Shown: positions 1 through 64,000 of the stretch, one piece after another
Layout: the number at the start of each line of letters is the position of its first letter
How positions within the stretch are numbered: position 1 is the first letter of the stretch
DNA from: Candidatus Kuenenia stuttgartensis
GTDB lineage: Bacteria > Planctomycetota > Planctomycetia > Planctomycetales > Planctomycetaceae
Assembly (NCBI GenBank): GCA_945906725.1
Contig: CAMDRI010000007.1
Coordinates: 1-64,000 of the forward strand
Direction: 5' to 3'
Length of the DNA stretch: 64,000 nt
Translations under genes and position numbers: made by a program
The notes under the pieces: model-generated
Database searches by the model: none
What the model saw: the letters and a program-made list of their open reading frames with translations, nothing else
What the model was told of the DNA's origin: nothing

Positions 1-113
1 ACTGGTCGGAAACCAGCGAAGCCCTGATCCATGTCAGTATGATCGACGTCATGCTCAAACGACTCACCAGCCGCCCACTCACCGAAGCGGCACGCAGACA
101 GCTCGCGGCCTGA
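1..113 (+). mobile_element. C-terminal end of an IS5/DDE-type transposase (truncated by window edge)
   Basis: Frame from base 3 reads WSETSEALIHVSMIDVMLKRLTSRPLTEAARRQLAA*, like the conserved tail of IS5-group transposases (..ET(S)E(S/A)L...M..LMLKRL). Confidence 0.6.
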
Positions 114-284
114 CCCCAAACTCCTAACTTCCCGCACGCCCTCTTAGAACTGATCCCAATCGCATCAAGAGCAGATACGGGAAAGCAACAACTCGCAACA
201 GCATTGACGGGGGACGCAAATCCCGTCTGGCAAATTCATGTTTGCAGCGAGAACAGCGCATCCAAGGCAGTCCTTCGGCCGAAC

Positions 285-1058
285 CTACACGCCTTCTTCC
301 GACACCACGACCGCTCGCAAGTATTCGCGGTTGAGGCGGGCGATGTTGCTGACGGAGACTTCGGCGGGGCAGGCGGCTTCGCATTCGTAGGTGTTGGTGC
401 AGCCGCCGAAACCCTCTTTGTCCATTTGAGCCACCATGCGAGTGACTCGGCGGGCGCGTTCCGGTTCGCCTTGCGGCAGCAGTGCGAGTTGCGAAACTTT
501 CGCGCTGACAAAGAGCATCGCGCTGGCGTTTTTACAGGCGGCGACGCAGGCTCCGCAGCCGATGCAGGCGGCGGCGGCCATGCTCTTTTCCTGGCGGTCA
601 CGGCCGACCGGCAGGCAGTTGGCGTCTTGAGCGTTGCCCGTGTTGACGCTGACGTAGCCGCCAGCCGTGATGATCCGGTCGAAAGCGGCACGGTCGGTGG
701 CGAGATCGCGGATGACTGGGAACGCGCTGGCTCGCCACGGTTCGATGACGATCGTGTCGCCATCGCTGAAGCGGCGCATGTGGAGTTGGCAGGTGGTGGT
801 CGCGCGGTCCGGGCCGTGGGCTTGGCCGTTGATCATCAGGCTGCACATGCCGCAGATGCCCTCGCGGCAGTCGTGGTCGAACGCGACCGGCTCTTCCTTC
901 GTTTGGATCAACTGCTCGTTGAGCACGTCGAGCATTTCGAGGAACGACATGTCGGGCGAGATGTTTTTCATCTCGTAAGTGCGGAACTCGCCGCGAGCGT
1001 TCGGGCCGGGCTGCCGCCAGATTTTCAGAGTCAGGTTCAAACCGCGGCTGCTGGACAT
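285..1058 (-). CDS. sdhB: Succinate dehydrogenase/fumarate reductase iron-sulfur subunit
   Basis: [39 protein letters not shown] and [20 protein letters not shown] Fe-S motifs; adjacent to sdhA and sdhC. Confidence 0.95.
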
Positions 1059-1125
1059 GTTTGGAAATGCTCCAAGGGAAAGCGTCGTTTTCAGAGATAG
1101 GACTTATGGGACGTATTGGTCTGAT

Positions 1126-3093
<1,968 letters not shown>

Positions 3094-3128
3094 GAGGCCG
3101 ACTCCTGATTTCTGAATATGCGGTCGGG

Positions 3129-3875
3129 CTAATGACTCATCGACCAGATCAAAGGGAAGGTCGCGAACCCGACGCCAATCGCGATTGCGAACACCAGACC
3201 GACCAGCTTGATCAGCGGCGTGTACTTCGGATGGTTGATCCCCAGCGTTTGAAACGCGCTCTGGAACCCGTGAGCCAGATGTGCCAGCAACGCAAAACTG
3301 CCTACCGCGTAGCCGACGATCGTGATCAGATTCGAGGTCGAAAGCAGATTCTTCGCCTTCTCGAACGGCGTAACGGCAGAGCCGTCCGCGTTTTTGTAGA
3401 ACGCTTCGCCGCGCCCTTCAAATTTGAAATCCATCAAGTGCAGAATGATGAAGGCTAACACGATTATTCCGGTCACCAGCATCCAGGTATCGGGCCGGTA
3501 ACCTTCCATCGCATAGCGGCCCTCTTGTTTCGATCGAGTGACCGCGTAGCCAACTTTGCGAGCCGCTCGATTTTCGCTCGAGACCTGCAACGCGATAACG
3601 ATGTGGGCGATGAGCAGGCCGAATAGTCCAATCTCGGCAACCGCCAGCAGAGCGGCTTGCTCGTGCAGCGCGTGAGCGTACTCGTTGTAGCTCTTGCCGC
3701 CGTCGCCAACGTACAGCAGCAGATTGCCAGCCAGATGCGCGACCAAAAAGCCGCAGAGCAACAACCCGGTGATCGCTAGGACCACCTTCCTGCCCACCGA
3801 TGTGGACAAGGCGTTCAACAGCCAACGCAAGGTCGTCTCCTTTTCCGCAGAGTCATTTTTGATCTGAATAATCAT
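3129..3875 (-). CDS. sdhC: Succinate dehydrogenase cytochrome b subunit (b558-type)
   Basis: Multi-TM protein, [47 protein letters not shown]; upstream of sdhA. Confidence 0.9.
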
Positions 3876-3956
3876 CAATCGCCTGAACAAAGCTTCCGGG
3901 ATTATAGGGCGGGCGCACATTGCCGCAATTCACCACGAAGTCGTCCGCGAACCGCG

Positions 3957-4077
3957 AATTGTCCGGCCGAATGCCGTGAGCCGATCACCGATGGCCGTTA
4001 TCCTTATTCCGTCGCCAGAGAGCGCCGCACAAAAACGGTAACACGGCGGTCTGCGATCGGCATTCGGCTGGACAATT
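3957..4077. repeat. MITE-like element with about 20-bp terminal inverted repeats
   Basis: AATTGTCCGGCCGAATGCCG (3957-3976) versus reverse complement of CGGCATTCGGCTGGACAATT (4058-4077): 19/20 identical. Confidence 0.55.
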
Positions 4078-4090
4078 AGGAGAGAATATC

Positions 4091-5443
4091 ATGCGTTTGA
4101 TCTGTGTGATTGCCTTGGTCGTCGCATCTGTGACTTGTCGAGCGGACGAGTCGGCTTGGAAAGTCGGTGTCGCCACAGTCACCGTCACTCCGAGTCAGCC
4201 GATGTGGATGGCGGGATATTCCGGACGCACGAAGCCGTCGGAGGGAGTGCTCTCCGAATTGCATGCGAAGGCGCTGGCGATCGAAGACTCGGCCGGGACA
4301 CGAGCGGTGATCGTCACGACAGACCTCATCAGCATTCCTCGGCCGCTGCGGCAGCAAGTCGCGAGGGCCGCGGCTGAGAAATACAAGCTCGATCCGAAGG
4401 GTCTGTTGCTGAACTGCTCGCACACGCATTGCGGGCCGGTTGTGAAAGACGACCTCGAAATGTCGGTCATGTATCCGCTCGATCCGGAACAGCGACAGCG
4501 AGTCGAGTCGTACTTCGTCGAACTGCGTGAAAAGCTGATCGCCGTGATCGGCGCGGCGATTGAAGACTCGCAGCCGGCAAAGTTGTCCTACAGTCACGCT
4601 CGGTGCAGCGTCGCGATGAATCGCCGACTTCCGACGAAGGACGGATTCCAGAACAGTCCGTATCCCGACGGTCCCATCGATCACGATGTGCCTGTGCTGC
4701 GAGTCGAATCGCTCGACGGCAAAACTCTGCGAGCAATCGCGTTCGGCTACGCCTGCCATAACACTTCGACGGGCATCATGCAGATCAACGCGGACTACGC
4801 CGGCTTTGCTCAGTCCGAAATCGAGAAGGCTCATCCCGGCGCGACGGCGTTGTTTGTGATGGGCTGCGGCGGCGATCAGAACCCGTATCCTCGCGGGCAG
4901 ATCGAATGGGCGATGACTCACGGCAAGACGCTGGCGACGGCGGTCGAAGCCGCGCTGTTGCCGACGCCGAAACCGATTCGCGGGCCGCTGAAATTTGATC
5001 TGAAAGAAGTCGATTTGCCGTTCGAGCCAGTGACTCGTGACGAGTTGCTCGCCCGACGCGAATCAAAAGATGGCTACGAAAAACGCCGCACCGAAGCGTT
5101 GCTCGCGGAACACGAGAAGAACGGCAAAGTTCGCGAGAACTATCCGTATCCGGTTCAGGTGCTGCAATTCGGCGGTGACTTGACGATGGTGACACTCGGC
5201 GGCGAAGTCGTCATCGACTACGCACTGCGACTGAAACGAGAACTCGGCGACGGCTCGGTCTGGGTCGCCGGCTACAGCAACGACGTGATGGCCTACATCC
5301 CCTCGGAACGGGTGCTCAAGGAGGGTGGCTACGAAGGGGTCGGAGCGATGCGGTACAGCAATCTGCCGTCGTCGTGGCGGCCAGGTGTCGAAGAGCAGAT
5401 CGTCACGACAGTTCGCGAACTCGCCGAACGATTGCGAAAGTAA
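4091..5443 (+). CDS. Neutral/alkaline non-lysosomal ceramidase N-terminal domain protein, secreted
   Basis: Signal peptide; AWKVGVATVTVTPSQPMWMAGYSGR, LLNCSHTHCGPVV, FVMGCGGDQNPYPRG; SD taggag upstream. Confidence 0.85.
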   Translation: MRLICVIALVVASVTCRADESAWKVGVATVTVTPSQPMWMAGYSGRTKPSEGVLSELHAKALAIEDSAGTRAVIVTTDLISIPRPLRQQVARAAAEKYKLDPKGLLLNCSHTHCGPVVKDDLEMSVMYPLDPEQRQRVESYFVELREKLIAVIGAAIEDSQPAKLSYSHARCSVAMNRRLPTKDGFQNSPYPDGPIDHDVPVLRVESLDGKTLRAIAFGYACHNTSTGIMQINADYAGFAQSEIEKAHPGATALFVMGCGGDQNPYPRGQIEWAMTHGKTLATAVEAALLPTPKPIRGPLKFDLKEVDLPFEPVTRDELLARRESKDGYEKRRTEALLAEHEKNGKVRENYPYPVQVLQFGGDLTMVTLGGEVVIDYALRLKRELGDGSVWVAGYSNDVMAYIPSERVLKEGGYEGVGAMRYSNLPSSWRPGVEEQIVTTVRELAERLRK

Positions 5444-5453
5444 ACTCTCTCTC

Positions 5454-5524
5454 GTGGGACAGGTTTTGAACCTGCCGGCCCCATTCGCCAGTTCATGGAC
5501 GGGCAGGTTGAAAACCTGCCCCAC
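5454..5524. repeat. REP/BIME-like paired palindrome (GTGGGACAGGTTTTGAACCTGCC family)
   Basis: GTGGGACAGGTTTTGAACCTGCC ... GGGCAGGTTGAAAACCTGCCCCAC inverted repeat between two genes. Confidence 0.7.
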
Positions 5525-5529
5525 GATTC

Positions 5530-7029
5530 ATGCCTGATCTCGAACAACGCTTTGAGCTTCTCAGACGCCGCGCCGGACTGGTGCTCGCGCCGTTGTTGTT
5601 TGCATTCGTTCTCTCGGCGAACTTTGTCAGCCTGACCGACAAGCCGACAGCCCATCGGTTGGCGGCCGTGATGGCCGCGGTCGTAGTGCTGTGGGTGACG
5701 GAAGCGATTCCGATGGCGCTGACCGCGCTGCTCGGAGCGACCGCGTGTGTCGTATTGCAGGTCGCTTCGGCGAAGAGCGTGTTCGCTCCGTTCGCCGATC
5801 AGTTGATGTTTCTCTTCATCGGCTCGTTCATGCTGGCGCGAGCGATCGAACTGCACGGCCTCGATCGGCGATTAGCGCTCAGTGTGCTGACATTGAAAGT
5901 AGTCGGCGGCAGTCCGTCGCGAGTGCTCTTCGCGTTCGGAGCGACGACAGCATTCATCTCCGCCTGGATCAGCAACACAGCGACGACAGCGATGATGTTT
6001 GCCATCGGGCTGTCGATCCTGAAAGTCTTGCGAGACGACGGGCGCAGCCGGATCGACCCGCGCTACGCGACGGGGTTGATGTTGATGACGTCGTTCTCCG
6101 CATCGATCGGCGGATTAGCGACGCCGATTGGGACGCCCCCAAATGTCATCGGGTTGAACTTCATTCGGAAACTGGTGGCTGCCGACGGTGCCGCGATCGA
6201 CATCACGTTCTTCGAGTGGTGCCTGATCGGCGTGCCGATCGTCGTCGTGTTGTACCTCTTCATGTTCGCGTACTTGAATTGGTTCTGCCCGGCGGGAGTT
6301 CGCGAACTCGCTGGCGGTCGCGAGTACCTCGAACGGCAACGACAAGAGCTTGGCCCGTGGACGCGCGGGCAACTCAGCACGCTCGTTGCGTTCGTGGTGA
6401 TGGTGGTTTTGTGGGTGACTCCCGGAGTCATCGCTCTCGGCTGGGGAGAAACCAGCGACGCCTACAAGTGGTGCAAGTTGAGTCTGCCGGAAGCGGTGCC
6501 AGCATTGCTCGGCGCGGGACTGCTGTTCCTCTTGCCGGGTGAGCGCGGTCGACCGGCACTGACGTGGCCGGAAGCGACGCAGATTGATTGGGGAGTCGTG
6601 CTGCTGTACGGCGGCGGCTTCGCGTTCGGCATGTTGGCTCAAGAGACCGGCCTCGCGGACGTCATCGGCAAAAACATGATCGCGTGGCTGCCGAACGCGG
6701 GAAGCTTCGGATTCCTCATCGCCGCGACGTTGGTGGCGACACTGGTTTCCGAGGCGACCTCGAACACCGCCTCGGCCAACATCGTGGTCCCCGTGGTCAT
6801 CACAATGGCTCAAGCCGCCGGCGTCGATCCACTGGAACCGGCGCTCGGTGCGACATTCGGATGCAGCCTGGGGTTTATGCTGCCGGTGAGCACTCCCTGC
6901 AACGCGATCGTGTACGGCTCCGGCTTGGTGCCACTCGGTCGGATGATTCGCTACGGAGCCTTGCTGGACGTTGCCGGCACGGTCGTCATCGTCGCCGTCG
7001 TGAAATTGCTGGGGGCGTTGGTACGATGA
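5530..7029 (+). CDS. SLC13/DASS family anion permease
   Basis: LWVTEAIPMALTALLGATACVVL, FIGSFMLARAIELHGLDRRLAL, SNTATTAMMFAIG, GGLATPIGTPPNVIGLNFI. Confidence 0.88.
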   Translation: MPDLEQRFELLRRRAGLVLAPLLFAFVLSANFVSLTDKPTAHRLAAVMAAVVVLWVTEAIPMALTALLGATACVVLQVASAKSVFAPFADQLMFLFIGSFMLARAIELHGLDRRLALSVLTLKVVGGSPSRVLFAFGATTAFISAWISNTATTAMMFAIGLSILKVLRDDGRSRIDPRYATGLMLMTSFSASIGGLATPIGTPPNVIGLNFIRKLVAADGAAIDITFFEWCLIGVPIVVVLYLFMFAYLNWFCPAGVRELAGGREYLERQRQELGPWTRGQLSTLVAFVVMVVLWVTPGVIALGWGETSDAYKWCKLSLPEAVPALLGAGLLFLLPGERGRPALTWPEATQIDWGVVLLYGGGFAFGMLAQETGLADVIGKNMIAWLPNAGSFGFLIAATLVATLVSEATSNTASANIVVPVVITMAQAAGVDPLEPALGATFGCSLGFMLPVSTPCNAIVYGSGLVPLGRMIRYGALLDVAGTVVIVAVVKLLGALVR

Positions 7030-7053
7030 CGCCAACGACCAGGACGATGTGAT

Positions 7054-7773
7054 ATGGCAGCCGACAATCTCGAAGACAACGAACGCCAACGCTTGCAGCG
7101 GCAATATGCCGAGATCGCAACGCTCGCCGGCGGCCTCGCGCACGAGATCAAGAACCCGCTCTCGACAATGAGCATGTTGCTGGAACTCATCGCCGAAGAC
7201 TTGAACGGCAGCGAGGCTCAGCGCGAGCGGCGGATGCTGACCAAGGTGCAGACGATCCAAAAAGAGTGTCGGCATCTCGAAGACATTTTGAATGCGTTCC
7301 TCAAGTTCGCTCGCGTTGGCGAACTGACGCTGACGCCGACCGATCTAAATTTCGTCGTGACCGAATTCATCGACTTCTTCGACGCCGACGCCAAAGAGCG
7401 TCGCGTCGAGATCAGCCCGCACTTGGCGACCGATCTACCGCGCGTCGCACTGGATATCTCGCTGATTCGGCAAGTGCTGATGAACCTCGCGCTCAACGCT
7501 CAGCAAGCAATGCCGAACGGCGGGCTGTTGGAATTGCAGACGTTCGCACGCGAAGGCCGAGTCCACCTGGCGGTGATCGACAACGGTCAGGGCATGGACG
7601 AGAAAACTCGCTCGCGGCTGTTCGAGGTCTTCTTTTCGACGAAGCCAAACGGCAACGGCCTGGGCCTGCCGACGGTTCGCAAGATCGTGGACGCCCATCG
7701 CGGTTCAATTACTTGCGAGAGCGAACTCGGCCGCGGCACAAGGTTCACAATCTCGCTGCCCCCTGCCGCGTGA
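7054..7773 (+). CDS. Soluble NtrB-like sensor histidine kinase without sensor domain
   Basis: [20 protein letters not shown]-box, [15 protein letters not shown]-box, [42 protein letters not shown]. Confidence 0.92.
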
Positions 7774-7814
7774 TTTGCGGGCGAGTCGCGTCAGCCGATA
7801 TCGTTTGTCCGACC

Positions 7815-9230
7815 ATGACTCAATCCGCAGACAAACCTGAACTCCCCGGCACCGGCATCCGCGTCTTGATCGTGGATGACGACGAAGCTCATGCTCAGGC
7901 CGTAGGCGAAAGCCTGGAACGTGTCGGCTACGAATGCACGGTCGCCGGTTCCGGCGAAACGGGACTCAAGCTGATCGAGAAAGAGAATTTTGATGTCGTC
8001 GTCACCGACTTGCGGATGGGCGAGATCGACGGACTGACGTTGCTGCGACGCACGAAAGAAGAACTGCCGGACGCGGAAGTCATCCTGCTGACCGGTCACG
8101 CCTCGGTGCAGTCCGCGCTGGCGGCGGGGCAGGCAGGGGCGTCGATGTATCTGACCAAGCCGCTCGATATCGGCGAACTGCGTGCCTCAGTCGAGAAGGC
8201 TTCGACGCGCGTGCGGCTCATCCGACAGAACACGGAACTCGCGCGGCGGCTCAACGAGAAATTTGGCTTCGAGGGAGTCATTGGCAACAGCCCGTCGATG
8301 CGGAAGGTGATCGATCAGCTCAAGCACGTCTCGAACATGAACACGACCGTGCTGATCCTCGGTGAAAGCGGCACCGGCAAAGAACTGGTCGCCCGCGCGT
8401 TGCACCAAAACAGCGATCGTAAAAACAAGCCGTTCGTCCCCGTGAATATCTCCGCGTTGCCGGAGAGCATTCTGGAAAGCGAACTGTTCGGCCACGAAGC
8501 CGGCTCGTTCACCGGCGCGATGAGCAAACGCATTGGAAAATTCGAGTACGCCAACGGCGGCACGCTGTTCCTCGATGAGGTCGGCGAGATGCCGGTCGAT
8601 ACGCAGATCAAACTGCTGCGAGTTCTCGAAAACCGCCGGATCACGCGCGTCGGCAGCAACGACGAAGTCGAGGTCAACGTCCGACTCGTCGCCGCTACGA
8701 ATGCCGACCTCAAGGAGTCGGTCGCCAGCGGAAAATTTCGCGAAGACCTGTATTTTCGCCTGAACGTCGTCCGCATCACGCTACCGCCGCTGCGCGAACG
8801 AGTCGCCGACATCCCGCTGCTCATCGACCACTTCCGCAAGCTGCTGTCGGAAAATCACGGCCGCGAAGTCCCAAACATCTCGCGAGCTGCCCGCCACGCG
8901 CTCGTGACCTACGACTGGCCGGGCAACATCCGGCAATTGAAGAACACCCTCGAAAGCATGTTGGTCAGCGACATCGACGGCCTGCTGGATCTCGATGACC
9001 TCCCCGAAGAAATCCGCCCAGCCCCCGGCTCAATCCCCGAAACGGAACTCGGCGAGTTGGTCTTCGGAGCCGATCAACTCATCGGCAAGAAACTGGAAGA
9101 GGTCGAGAAGTACTACATCCAACGTGCGCTGGAAGTCACCAAAGGCAACCGCGAAGAGGCCGCGATGCTACTGGGCATCGGCGAGCGCACGCTGTACCGC
9201 AAGATCAAAGAGTATCAATTGAAAGAGTAG
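7815..9230 (+). CDS. Sigma54-dependent NtrC-family response regulator
   Basis: Receiver [60 protein letters not shown]-terminal Fis-type HTH ([23 protein letters not shown]). Start placed at ATG 7815 inside ORF 7266..9230. Confidence 0.94.
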
Positions 9231-9309
9231 GTCAGGCTTTCCAGCCTGACCCGAACGCTTTACCCGGCGTCGATTCCGCAACGGGTCAGCCTGGAAAGGC
9301 TGACCTACT
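9226..9309. repeat. REP/BIME-like paired palindrome (AGTAGGTCAGGCTTTCCAGCCTGACC family)
   Basis: AGTAGGTCAGGCTTTCCAGCCTGACCC ... GGGTCAGCCTGGAAAGGCTGACCTACT between convergent genes; supplies both TAG stops. Confidence 0.75.
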
Positions 9310-9988
9310 TTGGCGGCTCGAACTCTTTCAGCACGATGTTTCGCAGCGCCGCTTTCGTGCGGAACGAGCAGAATCCCAGCGGCTTGCTCGGTTCGACTTC
9401 GCTGCGGATGCCGATCTTCTTGCCGGTCAGATCCGCGTCGATGATCTCCTTGCCGTCGATCCAGGCGGTGATTCGCTTCTCCAAGACGCGTAGCCGAATC
9501 TTGTACCACTGGCCATTCTTGAAATCGCGAAACAATGTCGTCTCGTTTTCGGAAGCGTCCTTGAAGTCAAGACTCGACAAGCCGCACACGGTCCCACCCC
9601 AACCGCCGAGGATCAAGCTGCACGGGTCGTCCTTGATCGGGAACGTCAGTCCGCAAAAGAAATCGCTGCCATCAACACGCTGAGCCTCTAGCGAAATCTC
9701 GTAGTTGACCTTCGGCAGAACTTTCTCGTCTTTCCAGGTCACGCCCGTGATGTCGTTGCCCATGTCGAGAATGAGCTGCCCGTCCTCGACGCCGATCTCG
9801 CCGTCACCACCGAACATCGAGTTTTTCCAACCGTCAAGATTCTTGCCGTTGAACAGCTTGATCTCGCGTTTGACCTTCGGTTCCGGCTTCTTTTCGTCTT
9901 TCTTGACTTCCGCCTGCGAAGCCGCGAAGCCGCAGCAAACCACGACCGAAAGCACGACCAACAGCGAACGACTCCGAATGGCGAACAT
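9305..9988 (-). CDS. DUF1080 / 3-keto-disaccharide hydrolase domain protein, secreted
   Basis: Signal peptide; IKLFNGKNLDGWKNSMFGGDGEIGVEDGQLIL, GQWYKIRLRVLEKRITAWIDGKEI. Confidence 0.88.
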   Translation of the reverse strand: MFAIRSRSLLVVLSVVVCCGFAASQAEVKKDEKKPEPKVKREIKLFNGKNLDGWKNSMFGGDGEIGVEDGQLILDMGNDITGVTWKDEKVLPKVNYEISLEAQRVDGSDFFCGLTFPIKDDPCSLILGGWGGTVCGLSSLDFKDASENETTLFRDFKNGQWYKIRLRVLEKRITAWIDGKEIIDADLTGKKIGIRSEVEPSKPLGFCSFRTKAALRNIVLKEFEPPK

Positions 9989-10021
9989 GGTTGTCTCCTA
10001 AAATGTGGCTGTTGCGGAACG

Positions 10022-11503
10022 TCACTCCGGCTTGAGCAGCGGAAAGGCGATGACATCGCGGATCGTGTTCGTGTTCGTCAGCAGCATGACGAGTCGGTCG
10101 ATGCCGATACCCATGCCGCCGGCCGGAGGCATTCCGACTTTCAGAGCGTACACGAACTCGTGGTCCATCTTGGCCATCGAATCTTCTGCCGCTTGCCCAG
10201 CAAGCTGCGTGCGAAAAGTTTCCTCTTGCAGCCGCGGATCGTTGAGCTCGGTGTACGCGTTTGCCATTTCCAGGCCGTGAATGAAGAGCTCAAACCGCTC
10301 GGCGATGCTGGGATCGGATCGCTTGCGCTTCGTCAGCGGGCACATTGACGCTGGGTAGTCGATGACGAACACCGGGCCGACGAGCGCGTCCTCGACGGTC
10401 GCCTCGAAGACTTCGTTGACGAGCACGTCCGGGTGCTTACCTTTCGTATCGAGGTGCAGCGATTTCGCCTTCGCGAGTACTGCATCGGCATCGTGGATGT
10501 CGCAGCCAGCGTGTTCGCGGAAGAGGTCCGCGTACTTGCATCGCTTCCATGGCGGAGTCAGATCGACAGTCTTGTCGCCCCATTGCAACACGAGCGACTC
10601 ATTGCCGGCGGCTCTCGAGGCGTCGAGGACAATCTGCTCACAGAGGTCCATCATCACTTCGTAGTTTGCATAGGCTTGATACAGTTCAATCATTGTGAAT
10701 TCTGGGTTGTGCGTCGCATCGATCCCCTCGTTACGGAAGACTCGGCCGATCTCGTACACCCGCTCGATACCACCGACCATCAGCCGCTTGAGATGCAACT
10801 CCAGAGCGATTCGCAAATACAAATTGATGTCGAGTGCGTTGTGATGCGTGACAAACGGCCGCGCCGCCGCACCTCCCGCGATCGCGTGTAGGACAGGGGT
10901 CTCTGCCTCTACGTAGCCCTGTCCCCCGAGCGTATTCCGGATCGAGCTGATGATCCGCGTCCGCTTCAGCAGCCTGTCGAGAACCCCATCGTTGTAGATC
11001 ATATCGACGTAACGGTGCCTCAAGAGCATCTCGATGTCACTTGCTCCGTGAAACTTCTCCGGTGGCGTCGCCAGCGATTTACAAAGCAGAGTGAGCTGCT
11101 CGACGAAGATTGTCTTCTCACCAGTCTTGGTGACTCGCAGTCGGCCGTCCACTCCAACGAGATCGCCGAGATCGAGTTGCTCAATCGCGCTCCATGTTGT
11201 TTCGGGGACATCCTTCATCGAGATCATCAACTGAATCCGGCCGGTCGCGTCTTGAACGTGAAAGAACTTCAGCTTACCGCGATCGTTCTGCAACATGATC
11301 CGACCCGCAACGCGAACTCGTTCACCATCGCTTCCGTACTCGGCGGGACACTTCTCGCGAGCAATCCGTATCGCCGCGTGCCCATCAAACCGCTGCCCCC
11401 ACGGATCGAGTCCGAGAGCTTCCAGCTTTTGCAACTTCTCTAAACGAACCGCTTCCAAACGATGAGGTTCGTGCAATGAATCTGGTAACGACTTGTCTGG
11501 CAT
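10022..11503 (-). CDS. lysS: Lysyl-tRNA synthetase (class II)
   Basis: [126 protein letters not shown]. Confidence 0.96.
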
Positions 11504-11986
11504 TGATGACCCCGGCAGTGACGTACTCACAAGAAAGCACCTCAAACGTGCGGCGGATATTTGCAACCCAGACCTGACAGCGTCAATCAAGCAAACGGTG
11601 GCTAAAGCAAATCCTGAATCTTTGAAGTAAACCTGAACAGGTTCGGCCACTGAGGGCATCAACAATCAGGCCCAAATTGATCACACAACATCAACGACTT
11701 CGTTCAGATTTCCGAATTCATCAAAAACACCAAATCCCAGCACATCCAAATCCGCCACCCGTCTCTTTCAACGATGCTGACAACGTTCAGAATCCGATTC
11801 AGGCGAAAGTGTCGAACTTCGTTCTGTCTATTGCCGCCTACAAACCATCACCCCTCGGTTTGATTCACCATGTTTCCCACGAGTTCAATTCGTACCACGA
11901 ATGCATGAATTCCTTGACGCTCTTCGCGTTGAGGCGGAAGATGGCCCCACGGGCAATCCAACCTGCGTGGAACAAGGGACTCAAGA

Positions 11987-13684
11987 ATGTCGGACGACAT
12001 CCTTAATAAACTGGTCAATGACGGCGTGGTTTCAAAGGACCAAGTGCAAGAAGCGCAGCACCTTGCGAGTAGCTTGGGAATCAGAACCGAAGAAGCCTTG
12101 ATCAAGTTAGGGTACGTCGATCCAAATGAGATCAGTAACCTTCAAGCCTCAAAGTTCGGATTTGAGACAGTCAACTTAAACGGATATGAGATTCCACCGA
12201 GTGTCGTCGAAATGGTTCCGGAGTCAGTTGCGCGTGAAAACGTCGTCATCCCACTTGGCCTCGACGGGGACGCTCTGACCGTAGCTATAAATGATCCCAT
12301 GAAATTTGAGGTCTTGGACAAGTTGCGCTTTATTTTGAACAGAGAGATCAAAGTAAAAGTTGCCTCGAATGAGTCCATTTTATCAGCAATCAACAGACAC
12401 TACGGTCAGAGCGAAACTGAATCTGTTGACTCTATGATCTCCGAGTTCACTGAAACAGCAATTGACATCACTCAAACAGAACTCAAACAGGCCGAGACGG
12501 TCGCGGGTGATGACGAAAGTGCTCCGATTGTCAGGCTCGTTAATTTGATCATCTCAGAAGCCGTCAGCATGCGTGCCAGTGACATCCACATTGAACCATT
12601 CGAAAGCAGGGTACGCATTCGGTATCGAATTGATGGCGTACTTGTCGAACGAGATAGTCCTCCAAGACGACTTCTTGCGGCTTTGGTATCACGCCTAAAA
12701 ATCATGGCGAACATGGATATTGCGGAAAAAAGGCGTTGCCAGGACGGCCGCATCAAAACGCGAGCTAATGGAAAGGAGTTTGATCTTCGCGTCAGTATTT
12801 TGCCATCGGTTCATGGACAGGCCGTTGTCATGCGTATCCTCGATCGAGACAGCATCAAAATTGGAATCCGAAATCTTGGTTTTAGCGAAGAAAACTATCG
12901 AAAATTCCAAAATATCATCAGGAGACCAAATGGCATTTTTTTAGTGACGGGGCCGACCGGGAGCGGAAAAACCACTACTCTTTATAGTGCTCTAGGTGAG
13001 TTGAACAGACCAGACCGCAAGGTGATCACCGCTGAAGACCCAGTTGAATACCTGCTTCCGGGAATCAATCAAGTTGAAGTGAAATCCGCCATCGGTTTGA
13101 ACTTTGCCTCAATTATCCGCGCGATGCTTCGCCAAGCTCCGAATGTAATCCTCGTTGGAGAAATCCGTGACTCTGAGACTGCCGATATGGCTATCCAGGC
13201 ATCTTTGACAGGCCACTTAGTTTTCAGCACTCTACACACGAACGATGCGCCCGGATCTGTGACTAGACTTATCGACATGGGGGTCCAGCCATTTCTTGTG
13301 GCATCAAGTGTTATGGCCGTCATGGCGCAGCGTCTTGCTCGGGTCGCTTGCCCCAAGTGTCGCGAACCAGTAACACCTGATCAAGGCGAGCTTGAAGCAT
13401 TCAGCATTTCACCGGAACAGGCAGCCGCCGCGACGTTTATGCGAGGCCGCGGATGCAATTACTGTCAACACACTGGCTATCGAGGCCGAGTCGCTGTATT
13501 CGAACTGATGACCATGAACTCTAAGCTACGAGAAATGACATTCAACCGCGAGCCTGCACAAAACATTCGACGCCAAGCAAGATTGATGGGAATGAAATCT
13601 CTCGCTGAAGACGCAACAGCCAAAGCCCTCAAAGGGATAACGACGTTACTTGAGGTCGCACGACTTCAAAAAGCCGTGGACTAA
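11987..13684 (+). CDS. PilB/GspE-type secretion ATPase (copy 1)
   Basis: N-terminal MshEN-like domain; ASDIHIEPFESRVRIRYRIDGVL, LVTGPTGSGKTTTLYSAL, AEDPVEY, GEIRDSETADMAIQASLTGHLVFSTLHTNDA, CPKC..CNYC zinc motif. Confidence 0.95.
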   Translation: MSDDILNKLVNDGVVSKDQVQEAQHLASSLGIRTEEALIKLGYVDPNEISNLQASKFGFETVNLNGYEIPPSVVEMVPESVARENVVIPLGLDGDALTVAINDPMKFEVLDKLRFILNREIKVKVASNESILSAINRHYGQSETESVDSMISEFTETAIDITQTELKQAETVAGDDESAPIVRLVNLIISEAVSMRASDIHIEPFESRVRIRYRIDGVLVERDSPPRRLLAALVSRLKIMANMDIAEKRRCQDGRIKTRANGKEFDLRVSILPSVHGQAVVMRILDRDSIKIGIRNLGFSEENYRKFQNIIRRPNGIFLVTGPTGSGKTTTLYSALGELNRPDRKVITAEDPVEYLLPGINQVEVKSAIGLNFASIIRAMLRQAPNVILVGEIRDSETADMAIQASLTGHLVFSTLHTNDAPGSVTRLIDMGVQPFLVASSVMAVMAQRLARVACPKCREPVTPDQGELEAFSISPEQAAAATFMRGRGCNYCQHTGYRGRVAVFELMTMNSKLREMTFNREPAQNIRRQARLMGMKSLAEDATAKALKGITTLLEVARLQKAVD

Positions 13685-13782
13685 CCGCTATGGCGTGACG
13701 ACTTCGCTGGAATTTGTTGTCGCACCATTCGTTTGCAGCACAATGGATTTCGTCGCATGACGAAGCCAAGGGAGGGGACTAC

Positions 13783-14898
13783 ATGGCATCAATCCAGATC
13801 GACAAATTGCTCGAAACGGTTGTCAAAGAACGCGTCAGCGATCTTCACATTTCGTGCGGACAGCCTCCCGTTTTGCGTGTTGGCGGGCACATGGTGCGAT
13901 TGGAGACAAAAGTTCTCGAGGCAGAAGATACGGTCTCACTGATGAAAAGCATCACACCTGAGCGAAATCAGCAGGAGTTACAGGAAGTTGGCACAACGGA
14001 TTTTGGTTTCGCCTTTGGCACCAAAGCCCGCTTTCGAGTCTCAGTATTTAAGCAAAAAGGCAAGATCTCGATTGTGCTGCGAAGAATACCGACAGACTTT
14101 TTAACGTTTGAACAACTTGGACTGCCGCCATTAATCCGCGACTTGATCCAAAGACCTAGAGGACTCTTTCTGGTAACCGGCCCGACTGGATCCGGAAAAA
14201 CAACCAGCCTCGCCAGTATGATTAACTGGCTGAACGAGAACTGCGATCATCACATCATCACGCTAGAAGATCCGATTGAATACTATCACGTCCACAAAAA
14301 GAGCACAGTCAATCAACGTGAGGTTGGCGTTGACGTCCCCAGCTTTTCAGAGGCGTTACGCCGCTGCCTCCGGCAGGATCCTGATGTGATCCTTGTCGGC
14401 GAATTACGCGATTTGGAAACGATGGAATCGGCGATCACCGCTGCCGAAACTGGACACCTGGTCTTCGGAACTTTGCATACAACAGGCGCGCAGGGAACAG
14501 TCGATCGAATCATTGACGTTTTCCCGACGAACCAGCAGGAACAGATTCGTACTCAACTTTCCACATCAATTATCGCGGTACTGAGTCAGCAGTTGTTGTC
14601 GCGAAAGCCCAAAGGAATGGTTGCGGCGTATGAATTCATGGTCGTCACTTCCGCGATCGCCAATCTTATCCGCGAGGGAAAGACCTTCCGCATCAATTCG
14701 TCCCTTCAAACTGGCAAGAAGTATGGAATGCAGCTGATGGACGATTCGCTGTTCAGTCTTTGGAAGAATCAACTTTGCGAAGAGTCCGACGTCATCATTC
14801 GCGCAAATAATTCCGGAGACCTACGAGACAAGATTGCCAAGGCAAAAAAAGGCCTCCTAGACGACGAGGAATCTGGAGAGGATTCCGATGACGAGTAG
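13783..14898 (+). CDS. pilT: PilT-like twitching/retraction ATPase with acidic C-terminal tail
   Basis: SDLHISCGQPPVLRVGG, GLFLVTGPTGSGKTTSLASMI, TLEDPIEYYHVHKKSTVNQREVG, GELRDLETMESAITAAETGHLVFGTLHT; SD ggaggggact upstream of ATG 13783. Confidence 0.93.
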   Translation: MASIQIDKLLETVVKERVSDLHISCGQPPVLRVGGHMVRLETKVLEAEDTVSLMKSITPERNQQELQEVGTTDFGFAFGTKARFRVSVFKQKGKISIVLRRIPTDFLTFEQLGLPPLIRDLIQRPRGLFLVTGPTGSGKTTSLASMINWLNENCDHHIITLEDPIEYYHVHKKSTVNQREVGVDVPSFSEALRRCLRQDPDVILVGELRDLETMESAITAAETGHLVFGTLHTTGAQGTVDRIIDVFPTNQQEQIRTQLSTSIIAVLSQQLLSRKPKGMVAAYEFMVVTSAIANLIREGKTFRINSSLQTGKKYGMQLMDDSLFSLWKNQLCEESDVIIRANNSGDLRDKIAKAKKGLLDDEESGEDSDDE

Positions 14899-14960
14899 CC
14901 GGGCCAATAATCGCTGCTGGCGATTAAACACTTTCCATTTGATTTACGGAGTGATTCTCA

Positions 14961-16670
14961 ATGGCTTCGCGACGCTTGGGGCAAATATTGGTCGATCTCG
15001 GCCACATCACCGAGGATCAACTCTGGGACATTTTGGAAGAACAAAAAAAGAGTCCAGGAGAAATCATCGGCCGAGTTGCGTTGCGCATGAGCCTGGTAAG
15101 CGAATCGCAGATTACCGAGGCGCTCGCTGAACAATGGGGAATGGCGGTCGTCAACCTCAAGGAAACTAATATCCCGCCAAAAGTTTTGGAACTTGTCCCA
15201 CAAACGATGGCCGAGATCTATAAGATCATGCCAATCTCGTTAAAGAATAACATACTTACAGTAGCAATGGCTGATCCACACAACATGGCCGCCCTAGATG
15301 ATTTGCGCAATTTTCTTGGTTACGACGTCAGAGGGGCTGTTTCTAATCACCAAGACGTTGAAGAGGCAATCACCCGACATTATGCAGACAAAGAAGATAG
15401 CATTGAAGATGTAATCGGAAAGATGGAAGAAGAATTCCCCGAGGAGAGGGGCAAGGAAGGTGCTTACGATATTGGCTCAGAAGATGAACTCGTAAACTCC
15501 GCACCGATCCGCAAATTGCTGAATATGGTGCTGTTGTTGGCTATTCGCGACCAAGCCAGCGACATTCACTTCGAGCCATTTGAAGATGAATTCAAAATTC
15601 GTGTCAAAGCAGATGGTGTTCTGTACGAAATGGTTCCTCCTCCTCGCCATTTGGCGAATGCTATTACCACACGTATTAAAGTGATGGCAAATTTAGATAT
15701 CGCAGAAAGGCGACTTCCGCAAGACGGCCGAATTGAATTGAACGTTGGAGGAAACTCAGTCGATCTTCGTGTCAGTGTTTTGCCGACGATGTTTGGCGAG
15801 TCCGTCGTGATGCGAATACTGGATCGAACAGTTGTGCAGTTGGATTTGAACAAAATCGGACTAGATGCAACAACCCTGTCTCGGTTTCGGCAATGTTTAC
15901 ATACTCCAAACGGCATTGTTTTAGTGACGGGACCTACAGGGAGCGGAAAGACGACCACACTCTATTCCGCCTTGAACGAACTCAACGACATTGAGACAAA
16001 GATCATCACCACCGAGGATCCAGTCGAGTATGAAATCGAGGGACTCCTACAGATACCTGTGAATCATGATATTGATGTCACCTTTGCCAACGTATTACGT
16101 GCCATCTTGCGACACGATCCGGATATCATCTTGGTTGGCGAAATTCGTGATTATGAAACTGCTGAAACTGCTATCCAAAGTGCGCTGACCGGGCATTTGG
16201 TGTTTAGCACGCTGCATACAAATGACGCACCTTCCACCGTTACTCGCCTGCGCGACATGGGCATCGCGCCGTTCATGATTACAGCTACAGTTGAAGCCAT
16301 TTTGGCGCAACGTCTAGTTCGCCGCATCTGTAGTGAATGTCGTACTGAGTTTGAACCCAGCGACGAGTTACTGATGGAACTCCAACTTCCAATCGCCCAG
16401 GCCCGCCAGTATCGGTTTTATTATGGAAAAGGCTGCGCTCGATGTAACAACAGCGGATACAAAGGTCGGTGTGGCCTCTACGAATTGATGAATATCACGG
16501 ATGATATTCGTGACATGATTGCGGCCAACGCATCCTCCGATGAACTCCGAAACATGGCTCGCAGCCAAGGAATGACAACTCTGCGAGAGGCGGGACTAAA
16601 ATTGATTTTTGATGGCGTAACCACCATTGACGAGGTGGTGCGAGAGACCGTCATGGAAGACGTTGAATAA
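14961..16670 (+). CDS. PilB/GspE-type secretion ATPase (copy 2)
   Basis: MASRRLGQILVDLGHITEDQLWDILEEQ..; VTGPTGSGKTTTLYSALNEL; TTEDPVEYEIEGLLQIPV; CSEC..CARC zinc motif. Confidence 0.95.
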   Translation: MASRRLGQILVDLGHITEDQLWDILEEQKKSPGEIIGRVALRMSLVSESQITEALAEQWGMAVVNLKETNIPPKVLELVPQTMAEIYKIMPISLKNNILTVAMADPHNMAALDDLRNFLGYDVRGAVSNHQDVEEAITRHYADKEDSIEDVIGKMEEEFPEERGKEGAYDIGSEDELVNSAPIRKLLNMVLLLAIRDQASDIHFEPFEDEFKIRVKADGVLYEMVPPPRHLANAITTRIKVMANLDIAERRLPQDGRIELNVGGNSVDLRVSVLPTMFGESVVMRILDRTVVQLDLNKIGLDATTLSRFRQCLHTPNGIVLVTGPTGSGKTTTLYSALNELNDIETKIITTEDPVEYEIEGLLQIPVNHDIDVTFANVLRAILRHDPDIILVGEIRDYETAETAIQSALTGHLVFSTLHTNDAPSTVTRLRDMGIAPFMITATVEAILAQRLVRRICSECRTEFEPSDELLMELQLPIAQARQYRFYYGKGCARCNNSGYKGRCGLYELMNITDDIRDMIAANASSDELRNMARSQGMTTLREAGLKLIFDGVTTIDEVVRETVMEDVE

Positions 16671-16744
16671 AGAACAAAACCAAGGCGTGATCCCAGTGCG
16701 GCCAAAGTGTTGGCATTTTTTCCCAAGGCAAACAGAGGTCAGCC

Positions 16745-17998
16745 ATGCCGGTATATCAGTACGAGGCGATGGACAATACTGGAACTGAGGTCAAGGACAC
16801 CATCGAAGCTGGCTCCGAAGCCGAAGCTCAGCAGAAGATTAAGGAACAGGGTTTCTTCGTCACCAAGATCTCCGAGAAGGGGCGAGGCGGTAAGAAGAAG
16901 GAAACCGAGAAGAAGAAAAAGCCAGCGAGCGGCCCAAGGAAAAAGAAAGGGTTTTCGTTCGGATCAGTAAAGGGAAAACATCTTTGCGCTTTTACTCGCC
17001 AACTTTCGACACTTCAGGACGCAGGATTGCCCATTTTAAGAAGTCTGAAAATCCTCGAGGGACAATCAAAGCCCGGAGTGCTGAAAAACTCTTTGATTGG
17101 GGTGATTGAAGACATCGAATCCGGCAACACGCTATCGGAAGCCATGTCCAAGCAGCCGAAGGCATTTGACGGCCTTTACGTCAACATGGTGAAAGCAGGT
17201 GAGGCCGGTGGGGCGTTGGAAATCATTTTGCAGCGTTTGGCCGAGTTTAAGGAGCGAGCCCAGAGCCTCAAGCGTAAGGTACAAGGCGCGATGATTTATC
17301 CCTGTGCGGTCATTTTCGTAGCAACCGCAATCGTAGGATTTATCATGTACTACATCATTCCGAAGTTTAAGCAGATCTTCCTGGGCTTTGGGACGGAGCT
17401 TCCCGGAATCACCGTCATGCTGATCAACATGAGCGACATCGTGGTGAGGTACTTCTACTTGTTCCCGGCAATCCCGATCGGCTTTTGGTTGATTATAAAA
17501 ATCATACGAAAGAACAAAACAGGCGAGTTTGTCTCGGACTGGCTGGTGCTAAAGATTCCTTTGATGGGCCAAATTCTCAGCAAGTCAATCGTGGCTCGAA
17601 CCATGCGAACGCTGGGAACGCTCGTGGCCTCTGGTGTGCCAATCTTGGAAGGCTTGACCATTGCACGTGACACGGCAGGCAACGCGGTGTTTCGAAAAGC
17701 ATTCGACAACGTTTATGCCGCCATTCGTGAAGGCGAGTCCATCGCGACCCCGTTAAGGGAGGCGAGAATCGTGGACGATATCGTGGTCAACATGATCGAC
17801 GTCGGAGAAGAAACCGGTGCCTTGGACAATATGATGTACAAGATCGCCGATGTGTATGACGAGGAAGTTTCGGTACTGGTCGATGGCTTGGTCAGCCTGC
17901 TGGAACCGCTGATGGTCGTCATTCTGGGTTTCATCGTCGGCTTCATCGTGATCGCGTTGTTCATGCCGCTAGTCAAACTGCTGAACGATCTGTCGTGA
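16745..17998 (+). CDS. PilC/GspF-type inner-membrane platform protein with Lys-rich linker
   Basis: MPVYQYEAMDNTGTEVKDTIEAGSEAEAQQKIKEQGFFV; CAFTRQLSTLQDAGLPILRSLKILEGQ; MVKAGEAGGALEIILQRLAEFKER. Confidence 0.95.
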   Translation: MPVYQYEAMDNTGTEVKDTIEAGSEAEAQQKIKEQGFFVTKISEKGRGGKKKETEKKKKPASGPRKKKGFSFGSVKGKHLCAFTRQLSTLQDAGLPILRSLKILEGQSKPGVLKNSLIGVIEDIESGNTLSEAMSKQPKAFDGLYVNMVKAGEAGGALEIILQRLAEFKERAQSLKRKVQGAMIYPCAVIFVATAIVGFIMYYIIPKFKQIFLGFGTELPGITVMLINMSDIVVRYFYLFPAIPIGFWLIIKIIRKNKTGEFVSDWLVLKIPLMGQILSKSIVARTMRTLGTLVASGVPILEGLTIARDTAGNAVFRKAFDNVYAAIREGESIATPLREARIVDDIVVNMIDVGEETGALDNMMYKIADVYDEEVSVLVDGLVSLLEPLMVVILGFIVGFIVIALFMPLVKLLNDLS

Positions 17999-18209
17999 TA
18001 TGTTCCCGAAAGGCAACGGCCGGAAACCTTCCGGTCGGGTCACAATTTTCTGGATGCTGACTATCTGAGTCAGCCGTCAATAGGTTTTCGAGTGGTGATC
18101 GAATCCGTCCGGATTGGATTCTCTGTTGAGCGATTTTCGCCGTGGTGGACGGTCGAAAGTGGGATGCTGGTTTTGGGTGAATGCTTTTAGCGTCAGAGGA
18201 GATACTGAG

Positions 18210-19238
18210 ATGCAAGCCGTTTGGAAGTCCTCACCGAGCCATCGGAAACACACACCGCCACCGCGTACCGGTTTCACGCTTATTGAGTTGATGGTGGTGG
18301 TAGTAATCATCGTCCTTTTGATTGGCTTGGTGCTGCCAGCGATTTCGGGTGTCCGCAGCCGAGCACGCGATGTCGAGGTGCGAAAGGAGATTGGCGATTT
18401 GGAGCAGGCCATCACGCAATTCAAGGTGGCTTACGGTGTCGAACCGCCGAGCATGGTGACGATTTATAAGACCGATGCGCAGTGGGTTGCAGACACGAGA
18501 AGTCGAGCGGCGATCAAGAGAATTTGGCCGAAGTTAAATTTTGCTTACGCAGATCCGATGAGTCCGAATGTCGGGAGCGGCGGCCTGGCATTTCCGCCCG
18601 GTGTAACGGCGGTGCATTTGAATGGAGCCGAGTGTTTGGTTTTCTTTCTGGGCGGTGTTGCGAGTAGTACGTCAGGTGCCCTCATTGGATTTTCCAAGGA
18701 TCCACAACTTCCATTCAAAAGCGACACAAGCCGTGAAGGGCCGTTTTTTGAGTTCAAAGGAGCATATGACTCAATGACTTCAAAGTGGACCGGTCGTTTA
18801 ACAACGAACGACGACGGCGACGCAATGCCGACGTACTTAGACACGTTGCCACAGCAAACAAAACCTTATGTTTACTTTCACTCCAATGACGGAGGCAGTT
18901 ACCCGTTTGAAACGGTGGCGTCGACCACCACATCTGCCAGTTGGAGAAATACAGATTGCCTCGGTTACACGGTCAGTATGGGAATTTCCGTGTATGACTC
19001 AACAAAAACCTTGATGGAACACGCTTATTTTCAATCGTTTCCCGGCACCGGTATGACGCCGCTTGCTCAGGCTCGAAGCAGTCTGCCACATAAATCCAAG
19101 AGCTTCCAAATCATCTCGCCGGGTCCGGATGCAGCCTACGGCACGGGTGGTCTTTTCAATCCGGAGAACAAGTCAAATTTGTCGCCGGCTGACGGGGATA
19201 ACATCACCAATTTTCATCCCGGGCGGTTGGTGAATTAG
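18210..19238 (+). CDS. Type II/IV pseudopilin-like protein
   Basis: PRTGFTLIELMVVVVIIVLLIGLVLPAISGVRSRARDVEV prepilin motif; SD-like gagga before ATG 18210. Confidence 0.85.
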   Translation: MQAVWKSSPSHRKHTPPPRTGFTLIELMVVVVIIVLLIGLVLPAISGVRSRARDVEVRKEIGDLEQAITQFKVAYGVEPPSMVTIYKTDAQWVADTRSRAAIKRIWPKLNFAYADPMSPNVGSGGLAFPPGVTAVHLNGAECLVFFLGGVASSTSGALIGFSKDPQLPFKSDTSREGPFFEFKGAYDSMTSKWTGRLTTNDDGDAMPTYLDTLPQQTKPYVYFHSNDGGSYPFETVASTTTSASWRNTDCLGYTVSMGISVYDSTKTLMEHAYFQSFPGTGMTPLAQARSSLPHKSKSFQIISPGPDAAYGTGGLFNPENKSNLSPADGDNITNFHPGRLVN

Positions 19239-19342
19239 TCGTTCAGATTTCGTTTGCCACGGCTGGCTCGGCCATGTGTCGCTGACGAGTTCGCTCGGTT
19301 GAAACCGCTACGACACACGACCGAGTGGAATCGAGGTTGACT

Positions 19343-20698
19343 ATGAACTCTTCGCATGCGGCGTCTGGTCGAAGTGAGACTTCGACGGTCCGTTTCAGAC
19401 TACGCGCAGCGTTCACGCTGATCGAGATTCTGATCGTGATTTCGATCATCATCCTCTTGGTGACGATGATGGGCGCGGTTATTGGAAACTCGGTCAAGAA
19501 GGCTCGCGAGGCGGCGACGGCGACGCTGATCGAGAAGATCGACAAGTTGTTGGACGAGCGGACGAAGGGTTTCGATCGAGCGACCAAGTCACTGGATTTC
19601 CAGCGGATCATCGCGATTCGCAAGCAGTTGTTGGAGGCGGGTGGCACCTTCGGTGTCTCGCCGAAAGTGTTGTCGGCTGTGGCTCGAAAAGATTTCTTTA
19701 AGGCGAACTTTCCACAGCGATACGCTGACTTGACTGACGTGCTGACGTTTCCGATGGGAAGTACACCAAACGGAGTTCCCGATGCGATTGAATTCGATTC
19801 CACGTTGAAGTCCGAAGACGCGAATGGCAATGGTGCTTTGGATGTTGGCGAGGACACAAATAGCAACGGAGTTTTGGACGGCTACGTGCATGCGAAGCAC
19901 AAGCCGGAGACGGAGAGTTCAGCGCTGCTGTACTACATGCTGACTCGCATGCAAGTGTTTGGCGTGCCTCCAGTCGGCGAGTCAGATTTCAGTACAAGCG
20001 AATATCGTGATACCGACGGAGATGGGTTACTGGAGTTCGTGGATGGCTGGGGCCGACCGTTGCGGTTCTATCGTTGGCCGACGCGGCTACTGAAACCGAA
20101 TGGAATTCGCGGCGCGGATAATCAACCGGGATTTGCAGGGATCAACGACAATCCCGAGTTGAACAACACCGTGGACGATTTTTTGGAGTTCGGCAAGGTC
20201 AGTTCTGACGACATCACGGTCTTGCCATCTCAAAGGGAGATCGCCGGGCATCTGATCGTGGGCTTGCCGAGCGGCCCTGTGTTTTCCGGTCAATGGGATT
20301 CGCTCAGTGAAGACCCGGATGATCCGTATGGCTTGATCTCGACGGAGATCAAACGGCTGTTTCTCCAGAGCAACGGAGCAACTAACGTGACAACGGGACC
20401 GGCCGGATTCAATGAGATGAATTATCCGACGATCGACACTTACCACACGCCGCTGATTATTTCCGTCGGACCGGATGCAGACTTGGGGTTGTTCGAGCCT
20501 TACCAAGGAACGGCCTCGGGCGCAAGCGGCGTGGGTGTGCTCGACACAGATCTGGGTATTCTGGCTCAGCCGATTCATGGCCCCGTTGGCCCCTACGACT
20601 TTGGCAATCTGGCTGTGACTCCAAACGGCAATCATGTGATCTCGGCGTTGGGGGACAATATCACGAATCGCAATCGGCGTGCGGGAAGGGGGAAGTGA
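19343..20698 (+). CDS. Pseudopilin-like protein with Ca-binding-like EDxNxNGxLDxGED repeat
   Basis: RAAFTLIEILIVISIIILLVTMMGAVI; EDANGNGALDVGEDTNSNGVLDG. Confidence 0.85.
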   Translation: MNSSHAASGRSETSTVRFRLRAAFTLIEILIVISIIILLVTMMGAVIGNSVKKAREAATATLIEKIDKLLDERTKGFDRATKSLDFQRIIAIRKQLLEAGGTFGVSPKVLSAVARKDFFKANFPQRYADLTDVLTFPMGSTPNGVPDAIEFDSTLKSEDANGNGALDVGEDTNSNGVLDGYVHAKHKPETESSALLYYMLTRMQVFGVPPVGESDFSTSEYRDTDGDGLLEFVDGWGRPLRFYRWPTRLLKPNGIRGADNQPGFAGINDNPELNNTVDDFLEFGKVSSDDITVLPSQREIAGHLIVGLPSGPVFSGQWDSLSEDPDDPYGLISTEIKRLFLQSNGATNVTTGPAGFNEMNYPTIDTYHTPLIISVGPDADLGLFEPYQGTASGASGVGVLDTDLGILAQPIHGPVGPYDFGNLAVTPNGNHVISALGDNITNRNRRAGRGK

Positions 20699-20699
20699 C

Positions 20700-22145
20700 A
20701 TGAACAGCGTTCATGTCGCTTCGCGGCATAAAAAAGTAGTCGGCACACTCCGTGTGCCGAGTCGGCACGCGGAGTGTGCCGACTACTTTGGCTTCACGCT
20801 GGTGGAGTTGTTGGTCGTGATCACTGTGTTGTTGATTTTAGTGGTGATGACGGTCACCTCGATCGATTTCACGTTTTCGTCGGAGCGGTTGAAAGCGGGT
20901 GCTCGGCAGGTGCAATCGGCGTTGGCGGGCGCACGCGATCGGGCGATCTTCGCCAAGGAACCGCGCGGTTTGCGGTTTTTGGTTGACTCAAGCGATTCAA
21001 CGTCAGTCGAATCTCGCGTTGTCACGAGCATGATTTACATCGGCGCTCCGAGCAATTGGTCGGAAGGTCAGATTCGGCTGGAGCGAGTGGATGCCAATGG
21101 TGACAACATCGCCGAACCAGCCGTCGATACGGACAGCGACGGAACGCTCGACGCAACGGCGGTCATGATCGTCCGAGGCGATGCGCTTTGCGGCTGGTAC
21201 ACCTTGAAAGAGCGTGGCTTTCTGGGGTTGTTTGAGGACCAGAATCTCAACGGCCGATTGGATTCCGGCGAGGATGCAAACGGCAATGGACTTCTGGACC
21301 TCGACGCGCCGCGGATCAAGATTCCGGCGGACGACAACGGTTCGTGGTACACCGTGCTGGTCCTCAGTTCTGGTCCCTACGCAATGACACCGGTAAATCA
21401 GGTGTTGAAATTGGTGACGCCGTATCGCGACCCTGGCACCACTCCGGAGACGAGTGTGGTTGCGTTTCAGAACGGCGGGCCGAATACCTACATCCTGGAA
21501 CTACCGCCGCGCATGCTGCCGGAGGCTCAACCCATCCTGTTGCCGGCCGGAGTTTGTATCGACCTGGATGGTTCGCAGGTGCCACGGAGTTGGCGGTCGT
21601 TCGGCGAGGATCTCAACGACAACGGGGTGTTGAATGGTGGCGAGGACACGAACATGAACGGCCAGTTGGACCGTTCGAGCTATTCCTCGCGAATGGACGT
21701 TTTGTTTTCTCCGCGCGGCATCGTGACCGGTTCAGTGGCCGCCGAGGGTTTGCTGCACTTGTACGTCGCGGAACTCAAAGATGTGCAACGAATTGTCGAC
21801 ATCGGAGTCGACGTGAGCGGGACTGGAAGCGGATCAATGTCTCCTCGGCTTCCGATTCATGGCAACACGCTGTCGTTGGCACGAGTCCCGTTTCAAATCG
21901 TACCGGGGGGGAATCAATTCAGCCCGGAAGAACCGATCGGTCAGCGGACGATCGTTTCGATCTTCACTCAGACGGGCAAAATCTCAGCACATGCGATCGA
22001 TCCCACGGACGGTGAAGACCGAAACGGAAACGGCATGCTCGACCCAGGAGAGGACGTGAATGGCAACGGAATGCTCGATCCTCCGAATGGCTACGCGGAC
22101 GTTCCATTCCTGTTTTCCACTCGAGGCGAGGCGGCCAGCCAATGA
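20700..22145 (+). CDS. GspH-like pseudopilin with long leader and Ca-binding-like repeats
   Basis: YFGFTLVELLVVITVLLILVVMTVTSIDF; FEDQNLNGRLDSGEDANGNGLLD; FGEDLNDNGVLNGGEDTNMNGQLD; GEDRNGNGMLDPGEDVNGNGMLD. Confidence 0.85.
   Translation: MNSVHVASRHKKVVGTLRVPSRHAECADYFGFTLVELLVVITVLLILVVMTVTSIDFTFSSERLKAGARQVQSALAGARDRAIFAKEPRGLRFLVDSSDSTSVESRVVTSMIYIGAPSNWSEGQIRLERVDANGDNIAEPAVDTDSDGTLDATAVMIVRGDALCGWYTLKERGFLGLFEDQNLNGRLDSGEDANGNGLLDLDAPRIKIPADDNGSWYTVLVLSSGPYAMTPVNQVLKLVTPYRDPGTTPETSVVAFQNGGPNTYILELPPRMLPEAQPILLPAGVCIDLDGSQVPRSWRSFGEDLNDNGVLNGGEDTNMNGQLDRSSYSSRMDVLFSPRGIVTGSVAAEGLLHLYVAELKDVQRIVDIGVDVSGTGSGSMSPRLPIHGNTLSLARVPFQIVPGGNQFSPEEPIGQRTIVSIFTQTGKISAHAIDPTDGEDRNGNGMLDPGEDVNGNGMLDPPNGYADVPFLFSTRGEAASQ
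20733..20789. repeat. REP-like palindrome inserted in frame in pseudopilin leader (AGTCGGCACACTCCGTGTGCCGA family)
   Basis: AAAGTAGTCGGCACACTCCGTGTGCCGA / TCGGCACGCGGAGTGTGCCGACTACTTT, 27/28 pairing; 57 bp = 19 codons. Confidence 0.8.
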
Positions 22146-23599
22146 ACACTCTGCGGACTAAAATTGTCCAGCGAATCCGTTCGCCTCATCTGCGAGGCGG
22201 TACGACGCTGACCGAAGTGCTCATGTCGTTGATGATCATGAGCATCGGCATCGTGTCGGTGGCGACGTTGTTTCCGCTCTCAACACTGCGTGTGCTGGAA
22301 GCCAGCCGACAAACCAATTCGACGATCACGCGGTTCTCGGCCGAAGCGGTGATCGATGTCGATGCGGGGTTCTTGCACAACCCGGACGGCACGTTTCCGC
22401 CAGGTGGAGCCGACCTGACACCGTACAACAGTCAGGCGTTTCGTGGGCAGGTGTACTTCGTCGATCCGTATGGCTGGCAGACGTTTCATCGCGACGACGC
22501 ATTGTTCCCGGCGCCTTGGTCGCCACCCGGGTCGTTGGCGGTCGCTTCGAATCCGCCGCTGCGCGACACACTCGGGCAATTGCCGCTCGGATCGACGGTC
22601 AATGTGCCACTGATGCGGCGACACTCCGGGGCGACGATGTTTGCCAGCGTGGGGATCAATCCATATCCGATGATCGCCGCAGACAGCAATTTGGCGATCA
22701 ACCGGGCCGCGAAATTGGTCGGACAACCCGACAATTGGAAGTTGATCACCTCAACGGAGGTGACGACGATCGCCACGCCCGTGCCAGGAATCACCTCGCT
22801 CTCGTTGGATACCGATGCGGACCTGACGGCGGTGAGTGTGGCACCAGGCGTGGCGTATCGTGCAGTCATCTTTGATCTCAGTGGCCAGTACAGCGAAACG
22901 CGACTCCTAGCGGCCAACCCGATCGGCCAGGCATTGGCCTTCACGCCGGCGTTGCCCAGTCGGTTTGACACTTCGCCGACAGGGGTTTCGCCGAACGTTG
23001 GCAAGGTGCGCATCGAAGTGCTGGACGAGGTTTACACCTGGGCGATGTCCGTGCGCAAACGGGCAAGCGGACCGGCCAACGTCGATGTCGTGGTCTTCTT
23101 CAAACGCAGTTTCAAACCCGAACACGAATACGTTTATCCGGCCGCGCTGCGGCGGTACACGCTGGGTCCGGATGGTCAGCCTGGAGTTGCTGGCGTCAAT
23201 GACAACAACAACTTCAACAGTGCCAATAATCCGCTCATTGATGAAGTTGCTGAGATTGGCTACGTCGGCAGCGATGACTTGCCGAACACCGTCGTGACGG
23301 TCGATTTCAGCAGCTTGCCGGCCGGGGCCGACACTCCGGCATTCCGTCGCGGCGGCTATGTGTGCGACACCAAGAACGGTTTGTGGTATCGCATCCAGAA
23401 CATCCAGAACGCAACGACGACCACGGTCGATTTAGTCTTGGATAAATTCATTCAGCGCGACAACACCGAAGACTTGTTCAATTTCGGAACCGTCGATGCC
23501 GGCGAAGACGTCAACAACGACGGGATCGTTCAGCTTGGTGGGCTGTACTGGAACCCCAGCGTCGTGAATGTCTTCCCGTTGGAAATTAAGGAACCGTGA
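22142..23599 (+). CDS. GspI/PilV-like pseudopilin
   Basis: RGGTTLTEVLMSLMIMSIGIVSVATLFPLSTLRVLEASRQ; overlaps preceding stop (ATGA). Confidence 0.75.
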   Translation: MNTLRTKIVQRIRSPHLRGGTTLTEVLMSLMIMSIGIVSVATLFPLSTLRVLEASRQTNSTITRFSAEAVIDVDAGFLHNPDGTFPPGGADLTPYNSQAFRGQVYFVDPYGWQTFHRDDALFPAPWSPPGSLAVASNPPLRDTLGQLPLGSTVNVPLMRRHSGATMFASVGINPYPMIAADSNLAINRAAKLVGQPDNWKLITSTEVTTIATPVPGITSLSLDTDADLTAVSVAPGVAYRAVIFDLSGQYSETRLLAANPIGQALAFTPALPSRFDTSPTGVSPNVGKVRIEVLDEVYTWAMSVRKRASGPANVDVVVFFKRSFKPEHEYVYPAALRRYTLGPDGQPGVAGVNDNNNFNSANNPLIDEVAEIGYVGSDDLPNTVVTVDFSSLPAGADTPAFRRGGYVCDTKNGLWYRIQNIQNATTTTVDLVLDKFIQRDNTEDLFNFGTVDAGEDVNNDGIVQLGGLYWNPSVVNVFPLEIKEP

Positions 23600-23640
23600 G
23601 AACTGAGGCGAGGGATCAGGGAATTTCAGAAGGTGGAATC

Positions 23641-25641
23641 ATGAATCGGTCGCGAACAATTCGATCACGGGCTGGCTTCACGCTGGTCGAGATGCTGATG
23701 GCGGTGACGTTGGTGCTGATCATGATGGTGATGTTCGCCGAGGTGTTTCAAATCGCCGGCGGCGCGGTCACGAAGCAGCGGACGCTGGCGGACAACGATC
23801 AAAATGCTCGGACGTTCGCCACGATCATGCGTGCCGATCTCGACAAGCGGACGTTTCGCACGCTGCTGCCGTTTTATCCCGGTGAGCCGACCAATTCGGC
23901 CACGTCGTTCAACAACCGCCGCGGTTACTTCTACATCTCCTCGAACAATCCGGGGGACAGTTCGGATGACGTGTTGCAGTTCACGGTCATGTCCACGGTC
24001 AGCCTGCGGAACGCCGACGAGTCGCCGTATTACGGCAAGGCGGTGCAGTTGCCTCAGCCGACTCCCCCAGGCTGGAACACAACGCAACAGTTCTACAATT
24101 TCTTGCAGAATCCGAATCAACCCGAGCGTGATGACGGACAGGTGATTCCCAACGGCGCGGCAACCTCACGAGCGGCTGAAGTCAGTTACTTCATGCGCGG
24201 CAGCCGCCTGTATCGCCGAGTCATGTTGCTGCGCGACCCGATTCCAGCACCGGGAGTCCCTTCGGATTTGTCGAACGACCCGCAACCGAAGTCCGCGACT
24301 GGTGCGGACTATTTCAGCGCCGTCGGCGGCTATTCCGGAAATTTCTGGAGCGACTTCGATTTCTCGGCCTATCGACTTCCCACTGGGATCAACGTGGTGA
24401 CTGGTGGGACAACACCCATCAGTGCGCGGTTTGTGGGGCTCGACTTTCTGGGAAACGCGATGGCGACTCCACCATACCCAATGACGACGGGAGATCCCAA
24501 TGAGGCGATTGAGACGTACTTTTACTCGCTGGGCCAGACGTGGAATCGATTCGGTTTCAATTCGGAGTTCGCGCTGAACTCCCCCTTGAACGGGTTGCCT
24601 CGTGAATTCAGCGGCACGAACCCGGCAACAACAGGCTTTTTCTTTCTGGGACGGTTCTCACAAGAAGAGACTTCTTCCTCGGCGTTTCAATACCCCTACG
24701 GGGCTTGGAGCAACGGTGGCAATCCACTGAACACGTCGAATGCGCTGGTCGATACCACGCCAGCCGATGGCGTGGTCGACGGGTATGCCGGCGGAGCTCG
24801 TGCCGGTGTCGATTTGCTGCTCAGCAATGTGCATGAATTCCGCGTTGAGTTGTGGGATGAGCGGGTCGGAGATTTCGTTCCGGCCGGTCACACAACGGGG
24901 GTCGGCGACTTTCATTCAGCGAGACAGTTGAATCCGGATTACCATCCACTGGGTCGCCCGGCGAGTCTCACCAATATCTTTGACACTTGGCATCCCCACT
25001 TTGATCGCAACCTCGACAACAACCAGTTCAATGATCCGCCTCCGTATCGGCCGCTGAATTACTACCCAACGGGAACTCCTGGGCCGAATGCTCCGTATTG
25101 GACAGCCGGAAGCAGCTACTCGACCGAAGATGCGAATGGCAACGGAGTGTTGGATGGCAGCGAAGACGGCACCAATGGCTTTCCGAGCGATGGACTACTC
25201 AACGCGAATGTCGTCTTCCCGTTCCTCGACGAGGACGCGAATGGCAACAGTATTGCCGACGCCGGTGAGGACACGAATGGCAACGGTGCGTTCGACCGTG
25301 GCACAATGATCATCCGGCCGCTCGGCCACTCGCTAGCCTATCGCTGCATCCGGAGTGGTACATCGAATGGCAGCCTTGCGAACGAACCGCAATGGACGAC
25401 GACTCCTGGAGTAATCGTTCGCGGGAATGAAGACCTCAACAGCAATGGCATATTGGACGCTGGAGAAGACGTCATCATTCCAAACGGAGCTCTCGATACA
25501 GGGCCGGATTGGATTTGTGAATACAACGCGCGGCCGTTGAAGGCGATTCGGTTAACGGTGCGGTTCGAGCACCCGACCAGCCAGCAAATGAAACAAGTCA
25601 CGATCGTGCATTCGCTCCGCGATACCACGGCGGTGCCGTAA
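23641..25641 (+). CDS. GspJ/PilW-like pseudopilin with Ca-binding-like repeats
   Basis: RAGFTLVEMLMAVTLVLIMMVMFAEVFQIAG; EDANGNGVLDGSEDGTNG; DEDANGNSIADAGEDTNGNGAFD; NEDLNSNGILDAGED. Confidence 0.82.
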   Translation: MNRSRTIRSRAGFTLVEMLMAVTLVLIMMVMFAEVFQIAGGAVTKQRTLADNDQNARTFATIMRADLDKRTFRTLLPFYPGEPTNSATSFNNRRGYFYISSNNPGDSSDDVLQFTVMSTVSLRNADESPYYGKAVQLPQPTPPGWNTTQQFYNFLQNPNQPERDDGQVIPNGAATSRAAEVSYFMRGSRLYRRVMLLRDPIPAPGVPSDLSNDPQPKSATGADYFSAVGGYSGNFWSDFDFSAYRLPTGINVVTGGTTPISARFVGLDFLGNAMATPPYPMTTGDPNEAIETYFYSLGQTWNRFGFNSEFALNSPLNGLPREFSGTNPATTGFFFLGRFSQEETSSSAFQYPYGAWSNGGNPLNTSNALVDTTPADGVVDGYAGGARAGVDLLLSNVHEFRVELWDERVGDFVPAGHTTGVGDFHSARQLNPDYHPLGRPASLTNIFDTWHPHFDRNLDNNQFNDPPPYRPLNYYPTGTPGPNAPYWTAGSSYSTEDANGNGVLDGSEDGTNGFPSDGLLNANVVFPFLDEDANGNSIADAGEDTNGNGAFDRGTMIIRPLGHSLAYRCIRSGTSNGSLANEPQWTTTPGVIVRGNEDLNSNGILDAGEDVIIPNGALDTGPDWICEYNARPLKAIRLTVRFEHPTSQQMKQVTIVHSLRDTTAVP

Positions 25642-25659
25642 CCAACAATTCAAAACACC

Positions 25660-25770
25660 CCACCGAGCTTGTCTCGGTGGCTCGCGGGCATTTGCACTAC
25701 CTCGGAACCTGCGGGAATCATTGAGTAGTGCAGAAGCCTGAAAACCACTGAGGCAAGCTCAGAGTTCTCA
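25660..25770. repeat. REP/BIME-like complex inverted repeat (CCACCGAGCTTGTCTCGGTGG family)
   Basis: CCACCGAGCTTGTCTCGGTGG (palindrome), GCACTAC..GTAGTGC, then CCACTGAGGCAAGCTCAG, which is an imperfect reverse complement of the first arm. Confidence 0.6.
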
Positions 25771-25819
25771 GTACCGAGTGAGCACGCGGGCCGCTGACAC
25801 TACGGTCGGAGATGGAATC

Positions 25820-28800
25820 ATGAAACGTCATTCCGGTTTATTGGAAATGGTGCGTCGGCGGACATCGCGTGCTTCGCGGCGTGCGGCGTGCGGAGCGCTT
25901 GGTTTGTGGGCTTGGTCGAATGCGGGAGACCTGCGGTCGCTCAAGCGGCGGGGTCGGGGGACCCGCGCCGAGCGCGGGCGGCGCGGCAGCACGTTGGTGG
26001 TAGTCATGGCGCTGTTGGGCATGCTGTTGCTGTTGGGGGTGATCTATTTCACGTTCTCCAACCAAGAGCAGCAGAGCGCGACCTACTTCGCCGAAGCGGC
26101 CAAGCGGCTCGACGATCCTGGAGACGACATCGACGCCATCTTCGACGCGGCGACCAAGCAGTTGATTCAAGGGGGCGACGCCACACAGAAGGGGAGCGCG
26201 TTGTTTGCCGGACGGTCCTCGTTGTTGTTCACGATGCTGGGGCACGACTTGCAACCGTACTCAGGGCCTGGGGTCAATCTGATCTTTGTGTCACCAGCCA
26301 TCCCCGGATTTCCCCCAGGATGGAACGTCGATCAAGATCGTGATGGTTCCCCCGATCCGATTACCGCCGGCTACAACTTGGTCGAACTCAACGATTCGCC
26401 CGCAGCGCGGCCAGACTTGTTCGAGCGAAACCAGAGCGCGATGCCCTCGCCGGATGTCGATTACACGGCGACCGATCACAACAATCCGTTCTTGGCCTAT
26501 GAAGGTTGGACGTGGGATTTCAGCACCACGCCGCCGACACGATTGCGGGTCATCAAGCCTTCGTTCCACCGCCCGGAGTTATTCCGCAAGCCAACTGATT
26601 TCAAACCCGAACCCAACTGGGCCACGCTTCCCGGAAACGGCGGGCGCTCGTTCCGGCCGCACCCCGATCACCTTTACGTCTGGCGGCAGGGCAACCCCGG
26701 ATTTGTCGTTCGGCGGTTCGTCAGTGCCGCGTCTCCGGAAGCTGGCCTCTCGTCGTTTCCATTTCAAGTGGATCTCGACGCTGACGGGGTCTTCAACGAA
26801 CAAGGGGCGTGGGACCGAGTGGCGGGAACCGCCGCGACCTACAACCAGCCGTTTGAGTACGACGTCGATACCGACGGCGACAATGAGCGCGACGCGATTT
26901 GGATGGACTTGGATTTGCCGGTCCTGGTGCGACCCACCGACAACGCGACCTACATTCCGATGATCGCTTTCAAGGTCATCGACTTGGACTCCAAACTGAA
27001 TCTCAACGCGATCGGCAACTTGTCCGGCGAAACGCGTGTGGTGGCGACCACCAACTTTGGCAACATCGTGAACCCGACAGACCGGGATATCAGCATTTCG
27101 AGCATGGGGCTGTCGTCGTGGGAGATCAATCCGATGTGGGCGCTGGACACGCTGCCATCCGAAGTGCCGGCGCCGACGCTCATCGACCACACCGCCTATT
27201 TTCACACGCCAATCACGCAGCGGCAACTCGCCAACATGGAATGGTGGTGGTTGAACAAGGGACGTGTGAAGTATCCGACGTCCGGATCGCCGCAGATTTT
27301 CGCGGGCCGCTACGGAGAAGCGAATCGGATGTGGAACGTGCTGGCTGTCAGCACGAATGCGATCAGCGTCCAGCAATCCAATAGCAACTTATTCCCGTTC
27401 CCCGGCGTGTGGGATGCGAACGACAATCGTGACGGCAACGACGGCGGGCAAATCACAATCGCCGGAGTGCTCGGCGGTCAGACGTTGCCTTGGCAGCACC
27501 CGGTGGCGCTCAACGGTCGTGGCTCCTGGTGGAATCCGGTGAACCCAAAACAAATGGATCTGCGCTCGTTCCAACAATTGGAAGACGCCAACAGCAACGG
27601 CGTGCTCGATCCGGGCGAAGATCTCAACGCTAACAACATCTTGGATTCCGGCCCGGTGATGTTTTTACGGTACACCGACCTCGGTGTGGGCGCTGACGGT
27701 TCAGGCTACGGCAACGTCGCGTGGTTCAATTTCCTCAACGGAACTTTGATGCAGAACACAGTGGTCGGAGCGAACTTTGGGGTACCACTGACGATTCCGT
27801 TACCGCCAAATCCAACGACGAACGACTTTGTGTTGGTGGATGATCCCACGGAACTCACTCTGGAATCGAAATATGTGATCCGTCCCTACGACGAACCGCT
27901 GGAAGCGGTCGATACGTTGTTGCTGCACATGTCCAAGTCCGACCGGGACCGCACTGGCATCGCCTCGCGCGTCGCCGACCTGATGCCCGGCAACATCGTC
28001 CCCGGAACCAGCGGCACGCAGAATCAACTGGATGTCGCCAAGCGATTCACGACCATCGGTTCGGATCTGAAGACGTTCGCTTTGCCGCGTCTGCCAGGCG
28101 TCCGTGATTGGGAGTTCAACGTGGACGACGACGGCAACGGTTTTCCGGAGTTTCCGCCGCAATTCGGCAGCGGTACCGCACAAGCCTTTCAACCTCTCGA
28201 CCCATTCCGTCCGCAATTGCGGCGGCTGCTGAAAAATGAACTTGGCAATACATCGCATATTGAGCACACGTTTCGCTTGGGCATCAATGAGCTACTCGAC
28301 GTCGAACGGATTCCGAATCAGCCCGCCAATCCGCTGAGCGATCCGTTGCAGTACCGGCCACTGACCCCACATTCGACCGACATTACGCTGACGACTATCC
28401 CACCACTCAGCCCGTTGCCGGCCTATCCTCCGACGACCGAGGGGGAGAAGGAATTCTGGGCGAGACGCGACCGACAACAAATGGCTCGCGACATCTATGT
28501 GATGCTCTACACGTTCTGTGGCGGCAACGATACGGTTGACATGACCTCCACGTCGGGGATGACGGCCTATCCGGCAAACACTCGACGGATGATGGCGCAG
28601 TTCGCGGTCAACATGGTCGATGCCCTGGACCGAGACAACGTCATCACTGCCTTCGAGTACGACAACAACCTCGCCAACGGCTGGAACTTGGACGACGACG
28701 ACACAGCCAACACGACTCCTTCGGCGGGGGACACCGTTCCCGGTGATCGTGGCGTCGTCTTCGGTGTCGAGGCTCAGGAACTGACCTTCAGCGAGGTGAT

Positions 28801-30907
28801 GTGGATTCGGCAGGCGCAAGGCACAAACGGTGACAGAACACCATTCGACGATAATGTCGTTGACGGCACGAACTTCTTTCAAGTTGAACTACGGTCCGTC
28901 AGTCCAAAGTCTGTTGCCCTTGCGACTACTGTTTCCAACACAGCAACCACAGGCATCTGGCGGATTCATCGCGACGACAACTTTGATGCGACGATCGACG
29001 CGACGACCGAGAACGCATTGATCTTTTCCAGTGGAGCCGGAAGCGTGGCTCCGGGCGCGTTATTCACGATTGCTTCGGCCGATCTCACATCGGTTGGTTC
29101 GGCATCGTTGTACATCGACTACACGGGGACTGCATCCACAAGTACTGCGAAACATGCCGAACTAATCGCACCCAACTTAACCACGGGGACGGTCTACATC
29201 GGAACAACCCTGCCTCCTGAAGCGAATTTGGACTTACTTCACGCAGCGCATGCAACTCGATTCACGCTGCAAAATGGCGGTGCAGCAACGGGAAATTTTC
29301 TCAGCCGCTCGAATCCCCCGCCTGGAACTGTGACATCTACAAACTTGCATTTGGAACGTCGGCTAAACCCAAACCTCCCGCAACTTTCGCTGGCAACCAA
29401 CCCATTCACCACCGTCGACTCATTTCGCGGGATTGATCGCCGCGAATTAAGTGTTCCCTCAACCGCCACGCAATTGAATGCTTCCACCCAGCTAATGAAT
29501 GCCGTCGTCGCGACCAGAGAGCGACGTCAACCATTCGACCGTGGAGACGTTGTCGACAGCACCGGGAGTGGCTCGTCGGTGCATGTCAACAGCATCGGCC
29601 AAACCAACCCAACCGGTCCCGCGACGACTAACTTGCACCAAATCCATCACGATCGCGACTTCGCTTCGGTCGTCGAGTTATTCAACATCCCGCTGCGTGA
29701 CCCCGCTGCGGTGACGCGCAATCAACGGAACTCGCGCCGTCCACCTGAAAGTCCGGTGGGTGTACCAGCAGGTCCTTTCCCAGCGTTGGATCAGCGAGGG
29801 CAACTGGAAGTTGGCGGCCCATTCACGTTCGGAGCAGCAGTCTTGATCCAAAGCGAGGACAGCGACGAAAACGGAACGCTGGCCCTCGGCGAGGACAGCA
29901 ACGGCAATGGAGCTCTTGATCCCGGCGAGGATGGCACGAACGGCAATCCGATGGATGGCGTCCTGCAATTCGGCGAGGACGTCAACGGAAACACTGTGCT
30001 GGACGTCCCCGGCACGGCAAATCACGCCGCCCCGAATCATTTTCATCGGCTGCTGTCGCTCGTCGAAGTTCCTACTCGCTCGCACCGTCAGTTGGGTGAT
30101 CCGCTGAAGCTCACGCGAGTTCCTGGCAAACTGAATCTCAACGGCATCAACGATCCGCGAATTCTCGCAGCGCTGCTCGATGAGCGGGCGCTAATGAACG
30201 CTCCCGAACGGGATCTCAACGGCAACGGAATTTTCGATGCGGCTGAAGACCTCAACGGCAACGGCATCTTCGACTACGGCCTGACCGATGCCGGCCAGCC
30301 GACCGACGAACTCTACGGTGCCGGGCCGTTAGGTATTGGCCGAGATTGGTGGTTCAACTTCCTGGTCTCGCGCGACGGAATCGATCCGACCAGCAATTTA
30401 CCGTTGCCAATGAGTGCGGGGATACCGTCGCCACGACCACCTCGGCCGTTCCGCGACATGGGACTGCTGCGATCCAGCCAGAGCACGACGCCGCTCTCCT
30501 CACCTGTGGAGGACACTGTCTTGCGGCGTCTGCCGAATAGCATTTCCGGACGTCGATTGTTTGAACTGGGAAGCGAAAATCCGTCACCTCCAGGAGCTGA
30601 CGAGTTCCTTGATGGCACGGTCGCTCCCACGTTGCGTCATCGGCTGCTGTCGAAAGTCGCCAACAACACCTCCACGCGCAGCAATTGCTTCCTGGTGTTT
30701 GTGACCATTGGCATGTTCGAGTGCAAAGAACTGCCGAACGGGGCCACCCGCGTCGGTGCCCCGATGGATGTCGATAACGACGGCCAACCGGACACGCACC
30801 GGGCCGTGTTTATCATCGACCGCTCGATTGCCGAAGAAGCCTACGACAAGGGGAGCAAGTCGTTCGATTGGAAGAAATTGGTTCTGGCCAAGCAGCGCGT
30901 GAATTGA
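25820..30907 (+). CDS. Giant GspK-like pseudopilin / general secretion protein
   Basis: RRGSTLVVVMALLGMLLLLGVIYFTFSNQEQQSATYFAEAA (no Glu5, as in GspK); INTERNAL EDANSNGVLDPGEDLNANNILD, GEDSNGNGALDPGEDGTNGNPMDGVLQFGEDVNGN, RDLNGNGIFDAAEDLNGNGIFD; last gene of the pseudopilin run. Confidence 0.75.
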   Translation: MKRHSGLLEMVRRRTSRASRRAACGALGLWAWSNAGDLRSLKRRGRGTRAERGRRGSTLVVVMALLGMLLLLGVIYFTFSNQEQQSATYFAEAAKRLDDPGDDIDAIFDAATKQLIQGGDATQKGSALFAGRSSLLFTMLGHDLQPYSGPGVNLIFVSPAIPGFPPGWNVDQDRDGSPDPITAGYNLVELNDSPAARPDLFERNQSAMPSPDVDYTATDHNNPFLAYEGWTWDFSTTPPTRLRVIKPSFHRPELFRKPTDFKPEPNWATLPGNGGRSFRPHPDHLYVWRQGNPGFVVRRFVSAASPEAGLSSFPFQVDLDADGVFNEQGAWDRVAGTAATYNQPFEYDVDTDGDNERDAIWMDLDLPVLVRPTDNATYIPMIAFKVIDLDSKLNLNAIGNLSGETRVVATTNFGNIVNPTDRDISISSMGLSSWEINPMWALDTLPSEVPAPTLIDHTAYFHTPITQRQLANMEWWWLNKGRVKYPTSGSPQIFAGRYGEANRMWNVLAVSTNAISVQQSNSNLFPFPGVWDANDNRDGNDGGQITIAGVLGGQTLPWQHPVALNGRGSWWNPVNPKQMDLRSFQQLEDANSNGVLDPGEDLNANNILDSGPVMFLRYTDLGVGADGSGYGNVAWFNFLNGTLMQNTVVGANFGVPLTIPLPPNPTTNDFVLVDDPTELTLESKYVIRPYDEPLEAVDTLLLHMSKSDRDRTGIASRVADLMPGNIVPGTSGTQNQLDVAKRFTTIGSDLKTFALPRLPGVRDWEFNVDDDGNGFPEFPPQFGSGTAQAFQPLDPFRPQLRRLLKNELGNTSHIEHTFRLGINELLDVERIPNQPANPLSDPLQYRPLTPHSTDITLTTIPPLSPLPAYPPTTEGEKEFWARRDRQQMARDIYVMLYTFCGGNDTVDMTSTSGMTAYPANTRRMMAQFAVNMVDALDRDNVITAFEYDNNLANGWNLDDDDTANTTPSAGDTVPGDRGVVFGVEAQELTFSEVMWIRQAQGTNGDRTPFDDNVVDGTNFFQVELRSVSPKSVALATTVSNTATTGIWRIHRDDNFDATIDATTENALIFSSGAGSVAPGALFTIASADLTSVGSASLYIDYTGTASTSTAKHAELIAPNLTTGTVYIGTTLPPEANLDLLHAAHATRFTLQNGGAATGNFLSRSNPPPGTVTSTNLHLERRLNPNLPQLSLATNPFTTVDSFRGIDRRELSVPSTATQLNASTQLMNAVVATRERRQPFDRGDVVDSTGSGSSVHVNSIGQTNPTGPATTNLHQIHHDRDFASVVELFNIPLRDPAAVTRNQRNSRRPPESPVGVPAGPFPALDQRGQLEVGGPFTFGAAVLIQSEDSDENGTLALGEDSNGNGALDPGEDGTNGNPMDGVLQFGEDVNGNTVLDVPGTANHAAPNHFHRLLSLVEVPTRSHRQLGDPLKLTRVPGKLNLNGINDPRILAALLDERALMNAPERDLNGNGIFDAAEDLNGNGIFDYGLTDAGQPTDELYGAGPLGIGRDWWFNFLVSRDGIDPTSNLPLPMSAGIPSPRPPRPFRDMGLLRSSQSTTPLSSPVEDTVLRRLPNSISGRRLFELGSENPSPPGADEFLDGTVAPTLRHRLLSKVANNTSTRSNCFLVFVTIGMFECKELPNGATRVGAPMDVDNDGQPDTHRAVFIIDRSIAEEAYDKGSKSFDWKKLVLAKQRVN

Positions 30908-30929
30908 ACATCGTCTCAGCCAACGACTT

Positions 30930-31006
30930 TTCAACGCAAAGAAACGCAAAGCCCGAGGTCTGCGAAACAACTCGCCGGACTCTTTCCTTTGCGTCTTTGC
31001 GTTGAA
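30930..31006. repeat. REP-like inverted repeat (TTCAACGCAAAGAAACGCAAAG family)
   Basis: TTCAACGCAAAGAAACGCAAAG ... CTTTGCGTCTTTGCGTTGAA. Confidence 0.65.
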
Positions 31007-31047
31007 TGTCGCGGATCCTCGAACAGCAATCCTCACGGGCAATCGTG

Positions 31048-33468
31048 ATGTCTGGACCTCAGTCGGAATCAGAACGTGGTCGACGGGCCAGAGTGAGCGA
31101 GTGGATCGCGGTCGCGTGGATTATCGGGTACGCGATTTTCTTCTTTCACTTCACGTTGCCGAACAATTCGGCATTCAGCCGCGTCGACGTCTGGCTGGAG
31201 TTGCCGAACTTGCTGTGGTCAAACGTGGTCACGCCGCCGAAGTCTCCGGCAACGAGTTGGTCGAATCTTTCGCAACGGCTCGATCTGTTCGTGGTGGCAG
31301 CGGCGATTTGGCTCGGAAGTTGGGCGGTCGGTGGATTGCTGCTGCGAGCGATGTCGATCCCGTTGGCAACTGGCTCGGCCGAGCGGCTCGTGTGTGCGTG
31401 CGGCGTAGGACTGTCGGCCGTGTCGCTGCTGACGCTGGGCTGCGGGTTGGCGGGATGGCTGTCGCCGTGGTTGCTCGGCGGCGCGCTGGCGGTGGCCGTG
31501 ATGATCGAAGCGTCGTTGTCTCTGGGAGGGCGAGGCTCCTGCCAAGCCGACGACGGACAGGACATCGGTTCGGCAGGAGTCTCGTCTGCCCTGAATCGTC
31601 GTTCGACCTGGGAGTCACTGAAGGGATTCGTGTCGCGCGGGGAGCAGCTTCCGTATTCGCTCGTGGCGAAGAGTCTCGCCGTCGTGACCATCAGCTTGTT
31701 TCTGCTGGCGATGCTGCTGGGTTCCGCGCTGCCGCCGACCGACTTCGATGTGAAGGCGTATCACCTCACCGGGCCGAAGGAGTATTTTCTCAACGGCCAG
31801 ATCACGTTTCTGCCGCACAACGTCTACACGAACTTTCCGTTCTTAACCGAGATGCTGTGTTTGCTGAGCATGGTGCTGCGGCAGGACTGGTATTGGGGCG
31901 CTCTGGCGGGGCAAGTGGTGCTGATGGGGTTTGCTCCGCTGACGGGACTGGCGTTGTTCTGCGCGGGACGGCGTTGGTTCGGAGAGACTGTCGGTTGGTT
32001 GGCGGCGGTGATTTATCTCTCGACGCCGTGGACGTACCGGCTGGCGATCATCGCGTATGTCGAGGGGGCATTGTCGTGCTATTTGTTCTTGGCGCTGTTC
32101 GCAGTGCTGCTGGCGACTGAAGCCTCTCGACACGAGGAACACCGCTCGGCATCGAATCGTTTTCTCTTGCTAGCGGGCTTCTTCTCGGGGAGCGCCATGG
32201 CGTGTAAGTATCCGGGGCTGGTCTCGGTGGTGATCCCTCTGGGGTTGGCGTGCGTCATTGTGGTTCGCAGAGGGAATTGCGGCTCTCGGATTTCTGCTCT
32301 CGGATTTCTTCCGGGGCGGCTGTGGGGAGCGGTGATGTTCTTGACCGGGACGGTGCTGGCGATTGGACCTTGGTTGCTCAAGAACTTGGTGGCGACGGGG
32401 AATCCGGTTTATCCGCTGGCCTTCGGGTTGTTCGGCGGCCGAGACTGGGATGCCGCCTCGCACGCAAAGTGGCGAGCGGGACACAGTCCCAACACGTTCG
32501 CGCTCAGCGATCTTGCCGAGAAGTTCATCGATGTGACCGCGAAGGCGGATTGGCTGAGTCCGCTGCTGTTTGGACTCGCGCCGCTGGCGTTGCTTTGGAA
32601 GTCGGAGATCGGGAGTCGGAAGTCGGAACATTCCGCATTCATCCGCTGGCTGTGGCTGTTCGTCGCGTACCTGTTCGCTCAGTGGTGGTTGCTGACGCAT
32701 CGGATCGACCGCTTCTGGGTGCCGCTGATTCCCGTCGTGGCCTTGTTGGCGGCGTCGGGATGTCTGTGGTCGCCGAGCAAACTATGGCGGCGCACGTGTG
32801 GCGGGTTTGTGGCCTTGTCAGTGCTGTTCAATTTGGGATTCGTGACGACTCCGTTGTGTGGGTTCAACGCCTACCTGTCGGACCTCGATCAAGCCCGCGC
32901 AGGAGCGGAGAACACGGCGGAAGGGATTCACTACCTCAATCAGTTGGCGGACGCCGGTAAGTTACCCCGAGACGCGACCGTGTTGTGTGTCGGCGATGCG
33001 CAGGTCTTCGATGCTCGACCGCGAGTTCTCTACAACACGGTGTTCAATCAACCGATCTTCCGCGACTGGTTGGCGGTGCGTCCGGCGAAAGACCCTCCGT
33101 GGCAAGACTGGTCGCTGCGACCGATCGAAGAAGTACGTCGAAAGTTCGAGTCGGAAGGAGTCACTCACGTCCTAGTCAACTGGCAGGAAATCCTGCGCTA
33201 TCGCATGACGTATGGCCATTCGGACTTCGTCACTCCGCAGCGATTTGCGTGGCTGCGCGAGCAAGGATTGCTCGGCAATCCAGACGACTACGCACTGGGA
33301 TTCCGAAATTTCGACTCACTGCGAACGCACGACCTTCGTCAGCAAGACGAGCAGCGTGAGGTCGAAGAGTGGGCACCGGAATTGAAGAGGGCGATCGCCG
33401 GTAAGACGGTCTTCGTGACGTGGCAGTTGTTCCCGGTTCAGGCGGCGTCTCGCCCAAATTCGGAATGA
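31048..33468 (+). CDS. Multi-pass GT39/ArnT-like glycosyltransferase-family membrane protein
   Basis: LPPTDFDVKAYHLTGPKEYFLNGQITFLPHNVYTNFPFLTEM; many TM segments; soluble C-terminal domain. Confidence 0.7.
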   Translation: MSGPQSESERGRRARVSEWIAVAWIIGYAIFFFHFTLPNNSAFSRVDVWLELPNLLWSNVVTPPKSPATSWSNLSQRLDLFVVAAAIWLGSWAVGGLLLRAMSIPLATGSAERLVCACGVGLSAVSLLTLGCGLAGWLSPWLLGGALAVAVMIEASLSLGGRGSCQADDGQDIGSAGVSSALNRRSTWESLKGFVSRGEQLPYSLVAKSLAVVTISLFLLAMLLGSALPPTDFDVKAYHLTGPKEYFLNGQITFLPHNVYTNFPFLTEMLCLLSMVLRQDWYWGALAGQVVLMGFAPLTGLALFCAGRRWFGETVGWLAAVIYLSTPWTYRLAIIAYVEGALSCYLFLALFAVLLATEASRHEEHRSASNRFLLLAGFFSGSAMACKYPGLVSVVIPLGLACVIVVRRGNCGSRISALGFLPGRLWGAVMFLTGTVLAIGPWLLKNLVATGNPVYPLAFGLFGGRDWDAASHAKWRAGHSPNTFALSDLAEKFIDVTAKADWLSPLLFGLAPLALLWKSEIGSRKSEHSAFIRWLWLFVAYLFAQWWLLTHRIDRFWVPLIPVVALLAASGCLWSPSKLWRRTCGGFVALSVLFNLGFVTTPLCGFNAYLSDLDQARAGAENTAEGIHYLNQLADAGKLPRDATVLCVGDAQVFDARPRVLYNTVFNQPIFRDWLAVRPAKDPPWQDWSLRPIEEVRRKFESEGVTHVLVNWQEILRYRMTYGHSDFVTPQRFAWLREQGLLGNPDDYALGFRNFDSLRTHDLRQQDEQREVEEWAPELKRAIAGKTVFVTWQLFPVQAASRPNSE
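31527..31592. repeat. REP-like inverted repeat inside a CDS (AGGGCGAGGCTCCTGCC family)
   Basis: AGGGCGAGGCTCCTGCC ... GGCAGGAGTCTCGTCTGCCCT; encodes GRGSCQADDGQDIGSAGVSSALN in frame. Confidence 0.6.
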
Positions 33469-33764
33469 AACAAAACCGATTGAGTGCCTGCAGGAATCGA
33501 GGATTTCGTCAAGCCGGGTTTTCGCAACTCGGCATTGCGGCATTCCAAAGCCGTAGATATGTTGCTGCCTCAGATGGATGCTGTCGGGGCATCCTGTCTG
33601 GGTCTTGCGGGTGGTTCCCGGCTTGTGGGCAGAGTGAAACAATCAGCTCGTCGCGTGATGAGAAGTTTCCCAGCCGTTCGCAAGCGTCAACGAGTGCTCC
33701 TGCGAAGCCTGGGTCATAGAGTCGCACTGTCTGCAAAGCGGTGCTAGGTCGAGGAACTGTGTGA

Positions 33765-34094
33765 ATGGCTAAGAAACTTTTCGTGGGCGGTTTGGCTTGG
33801 GCGACGACGGACGATGGGCTCCGTCAGGCGTTCGAGCGTTTTGGACAAGTGGCTGAAGCCAAGGTCATCATGGATCGTGAAACGGGCCGGTCACGTGGCT
33901 TCGGTTTCGTGAGCTTCAATGATGACGGTCAAGGCAGCGCCGCGATGGGCGAGATGGACGGCGGGCAACTCGACGGCCGGACCATCAAGGTCAACGAGGC
34001 GCAGGAGCGCGCTCCGCGTCCGGGTGGAGGCGGTGGTGGTTTCGGCGGCGGCGGTGGTGGCCGCGGTGGCCGTGGCGGATACGGCGATCGTTAA
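33765..34094 (+). CDS. RRM-domain RNA-binding protein with Gly-rich tail
   Basis: KKLFVGGLAWATTDDGLRQAFERFGQVAEAKVIMDRETGRSRGFGFVSF (RNP2/RNP1) and PGGGGGGFGGGGGGRGGRGGYGDR. Confidence 0.95.
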   Translation: MAKKLFVGGLAWATTDDGLRQAFERFGQVAEAKVIMDRETGRSRGFGFVSFNDDGQGSAAMGEMDGGQLDGRTIKVNEAQERAPRPGGGGGGFGGGGGGRGGRGGYGDR

Positions 34095-34152
34095 CCCCGA
34101 CAGTGTCCGCGACACTCCACGAAGACGCGGCACGACAATTTGAAACATCAAA

Positions 34153-34182
34153 GAAAAAGCCGGGAGTAATCCCGGCTTTTTC
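34153..34182 (+). terminator. Rho-independent terminator downstream of the RRM gene
   Basis: GAAAAAGCCGGGA GTAA TCCCGGCTTTTTC perfect stem with U-tract. Confidence 0.9.
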
Positions 34183-34243
34183 TATTTTCCAGTGGCCAAC
34201 ACGTCGCGCATTGGCCGGATGCGAGACGCGGCCACCACGAACT

Positions 34244-35308
34244 TCAACGTCGAGTCGGACACAGCTTGCGGCCGAGGTCTTCGCACAGAGCCTCCAGGCA
34301 ACGCGGAACGGAGACGTTCGACTCGATGTGTTGTTCGGTTTCAGCGACGCGCTCGAACAGACTCATCACGAACTCAAAGTCCTCCGAGGAGCGAGCCTCG
34401 AAGCGCCTCGCGAACGAAACGGCCGCTGGGAGGATCGCCGCTTGTGGCTGATCCGAAAGATGCAGCGCGGCGGCCCGAAAGAACTCGAGGCCGAAGCGAA
34501 CCAGCCACAGCGCGTTTCGCCGTTGGGTTGCCGTGTCGCCACCGATGGCTTCGATCCCAGACGTGAGCTTCTCCGCCAGCGCAAACGATTGAAAGTCTCC
34601 GCTGGCGAGTTGCTGGTACAGCGCATCGCGCAACTCGCGCAGCGCGGAGTCGAGCAATTGCGTCGCGACCGTCAAGCTGCCGCCGCTGAGTTCGGCCAAT
34701 GCAACCGCCTCGGCTGGCTCAGCAACCAATTCTTGCTGCACGAGCAACTCGGCGATGTCTCGCGAGGACAGCGGATCAAATCGCACGGTCTGACAGCGTG
34801 ACCGAATCGTCGGCAACAGCGCATCGAGGTTGTCGGCGATGAGCACAATCAACGCCTTCGGCGGCGGCTCTTCCAGCGTCTTGAGGAACGCATTCGCCGC
34901 CTCGACATTCATCGCCGACACGTCGTCGATGATCGCGATCTTGCGATCCCCGGCCATCGGTAACCGCGACAAGTCGTAGCACAACCCCTCGCGACCACGG
35001 TTCTCCGACGGGCCGAGAAACAGGTCGATCGTGAATTCTGATTTGCCGGCTTTGCGACTGACTTCGTGCAAATCCGGGTGTGATCCAGCCATGACCTGCT
35101 TGCAGGCCGAGCACTCGCCGCAGGCCAGCAATTCTTCGTTCGAGTGCCGCTGACAGAACAAGCACTGGGCCAACGTCCGAGCAAACAGCCGTTTGCCGAC
35201 TCCATCAGGACCGGCAAAAACGTACGCGTGCGAGAGTCGGCCGCGGCGTAAAGTTCGCCGGAACCACTCGACACGTTCGCCGTGTCCGCGAATCGAATCC
35301 CAGATCAT
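34244..35308 (-). CDS. holB: DNA polymerase III delta' subunit
   Basis: LSHAYVFAGPDGVGKRLFARTLAQCLFC, CGECSACKQVMAGSHPDLHEV, NAFLKTLEEPPPKALIVLIADN. Confidence 0.88.
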   Translation of the reverse strand: MIWDSIRGHGERVEWFRRTLRRGRLSHAYVFAGPDGVGKRLFARTLAQCLFCQRHSNEELLACGECSACKQVMAGSHPDLHEVSRKAGKSEFTIDLFLGPSENRGREGLCYDLSRLPMAGDRKIAIIDDVSAMNVEAANAFLKTLEEPPPKALIVLIADNLDALLPTIRSRCQTVRFDPLSSRDIAELLVQQELVAEPAEAVALAELSGGSLTVATQLLDSALRELRDALYQQLASGDFQSFALAEKLTSGIEAIGGDTATQRRNALWLVRFGLEFFRAAALHLSDQPQAAILPAAVSFARRFEARSSEDFEFVMSLFERVAETEQHIESNVSVPRCLEALCEDLGRKLCPTRR

Positions 35309-35586
35309 GCCGATGACTCTCCCGACGAGATTTCCATCTCGATCCACCCCAGCGTGTCACCCGTCGCGATGAGGTCGTTCTCAAAGCGGCCGATCCGTCG
35401 CAACCGGCCGCTGCTGGGTGCCTCGACGTCGAACGTGACCCCTCGCAACAGCACCTCGACAACGGCATCGCCCTCGCCCACCTCTTCACCAATCTGCGTG
35501 AGCCAAGTGCTGACACGAACCGATTGCTCTCCGGCACCGAGATCCGGCAGCGTGATCGGTTGCCAGCCGGTTGTGTCGAGCATCAT
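35305..35586 (-). CDS. Small lipoyl/biotinyl-like domain protein, apparently lacking the modified Lys
   Basis: ITLPDLGAGEQSVRVSTWLTQIGEEVGEGDAVVEVLLRGVTFDVEAPSSGRL; start overlaps lipA stop. Confidence 0.7.
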   Translation of the reverse strand: MMLDTTGWQPITLPDLGAGEQSVRVSTWLTQIGEEVGEGDAVVEVLLRGVTFDVEAPSSGRLRRIGRFENDLIATGDTLGWIEMEISSGESSA

Positions 35587-36494
35587 CCTGTGATCTCCGC
35601 TGCCATCTCGCCGGCATGATAGCTCGACCGCACGAACGGGCCGCTGGCCACCATGCCGAAACCGAGCCGCTTTGCCAGCACGCCGATCTCGTCGAACTCT
35701 TCCGGTGGCACGTAGCGATCGACCGGCAAGTGGTCGGGAGTCGGTTGCAGGTATTGCCCCAGCGTCAGCATGTCGCAACCGACGGCTCGCAGATCGGCAA
35801 AGACATCCAGCAGCTCGTCGAGTGTCTCACCGAGCCCCAGCATCAGTCCGCTCTTGGTCGGCATGTCGGGAGCTTCGTCTTTGATCTGCTTGAGCAGATC
35901 GAGAGTTCGTTGATACTCGGCGTTACGTCGGACACGGTGATACAGGCGAGGAACCGTTTCCGTGTTGTGATTGAAGACGTCGGGCCGAGATTCGATCACG
36001 CGTGAAATTGCCGCGCGGTTGCCCAGAAAGTCGGGAGTCAGAACTTCGACCTGCGCTCCGGTTCGTTCGCGCACGGCCAGCACGCAGCGAGCGAAGTGCT
36101 CGGCACCACCGTCGGGCAAGTCGTCGCGAGTGACCGACGTGATGACGACGTACCGCAAGCCCAAACGCTCGGCCGCTTCAGCGACGCGTTCCGGTTCGTC
36201 CGCTTGCAGCGTCTCGGTCTTTCCTTTCGGGACCGAGCAGAATCCGCACGGCCGCGTGCAAACATTGCCGAGGACCATGAACGTCGCCGTCTGCTTCGAC
36301 CAGCACTCGGTCCGATTCGGGCACTTCGCACTTTCGCAAACCGTCTCCAGGCGGAGGTCGGCGATGACGTTGCTCGTGTAAACCATGCCGGGCTGCGGCA
36401 TCGGCCGCTTGAGCCAACTCGGCAAACGGCGTTTGGCCGTGACGGGCGGAGCAACGGGCAGTGGTTCGACAGAGAGAATGTTGAGATCGATCAT
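35583..36494 (-). CDS. lipA: Lipoyl synthase
   Basis: CESAKCPNRTECWSKQTATFMVLGNVCTRPCGFCSVPKG, YVVITSVTRDDLPDGGAEHFA. Confidence 0.96.
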   Translation of the reverse strand: MIDLNILSVEPLPVAPPVTAKRRLPSWLKRPMPQPGMVYTSNVIADLRLETVCESAKCPNRTECWSKQTATFMVLGNVCTRPCGFCSVPKGKTETLQADEPERVAEAAERLGLRYVVITSVTRDDLPDGGAEHFARCVLAVRERTGAQVEVLTPDFLGNRAAISRVIESRPDVFNHNTETVPRLYHRVRRNAEYQRTLDLLKQIKDEAPDMPTKSGLMLGLGETLDELLDVFADLRAVGCDMLTLGQYLQPTPDHLPVDRYVPPEEFDEIGVLAKRLGFGMVASGPFVRSSYHAGEMAAEITG

Positions 36495-36615
36495 GGTTGG
36501 ATTGGAAGTTTAGCCACTGCGCGGTGTCAACGCTCGCGGGCAAGGTCGCGAGAATCGGGCGGAAACTAGCGAGTGAATCGACGGTTCGACATGATCTCTC
36601 GCCAAGGAGAACTCC

Positions 36616-38439
36616 ATGAACCGACTCGCCGTGACTGTTTTGCTGTTGTTGGCTTCCACGAATCTCACCGCCGCGGAACCGCCCAACGTCGTGCTGATTG
36701 TCGCCGATGATCTCGGCGCGATGGACCTGGGCTGCTACGGCAGCAAGTTTCATCGCACGCCGCACCTCGACAAGCTCGCGGCCGACGGGATGCGGTTCAC
36801 GCAGTCATATTCGGCGTGCCCGGTTTGCTCGCCGTCGCGAGCGGCGATCATGACCGGGCAATACCCGCCTCGGTTTCAACTGACCGACTGGTTGCCGGGG
36901 CGTGGCGATCGTCCAGATCAACGGCTCAAGCGGCCGACTCTTCGGGATCATCTGCCGTTGGAAGCCACGACGATCGCCGACCTTCTCAAACCGGCTGGCT
37001 ACGTTTGCGCCAGCATCGGCAAGTGGCATCTCGGCGGCGAGGGATTTGAGCCGACCAAACAAGGCTTCGATTTCAACATCGCCGGCGACGCAGCCGGATC
37101 GCCGCAGAGCTACTTCGCTCCGTTCAGCAAGCCGAACGGCAAAGCGATGCCCGGCCTGAGCGACGCTCCCGAAGGCGAATATCTCCCGGATCGACTGACG
37201 ACTGAGGCAGAGAAATTCATCACGCAGCATCGCGAGCGGCCGTTCTTTCTGTACTTGCCACACTTCACGCCGCACACGCCGCTCAAGGCCAAAGCGGACG
37301 TCGTCAAAAAGTATCCGGCGGCCGGCACGTTCCGAGGCCAGCAGAACAATCCGATTTACGCGGCGATGCTCGAAAGCCTGGATGACTCGGTCGGCCGCAT
37401 CGTCGCGAAGTTGGACGAACTCAAACTCGCCGATCGCACGATCGTCCTCTTCACCTCCGACAACGGCGGGCTGGCGACCACCGAAGGGCCGAACACTCCT
37501 GCGACGTCGAACGCGCCGCTGCGCGAAGGGAAAGGCTGGCTGTACGAGGGGGGCATTCGGACTCCGCTGCTCGTGAAGTGGCCCGGTTCGATCAAAGCGA
37601 ACAGCAGCAGCGACGTGCCGGTCTGCGGCATCGATCTGTTGCCGACGCTGCGTGACGCCTGCGGGATCGAGGCGGCGAAGTCGCAGCCGGTCGATGGCAT
37701 CAGCCTGCTGCCGCTGCTCAAGCAGTCGGGGGCGATCGCGCGCGACTCGCTCTTCTGGCATTACCCGCACTACGCCAATCAAGGGGGCAAGCCGGGCGCG
37801 GTCGTCCGCTCCGGCGAGTGGAAGTTGATCGAGTTCTACGAAGAGGGTCGCCGCGAATTGTTTCACGTCGCGAAGGACGTCGGTGAGTCACAGAACCGCG
37901 CCGAACAAGAACCTGCTCGCGTGCGTGAGATGTCCGAGAAGCTCGCCGCGTGGCGAAAAGAAGTCGAGGCGTTGATGCCGGAACCGAATCCTGGCTACGT
38001 CCCGAACCCACAGTCGGACAGCGGCGAGATCGTGATCCCCGCTCGTACCGCCGACGTGCGAGGAGTGATGCTGCGGTATGAACCGATGCCGCACAAGAAC
38101 ACCATCGGCTTTTGGGTCCGCGCCGAAGACTGGGCACGCTTCGAGTTCACGGTTGCGAAGCCGGGCAAATTTGAGTTGGAAGGACTCATCGGCTGCGGCA
38201 ACGGCAGCGGTGGCAGCGAGGTCCGATTCGAGGTGGCCCCGTCGGGACAAGACTCTGAACCGCAAGCACTGTCGTACGTCGTGAAAGAGACCGGAGGCTT
38301 TCAGAACTTCGTGCCGACGATGCTCGGCGAAGTGACACTCGATAAACCGGGCCGCTACGAACTGCGCGTCAAAGCGATCAAGAAACCCGGTGTGGCCGTC
38401 ATGGATCTGCGGCAAGCAAGATTGATTCCGAAGAACTGA
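36616..38439 (+). CDS. Secreted sulfatase
   Basis: Signal peptide; NVVLIVADDLGAMDLGCYGSKFHRTPHLDKLAADG; CSPSR formylglycine motif; GKWHLGG. Confidence 0.94.
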   Translation: MNRLAVTVLLLLASTNLTAAEPPNVVLIVADDLGAMDLGCYGSKFHRTPHLDKLAADGMRFTQSYSACPVCSPSRAAIMTGQYPPRFQLTDWLPGRGDRPDQRLKRPTLRDHLPLEATTIADLLKPAGYVCASIGKWHLGGEGFEPTKQGFDFNIAGDAAGSPQSYFAPFSKPNGKAMPGLSDAPEGEYLPDRLTTEAEKFITQHRERPFFLYLPHFTPHTPLKAKADVVKKYPAAGTFRGQQNNPIYAAMLESLDDSVGRIVAKLDELKLADRTIVLFTSDNGGLATTEGPNTPATSNAPLREGKGWLYEGGIRTPLLVKWPGSIKANSSSDVPVCGIDLLPTLRDACGIEAAKSQPVDGISLLPLLKQSGAIARDSLFWHYPHYANQGGKPGAVVRSGEWKLIEFYEEGRRELFHVAKDVGESQNRAEQEPARVREMSEKLAAWRKEVEALMPEPNPGYVPNPQSDSGEIVIPARTADVRGVMLRYEPMPHKNTIGFWVRAEDWARFEFTVAKPGKFELEGLIGCGNGSGGSEVRFEVAPSGQDSEPQALSYVVKETGGFQNFVPTMLGEVTLDKPGRYELRVKAIKKPGVAVMDLRQARLIPKN

Positions 38440-38491
38440 CGTGACCAACGCAGCTTGCGTCAGCGCGGACGCTGGCAGCGTTCGCCACGTC
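38438..38491. repeat. REP-like imperfect inverted repeat between convergent genes
   Basis: GACGTGACCAACGCAGCTTGCGTC ... GACGCTGGCAGCGTTCGCCACGTC. Confidence 0.55.
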
Positions 38492-39992
38492 AGGCCAGCA
38501 CGCCTTCGACCAGTTCGCCATGCACATTGGTCAGGCGGCGTTGGATGCCGTTGTGGTAGTACGTCAGGCGTTGATGGTCGATGCCGAGCAGGTGCAGCAC
38601 GGTCGCGTGGAAGTCGTGCCACGAGACGCGATTCTCGACCGCCTTCCAGCCGACGTCGTCGGTGGCTCCGTAGGCGAGGCCCGGCTTGAGGCCGGCTCCG
38701 CACATCCAGACGGTGAAGCCGTATTGATTGTGATCGCGGCCGGCACCGATCACTCCAGCGGCCGACTGCGCGAACGGGGTACGGCCAAACTCGGACGTGA
38801 ACAGCAACAGCGTGTCCTCCAGCATCCCGCGCTGCTTGAGATCCCGAATCAGCGCGGCGACTGGTTGATCGATGCGGATCGCCTCGCGCGCGTGATTCTC
38901 GCGCATGTCTTCGTGACCGTCCCAATTGATGCGCGGCGAACCGAACGCTCCGCCGGAGAACATCTGAATGAACCGCACGCCGCGTTCCAGCAAGCGTCGC
39001 GAGAGCAAACAGCTTCGACCGAAATCGACCGTCGCTTTGTCGTTCAAGCCGTAGGCGTCTTGAGTCGCTGCGGTCTCGGCGGCGAGGTCTGCAACCTCCG
39101 GCACTGCAAGCTGCATCTTCGCGGCCAATTCGTAGCTGCGAATCCGCGCGACCAGAGCATCGTGGCCGGGGACTTTCGCCAGTTCCGCTTCCGCGACATC
39201 CGCCAGTCCAGCCGGAGCCGTCTGTCGTAGATGCTTTTCGTTGAGCTTTCGCAGCAGTGCCCGCGATGCCATTTCGGTGCGCTCGTCGATCGGTCGAGCG
39301 GGCTGCAAGTCATCGATCGGAATGCCTCGGCTGCGGATCACGACCCCTTGATGCCGAGCCGGCAGGAAACCGTTCGTCCAATTGATCGAGCCGCCGGCCG
39401 GCAGCCCGCGCGTGTCCGGGATGACGACGTAGGTCGGCAAGTTGTCCGTGTCGTTGCCGAGTCCGTACGACAGCCACGCTCCGATCGTCGGAAAGCCGTT
39501 CAACCGGAATCCGCTGTTCTCTTGAAACGTCGCGGGAGTGTGATTGCTGGTCTCGGCCCACATCGAGCGAATCAGCGTCAACTCATCGGCGACCGTCGCG
39601 ATGTGCGGCATCAACTCCGAGACCCACAAGCCGCTCTCGCCGCGCTGTCGAAACGCCCAATCGTTTTTTCGCAGTAGACCGACCTGTCCGAAAAACACAT
39701 CCGGCCGCTCGTCGCCGCCGAGCGGTTGGCCGTGCCGTTTGGTCAACTCCGGCTTGTAGTCGAACGAATCGATCTGACTGAAACCGCCGCATGCGACGAT
39801 GTGAATCACCCGCTTCGCCTTCGGAGCGAAATGCGGCGGCGGATCAGACGACTCGCCCGACACAACTTCGGCATGCGCGTCGCCAGTTCGCAACAGCAGG
39901 CTCGCCAACGCCGCGCCGCCGAGACCGGTTTGCGTCCAAGAAAAAAAGCCGCGTCGGCTGAGAAGATGGGAGTTGTCTGGAACGATGCTCAT
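38490..39992 (-). CDS. DUF1501 domain protein (Tat-exported, sulfatase-like fold)
   Basis: LLSRRGFFSWTQTGLGGAALASLLL; KAKRVIHIVACGGFSQIDSFDYKPELTKRHGQPL; LLLFTSEFGRTPF. Confidence 0.9.
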   Translation of the reverse strand: MSIVPDNSHLLSRRGFFSWTQTGLGGAALASLLLRTGDAHAEVVSGESSDPPPHFAPKAKRVIHIVACGGFSQIDSFDYKPELTKRHGQPLGGDERPDVFFGQVGLLRKNDWAFRQRGESGLWVSELMPHIATVADELTLIRSMWAETSNHTPATFQENSGFRLNGFPTIGAWLSYGLGNDTDNLPTYVVIPDTRGLPAGGSINWTNGFLPARHQGVVIRSRGIPIDDLQPARPIDERTEMASRALLRKLNEKHLRQTAPAGLADVAEAELAKVPGHDALVARIRSYELAAKMQLAVPEVADLAAETAATQDAYGLNDKATVDFGRSCLLSRRLLERGVRFIQMFSGGAFGSPRINWDGHEDMRENHAREAIRIDQPVAALIRDLKQRGMLEDTLLLFTSEFGRTPFAQSAAGVIGAGRDHNQYGFTVWMCGAGLKPGLAYGATDDVGWKAVENRVSWHDFHATVLHLLGIDHQRLTYYHNGIQRRLTNVHGELVEGVLA

Positions 39993-40012
39993 GAATCAAC
40001 CTCTGTGGACAA

Positions 40013-41044
40013 TCACACCGTAAACGTGACCGCTTCGGACTTCCATCGCAATGCTGGCGCGTTCGCGTCGAGCAATCGTGCCGGAATGTTGTCGTCCGTC
40101 AGTTGGCGATAGCCCAGATAGCTGCTCGTCAGCCGTGGATTGATCTCGATGAGAATCGGTTCGCCGTTGGGTAACACGATGTCGCAGCCGACGTAACCGG
40201 TCAGGCCCGGCACCGCGCGACAAGCTCGTTCGGCGAGCTGCTGCACGGCGAGTGCTGACTCCGGTGAGATGTCCGCCGGCATTCGACCGCCCTGATATTT
40301 GAACTGACTTTCCCCGCCGAAGTGCTGTTCCGCGACGGGAAAGATTTCGAGAACTGCGCCGTCCTCGGCGATCAACAACGTCACGGACAACGCATTGCCC
40401 GCGATGAACGGCTGCTGGATGAACGTCTCCGGCTCATGCAAGCGGCCGAGTTCGTGGCGTGCGTTCCACAAGTCGAAGCCGTCGCGCACCAGAAACATGT
40501 CTTGCGAGCCGGCTCCGTCGCGGCGTTTGATGATCGTCGGTCCGGGCCAGTGAACTTCCGATTGCCGGTCGGCAGGATTGAATGGCCGAGTTTCGGGAGT
40601 CGGGATGGATCGCTCGTGCAGCCACGTCGCCAGCGGCAACTTGTCCGAAGCCAGCATGATGGCTCGATCGGATGCCCCAAGGAATCGGCGAGGCGAGGAT
40701 CGTGGCGACTCCGTCTCGTTGACGAGTCGAAACAGCAACGCCCGCTTCAGGAGTTCGGCGTTCGACTCCGGGGCGATCACCCACACCGCATCACTGTCGC
40801 GGATCAATTCGCGGAACTGCGACAACTCGTCCACCGCTGAGTCCACGAGCCGCACATCGCAATACCGCAGTGGGCACGGACCAAGCCGCGAATCCCAAGT
40901 GGTGACGACATCGCAACCGGGGATCGTGGCGACGTCTTCGATCAGCGCGGCCAGCATCGCTTGGCCTTCGCGAGCCAACGACGTCTCCAGGCTGGCTCCC
41001 GGCCAACCGCCGCCGCAAACAAACTCGGAAACGAAAACTCGCAC
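40013..41044 (-). CDS. ATP-grasp ligase, possibly MfnD/OrfY-like of H4MPT/methanofuran pathway
   Basis: MRVFVSEFVCGGGWPG; SDKLPLATWLHERSIPTPETRPF; PTIIKRRDGAGSQDMFLV; GYVGCDIVLPNGEPILIEINPRLTSSYLGYRQL. Confidence 0.65.
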   Translation of the reverse strand: MRVFVSEFVCGGGWPGASLETSLAREGQAMLAALIEDVATIPGCDVVTTWDSRLGPCPLRYCDVRLVDSAVDELSQFRELIRDSDAVWVIAPESNAELLKRALLFRLVNETESPRSSPRRFLGASDRAIMLASDKLPLATWLHERSIPTPETRPFNPADRQSEVHWPGPTIIKRRDGAGSQDMFLVRDGFDLWNARHELGRLHEPETFIQQPFIAGNALSVTLLIAEDGAVLEIFPVAEQHFGGESQFKYQGGRMPADISPESALAVQQLAERACRAVPGLTGYVGCDIVLPNGEPILIEINPRLTSSYLGYRQLTDDNIPARLLDANAPALRWKSEAVTFTV

Positions 41045-41083
41045 GGGAGCTCCTCAGGCCAGCCAGCGGGCGATCCGCCTGCT

Positions 41084-41896
41084 CTACGATTCTTGCACTC
41101 GATGCTCGTGGCTGCGCAGATGCTGCGAACAATACTCGAACGTGCCCGCGTCACACTTCGAGCAAATACGGAAGTCTTCGTGAGGCTCGTCATGCTCGGT
41201 CAAGCCGCAGATCACGCACGTGTGGAAGGGCTTGTTCCCTTCCGCGACCTTGCGGAAAGCGGTCTCCATCGTCCGCCTGCCGGATCGCGCTCGCTGAAAA
41301 ACGTCTCGACCAAAGAACAGCAGGAAATTGAAAATCGAGGCGAGCACAAAGGCCCGTCCTGACCAATCGCCAGAAACCAGTACGAAGGCGTATCCAATCC
41401 ACGTCAGCAGCGCCAGCCATTTGATGCGGATCGGAAGGATTAAGTAGATGCTCAGCGTGAAGTCTGGAAACAAGTACGCGAATGCGAGGAAGACCGACGA
41501 GCCGATGAATATGTTCGTGGCGGGTCCGCCGTTCGGCAGCAGGAACGCCGCAGCAATCGTCGCCAGCACCGAGATCAACACATAAAAGTTGTACCGCACC
41601 GTGCCCCAATGGCCCTCGAGTGCCGTTCCCATCAGCCAGAACAGATAGATGCAAAAGATCGTCAGAATGCCGTCTCCTGGCGGCAGAAAGACAAACGTGG
41701 CCAGACGCCAAACCTCGCCCTCCATGACCTTGGCGGGGATCAACAGGAAGCCTTCGAGAATCGTGTCTTGTCCGGCACGACGCGGAAGCACTCGAACCAA
41801 CAGCCACAGCGCCCCCTGGAACCCGGCTAGAAATCCCGTGAGGTTCGGGATCGCGAAACGACGAAAGCGACGTTCAAGGTGATCCAGTAAATTCAT
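41084..41896 (-). CDS. Rhomboid/derlin-like membrane protein with C-terminal Cys-rich zinc-finger-like tail
   Basis: Multi-TM, EGHWGTVRYNFYVLI; C-terminus CVICGLTEHDEPHEDFRICSKCDAGTFEYCSQHL. Confidence 0.6.
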   Translation of the reverse strand: MNLLDHLERRFRRFAIPNLTGFLAGFQGALWLLVRVLPRRAGQDTILEGFLLIPAKVMEGEVWRLATFVFLPPGDGILTIFCIYLFWLMGTALEGHWGTVRYNFYVLISVLATIAAAFLLPNGGPATNIFIGSSVFLAFAYLFPDFTLSIYLILPIRIKWLALLTWIGYAFVLVSGDWSGRAFVLASIFNFLLFFGRDVFQRARSGRRTMETAFRKVAEGNKPFHTCVICGLTEHDEPHEDFRICSKCDAGTFEYCSQHLRSHEHRVQES

Positions 41897-42402
41897 GTTG
41901 GTTTGTCTTTCACTCCCGCGAGTCGATGCACTGTTCGCCATTCGTCGGCCGTGACCGGCTGAATCGACAGCCGCGCTCCCTGCCGAATCACCATCATCTC
42001 GCGCAGATCAGCACACACTTTGAGTTCATCCCGTGTGACCGGCTTCGGAAAAACTTGCAGCAGCCGCACATCAACCATGAACCACGTCGGCTCGTCGGGA
42101 TTGCTCTTCGGGTCGTAGTGATGGTCTTTCGGATCAAATGCCGTGTGGTCGGGATAGCCGGTCTTCACGATCTCGGCCGTGCCGACAATCGCCATCGGGT
42201 CGGCGTTGCTGTGATAAAAGAGGACTCGGTCGCCAAGCCGAATCGTGTCGCGCAGAAGATTGCGAGCCTGATAATTGCGGACGCCGTCCCAGAACGTCAT
42301 CTTGGTCGGTTCGCGTGCCAGATCGGCAATCGAATACGCTTCTGGCTCCGACTTGAACAGCCAGTATTGTCGAGCGGATGGAGTGAATTTCTTCTTGGCG
42401 GT
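41893..42402 (-). CDS. EVE-domain protein
   Basis: YWLFKSEPEAYSIADL..TFWDGVRNYQARNLLRD.IRLGDRVLFYHSNADPMAIVGTAEIVKTGYPDHTAFDP. Confidence 0.93.
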   Translation of the reverse strand, partial: TAKKKFTPSARQYWLFKSEPEAYSIADLAREPTKMTFWDGVRNYQARNLLRDTIRLGDRVLFYHSNADPMAIVGTAEIVKTGYPDHTAFDPKDHHYDPKSNPDEPTWFMVDVRLLQVFPKPVTRDELKVCADLREMMVIRQGARLSIQPVTADEWRTVHRLAGVKDKPT

Positions 42403-42550
42403 CATGCAGTGTCTCCTTGGTTCGGGATTCTGGCAGCCGAGATCGGATTGCTCTAGCGACTTGGCGACCGGCGGAACTCCCAACTTCTGGCGTCGCTGAT
42501 ATGCTTTGCCGCCATTGCATCAGTTCCGACAGTTTCAGGAGAATCCGTTC

Positions 42551-43111
42551 ATGCTCAAAGTTTTGCTGGTCATCGGGGACGCGACCGAAGTCCTCGACAC
42601 GATGTATCCGTTCTTTCGGCTGCCCGAAGATGGCTTCGAGGTCGTCGTCGCGGGACCGGAGAAGAAGCTGTATCACATGGTGCTGCACGAAATCCCGCCC
42701 GGCTCGACATGGGACATCACGCAAGAGACCGCCGGCTATCATTTGCAGGCCGACATCGCCTTCCGCGACGTGAAGCCTGACGAGTACGCCGGCTTGTTTC
42801 TGTCCGGCGGCCGAGCACCGGAATATCTGCGGTACGACCAAGACCTGCTGCGGATCACGCGAGACTTCTTCGAGAAGAACAAGCCAGTCGCGTCGGTCTG
42901 TCACGGCATCGAAATCGTCGCTGCGGCTGATTGCCTGAAAGGCCGCACGGCGACAACCGTCGCGAAATGTGCGCTCGACATCACGCAAGTCGGCGGCAAG
43001 TATGTCAACCAGCAAGTGGTGGTCGATGGCAACTTCGTCACTGCTCGCGTTTGGATGGACAACACGCCGTTCGTGAAAGAATTCATCAAGCTGCTGAAAG
43101 CCGCCCAGTGA
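42551..43111 (+). CDS. DJ-1/PfpI family protein
   Basis: MLKVLLVIGDATEVLDTMYPF; YAGLFLSGGRAPEYLRYDQDLL; KPVASVCHGIEIVAAADCLKGRTAT. Confidence 0.9.
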   Translation: MLKVLLVIGDATEVLDTMYPFFRLPEDGFEVVVAGPEKKLYHMVLHEIPPGSTWDITQETAGYHLQADIAFRDVKPDEYAGLFLSGGRAPEYLRYDQDLLRITRDFFEKNKPVASVCHGIEIVAAADCLKGRTATTVAKCALDITQVGGKYVNQQVVVDGNFVTARVWMDNTPFVKEFIKLLKAAQ

Positions 43112-43141
43112 CAGGAGGTCGCGATCTTGAGCTTCCGAATT

Positions 43142-44368
43142 ATGTGCGTGATGTGTGTGGTCGTGTTGTCAGCGAGCTCGCTGCTCGCTGGTGACTGGCC
43201 GCAGATTCTTGGTCCGAACCGTGATGGCCTCGCCGCTGCCGATGAAAAACTCGCCGACTCCTGGCCGAAGGACGGCCCGCCAGTCATTTGGCAGCGCGAC
43301 GTTGGCGGAGGCTTTGCTGGAGTGGCCGTCGCTGGCAACACGGCCATCGTATTTCATCGAGTCGGCGACGAAGAAGTCGCGGAGGCGATGGACGCGAAGA
43401 CCGGCACGACCAAGTGGAAGGCCGGCAGCCCGACGACTTTTTCGAGCGGCTCCTCCGACGATCAAGGCCCGCGCTGCACGCCGATCATCGCTGGCGATCG
43501 AGTGTTTGTCTTCGGTGCTCAAGGAACGCTGCGCTGCCTCGATCTAAAAACCGGCAAGAAGATTTGGCAGCGTGACACGCACGCCGAGTTCAAGGCTCCC
43601 GAAGGCTATTTCGGTGCCGGCAGTTCTCCGCTGGTGGCGGGCGACAAGTTGCTGGTCAACGTCGGAGGCAGCCGAGGCGGAGCGGGGATCGTGGCGTTCG
43701 ACCTCGCCACCGGAAAAACCGTGTGGCAGGCGACCGATGAAGCCGCGAGCTACTCCTCACCGGTCCTCGCGACCGTCGATGGCACGAAGCACGCCCTCTT
43801 TGTGACGCGAATGAAGACCGTCTCGCTCGATCCCGACACCGGCAAGGTGCGATTCGAGTTTCCCTTCGGGAAACGTGGTCCGACCGTCAACGGAGCGACT
43901 CCGATCGTGCTCGATGGGCATCTGCTAGTTTCCGCCCACTACGGAGTCGGCGCGACCTTCGCCAAGATCGGCGCAACCGCCGCCGACGAGAAATGGAACA
44001 GCGACGACCTGATCTCCAGCCAGTACATGACGCCGCTGGTCCAAGACGGATTGGTCTACGGCATCCACGGCCAGGAGCGCGTCGAAGACTCAGAGCTGCG
44101 CTGTCTCGATCCGCGCACGAAACGTATTCTGTGGTCAAAGCCGAGCTTCGGTTTCGGAACGATGATCGCAGCAGACGGCAAAATGCTCATGCTGACGACC
44201 GACGGCGAACTCATCCTCTGGCGGACGGATTCGCGCCGCTATCAGGAACTCGCGCGTGCTCGCATCTTCAAATCAACGACTCGCGCGCTGCCGGCACTCT
44301 CCAGCGGAAACCTCTTTGCCCGCGACTCGCGCACGCTCAAGTGTCTTCAGATCGGTCCCACGAAATAG
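43142..44368 (+). CDS. PQQ-like beta-propeller repeat protein, secreted
   Basis: DWPQILGPNRDGLA, GTLRCLDLKTGKKIWQRD, VAFDLATGKTVWQATDE. Confidence 0.88.
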   Translation: MCVMCVVVLSASSLLAGDWPQILGPNRDGLAAADEKLADSWPKDGPPVIWQRDVGGGFAGVAVAGNTAIVFHRVGDEEVAEAMDAKTGTTKWKAGSPTTFSSGSSDDQGPRCTPIIAGDRVFVFGAQGTLRCLDLKTGKKIWQRDTHAEFKAPEGYFGAGSSPLVAGDKLLVNVGGSRGGAGIVAFDLATGKTVWQATDEAASYSSPVLATVDGTKHALFVTRMKTVSLDPDTGKVRFEFPFGKRGPTVNGATPIVLDGHLLVSAHYGVGATFAKIGATAADEKWNSDDLISSQYMTPLVQDGLVYGIHGQERVEDSELRCLDPRTKRILWSKPSFGFGTMIAADGKMLMLTTDGELILWRTDSRRYQELARARIFKSTTRALPALSSGNLFARDSRTLKCLQIGPTK

Positions 44369-44379
44369 GTCCAACCGGC

Positions 44380-44781
44380 CTAGCGTCGCCACTTCCGAGT
44401 TCGCTGCTGCTCCGCACAATGCATGCAGGTGCGAACATACGGGATCGCTCGGAGACGCTCTTTGATGATGACGGACTTTGCGGGAGGCTTGCCCTGCTCC
44501 AGACACTTCTCACAGAGGCCGTAAGTTCCCGTGTCAATTTTCTTTAGAGCCAGGGAGATCTCCTCCAGAATCTCTTGCTCATTCTCGACGAACCGGAGCG
44601 AGAAGTCTTGCTCGTAGTTGTCGGTTCCCAGCTCGGCAATGTGCGTCGGGCTTTTCGAGTCACCGTCCCCGTCGGCTCGGTGCAAGGCACCATCCGCCAA
44701 GTGCTGGACGTCTCCGCGGAGTCGCGTCTGGAGGCTCAATAAAAGCGTCCGATACTCTGTCAGTTCAGGTTTTTTCAGCAT
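44380..44781 (-). CDS. DksA/TraR C4-type zinc finger protein
   Basis: LKKIDTGTYGLCEKCLEQGKPPAKSVIIKERLRAIPYVRTCMHCAEQQ. Confidence 0.9.
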   Translation of the reverse strand: MLKKPELTEYRTLLLSLQTRLRGDVQHLADGALHRADGDGDSKSPTHIAELGTDNYEQDFSLRFVENEQEILEEISLALKKIDTGTYGLCEKCLEQGKPPAKSVIIKERLRAIPYVRTCMHCAEQQRTRKWRR

Positions 44782-44976
44782 TGAGGGAACCCATTTTGGC
44801 ATGCCAAGCGGGGCGGTTTGGGTCTACGGAAACGACAATCGAAGCCGCGTCCAAACTACTTCCTCCCTGAGCGTCATCGGGCCGAAACCCGATCCAGCCG
44901 CTTCCAGCAGCCGGTTAAAAGTGCGGGATTATCGCCGGGTTTTCCCTGTTATCAAGGTTCCAGGCGAAGATGTGCG

Positions 44977-45018
44977 TAAAAATAGCGTCAGTCGCCACAC
45001 AATTGTGGCGATCCTGAC
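44977..45018 (-). terminator. Rho-independent-like terminator downstream of the Gfo/Idh gene
   Basis: Minus strand: GTCAG-GA-TCGCCACA-ATTG-TGTGGCGA-CTGAC followed by GCTATTTTTA. Confidence 0.7.
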
Positions 45019-45057
45019 TGTTGCAGAGCGGCTGCAACTCAAGTCTCAGACAGCTAT

Positions 45058-46110
45058 TTACGCTGCTTTGAGTTGAACGGCGGAGAGGGGGGCCGGCTCC
45101 CGAATCGGCGCCTGTGCTGCCAAGACTCCGAGAACTCGCTCCGCGACCGTCAACGCTGCGACGGCCACTGTGCCAGTCACTGTGGGTGAGGTTCCGGATC
45201 GGACGCACTCCACGAATTCGGCGATCTCGGCCGTGAGGGCGTCTTGCGGTGCCGGGACTTCTTTTTGAACCTCGATCAACGAACCAAAAACTTCCTGCTT
45301 GAGTTGCTCGATGTCGGCACCCGGCAGCCGAGCACATTCGACTGGCGACATTCCGAACAGCAGTCGCGCCGACGGGGAGTACGACGTCACTTCGCGCGAG
45401 CCAAAATCGACGTTCAGGCACCGAGTTGCCGTCCAGATGGTCGCCGCGCGGCGAGTCGTCGGATGGACGCGGCTGGCCGAGAGATCGGCGACGCAGCCGT
45501 TTTCAAATGTGAGCCGGGCCTGCACGACGTCCTCATGCTGCCCCATCAGAGTGATCCCGAACGCCTCGATACGGCTGACCGGGGAACGGACCAGCGACAG
45601 AACCAGATCGATGTCGTGGATCATCATGTCATGCACGACGCCGATATCGGTCGAGCGAAAACTGAACGGGCTGAGTCGCTCGGCCCGGATGTAGCGTGGC
45701 TGGTCACACAACTTGGCAGCTGCTTGGAATGCCGGATTGAATCGTTCGACGTGACCAACTTGCAGAATCGCCCCAGTTCGCTCAGCGAGTTGGACAAGCT
45801 GCACGGCCTCGGTCAAATCGGCGGCCAACGGTTTTTCAACTAGAGAGTGAATTCCGTTCTCCAGAAAATCGGTGGCAACGCGACTGTGGAAGCCGGTTGG
45901 TACCGCGATCGTCACGGCGTCCACGGCGTCAATGAGCGTGCGGTGGTCGGCGACCCATTTCGTCCCCGCCGACTCGGCAACCAGTCGGCCTTGAGCTTCG
46001 CTGGGGTCCGCCACGGCAACCAATTCGACACCAGGAATCTGCGACACAATTCTCGCGTGATGGCGGCCAAGAGCTCCGACTCCAATCACGGCCATTCTCA
46101 AAACTGACAT
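45058..46110 (-). CDS. Gfo/Idh/MocA family oxidoreductase
   Basis: MSVLRMAVIGVGALGRHHARIVSQIPGVELVAVADPS; HSLVEKPLAADLTEAVQL; GVVHDMMIHDIDLVL; directly downstream of lpxA. Confidence 0.9.
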   Translation of the reverse strand: MSVLRMAVIGVGALGRHHARIVSQIPGVELVAVADPSEAQGRLVAESAGTKWVADHRTLIDAVDAVTIAVPTGFHSRVATDFLENGIHSLVEKPLAADLTEAVQLVQLAERTGAILQVGHVERFNPAFQAAAKLCDQPRYIRAERLSPFSFRSTDIGVVHDMMIHDIDLVLSLVRSPVSRIEAFGITLMGQHEDVVQARLTFENGCVADLSASRVHPTTRRAATIWTATRCLNVDFGSREVTSYSPSARLLFGMSPVECARLPGADIEQLKQEVFGSLIEVQKEVPAPQDALTAEIAEFVECVRSGTSPTVTGTVAVAALTVAERVLGVLAAQAPIREPAPLSAVQLKAA

Positions 46111-46123
46111 GAACGCTTCCTCA

Positions 46124-46975
46124 TTACGCCGCTTTGCGTTGTTCGCGTGTGTTGATCGAAGGCGCGTTGCGGAACACCTCCCGGCCGCGACTAAATTTGC
46201 CGGCGTTCGTCATATCCATGAAGTTCAGCAGCGTGTGCAGTTCGATTGAATGGATGTCGTCTTGCTGCTGGGCGAAGAACTCACGCACGTCGGCGATTCC
46301 TTTGTGCTCGCGGAACAGCTGCTTGTAAGCCTGTCGGATGATCGCGATGGACGATTCCGACACACCCGCTCGTCTCATGCCAACCAGATTGATCGTCTTC
46401 ACCTCAAAGTTGTCGCTCCCGGTGGCCATCATGTAGGGAGCCACATCGACGACACAGCGACAGCCGCCGCTGATGAACGCCAACGTGCCGATCGAGCAAA
46501 AGTGATGCACGACCGTGTTGCCGGAAACGATCGCTCGGTCGTGAACATGGACATGCCCTCCGAGCAACACGCCGTTGACCAGCATCACATGGTTACCGAC
46601 GTAACAGTTGTGAGCGACATGCGCGTTCGACATCAGCATGTTGTGACTACCGATGCGAGTGCCGTGGTCTTCCTTCTCGGCACCGCGATTAACGGTCACC
46701 CCCTCGCGGAAGACGTTGTCGTCACCAATTTCCAACCAAGTCGCTGATTCTTGATAACTGTGGTCCTGCGGTTCACCACCGATGACGCAATTCGAGAAGA
46801 AGCGATTCCGCTCGCCGATCGTCGCGTGGCCGAGGACCGTCACGTTGTTGGCCAACTGGCAGCCGTTGCCGAGCTTCACATGCGGGCCGATCACGCAAAA
46901 CGGGCCAATCTCGATGTTGTCACCGAGTTCCGCTTGGGGGTCCACGCACGCCAAGGAGTGAATCAGGTTGGCCAT
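46124..46975 (-). CDS. lpxA: UDP-N-acetylglucosamine acyltransferase
   Basis: Hexapeptide repeats; IHSLACVDPQAELGDNIEIGPFCVIGPHVKLGNGC; MLMSNAHVAHNCYVGNHVMLVNGVLLGGHVHVHDRAIVSGNTVVHHFCSIG. Confidence 0.92.
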   Translation of the reverse strand: MANLIHSLACVDPQAELGDNIEIGPFCVIGPHVKLGNGCQLANNVTVLGHATIGERNRFFSNCVIGGEPQDHSYQESATWLEIGDDNVFREGVTVNRGAEKEDHGTRIGSHNMLMSNAHVAHNCYVGNHVMLVNGVLLGGHVHVHDRAIVSGNTVVHHFCSIGTLAFISGGCRCVVDVAPYMMATGSDNFEVKTINLVGMRRAGVSESSIAIIRQAYKQLFREHKGIADVREFFAQQQDDIHSIELHTLLNFMDMTNAGKFSRGREVFRNAPSINTREQRKAA

Positions 46976-46987
46976 GTGATGTCCTAC

Positions 46988-47866
46988 TCAAATCGCCTCG
47001 GAACGCTGCGAACTCTGATGAGTCACCAGAATTCGGCGAACGAGGTCGTGATTGTGTCTGTGTCCGGAACGATAGGCGTTGAAGTAGCCTCGCAAGTCCG
47101 CGCCGATCAGGGCGAAGTCTCCGAGGCAATCCAGAATCTTGTGCCGTACTGCTTCGTCGGCCACTCGCAATTTGTTACCAATGACGTGACCGTTCGCATC
47201 GAATACGAGCAGATCTTGGTGCGTCATACGGCGTCCGTATCCCGCGGCCTGCAACGCCGCGACTTCCGTGTCGAGCACAAACGTCCGCGCGAAGGCGATC
47301 TCACGAACGAACGTTTCAGGAGTGATCTCGACGGTCAAATTCTGCGGCGAGATCGGTGAGCGATCGCCGTAATCCAGTTGGTAGGTGATCGCCAGACCGT
47401 TGTGGTTCATCGGCCGAGCGACGACTTCGATGTCGCCGTCGTCCGCGCCGACTTGCACGGGCATCAGCAACGAGACGACCTCGCGCGGACGATCTTGCTC
47501 GACGATACCGACAGCGAGCAGCAGGTTGCAGACATCGCGGCACGAGCCGTCAAAACCCGGAACCTCTGGCCCGTCGATCTCGATCAGACAGTTGTCGATT
47601 TGCAGTCCCGCCAGCGCCGCCATGACATGCTCGATCATCTCGACCTGCACGCCATCGCGAGCAATCACGGTACGACGCTGACTGTTCGCAATGAACTCAA
47701 TCCTCGCAGGAATCGGTGCCGAGCCTGCCACGTCGATCCGCTGAAACGCAATCCCGTGATCCGCTGGAGCCGGAACAAAACGCAAGCGGGCGTCGGTCCC
47801 GGTGAAGAGACCGACCCCCTGCGTTTCGACTGCTTGCCGAAGAGTGCGTTGAGAACGGAGCAGCAT
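46988..47866 (-). CDS. lpxC: UDP-3-O-acyl-N-acetylglucosamine deacetylase
   Basis: QRTLRQAVETQGVGLFTGTDARLRFVPAP; EMIEHVMAALAGLQIDNCLIEIDGPEVPGFDGS; VRHKILDCLGDFALIG; GHRHNHDLVRRI. Confidence 0.93.
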   Translation of the reverse strand: MLLRSQRTLRQAVETQGVGLFTGTDARLRFVPAPADHGIAFQRIDVAGSAPIPARIEFIANSQRRTVIARDGVQVEMIEHVMAALAGLQIDNCLIEIDGPEVPGFDGSCRDVCNLLLAVGIVEQDRPREVVSLLMPVQVGADDGDIEVVARPMNHNGLAITYQLDYGDRSPISPQNLTVEITPETFVREIAFARTFVLDTEVAALQAAGYGRRMTHQDLLVFDANGHVIGNKLRVADEAVRHKILDCLGDFALIGADLRGYFNAYRSGHRHNHDLVRRILVTHQSSQRSEAI

Positions 47867-47892
47867 GTCGCGGACTTTCGCGAGTGACCGAA

Positions 47893-48591
47893 CTACTTTT
47901 GATTCGCGATGCGCGGCGTGCCAGCACCTGGCCTGCTATCAGTCGCCTTCGGTTGACCATTGTCGAACTGGCGGTTGAGGTACTTGATGACGCCGTCGGT
48001 CAGGTCATCTTCCGCACGGTGGAAGACGATCACGCGGTTCATCACCAACTGCATCTTGCTCATGTCCTCACCCTCGAACGTGTCCGAGTTGAATCGCATG
48101 ACTAGCGTGTAGCCAAAGCGTTCGGAAAACTTCTCGACGACGTCCATCGTTTCGAGATAAACGGTCTTGAGGAGTTCGGCTTCCTTGCGGAGCAACTCGC
48201 GCTGAGCCGTTTGCTTGAACGCGCCGAGCTTGGCGGCCAGATCCGTCTGCTGCTTCTCCAGCTTGATGAACTCTGGGCTGCCTTGCTTGAACTCCTTCAT
48301 TTGCTCGATGACCTGCTGCACTTGAGCGGTCAGCTTCTTGGCGTTCTCTTCGTTGACTTGGAACTCCGACTTCCAGTCCTCTTTGAGGACTTCGATCTTT
48401 TTGTATTCCTTGAAGACGCGGCCCATGTCGATCAGCGCGATCTTGTGGGGAGCCTCGGCCTGCGATGCAGCGGCTGCCGCCGGCGTCACCGCTTTCTTGG
48501 TGCCGCCGGTGGCCGCATTTTGGCCGTAGGCGTTGACGAACACGCTGGCCAAGCCAGCCAACACAGCGGATGAAATCAGAAATTTTCTCAC
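47893..48591 (-). CDS. OmpH/Skp-family periplasmic chaperone
   Basis: Signal peptide, KIALIDMGRVFKEYKKIEVLKEDWKSEFQVNEENAKKLTAQVQQ coiled coil; upstream of lpxC/lpxA. Confidence 0.87.
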   Translation of the reverse strand: MRKFLISSAVLAGLASVFVNAYGQNAATGGTKKAVTPAAAAASQAEAPHKIALIDMGRVFKEYKKIEVLKEDWKSEFQVNEENAKKLTAQVQQVIEQMKEFKQGSPEFIKLEKQQTDLAAKLGAFKQTAQRELLRKEAELLKTVYLETMDVVEKFSERFGYTLVMRFNSDTFEGEDMSKMQLVMNRVIVFHRAEDDLTDGVIKYLNRQFDNGQPKATDSRPGAGTPRIANQK

Positions 48592-48781
48592 GGCAGACGC
48601 ACTCCTTTGCTAGCCGAGACGGAATTGATCGGGCAAGTCGAACCAGCCCCCGAACAGGGACTCGTTCGCATGGCACTCGGTCGCGGATCGCGTCAATCCA
48701 ACGCAGGCCGGACGAAGGGCGGCGTATTCTGCACACCTCCGGAATTGCGTCAATACGAGTCTGAGCGTCCCCGACTCGCCG

Positions 48782-49087
48782 CTACACCCGCACGAACACG
48801 TCGCCCAATTCGACCTTGACCTCAAACGTCGTTTGGCAGATGCGCGGATTCAGGCAGTGCTGACCGTTGGCAATTTGAAATTGCCATCCGTGCCAAGGGC
48901 ACGTCACGACGCCATCGACGAGTTGCCCTTTGGCCAGTGGTCCGCCTTGATGAGCACAAATGCCGTCGATGGCTTGGAATTGTCCATCAACGTTGAACAG
49001 CGCGACGATCCGGCCGCTCACGGCGAACTCCTTGCCGCTGCCAACCGGCACGTCGGACGCCGCAATCAACTTCTGCCAATCGGACAT
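48782..49087 (-). CDS. Rieske [2Fe-2S] protein (NirD/ferredoxin-like)
   Basis: CAHQGGPLAKGQLVDGVVTCPWHGWQFQIANGQ. Confidence 0.92.
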   Translation of the reverse strand: MSDWQKLIAASDVPVGSGKEFAVSGRIVALFNVDGQFQAIDGICAHQGGPLAKGQLVDGVVTCPWHGWQFQIANGQHCLNPRICQTTFEVKVELGDVFVRV

Positions 49088-49221
49088 CATCCCGCTCTCT
49101 TTCTGATTCGAATCGCGCGCCGCGGTGCATTCTCGGATCGCCTCCGCAGGACTATTCTGCGTCGCGAGATTGGCGGCAGTTTCCACTTTCGAAGCGACAC
49201 TCACAACTGACAGTCATCAAC

Positions 49222-50259
49222 ATGCGCGTGCTTGGTCTCGACATCGGAGGAGCAAACATCAAAGCGGCGACAGAGACTGCCGAGGCGCTGTCGATCCCGT
49301 TGGAAATCTGGCGATCGCCGGATCGTTTGATCGACGTGCTGGTCCCGATCATGGACCGCTTCTCAGCCGCAGAACTGCTCGCCGTGACGATGACCGCCGA
49401 GCTAGCCGATTGCTTCACGACCAAGGCGGACGGCATCGACCGAGTGCTGCGAACCGTCGAAGTCATCGCCGGGAAACGACCGATTTGCGTCTGGCAAACA
49501 TCCGGAGAATTCGCCTCAACACAAGAGGCGCGGGACGAACCAAGGCTCACGGCCGCCGCGAACTGGCACGCGCAGGCGACGTTTGTGGGCCGCTTGGTCC
49601 CGCGTGGTTCGGCGATGCTCATCGATATTGGTTCGACAACGACCGATCTCATTCCGTTGGTCGATGGACTGCCGTTGCCGACCGGCCGTACTGACATCGA
49701 ACGTCTACAATCGGGCGAGTTGGTTTACTGCGGAGTGCGACGCACCCCGTTGTGTGCGCTGACGAATTGCGTTCCGCTGGCGGGAACCGATTGTGCCCTC
49801 GCCGCCGAATTGTTCGCAACGATCTTCGACGTCTATCTCACGTTGGGCGACATTGCAGAGAACTCCGCCGACTGTTTGACCGCCAACGGCCGGCCGGCGA
49901 CGTTGGCTGCCGCTCACGACCGAATCGCGCGGTCCATCGGCGGTGACATCACCGAGATCACTTCCGCGGACACGCACCACATCGCCGAGCACATCGCGGC
50001 GACGCAGCTTCGACGGTTGTGTGAAGCCGCCGACAGAGTCGCTTCACGAATGCCAGGGCCTTGCGACAACGTGCTGATTTCCGGCAGCGGAGCGTTCCTC
50101 GCTCGACGAGTCGCAGCCAACACGCCTCGATTGCAAAACGCGACCATCACCTCGCTGCCAGAGCTGTTCGGTCCGCAAGTCTCTGACGCGGCGTGCGCCT
50201 TCGCCGTTGCCAAGCTGGCGGTCGAACGCGAACTGCCGTTCCTCGGCGCATCCGGTTGA
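49222..50259 (+). CDS. H4MPT-linked C1 transfer pathway protein (hydantoinase/ASKHA-like)
   Basis: MRVLGLDIGGANIKAATE; ANWHAQATFVGRLVPRGSAMLIDIGSTTTDLIPLVDG; RLQSGELVYCGVRRTPLCAL. Confidence 0.82.
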   Translation: MRVLGLDIGGANIKAATETAEALSIPLEIWRSPDRLIDVLVPIMDRFSAAELLAVTMTAELADCFTTKADGIDRVLRTVEVIAGKRPICVWQTSGEFASTQEARDEPRLTAAANWHAQATFVGRLVPRGSAMLIDIGSTTTDLIPLVDGLPLPTGRTDIERLQSGELVYCGVRRTPLCALTNCVPLAGTDCALAAELFATIFDVYLTLGDIAENSADCLTANGRPATLAAAHDRIARSIGGDITEITSADTHHIAEHIAATQLRRLCEAADRVASRMPGPCDNVLISGSGAFLARRVAANTPRLQNATITSLPELFGPQVSDAACAFAVAKLAVERELPFLGASG

Positions 50260-50272
50260 GAGGTTCGCCGTC

Positions 50273-50818
50273 TCACGCCAACCCGACGCGCAAGCGAGGG
50301 GTTTTGAGCACGGCCTCTCGCTTACGCGTCGGGTTGATTTGGCCGAACAACGTCCGCAAGAACGCCGCAGCTTGTCTCGCAATTCCCGGCTGCGAACTTT
50401 CGCGTGGCCCAGCGATGTTGAGGACTCGAATCGAGTTCGCCTCCAACCAATCGTGAACCGACTGCGTCGTCACGTCACGCAAATCGACCACCAGGCACGG
50501 CCGGCGGTATCGCTCAGCGAACGTTTTGGTCAGCGCGGTTCCGCCACGCAACGATCCCAGCGAAAGAATCAGCGTGCCTTGGGAGTCTTTCACGTTCAAC
50601 GCCGTCCGCTCGGCATAGTTGGCCGTGGGAGATTCTTTCAACGGGTACGACGCGGGGACTGAACCGTCTTCGGCGCGACGTCCTTTCGGACACCAACCAC
50701 CGCACGGGATGCCCAACTCCAAAGCCACATCCAACGCCGCGCGATCGACTCCCGTTTGCCCGCCGGCAACGACTTGCTCCAACCGCCATGCCTTGTGAGT
50801 CGTCCCCGCTGACTTCAT
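50273..50818 (-). CDS. Putative molybdenum carrier / LOG-YpsA-like Rossmann protein with repeat-derived tail
   Basis: LEQVVAGGQTGVDRAALDVALELGIPCGGWCPKGRRAEDG; C-terminus NPTRKREAVLKTPRLRVGLA encoded by inverted repeat. Confidence 0.8.
   Translation of the reverse strand: MKSAGTTHKAWRLEQVVAGGQTGVDRAALDVALELGIPCGGWCPKGRRAEDGSVPASYPLKESPTANYAERTALNVKDSQGTLILSLGSLRGGTALTKTFAERYRRPCLVVDLRDVTTQSVHDWLEANSIRVLNIAGPRESSQPGIARQAAAFLRTLFGQINPTRKREAVLKTPRLRVGLA
50280..50336. repeat. REP-like inverted repeat (AACCCGACGCGCAAGCGAGGG family)
   Basis: AACCCGACGCGCAAGCGAGGG ... CCTCTCGCTTACGCGTCGGGTT. Confidence 0.7.
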
Positions 50819-50860
50819 CCGGCCACTCCGATTCCAGAACGAGCCGCCATTCTCAGTGCT

Positions 50861-51436
50861 TCACACTTCAGCCCGTTGCTCGCCACCGAACGCCAGTCGC
50901 ATTTGCGGGTCTTTCTGAGCCTGCCATTCCTTGAACAACATGCTGGGCTGGATGTCGTGGTTGTTTTGATATTTGTCGCTGCGGTACTCGGTGATGTCGC
51001 CATGAATCTGGTGGTAGAAAATCTGGCAGATCGGCACGCCCGGATAAATCCGCACAGGCTGGATCGCGTACATCTCCAACGTCCAAAAACCACAAAAGCC
51101 GACGTCGCCGAACCCAGCCGTCACATGCACGAACAAGCCCAAGCGGCCAACCGACGAGCGACCTTCCAGCATCGGCACGAGGTTGTGCGTCTCCGTCCGC
51201 TCCATCGTGCGGGCGAGATAGAGCTGATTCGGGTTCAAGACGAAGCCATCGTCCGGGATCGTATAGCGGCGAAAGCGATTCGGCCGACGCATGTCGAGCA
51301 CGATTTCTTCGTAGACCAGCAGCTCGTTGTGCAGGCGCAGGTTGTAGCTGTTCGCATTGAGCTGCGTTTCGCAGAACGGCTCAATGACGATATTTTTTCC
51401 AAGCTGGGCTTTGATCTCATTGCCGGAGAGGATCAT
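50861..51436 (-). CDS. dcd: dCTP deaminase
   Basis: MILSGNEIKAQLGKNIVIEPFCETQLNANSYNLRLHNELLVY; LEGRSSVGRLGLFVHVTAGFGDVGFCGFWTLEM. Confidence 0.93.
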   Translation of the reverse strand: MILSGNEIKAQLGKNIVIEPFCETQLNANSYNLRLHNELLVYEEIVLDMRRPNRFRRYTIPDDGFVLNPNQLYLARTMERTETHNLVPMLEGRSSVGRLGLFVHVTAGFGDVGFCGFWTLEMYAIQPVRIYPGVPICQIFYHQIHGDITEYRSDKYQNNHDIQPSMLFKEWQAQKDPQMRLAFGGEQRAEV

Positions 51437-51583
51437 CGGAATTACCGAGTCTGGGAGGACGTGATCGCAGACAGCGGCGGGAAGGTATGGAGTGTCGCGG
51501 CGAGGTGCAAACGACCGATGAACACAGAATTGGTCATTGACTATTGGTCGTTGGCGATTGGCTATTTGGGTCAGCGGATGACC

Positions 51584-51612
51584 AATCTCCAATCTCCAAT
51601 CTCCAATCTCAG
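51584..51612. repeat. Short tandem repeat (CCAATCT)x4
   Basis: ccaatctccaatctccaatctccaatctc read directly. Confidence 0.85.
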
Positions 51613-51644
51613 GCCATCTGCGACGGTCGTGCGGAATTACCCCG

Positions 51645-51975
51645 CTAAGTTTTGCAGTTCCCGATCGCACCCAACGCTTTGATCACCAGGATATCTACGT
51701 TTCGGCCGCCGACGCTGTATCGCATCTCGATGTCCACCAAGAACAGACTGGGGGAGCGCTCGGCACTCTGCAACTTTTCGACGGAATCCAGTCCATCCTT
51801 CGCATCGAGAATCGGCACCACCGAGCCGCCACCCATCACTGCTCGAAGTCAGGCATCAGAGTATGCATCTCTTGGCCGACGGTGCCGATGTCGGTCGTCG
51901 TCTCGGCCAGCAACCGCGACAACAAATGAAACTCGGTGTGCCGATCCAATTCGAGCGAATCGAATTCGTCGTTCG
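51645..51975 (-). pseudogene. Fragments of a ChpA/CheA-type hybrid chemosensory protein (Hpt-associated segment plus receiver piece)
   Basis: DEFDSLELDRHTEFHLLSRLLAETTTDIGTVGQEMHTLMPDFEQ and, in another frame, ILDAKDGLDSVEKLQSAERSPSLFLVDIEM. Confidence 0.55.
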
Positions 51976-52157
51976 ATGGCATCGACGGAGTCGCCGCAGG
52001 CAAGTACCAGGCGACCGCGATTCCGCAAACAGTCATCATCGATCGCGAGGGCAAAGTCGCCCGACTCTTCGTCGGCGGCGGTCCGAAACTGGCGGATCAA
52101 TTACGTGACGCTCTGCAAAGTGTTTTGAGTGGCTCCGATGCAGCCAAGCCGCAATGA
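51975..52157 (+). pseudogene. C-terminal fragment of a TlpA/thioredoxin-like protein
   Basis: GIDGVAAGKYQATAIPQTVIIDREGKVARLFVGGGPKLADQLRDALQSVL, lacking the N-terminal half and CxxC. Confidence 0.6.
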
Positions 52158-52209
52158 TGCGCTCTCGTTCCCACGCAGAACGTGAGAGCGTGAAAGAGTG
52201 TGAGCCTTC

Positions 52210-53622
52210 ATGAATCGATTCGTTTTCGTTGTGTTGTCATTGGTGCTCAGCGCTCGCTTCGCAGCCGCCGACGAGTTCCCGTCGCCTCCCAACACCGAGC
52301 AGGGCAATCCGTCGCCGATCGCGCGGAAGGAAGATGCCGACGACCACAACTTGCCATTGCTGGTTTGGTACGGCCTGTCGTCCTTAGACAACGAGCTTGT
52401 CGCACAACTCGTGGAACTGGCGAGACAATGTGAATGGCCGACCACTCGGCGGCTGATTGCTCGGCGAGTCGCCGAAGAAGTTGAAACGCAACCCGTCGAG
52501 CTGAGTTGGCTTCTTCGGAAGGCGAGCACTCGTTCGATCGAGTTTTAGTCCGACGTGCTGGACGGGATGAGCGAGGCGTTCGTCGGCTGGCGCAAGGTTT
52601 CTCAGCCGTCCGCCTGGGAAGCATTTCTCTCGCGGATCATGGAGAGCGACGACGAGAAGCTGCGAGAAAAGGCTCGTGGTCTGAGTGCGCTCTTCGGCGA
52701 TGGCCGTGCGCTGGATGAATTGAAGAAGGTCGCCCTCGACAAGGAGGCGGACCTCGCCGCGCGAAAGACTGCGCTGCAAACGCTGATCGACGCTCGCGCT
52801 CCGGGCGTGCGGGAACTGTGTGCCGAGTTGCTCAGCACGCGGTTCGTCAACGTGGCTGCGGTGCGCGGTTTGGCGGCCGAAGACGATCCAACGCTGGGCG
52901 CGAAACTGGTGAAGGCCTACCGCTCGTTTCACGCTTCCGAGCGTCCGCAATTGTTGGCGGTGCTGGTGACTCGCGCGACGTGGGCGGGCACGCTGCTCGA
53001 CGCGGTTGCGGAGGGCAAAATCCCGCGCGACGACCTGTCGGCGTTTCACGCGCGGCAGATTCGCAATCTCGAAAACAAAGAGCTGACCGCACAGCTCAGC
53101 CGAGTGTGGGGCGAACTGCGCGACAGTCCGGAAGACAAACTCCAACTCATCGCAAAGTTGAAGGCGGAACTGACACCGGACACGCTGGCTCGCGCTGACA
53201 CGCGTCGCGGCCGAGCGGTCTTCGTCAAAACGTGCTCTGCGTGTCACACGCTCTACGGCGAGGGAGGCCGGCGTGGACCGGACCTGACCGGCGCGCAGCG
53301 GCACAACATCGACTACTTGCTGGAAAACATCGTCGATCCCAGCGCGGTCGTCACGGCCGACTTCCGCGTGACGATTCTGGAGTTGGCCGACGGTCGCGTG
53401 CTCACCGGGGTCATCACGGCGCGAAACGAGAAGACCGTGACGCTCATCACGCCGACGGACACGCTGACAATCGAACGCCTCGATATCGATATTCAACAGC
53501 AATCCAAGCAGTCGTTAATGGCCGACGGACTGCTGCAACCGCTGTCAGCCGAGCAGGTGCGCGATCTGTTCGCGTACCTGATGACTCGCGCCCAAGTGCC
53601 GCTGCCGGATTTGTCAAAGTGA
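52210..53622 (+). pseudogene. Internally deleted PVC-type heme-binding (membrane-bound dehydrogenase-like) protein with in-frame TAG
   Basis: Signal peptide + EFPSPPNTEQGNPSPIA fused to RKEDADDHNLPLLVWYGL; TAG at 52546-52548; downstream same-frame CSACHTLYGEGGRRGPDLTGAQRHNIDYLLENIVDPSAVV heme-c domain. Confidence 0.75.
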
Positions 53623-55056
53623 CTTCTCAATCCGTAGCCCAGCAGCTTCCGTGATGCGGTTGAAGGAGGCGCGGTTGGTCGTGTAGCTGATGAGTTGCAC
53701 AACGTCACGCGGGCCAATCTGTTTCACGGCTTCAGTCGTTTCGGCGTCGGTGAGCATGATCGGAGACGCGGCCAACTGCCGAGCCAATCGGAACTGAGCA
53801 CGCTCGGCCGGAGTGAACTCCGACCAGTCGCCGTCGAGTTTGAAGATTTGGTCATCGGACCAACCCAACTCGCGAAGACGTTGTTGAGCTTGCCCAAGCG
53901 CGTACCAAGCACGGTCTTGGCGAGCGATGATCCAACTGACTTGAGCTTTCAATAACGGCTTGAGATCACCACGCGCTTCGGACGAGTGAATGCTGGCGAT
54001 GCGGCCCTTCCCGCTCGTCGGAAAAGTGGCCAGCAGTCGCACCCACTGCGGCAACGCTCCTTCCGGAAAACCTTCGGGCACGAGTTCTCTCGCCTTGGCG
54101 TCCTCCACCAACGGCAATCGCGGCGTTCGCTGCCGTGCGGCGTTCAACGCTTTCGTCACGTCCCCTCTCGATTCCAGCGGCGCACGGCGGAAGACCGTCT
54201 GCGTGGAGGGCTTGCCAGATTTCGCGTCGATCACCAGTGGCACGACTTTGGTGATCACGTTCTGGTACTTCGGCGAAGTCGGGGTCAGATAGTTGTGAGA
54301 CTTTTCGGCCGGACGCTCCGTTTTGTCAGCGAGCTTCTCGGCTCCTGCGTTGGCACCTTCGGGCCGTCGGCTGCCGAAGTTTCCACCACTGGAGGACTGC
54401 GGAATCCCCGCTCCCTCTTTCCAGCGGTTGATCGAGTTGTAGCCGGCGACGGCCAAGATGATCTCCAGGATTTGCTTGTCGGTGTAATGCTTGCGGAGTT
54501 CGACGAAGTCCGCGTCGCCGAGACGATGCGGTTCGTAGGTCAGCGTGCGCGTGAACGCATAAGCCGCTCGCTGAGCCGGTTTGTGTTCCAACCAGTCACC
54601 ATCCAGCGCCGCAATCTGATCTTCGCTTAAGCCCGCGACCGCGAGCTTCGATTCTTGATGACCCAGTCAATACTGGCAGTTGTTGGTTCGCGAGGCGATC
54701 CAGAACAACTCGACCGTGAAGCCATAGTCCAGGGTCAGATCGGGATCGTTGCTGCGGCCGAGTCCAGTGCCGCCGGTTCCACGACCGGAGCCTCCCGCCC
54801 CCTGCCCTTCGGTGGACGGCATGTAGTGATATCGCAGCCGACTTTCGTAGCTCGATCCGCGTTCACCGAGTTTTTCCTTGTCGGCTTCGGTCAATTCCGG
54901 CAAAGGGATGCGCGGCGTGCGCCCCTTCATGTCCTCAAGAGCTCGCTTCATCTCTGGCCGAGTCAGCGGCACGGGACGCGGCGCATTCAGCGAATCCGCC
55001 GCAACAGCACTCGTGGCGGTGACGGCTGCCACGAGACCAAGAAACATCGAACGCAT
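53614..55056 (-). CDS. AhpD-like (carboxymuconolactone decarboxylase family) exported protein; candidate selenoprotein with UGA at 54667-54669
   Basis: ORFs 55068..54667 and 54591..53614 are in one frame separated only by UGA; NNCQY-U-LGHQESKL matches CxxCxxGH; SD GGAGG 5 nt before ATG 55056; two tandem CMD-like repeats. Confidence 0.75.
54629..54648 (-). promoter_or_regulatory. Candidate bacterial SECIS hairpin
   Basis: Minus strand AAGCTCGC-GGTC-GCGGGCTT: 8-bp stem, GGUC loop starting 27 nt after UGA (26 nt between). Confidence 0.6.
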
Positions 55057-55068
55057 GATGACCTCCAT

Positions 55069-55473
55069 TCACTCGGTCTCTTGTCGAAAGACGGTGATGA
55101 CGGGACGGGTACTGATGAGATAAGCCGCATCCACACGGATCGGCTGGCCGGATTCGGATTGCAGGGTCAGCTCGACAAACTTGCGAAGGTTGGTCCCTTC
55201 GTTCGAGTCGCTGTCTCGGATCTTGAACTCCAGAAGTTTCTTGCCAGCTTTCCAGTCGACGTCTCCCACGATGATCTTGGGAGACTTCTGCTCCAGAACG
55301 ACTGGCGTCTCGCCCGCCTTCCAGGCCTTGAGGGATGTTTCCAGCGATTCGCACGCGACATCGACATCCAACTTCCAAGGCCCGGAACCACAACCAACGC
55401 AGGCAACCATCAACAGACTGACCACCACCAGCAGGTTACACCGACGAACACTCACGACGAGAAACATGGCCAT
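55069..55473 (-). CDS. Small planctomycete lipoprotein, unknown function
   Basis: N-terminal hydrophobic segment with lipobox VACVGCGSG; sits tightly between DUF1559 and AhpD-like genes. Confidence 0.65.
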   Translation of the reverse strand: MAMFLVVSVRRCNLLVVVSLLMVACVGCGSGPWKLDVDVACESLETSLKAWKAGETPVVLEQKSPKIIVGDVDWKAGKKLLEFKIRDSDSNEGTNLRKFVELTLQSESGQPIRVDAAYLISTRPVITVFRQETE

Positions 55474-55482
55474 AAGCTCCTG

Positions 55483-56454
55483 TTAGAATGCTCCCAGAAC
55501 TTCCTTGCCGGCACGAGTTCCCAAGCCTCGCCACACCGGCAATGAGATTGTCTGGCTGACGAAGCGGGTGGCACCGTCGCACATCGCGACGTGAACGCCG
55601 CCAACGTGTCGGCTGAATGCCGTGGTCATGATGCGACCGGGGGGATACATGCACGACCGACTGTTCGGCGGCGCGACGTGGTAGTACATCGTCGTTGAGT
55701 GATACGGGCGCAGCCACGGTGCACCGACATCCGAGAAACCTTGCTTGGTGAGGTCCGACGTGTTGATCGCGAGACAATCCGCGAGCGCTTGATCCGGCGT
55801 CGCCGGATACGTCCCCGGCTGATAGGTGTCCGACTCCGGCGTACTGACGCCGTTATTGCCGTCACCCAGCAATCGCTCAGAGAACGCGGCGGTCGAACTG
55901 AGCCCGTCGCGAATGTCCCGTCCGCCAATGCTGCTGCTCTGGTAGAAGATGCCGCTCGGCGGCGGCATTCCGTAGTTCGCGCCACCGACCGTCGTCGAGG
56001 GGAGCGTGTAACAAATCTCGCTACCGGCGTTGCCGTAGTAATTGTTGGCTCCGCCGAGTGCGGCGATCGTGCCTCCGTCGGAATCGGAAGGACATCGAAA
56101 GCCCGGAAGTTGCTTCGTTCGGACAGAGTCATTGGAGACGTGGTTGTAGGCGACGTTGAAATTGACTTGCCGAAACAAAGCCTGCTGATCCATGAACGGC
56201 AGCAGTCGAGCAAAGATCGAAATGTTGTTGACGTTTGCTGGCGGCAGCATCTTGTTCGTGTCGTGATAATTGTGGAGTGCCAAACCAATCTGCTTGAGGT
56301 TGTTCTTGCACTGCGCCCGCCGAGCGGCTTCGCGAGCGGCCTGCACGGCGGGCAGCAGTAGCGCGATCAGAATGGCGATGATGGCGATGACGACGAGCAG
56401 TTCGATCAGCGTGAAACCGCGACGAACCGTGGAGAGTTTGTGTGAACGAAACAT
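55483..56454 (-). CDS. DUF1559 prepilin-like protein
   Basis: [58 protein letters not shown]-terminal [21 protein letters not shown]. Confidence 0.96.
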
Positions 56455-56731
56455 CGTTGCAGCTCCCAAAAAAGAAAACAGGAATCAACGCACAGAACGA
56501 AATCCCCGACGGAATCTCCGTGCGGAATTTGACGAAAGAAAAGCGCAATTTGCTGACACGAGTTCGTCGCGTGTCGAGTTCTCTGCGGCGATTCACCCGA
56601 CTCAAGGATGGCACCTGCTCGCCGGATTTGAGCGATCACAGATCATCGCTCGGCGCAACACGGCCACGTCAAAACGATGCGAGAGCGCAGGGCAGAAAAT
56701 CGCGCAGGCGCGTCGTTCTCGTCGAGTGGAC

Positions 56732-57121
56732 CTAGCCTCGCGGCGGTCGCTTTAGCTGGTGGCTCAAATGACGAGCCAGCACTTTGCCAGACTCCAGCGA
56801 CCACTCCGACGAATCGATGTGCTGATCGCGAATCTGCTGCAGCACGCACGCCCACTCCATCGATGAAGTCTCGACCGTCGGCCGAGTCGGGAGAGGCGGA
56901 GTCTCGGAACGCCGCGAGCAGTTGGCTCCACGGCAGGGGGCCGCCGGCATTCGGTGCGAGGCGTCTGAGCCATCGGCCTGCGCTTGGCCACCGGGATGCG
57001 CCAAGTAGTCACCGCAACTCGCTTGGCACGTTTGCTCGCCGCCAAACCAAAAACCAAGCAGGATCGCAACGAGTGCAAATCGGCTGGTGCGGCACAGTAA
57101 ATAGGTCTGGACGGGCGACAT
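56732..57121 (-). CDS. Hypothetical secreted Cys-containing protein
   Basis: MSPVQTYLLCRTSRFALVAILLGFWFGGEQTCQASCGDYLAH; no recognised domain. Confidence 0.4.
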   Translation of the reverse strand: MSPVQTYLLCRTSRFALVAILLGFWFGGEQTCQASCGDYLAHPGGQAQADGSDASHRMPAAPCRGANCSRRSETPPLPTRPTVETSSMEWACVLQQIRDQHIDSSEWSLESGKVLARHLSHQLKRPPRG

Positions 57122-57287
57122 CGTTGAGGAGCGTAACGGAGCGATGCTCAATGCGTGAATCAGAAATTTGGAGGAATTCAGGTTCTCTTCAGGTTGAACA
57201 CGACCGTTGGCTCGGCTGGTATTCATCGGCTGTCGCGAGCCCAATTCATCAAACGCAAACGCTCCGGCCGAGTCGACCCGAGGCCGG

Positions 57288-58895
57288 TTAGTACCGCAGC
57301 GACGTTTGAATGTAGAGCTGTGTTGCATCCTGATTGGGAACTGTCGGCGAAGAATTTGAGATGACGCGATTGCCGTACCAAAACCAACTGTACCCGAATT
57401 GAACGTCAAAGTTCGGGTTGCAGGAATAGGTTGCGATCAGATCGAGTTCCTGGCCGAGGTCCGAACCGGTGCCTGTCGCCGAGCCGACCGGCGCTCCGGC
57501 GACGTTGTAGATGCGATCCGCAGCGGTGTCCAAAGTGAACCAGTGCATCGCTGCCACGCCCGTCAGTTTTGCGTGCGGCTTGATCGTCGCTTGCAGCGCG
57601 ACGTCATTGAGGTTCTGGCCTGCGAAATTGTCGATGATGCCCCAGTAGGCGTGATTCAACGGGACCAAGACGTCGTAGGTCGTGTTCTTGCCGTCGGTGG
57701 AATCGGAGTCGCCCGAACCCCAGTAGTAAATGAACGACAATTGTGGTGTCCACGCCACCTGCGAGAACGTCGTGCCCAGCTTGGTCGTGAAGAAACCCGC
57801 CTGCACATCCAGGCCATTGTCCTCGCCAAATTGATACGCCCCTTCCGTGTCCGTGGCGAAGACGATCCAGGGTTGATCGCACTCATCCTTGATTGGCTTC
57901 GTCATCGTCCAGCGCAGGCCAAGCGTGTGCCGATTGCCGTCGGCCCAGCCGGCGACATGCTGGGCCGAATCCGTTTGCAGCCAGACATAATATGGCTCGA
58001 TCGTGTTGTCTTTGATCCCTCGGTAGACCGAGTACATGCCGCTGTACCAGCGCGAGTCATCGGCATGGTCAAATCGATTGTCCCAGATGCTGACCGCCGC
58101 CGGGCCAGCGAGTGAGGCCACCGCGGGACGTCCTCCGGTCCCTCCGGTCGGGTTGGCGGTGTTGACCGGACGGACGGCGAACAGGTCGATGTCCCAGGTG
58201 TCGCCTTTGCTGAACAGCTTGAAGCCATCGAAGTTCCGGCGCGTGTTGCCCCAATCGAGAGGTGAGATCACCTGCTGGCCGGGGCTGACGCCGCTCGGCG
58301 CGCCGTAGAGCAACTCTTGACGACCGGCTCGGAAATAGACCGGCTTGTCGTCGCGCTCGGCGATCTTCAAATCGAAGAACGCGTTCTGGATGTCCCAGCG
58401 GTTCTTGTCGATGCCGGTGACGGCGAGTTCATTGTTGTCGATCGAGGCGTCGATGCCCTCGACGTAGACTCGGACGTCTTGGTCCCACTTCAGATCGACG
58501 TACTGACGCCAACGATACAAGTCATAAGTGCTGCGTCCCGGCCCACCCGGACGAAGACGATTGTCTTCGTCCATGTAGCGGTGCCGAATCTCGCCGCCGT
58601 AGGACAGCGTGAGTCCGCTCGGCTCGCAGTCGTCGCCGAAGAGCGGCATGTTTTTCAACTCTTCGCCGAGGAAGTGCGGAGCGTTCAGATACTCACGAAA
58701 CGCGACGGACAGTGGAGCCTCTTTGACGCTCTGGATCGCTGACGTCTCCGAAGCGGCAGACACGGCCGGTTGAGTTGGCGGCACGAGAGCTTCTTGAGCA
58801 CCCACAAACTGCGGGGCCAACCAAGTCACGGTGGACAAGGCCGCCGCGGACAGACAACGAAATCGCCAACTCATTCGGAGCATGATGCCGAACAC
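57288..58895 (-). CDS. Alginate-export-like outer-membrane beta-barrel protein
   Basis: Signal peptide; GGEIRHRYMDEDNRLRPGGPGRSTYDLYRWRQYVDLKW; VYFRAGRQELLYG; terminal QLYIQTSLRY. Confidence 0.75.
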   Translation of the reverse strand: MFGIMLRMSWRFRCLSAAALSTVTWLAPQFVGAQEALVPPTQPAVSAASETSAIQSVKEAPLSVAFREYLNAPHFLGEELKNMPLFGDDCEPSGLTLSYGGEIRHRYMDEDNRLRPGGPGRSTYDLYRWRQYVDLKWDQDVRVYVEGIDASIDNNELAVTGIDKNRWDIQNAFFDLKIAERDDKPVYFRAGRQELLYGAPSGVSPGQQVISPLDWGNTRRNFDGFKLFSKGDTWDIDLFAVRPVNTANPTGGTGGRPAVASLAGPAAVSIWDNRFDHADDSRWYSGMYSVYRGIKDNTIEPYYVWLQTDSAQHVAGWADGNRHTLGLRWTMTKPIKDECDQPWIVFATDTEGAYQFGEDNGLDVQAGFFTTKLGTTFSQVAWTPQLSFIYYWGSGDSDSTDGKNTTYDVLVPLNHAYWGIIDNFAGQNLNDVALQATIKPHAKLTGVAAMHWFTLDTAADRIYNVAGAPVGSATGTGSDLGQELDLIATYSCNPNFDVQFGYSWFWYGNRVISNSSPTVPNQDATQLYIQTSLRY

Positions 58896-59130
58896 CTTTG
58901 GAGCTTACGGAGAAAAGAGCGAGCGCTCTAATCTGCCCTGCTCTCTCGTGTCGGAAAGGACGGTGCTGCCGATTGAGCGTCGTCCGCACTCAAACTCCGG
59001 TCGAATGTCAGCGGCTTGTCCGCGCAAGCAAGGTTTCGCCAACCGTGAAAGTCGGTCTGTGGTTTCCGCAGTGACGAATTCTTGCACGTCACAAGAGAAA
59101 CCGTCGTGAGAAGTTTCGACGCGAGCCAAC

Positions 59131-60219
59131 TCAAGCGCGCGAATACGGGCCGGTCGCCGAGCCCTTGTACTGACGGAATCCCGCTTGGACCGTCTGCCGC
59201 AGAATCTCAGCGGCTTGCATGACGCCATCACGACTGACGTCGAGGTGCGTGCAGGCTCGGAGCCGCTGCGCGCCGGAGGCTCCGATCTTCACGCCCCGTT
59301 CCAGCAACGCGGCCGCGAGTTGCCCAGCGTTGCCGAGCTTCGGATCGACCTCGAAGAAGACGAGGTTCGTTTCGACGTCTTCGACTTGGATCGACAGGCC
59401 GTCGATCTTGGCGATCTCGCGAGCGAGCGTCTTCGCGTTGTCGTGGTCGATTGCGAGCCGTTCGACGTTGTTCTCCATCGCGTAGACCGCCGCTGCCGCA
59501 ACAATTCCCGCTTGACGCAACGCACCGCCGAACAGCTTGCGGGCGCGACGTGCCTTGCGAATGTCGTCGGTGCTGCCGACGAGGACCGAACCCATCGGGC
59601 AGCCAAGCCCCTTCGAAAAGCAGATCGAGATCGTGTCGAAGTGCTGCCCGATCTCCGCCGCTGAACAGCCCTTCGCAACGCATGCGTTGAAGAGCCGTGC
59701 TCCGTCGAGATGCGTTTTCAATCCGTTGTCGTGTGCCCAGCCACAAACGCGCGCGAGTTGATCGAGCGGCCAGGCTCGGCCACCGCCGACGTTGGTCGTG
59801 TTCTCCAAACACAGCAACCGCGTGACGCAGAGATGCTGGTTGTCCGCTCGCACTTTGCCTTCAAGGTCCGCGACGTCCAACATGCCCAGCGTGCCGGGGA
59901 TCGTCCGGCATGTGACTCCGCTGAGCACAGCGGGGCCACCCGCTTCGAAGCAGGCGATGTGGCCGCCCGCTTCGATCAGCAGTTCGTCGCCGGGCAGACA
60001 GTGCGTTTTCACACCCATTTGATTCGACTGTGTTCCGGAACAGGCGAAGACGGCAGCTTCATGACCCAGTGTCTTGGCCATCAACGCTTCGAGGCGGTTC
60101 ACGGTGGGATCCTCACCCGACATGTCGTCGCCGACTTCGGCACGAGCGATTGCTTCACGCATCGCGGCCGAGGGCTTCGTCACCGTGTCGCTATAAAGAT
60201 TGATGAGCACGTCGGGCAT
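59131..60219 (-). CDS. Low-specificity threonine aldolase family protein
   Basis: NLYSDTVTKPSAAMREAIARAEVGDDMSGEDPTVNRLEALMAKTLGHEAAVFACSGTQSNQ; KTHLDGARLFNAC. Confidence 0.93.
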   Translation of the reverse strand: MPDVLINLYSDTVTKPSAAMREAIARAEVGDDMSGEDPTVNRLEALMAKTLGHEAAVFACSGTQSNQMGVKTHCLPGDELLIEAGGHIACFEAGGPAVLSGVTCRTIPGTLGMLDVADLEGKVRADNQHLCVTRLLCLENTTNVGGGRAWPLDQLARVCGWAHDNGLKTHLDGARLFNACVAKGCSAAEIGQHFDTISICFSKGLGCPMGSVLVGSTDDIRKARRARKLFGGALRQAGIVAAAAVYAMENNVERLAIDHDNAKTLAREIAKIDGLSIQVEDVETNLVFFEVDPKLGNAGQLAAALLERGVKIGASGAQRLRACTHLDVSRDGVMQAAEILRQTVQAGFRQYKGSATGPYSRA

Positions 60220-60418
60220 CGGAATGACTCCAGAGATTGAACTCGGTCTGAGCTTATGGTTGGCAAGCGTAGTGCCCTGCGACGGCCAGCATCAAGCGGA
60301 TGCGACGGGCTGTGTGCCGGTCGCGACACTGCGCGGGCTTTCATTTCCTTCGGACGGTTTCTAACTTCGCCCGCCCACAATCTCGTGGCGAAAAACAAAC
60401 TTGGACAGGTGCAGGACG

Positions 60419-61276
60419 ATGAAGATTTATTTGAATGGCCAGCTTGTCGGCAAAGAGCAGGCGGTGGTCAGCGTGTTCGATCACGGCCTCTTGTACGGTG
60501 ACGGCGTGTTCGAGGGAATTCGCGTCTACGGTGGGAATGTGTTCCTGCTGAAAGACCACATCGAGCGGTTGTACGAGAGCGCGAAGGCGATCCGTCTGGA
60601 GATTCCAATCTCGCCGCCCGCCATGATCCAAGCCACGAAAGAGACGGTCGCGGCGAACGGAATCACCGACGGCTACGTCCGGCTGGTCGTGACTCGCGGC
60701 GCGGGATCGCTCGGCTTGGACATTCGCCGCACGAGCAACCCGCAAATCATCATCATCGCCGACACGATCACGCTCTACCCGGCCGAAATTTACGAGAACG
60801 GCATGCACCTGATCACGGCCAGCACGATCCGCAATCACCCGGCCGCGCTGCCGGCGCGGATCAAGTCGCTGAACTACCTCAACAACATCCTGGCCAAGAT
60901 CGAAGGAACCGACGCCGGCACCGTCGAGGCGCTGATGCTCAACCACAAAGGGGAGGTCGCCGAATGCACTGGCGACAACATCTTCATCCTCAAGAACGGC
61001 GTGCTGAAAACTCCGTCGCCGGACGCAGGCATCCTGGAAGGGATCACGCGGAACGCCGTGCTGCAACTCGCTCGCGAGGCGGGCATCGCGACTCAAGAGA
61101 CGACGCTGATCCGCCACGACCTGTACGTCGCTGACGAGATGTTTTTGACCGGCACTGCCGCTGAAGTTGTGCCGGTTGTGAGTCTCGACGGCCGCGTGAT
61201 CGGCGACGGCAAGCCCGGACCGATCACGCGTCGGTTGCTGGAACTCTTCCACGAGCTCACTCGCAAAGCGGAGTAG
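60419..61276 (+). CDS. ilvE: Branched-chain amino acid aminotransferase (class IV)
   Basis: FDHGLLYGDGVFEGIRVYGGNVFLLKDHIERL; IKSLNYLNNILAKIE; EMFLTGTAAEVVPVVSLDGRVIG. Confidence 0.9.
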   Translation: MKIYLNGQLVGKEQAVVSVFDHGLLYGDGVFEGIRVYGGNVFLLKDHIERLYESAKAIRLEIPISPPAMIQATKETVAANGITDGYVRLVVTRGAGSLGLDIRRTSNPQIIIIADTITLYPAEIYENGMHLITASTIRNHPAALPARIKSLNYLNNILAKIEGTDAGTVEALMLNHKGEVAECTGDNIFILKNGVLKTPSPDAGILEGITRNAVLQLAREAGIATQETTLIRHDLYVADEMFLTGTAAEVVPVVSLDGRVIGDGKPGPITRRLLELFHELTRKAE

Positions 61277-61466
61277 GCCCTCGAGATCAACGCGGTCGAC
61301 CGGCAGAATTTTCCGATCGGCCGGCGGACCTCCGCAACGAGTCTCTGCAAGTCCCCGAAACGGTAAGAATTGCCGTTCCACGCTCCTTTCCGAAGCGACT
61401 AAAAGCCGCCTGCACCTCAGGGATTTGAGGTGCTGTCGTTGGGCCGCCAAGGAAGGACGAATTCGG

Positions 61467-64000
61467 ATGAAATTCTCATCGTGGTTGTCGAGTTGGACTC
61501 GACGCGCGGATTGGTCGAAGAACACACGTCGTACCGCTGGTCGCCGGAATTCGGCCGCACCGTTCGGTCACGCCGAAGTCAGCATGTCCGCAGAGCCGTT
61601 GGAGCCGCGACTGGTGCTCGACGCGAGCACGCCGGTCGATGACTTGGCGGCGTTTGCCAAGGCTTTGAAGAACGGCGGAGCGACGCTGTACGGCGCAGCG
61701 TGGGACGCGACGACCACCACGCAGCGGCAACTGTTCGGCGACGGCGCTCAGTTCCTCAATTTCGTGGAAGTCACCAACGCCGATCACTCGCTGAATTCCA
61801 CGGCGAACGCCAACAACATTACAACCACGTCCCCGACCTGGGTCTTCGCGGGTCAATCGCGGTTGGTCGGTAATCAGACGCTGGCTGCTCTCGCCGCGCA
61901 GGCCAACATCGCGATTCCGCAAGGCTTCACTCCGGGCATGGCGACGATCGCGACGCAAACGCTGCTGGCGGGATCGCCGTTGATGATTCCGTTGGACGGC
62001 TTCGATCCCAACGGGGACGACCTGACTTACTCAGTGACGGTCAATCAGACCTCTCCCGTTCTGACGGCGACTCTCCGGCCGCGCGTCGGGGCATTGAAGA
62101 TCACCGTGGCCGGATACGGCGAGATGCTGATCGACACCTTCGACGATCTCGTGCCGCGTGTCACTGAGCGGCTCAAGGAACTCGCGGACAGCGACTTCTA
62201 CGACGGCCTGACGTTTCATCGGGTGCTCAACAATTTCGTGATTCAAGGGGGCGACCCGACTGGGAATGGCACCGGCGGTACGGGGATCATTTTCAACGAC
62301 CAGTTCAGCGTCGACTTGCAGCACAATCGAACCGGCCTGATCTCGATGGCCAAGTCGACCGACGACACCAACGACTCGCAATTCTTCATCACCGAAGGGC
62401 CGATCCGATCGCTCGACTTCAATCATTCGATCTTTGGGCTGGTGGTCGAAGGGGAATCGGTCCGGGACGCGATCAGCAATCTCGGCAAGGACCTTCTCAC
62501 CAATCAATTTCCCAACCCCGCCGGAACCAATGCGAGCGACAAGCCGCTGATCCCGGTCACAATGCAAACGGCAGATGTTGTCGTCGACAACGAAAACGGC
62601 GTGCTGATGCTCAAGGCGGCCGAGGGAACGACCGGGACCGCAACCGTCACTGTCCAAGTCACCGACACCGCCGGCAATTTTTCCGAGCAAACCTTCACCG
62701 TCAACGTGACGCCAGACACCTTCAACAGCAGCCCGTTTTTGGAAGACATCCCCTTCGTCCGCGCGTTGCAGAACACGCCGCTGCAAATGCCATTGCAAGC
62801 CATCGACGTCGATCCCAATGCGGCCAATGTGGCCATTCAATTCCGTAGCCAGGCGACCAATGCCAACCAACTCAACGTCTCAGTCGGAGGGCTCAACGGG
62901 ATCGTGACACTCACTCCGGTCAACGGATTTGTCGGATCGCAAACAGTCACAGTGATGGCACGGTTGGTCTCGCTCGACAACAACGGCTACATCACCGGCG
63001 CGGGACAAGACGACATTCAATTCTTCCCGGTCGAAGTCGTCAGCGCCGCAACGACGCTGGCGATCTCCGCCAACGACGATCCGCGACACGACGCGGCGGA
63101 CGATGGCACACCGGATTCGTACCTGGTGCGAGTCAATAATGGACTGCTGGAAGTCACGATCAACGGCAAAGTGGCGATCCTGGCGAATATCAGCAGTGTT
63201 ACGGACTTGATCATCGAAGGCTCCACCGACTCTGACACGGTGACGGTCGACATCACCAACGGCGATCCGTGCCCCAACGGAGTGATCCAGTTTCACGGCG
63301 ACAGTCAGCCCAGCGGCGGGCAGGATCAACTCATCCTGAAAAATGGATCGGCAACCACACTCCAATACACGCTGACTGGACTGCAAGACGGAAGCCTCCT
63401 TGTGAACTCGACGCCGCAAGTCACATTCACGGGACTTGAAGCGATCAGTGATCTGCTCACGTCGAACAACCGGATCATCCAATATCCAGTCGGCGGAGCG
63501 AGCGCCGCACTCTCAGTCGACACCACCGCGACCAACCAAGCCCGGCTGGACTTCGGCAGTAATTTGAGCCTCAGCTTCCGAGTTCCCACGAATGCCTTGA
63601 CCGTCAACGGAGATGCCGGTGCCGACGCGCTGACGCTGAATTTCGCCAACGGCAGCCCAGTCCCCGGCGGCGGAGTTTTGTTCCAAGGAGGCGATCAACC
63701 CCTCAACCTGCGCGACCAGTTGGAAATCACCGGCACAACTGCGGTGAGCGTGTTTCACACAGTGACCGGCGAGTCGTCCGGCTTCGTCACGATCAACGGT
63801 GCGACGCTCGTCGGATACAACGGCACCGAGTCGGTTGTGGACGAACTTGCGGCGACCAATCGCGGATTTCAATTTGATTCCACGGCGGACAACCTTGTTT
63901 TGTCCGATGACGGCATCGCCGCGAACGGCAAGTCCAAGCTGACTTTCGGAACCAAGGAATTCGTGTTCACGAACCCGACCGGTTCGTTGTCGATCCTCGC
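61467..64000 (+). CDS. Giant LEPR-type surface protein with cyclophilin-type PPIase domain (runs off window)
   Basis: Open frame from ATG 61467 to window end (missing from ORF track because no stop); MSAEPLEPRLVLDAS; FYDGLTFHRVLNNFVIQGGDPTGNGTGGTGIIFNDQF..NRTGLISMAKSTDDTNDSQFFIT. Confidence 0.85.
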   Translation, partial: MKFSSWLSSWTRRADWSKNTRRTAGRRNSAAPFGHAEVSMSAEPLEPRLVLDASTPVDDLAAFAKALKNGGATLYGAAWDATTTTQRQLFGDGAQFLNFVEVTNADHSLNSTANANNITTTSPTWVFAGQSRLVGNQTLAALAAQANIAIPQGFTPGMATIATQTLLAGSPLMIPLDGFDPNGDDLTYSVTVNQTSPVLTATLRPRVGALKITVAGYGEMLIDTFDDLVPRVTERLKELADSDFYDGLTFHRVLNNFVIQGGDPTGNGTGGTGIIFNDQFSVDLQHNRTGLISMAKSTDDTNDSQFFITEGPIRSLDFNHSIFGLVVEGESVRDAISNLGKDLLTNQFPNPAGTNASDKPLIPVTMQTADVVVDNENGVLMLKAAEGTTGTATVTVQVTDTAGNFSEQTFTVNVTPDTFNSSPFLEDIPFVRALQNTPLQMPLQAIDVDPNAANVAIQFRSQATNANQLNVSVGGLNGIVTLTPVNGFVGSQTVTVMARLVSLDNNGYITGAGQDDIQFFPVEVVSAATTLAISANDDPRHDAADDGTPDSYLVRVNNGLLEVTINGKVAILANISSVTDLIIEGSTDSDTVTVDITNGDPCPNGVIQFHGDSQPSGGQDQLILKNGSATTLQYTLTGLQDGSLLVNSTPQVTFTGLEAISDLLTSNNRIIQYPVGGASAALSVDTTATNQARLDFGSNLSLSFRVPTNALTVNGDAGADALTLNFANGSPVPGGGVLFQGGDQPLNLRDQLEITGTTAVSVFHTVTGESSGFVTINGATLVGYNGTESVVDELAATNRGFQFDSTADNLVLSDDGIAANGKSKLTFGTKEFVFTNPTGSLSIL

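Follow-up and report, generated by a model that had tools for sequence, protein, structure and literature searches.

A short Asp/Asn-rich repeat carried by pilus proteins in the window (the whole stretch analyzed here, 64,000 nucleotides from Candidatus Kuenenia stuttgartensis) is probably a portable double metal-binding loop, its metal probably Ca2+, that exported proteins acquired repeatedly in their exposed loops. The same doublet of loops occurs at varying sites in relatives and in unrelated exported proteins, which makes it look portable and not a constant component of the pilus.

Judged by its gene content, the operon of these pilus proteins is type IV pilus-like (Table 1). The PilB, PilC and PilT combination that marks type IVa pili is present, with PilT above its cut-off and the PilB models slightly below their equivalog cut-off. 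Given the PilT-type ATPase, proteins termed pseudopilins in an earlier, sequence-only reading are better taken as minor pilins of a type IV filament. The class III N-terminal signal of type IV prepilins (GFTLxE, with Glu5) was recognized by the N_methyl model above cut-off in the proteins encoded from 18114, 20700 and 23641, slightly below cut-off in that from 19343, and below cut-off in that from 22142. The giant protein from 25820 matched no Pfam or NCBIfam family and did not match N_methyl; its N-terminal hydrophobic stretch lacks Glu5, setting it outside type IV prepilins by this signal, and its GspK-like label reflects operon position and family-wide homologs only.

Table 1. Pilus genes and module sites in the window. 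The first two gene spans are stop-to-stop frames.
Feature	Position	Strand	Evidence or distribution
PilB/GspE-type assembly ATPase (first of two)	11933..13681	+	TIGR02538 E=1.7e-184, slightly below cut-off
PilT-type retraction ATPase	13699..14895	+	TIGR01420 441 bits (cut-off 319)
PilB/GspE-type ATPase (second)	14961..16670	+	PF00437 E=1.6e-137; TIGR02538 slightly below cut-off
PilC/GspF membrane protein	16745..17998	+	PF00482 E=1.2e-61
GspG-like prepilin without module	18114..19238	+	0 loops
Prepilin X, 451 aa, one module, 2 loops	19343..20698	+	TIGR01710 E=4e-4
Module X EDANGNGALDVGEDTNSNGVLD	19814..19879	+	comparable insert in G001, L155; missing from most of family
GspH-like prepilin, 481 aa, three modules and one single DxDxDG loop	20700..22145	+	TIGR01708 E=1e-8
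Single canonical loop DTDSDGTLD, GspH-like prepilin	21126..21152	+	
Module H1 EDQNLNGRLDSGEDANGNGLLD	21234..21299	+	common to genus, also L170, L155
Module H2	21606..21671	+	this genome only, among relatives aligned
Module H3	22014..22079	+	this genome only, among relatives aligned
GspI/PilV-like prepilin, 485 aa	22142..23599	+	TIGR02523 E=0.0018
Decayed module TEDLFNFGTVDAGEDVNNDGIVQLGG, GspI-like prepilin	23459..23536	+	weak match 23468-23530
GspJ-like prepilin, 666 aa, three modules	23641..25641	+	N_methyl (see text)
Module J1 EDANGNGVLDGSEDGTNGFPSDGLLN	25126..25203	+	common to genus
Module J2 EDANGNSIADAGEDTNGNGAFD	25231..25296	+	
Module J3 EDLNSNGILDAGEDVIIPNGALD	25429..25497	+	common to genus
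Giant GspK-like protein, 1695 aa, three module sites	25820..30907	+	family-wide homologs
Single loop DLDADGVFNEQG, 25820 protein	26771..26806	+	
Module K1 EDANSNGVLDPGEDLNANNILD	27581..27646	+	clean ~23-residue insertion; missing from aligned relatives covering site
Module K2, extended array	29855..30019	+	related array in G003; shorter in G005, G004, G001
Module K3 RDLNGNGIFDAAEDLNGNGIFD	30209..30274	+	

The repeat unit, D-x-N-x-N-G-x-L-D-x-G-E, is a complete 12-residue loop of EF-hand type (D at position 1, N at 3 and 5, G at 6, L at 8, D at 9 and E at 12), arranged head to tail with a period of 12 and usually found as a doublet, EDxNxNGxLDxGEDxNxNGxLD. The motif loops have the EF-hand ligands at positions 1, 3, 5, 9 and 12, the Gly at 6 and the hydrophobic residue at 8; no helices flank the unit, and Glu 12 is immediately followed by the first Asp of the loop after it. 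Anchored on N3, N5 and G6, the motif logo gave D1 in 75%, L8 in 68%, D9 in 73% and E12 in 49% of cases. Loops numbered 2, 7, 4 and 6 in the proteins from 19343, 20700, 23641 and 25820, respectively, against means of 0.003–0.03 in shuffled versions of the same proteins, in agreement with the sequence-only reading, whose quoted examples recur verbatim. The weak motif it had suspected in 22142 proved to be a decayed copy, with better ones at the same position in relatives G003 and L155. Its claim that the motif runs through the entire pseudopilin set did not survive, as the GspG-like prepilin has none; five of the six operon prepilins carry the module, one of them only in decayed form.

A likeness to dockerin, thrombospondin-3 and EF-hand loops, also proposed earlier, held for the EF-hand loop spacing but not for the other two families, which likewise consist of Asp/Asn/Gly-rich calcium repeats: profile searches of this genome with dockerin I (PF00404) and bacterial TSP3 (PF18884) returned 0 matches. 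EF-hand models scored slightly below cut-off on motif sequences (24.1 of 25.9 and 19.5 of 25.4 bits for PF00036/PF13202) at loop positions only, and neither AlphaFold model has helices at the module, so that the helix-loop-helix EF-hand domain is not what we see. DUF7151 (PF23657) matched the motif consensus and one beta-helix array above cut-off, but over 14–16 of its 46 positions, and its single match in this genome lay below cut-off and outside the pilus operon.

The modules are not confined to pilins. The other large reservoir in this genome is a beta-helix protein. Single modules also occur in a giant exported protein, in a further GspK-like protein and in a loop of an Nramp transporter; of the aligned genus orthologs of this transporter, 10 of 10 retain the module, and some family members lack it. 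Minor pilins are a favored host; a prepilin-like motif was present in 12 of 48 host ORFs compared with 15 of 224 neighboring ORFs (p=6e-4). The doublet also occurs inside a GspI-type pilin of another phylum, Omnitrophota, and its shared non-ligand features (E before D1, N3, N5, L8, G11) recur across phyla, although the motif is invariant in the Omnitrophota pilins because these were retrieved by the motif itself.

In the doublet-bearing, 149-residue Omnitrophota pilin, AlphaFold predicted an ordered module (mean pLDDT 89; module blocks 88–91) as coil between strands, and the nearest solved fold was XcpV/GspI (Foldseek probability 0.98, E=0.16). In the GspH-like protein from 20700, the conserved module reached ~67 (moderate confidence) and two lineage-specific modules <50, and a fold search with this 481-residue model gave no significant match. 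Given this moderate to low confidence, the geometry of metal coordination could not be established for the proteins of the window.

Orthologous pilins of relatives have or lack the module at numerous differing sites, where it forms clean in-frame insertions of 22–26 residues, and most copies are lineage-specific in position. In beta-helix orthologs, array lengths differ by 8–48 residues, partly in steps of 24 or 48 and partly otherwise. Between ortholog pairs of this protein, 2–4% of ligand positions differ, as do 27–32% of spacers and 7–14% of the remaining protein (ligand versus spacer p<=2e-5 in 3 of 3 pairs; ligand versus rest reaching significance in G000/G003 alone). The corresponding figures for pilins are 16–26% at positions 1, 3, 5 and 12 and 67–75% at positions 2, 7 and 10, against a background of 45%, with the motif phase set from one sequence of each pair. 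These contrasts were drawn at sites with a motif match in one or more of the compared sequences, which makes them mildly circular; ligand conservation favors function over passive repeat DNA. A metal-binding role of Ca2+ type is well supported for the predicted loops by spacing, ligand conservation (a mild test), fast spacers and the one ordered pilin model.

How the copies arose is a separate matter. It is possible, if on balance doubtful, that each loop arose independently by local slippage of Asp/Asn/Gly-rich DNA and converged, as argued for DxDxDG motifs (PMC3123361), an account of origin that is compatible with a metal-binding role. Slippage does operate, as seen in the length changes of 8–48 residues in arrays, and a donor copy is not identifiable at the DNA level; however, a precursor sequence rich in Asp, Asn and Gly is lacking at several of the empty sites (LTFQIAG at site A, LTAIGGNP at K1), and the insert is usually a doublet with non-ligand features shared across phyla. 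More tentatively, and with considerable doubt, we suggest that a ready-made double metal-binding loop moved as a unit between unrelated bacterial exported proteins ("loop splicing"), with minor pilins preferred across phyla and the Ca2+ dependence of pili differing between close relatives. Rigden and colleagues left open whether Ca2+ loops of this type spread by protein-to-protein splicing or arose by convergence, coming to favor the latter, and remarked on how few cases combined filled and empty members informatively within a single tree (PMC3123361).

Binding of another hard metal, such as Mn2+ or a lanthanide, in place of Ca2+ is unlikely. Lanthanide-binding tags use EF-type loops with Asn at position 3, and one module is located in an Nramp-family metal transporter; against this, Ca2+ usually exceeds other ions of this kind in extracellular abundance, and the data favor neither metal.

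Less probable still is the view that the module is a constant structural Ca2+ element of the pseudopilus, joining its subunits or acting as Ca2+ sensor of the entire machine. The spread of modules over the operon prepilins would suit it, as would sites H1, J1 and J3, common to the genus, and the known binding of Ca2+ by T2SS pseudopilins, including XcpX (PMC6211770). It is already largely contradicted, however, by the differing positions of most sites between orthologs, by several family operons with few or no strict doublets (G024, G012) and by the same module in non-pilin proteins. Of the linking Ca2+ loops envisaged in the sequence-only reading, the Ca2+-type loops agree with the sequence evidence, whereas a shared module joining subunits is not supported because sites vary between orthologs; positional variability, which that reading had itself named as contrary evidence, was found.

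Equally improbable is an in-frame coding element that is mobile or selfish, of the kind known from Rickettsia palindromic elements and PARCELs, with loops acidic by chance: clean in-frame insertions in unrelated genes, variable array lengths and a slightly raised similarity of copies within the genome (best matches averaging 50.3 of 66 bases, against 49.4±0.2 under codon shuffling, the excess greatest inside the beta-helix protein) are countered by randomized synonymous codons between proteins, RNA hairpin energy not in excess, own-genome matches that all lie within open frames, none with a stop, and constraint specific to ligand positions. The same-codon fraction was 0.53 between proteins and 0.52 across genomes, so that the DNA shows no sign of recent copying between proteins, and recent DNA transposition was rejected on these random codons and the lack of a donor copy. 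A GGC preference at position 4 (0.86) was rejected as a DNA relic, N-G-N contexts elsewhere already giving 0.69, and a palindromic element was rejected with folding energy the same as in the codon-shuffled control. The DNA-level copy similarity and dyad symmetry of RPE/PARCEL elements were not found, and inspection by eye of empty and filled sites gave no convincing target-site duplications.

Under the portable-loop reading, two loops would form a 22-residue insert that fits an exposed loop, such as one joining two beta strands, and leaves the host fold undisturbed; in work cited in PMC3123361, a DxDxDG loop inserted between two CD2 strands was enough for a Ca2+ site. In minor pilins, the module would bind Ca2+ and stiffen or present its loop on the pilus, in which case external Ca2+ could be required for pili to assemble or for adhesion. 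With Asn replacing Asp at positions 3 and 5, affinity may be weak. The module would be gained and lost repeatedly at differing sites in the pilin set, beta-helix proteins, the Nramp transporter and others, with arrays lengthening and shortening within the beta-helix protein. We infer Ca2+ as the metal, as we do the effect on pili and the origin of new copies. This genus supplies many sites with informative presence and absence, spread over several protein families in which some orthologs are empty and others filled, and suggests that pili may gain metal-binding loops on their surface one by one; the doublet is also a sequence handle for possible Ca2+-dependent pilins in uncultured phyla.

Several known systems resemble this one in part. 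PARCELs are likewise short tandem coding repeats of exported proteins, patchy over phyla and variable in copy number (PMC2996958), but they are 25 residues long and amphipathic with DNA dyad symmetry, whereas the unit here has 12 residues, a metal-loop pattern and no hairpin-energy excess. PERCAL insertions of bacterial heme peroxidases also place a Ca2+-binding motif in variable number in a host domain, and the PERCAL motif was matched in a pseudopilin structure as well; however, its consensus is GxDGxx[GN][TN]xDD and it is found in one host family (PMC3396595). In modular pilins such as Streptococcus sanguinis PilB, a type IV pilin likewise bears an added functional module (PMC8179133), there a whole folded domain at the pilin end and here a 22-residue loop insert at many sites within the pilin fold. 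EF-hand and Dx[DN]xDG loops (PF00036, PF13202; Rigden et al. 2011, PMC3123361) share the same 12-residue ligand spacing and are likewise usable in many unrelated folds, with flanks of no fixed secondary structure, whereas the present loops form a helix-free tandem of period 12 with N at 3 and 5 and a doublet unit, score under Pfam cut-offs, and are present or absent in orthologs in a lineage-specific manner.

Judged by its residue pattern, the motif unit corresponds to an EF-hand loop at its full length of 12 residues: 414 loops anchored on N3-x-N5-G6 prefer D1, L8, D9, G11 and E12, and successive loops are spaced at a period of 12. A loose pattern returned 82 doublets (two head-to-tail loops), 28 longer arrays and 137 single loops, the doublet being the most frequent multiple arrangement. 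Pfam EF-hand loop models scored the motif consensus slightly below cut-off, and the dockerin and bacterial TSP3 models had no match in the window's own genome. Further loop arrays occur in genus and family members (L123, L122 and L272), with inter-doublet spacing of 11 residues or longer in some.

The genome carrying the window (5.45 Mb, a planctomycete-type bacterium) concentrates the doublet at two places, one being the pilin operon and the other a beta-helix protein of 2110 residues (PF13229). As the sequence-only reading had it, the motif recurs in the X, GspH-, GspJ- and GspK-like proteins (2, 7, 4 and 6 loops, respectively, versus 0.003–0.03 expected from shuffled sequences). The GspI/PilV-like protein does hold a copy, albeit decayed, and the GspG-like protein has zero loops, such that the motif does not extend throughout the entire set. 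The term pseudopilin is likewise apt in part only, since PilT in the operon marks it as a type IV pilus-like system. This PilT-type ATPase sits between two PilB/GspE-type ATPases (window positions 11933–16670).

Genes of the pilin operon and a further prepilin-like gene in the window
Gene	Position	Remark
PilB/GspE	11933	first operon gene
PilT	13699	
PilB/GspE	14961	second copy
PilC/GspF	16745	
GspG-like	18114	first of six pilin-like genes
X	19343	pilin-like
GspH-like	20700	pilin-like
GspI/PilV-like	22142	pilin-like
GspJ-like	23641	pilin-like
GspK-like, giant	25820	pilin-like
Prepilin-like	55486–56484, minus strand	outside operon; type frequent in planctomycetes

A fixed module position was not borne out by a survey of family operons, in which orthologous pilins carry or lack the module at differing sites. 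Sites H1, J1 and J3 are held in common with relatives, as is that of X (with G001 and L155). Among aligned family orthologs, H2 and H3 are confined to the window's genome and another GspH site to G003, while other GspJ sites are confined to single genomes (G003, G001 or G005). K1 is likewise confined to the window's genome, where a 23-residue insert replaces the LTAIGGNP of relatives, and further sites were found in L171 and L181. The heaviest loop load of the pilin-set proteins examined was in the GspK-like protein of G021 (L098, 2113 aa), with ~19 loops of module type from 21 pattern matches. Beta-helix orthologs (70–85% identical) differ by whole inserts and array length (8, 16, 24 and 48 residues); L223 (CAMAWN010000061.1) encodes such a protein of the window's genus.

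Constraint at the protein level is clear from the aligned sequences, because ligand positions change slowly relative to spacers. In beta-helix orthologs, ligand positions changed at 2%–4%, spacers at 27%–32% and the rest of the protein at 7%–14%; in pilins, D1, N3, N5 and E12 differed at 16%–26% and positions 2, 7 and 10 at 67%–75%, against a background of 45%, with the loop phase in both tests set from one sequence only, although mild circularity persists. In the beta-helix protein, the ligand–spacer difference was significant in three of three ortholog pairs and spacers exceeded the rest in all three; ligand versus rest was significant only for G000/G003. Recent DNA copying between proteins was not seen, because synonymous codons are random between module copies and hairpin energy shows no excess; the within-genome similarity excess is small and strongest inside the beta-helix protein. 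Empty sites lacking Asp/Asn/Gly precursors argue that copies may move as units rather than originating anew each time; with synonymous codons random, any transfer is too old to prove this.

Beyond its two main places in the window's genome, the doublet turns up singly in a transporter of the Nramp family (NF037982), in another GspK-like protein and in a 3129-residue protein of unknown family, plus one doubtful match; elsewhere in the genus it is also hosted by a multi-domain cytochrome c protein and by large proteins of surface type. The Nramp module lies between two hydrophobic segments, predicted from the fold to be TM5 and TM6 with an extracellular loop. It is kept in 10/10 aligned genus orthologs and absent from G019, G012 and one G020 copy. 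The Nramp-family transporter at G000:C30:10640-12529 (L121) carries additional DxDxDG loops beside its doublet between the apparent TM5/TM6, and its G011 match has one TGA stop.

A degenerate DNA pattern representing the doublet matched at least 118 stretches of genome contigs, those listed including many Planctomycetota and Omnitrophota, as well as Duganella, Rhodothermales, Deltaproteobacteria and others; in a phylum sample, 35/294 genomes had the doublet (E ≤ 1e-4). Among hosts with their 5' end present, 12/48 bore a prepilin-like motif versus 15/224 neighboring ORFs (p = 6e-4). In seven Omnitrophota pilins the doublet occupies the final beta hairpin, although these pilins were collected by the motif itself, so its conservation is by construction. 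A secreted Omnitrophus fodinae protein (L172:3825-4073, ~83 residues) consists of a signal peptide, an alanine-rich linker, one doublet and little else, which makes it a natural minimal module carrier.

The AlphaFold model of an Omnitrophota pilin (pLDDT 89) places an ordered doublet between strands; its nearest solved fold, at a Foldseek probability of 0.98 (E 0.16), is that of XcpV/GspI, a minor pseudopilin. Confidence was lower for the window's GspH-like protein (H1 ~67; H2 and H3 below 50). Most likely, Ca2+ binding would order a loop inserted into exported proteins, minor pilins among them, a mechanism in which we infer the metal identity, affinity and effect on pili. No published description of the doublet was found in the openly accessible literature searched. 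DxDxDG-type calcium loops are functional in many folds and graftable between strands (PMC3123361), Ca2+ motifs occur as variable insertions in peroxidases (PMC3396595), and the T2SS pseudopilin XcpX binds Ca2+ (PMC6211770).
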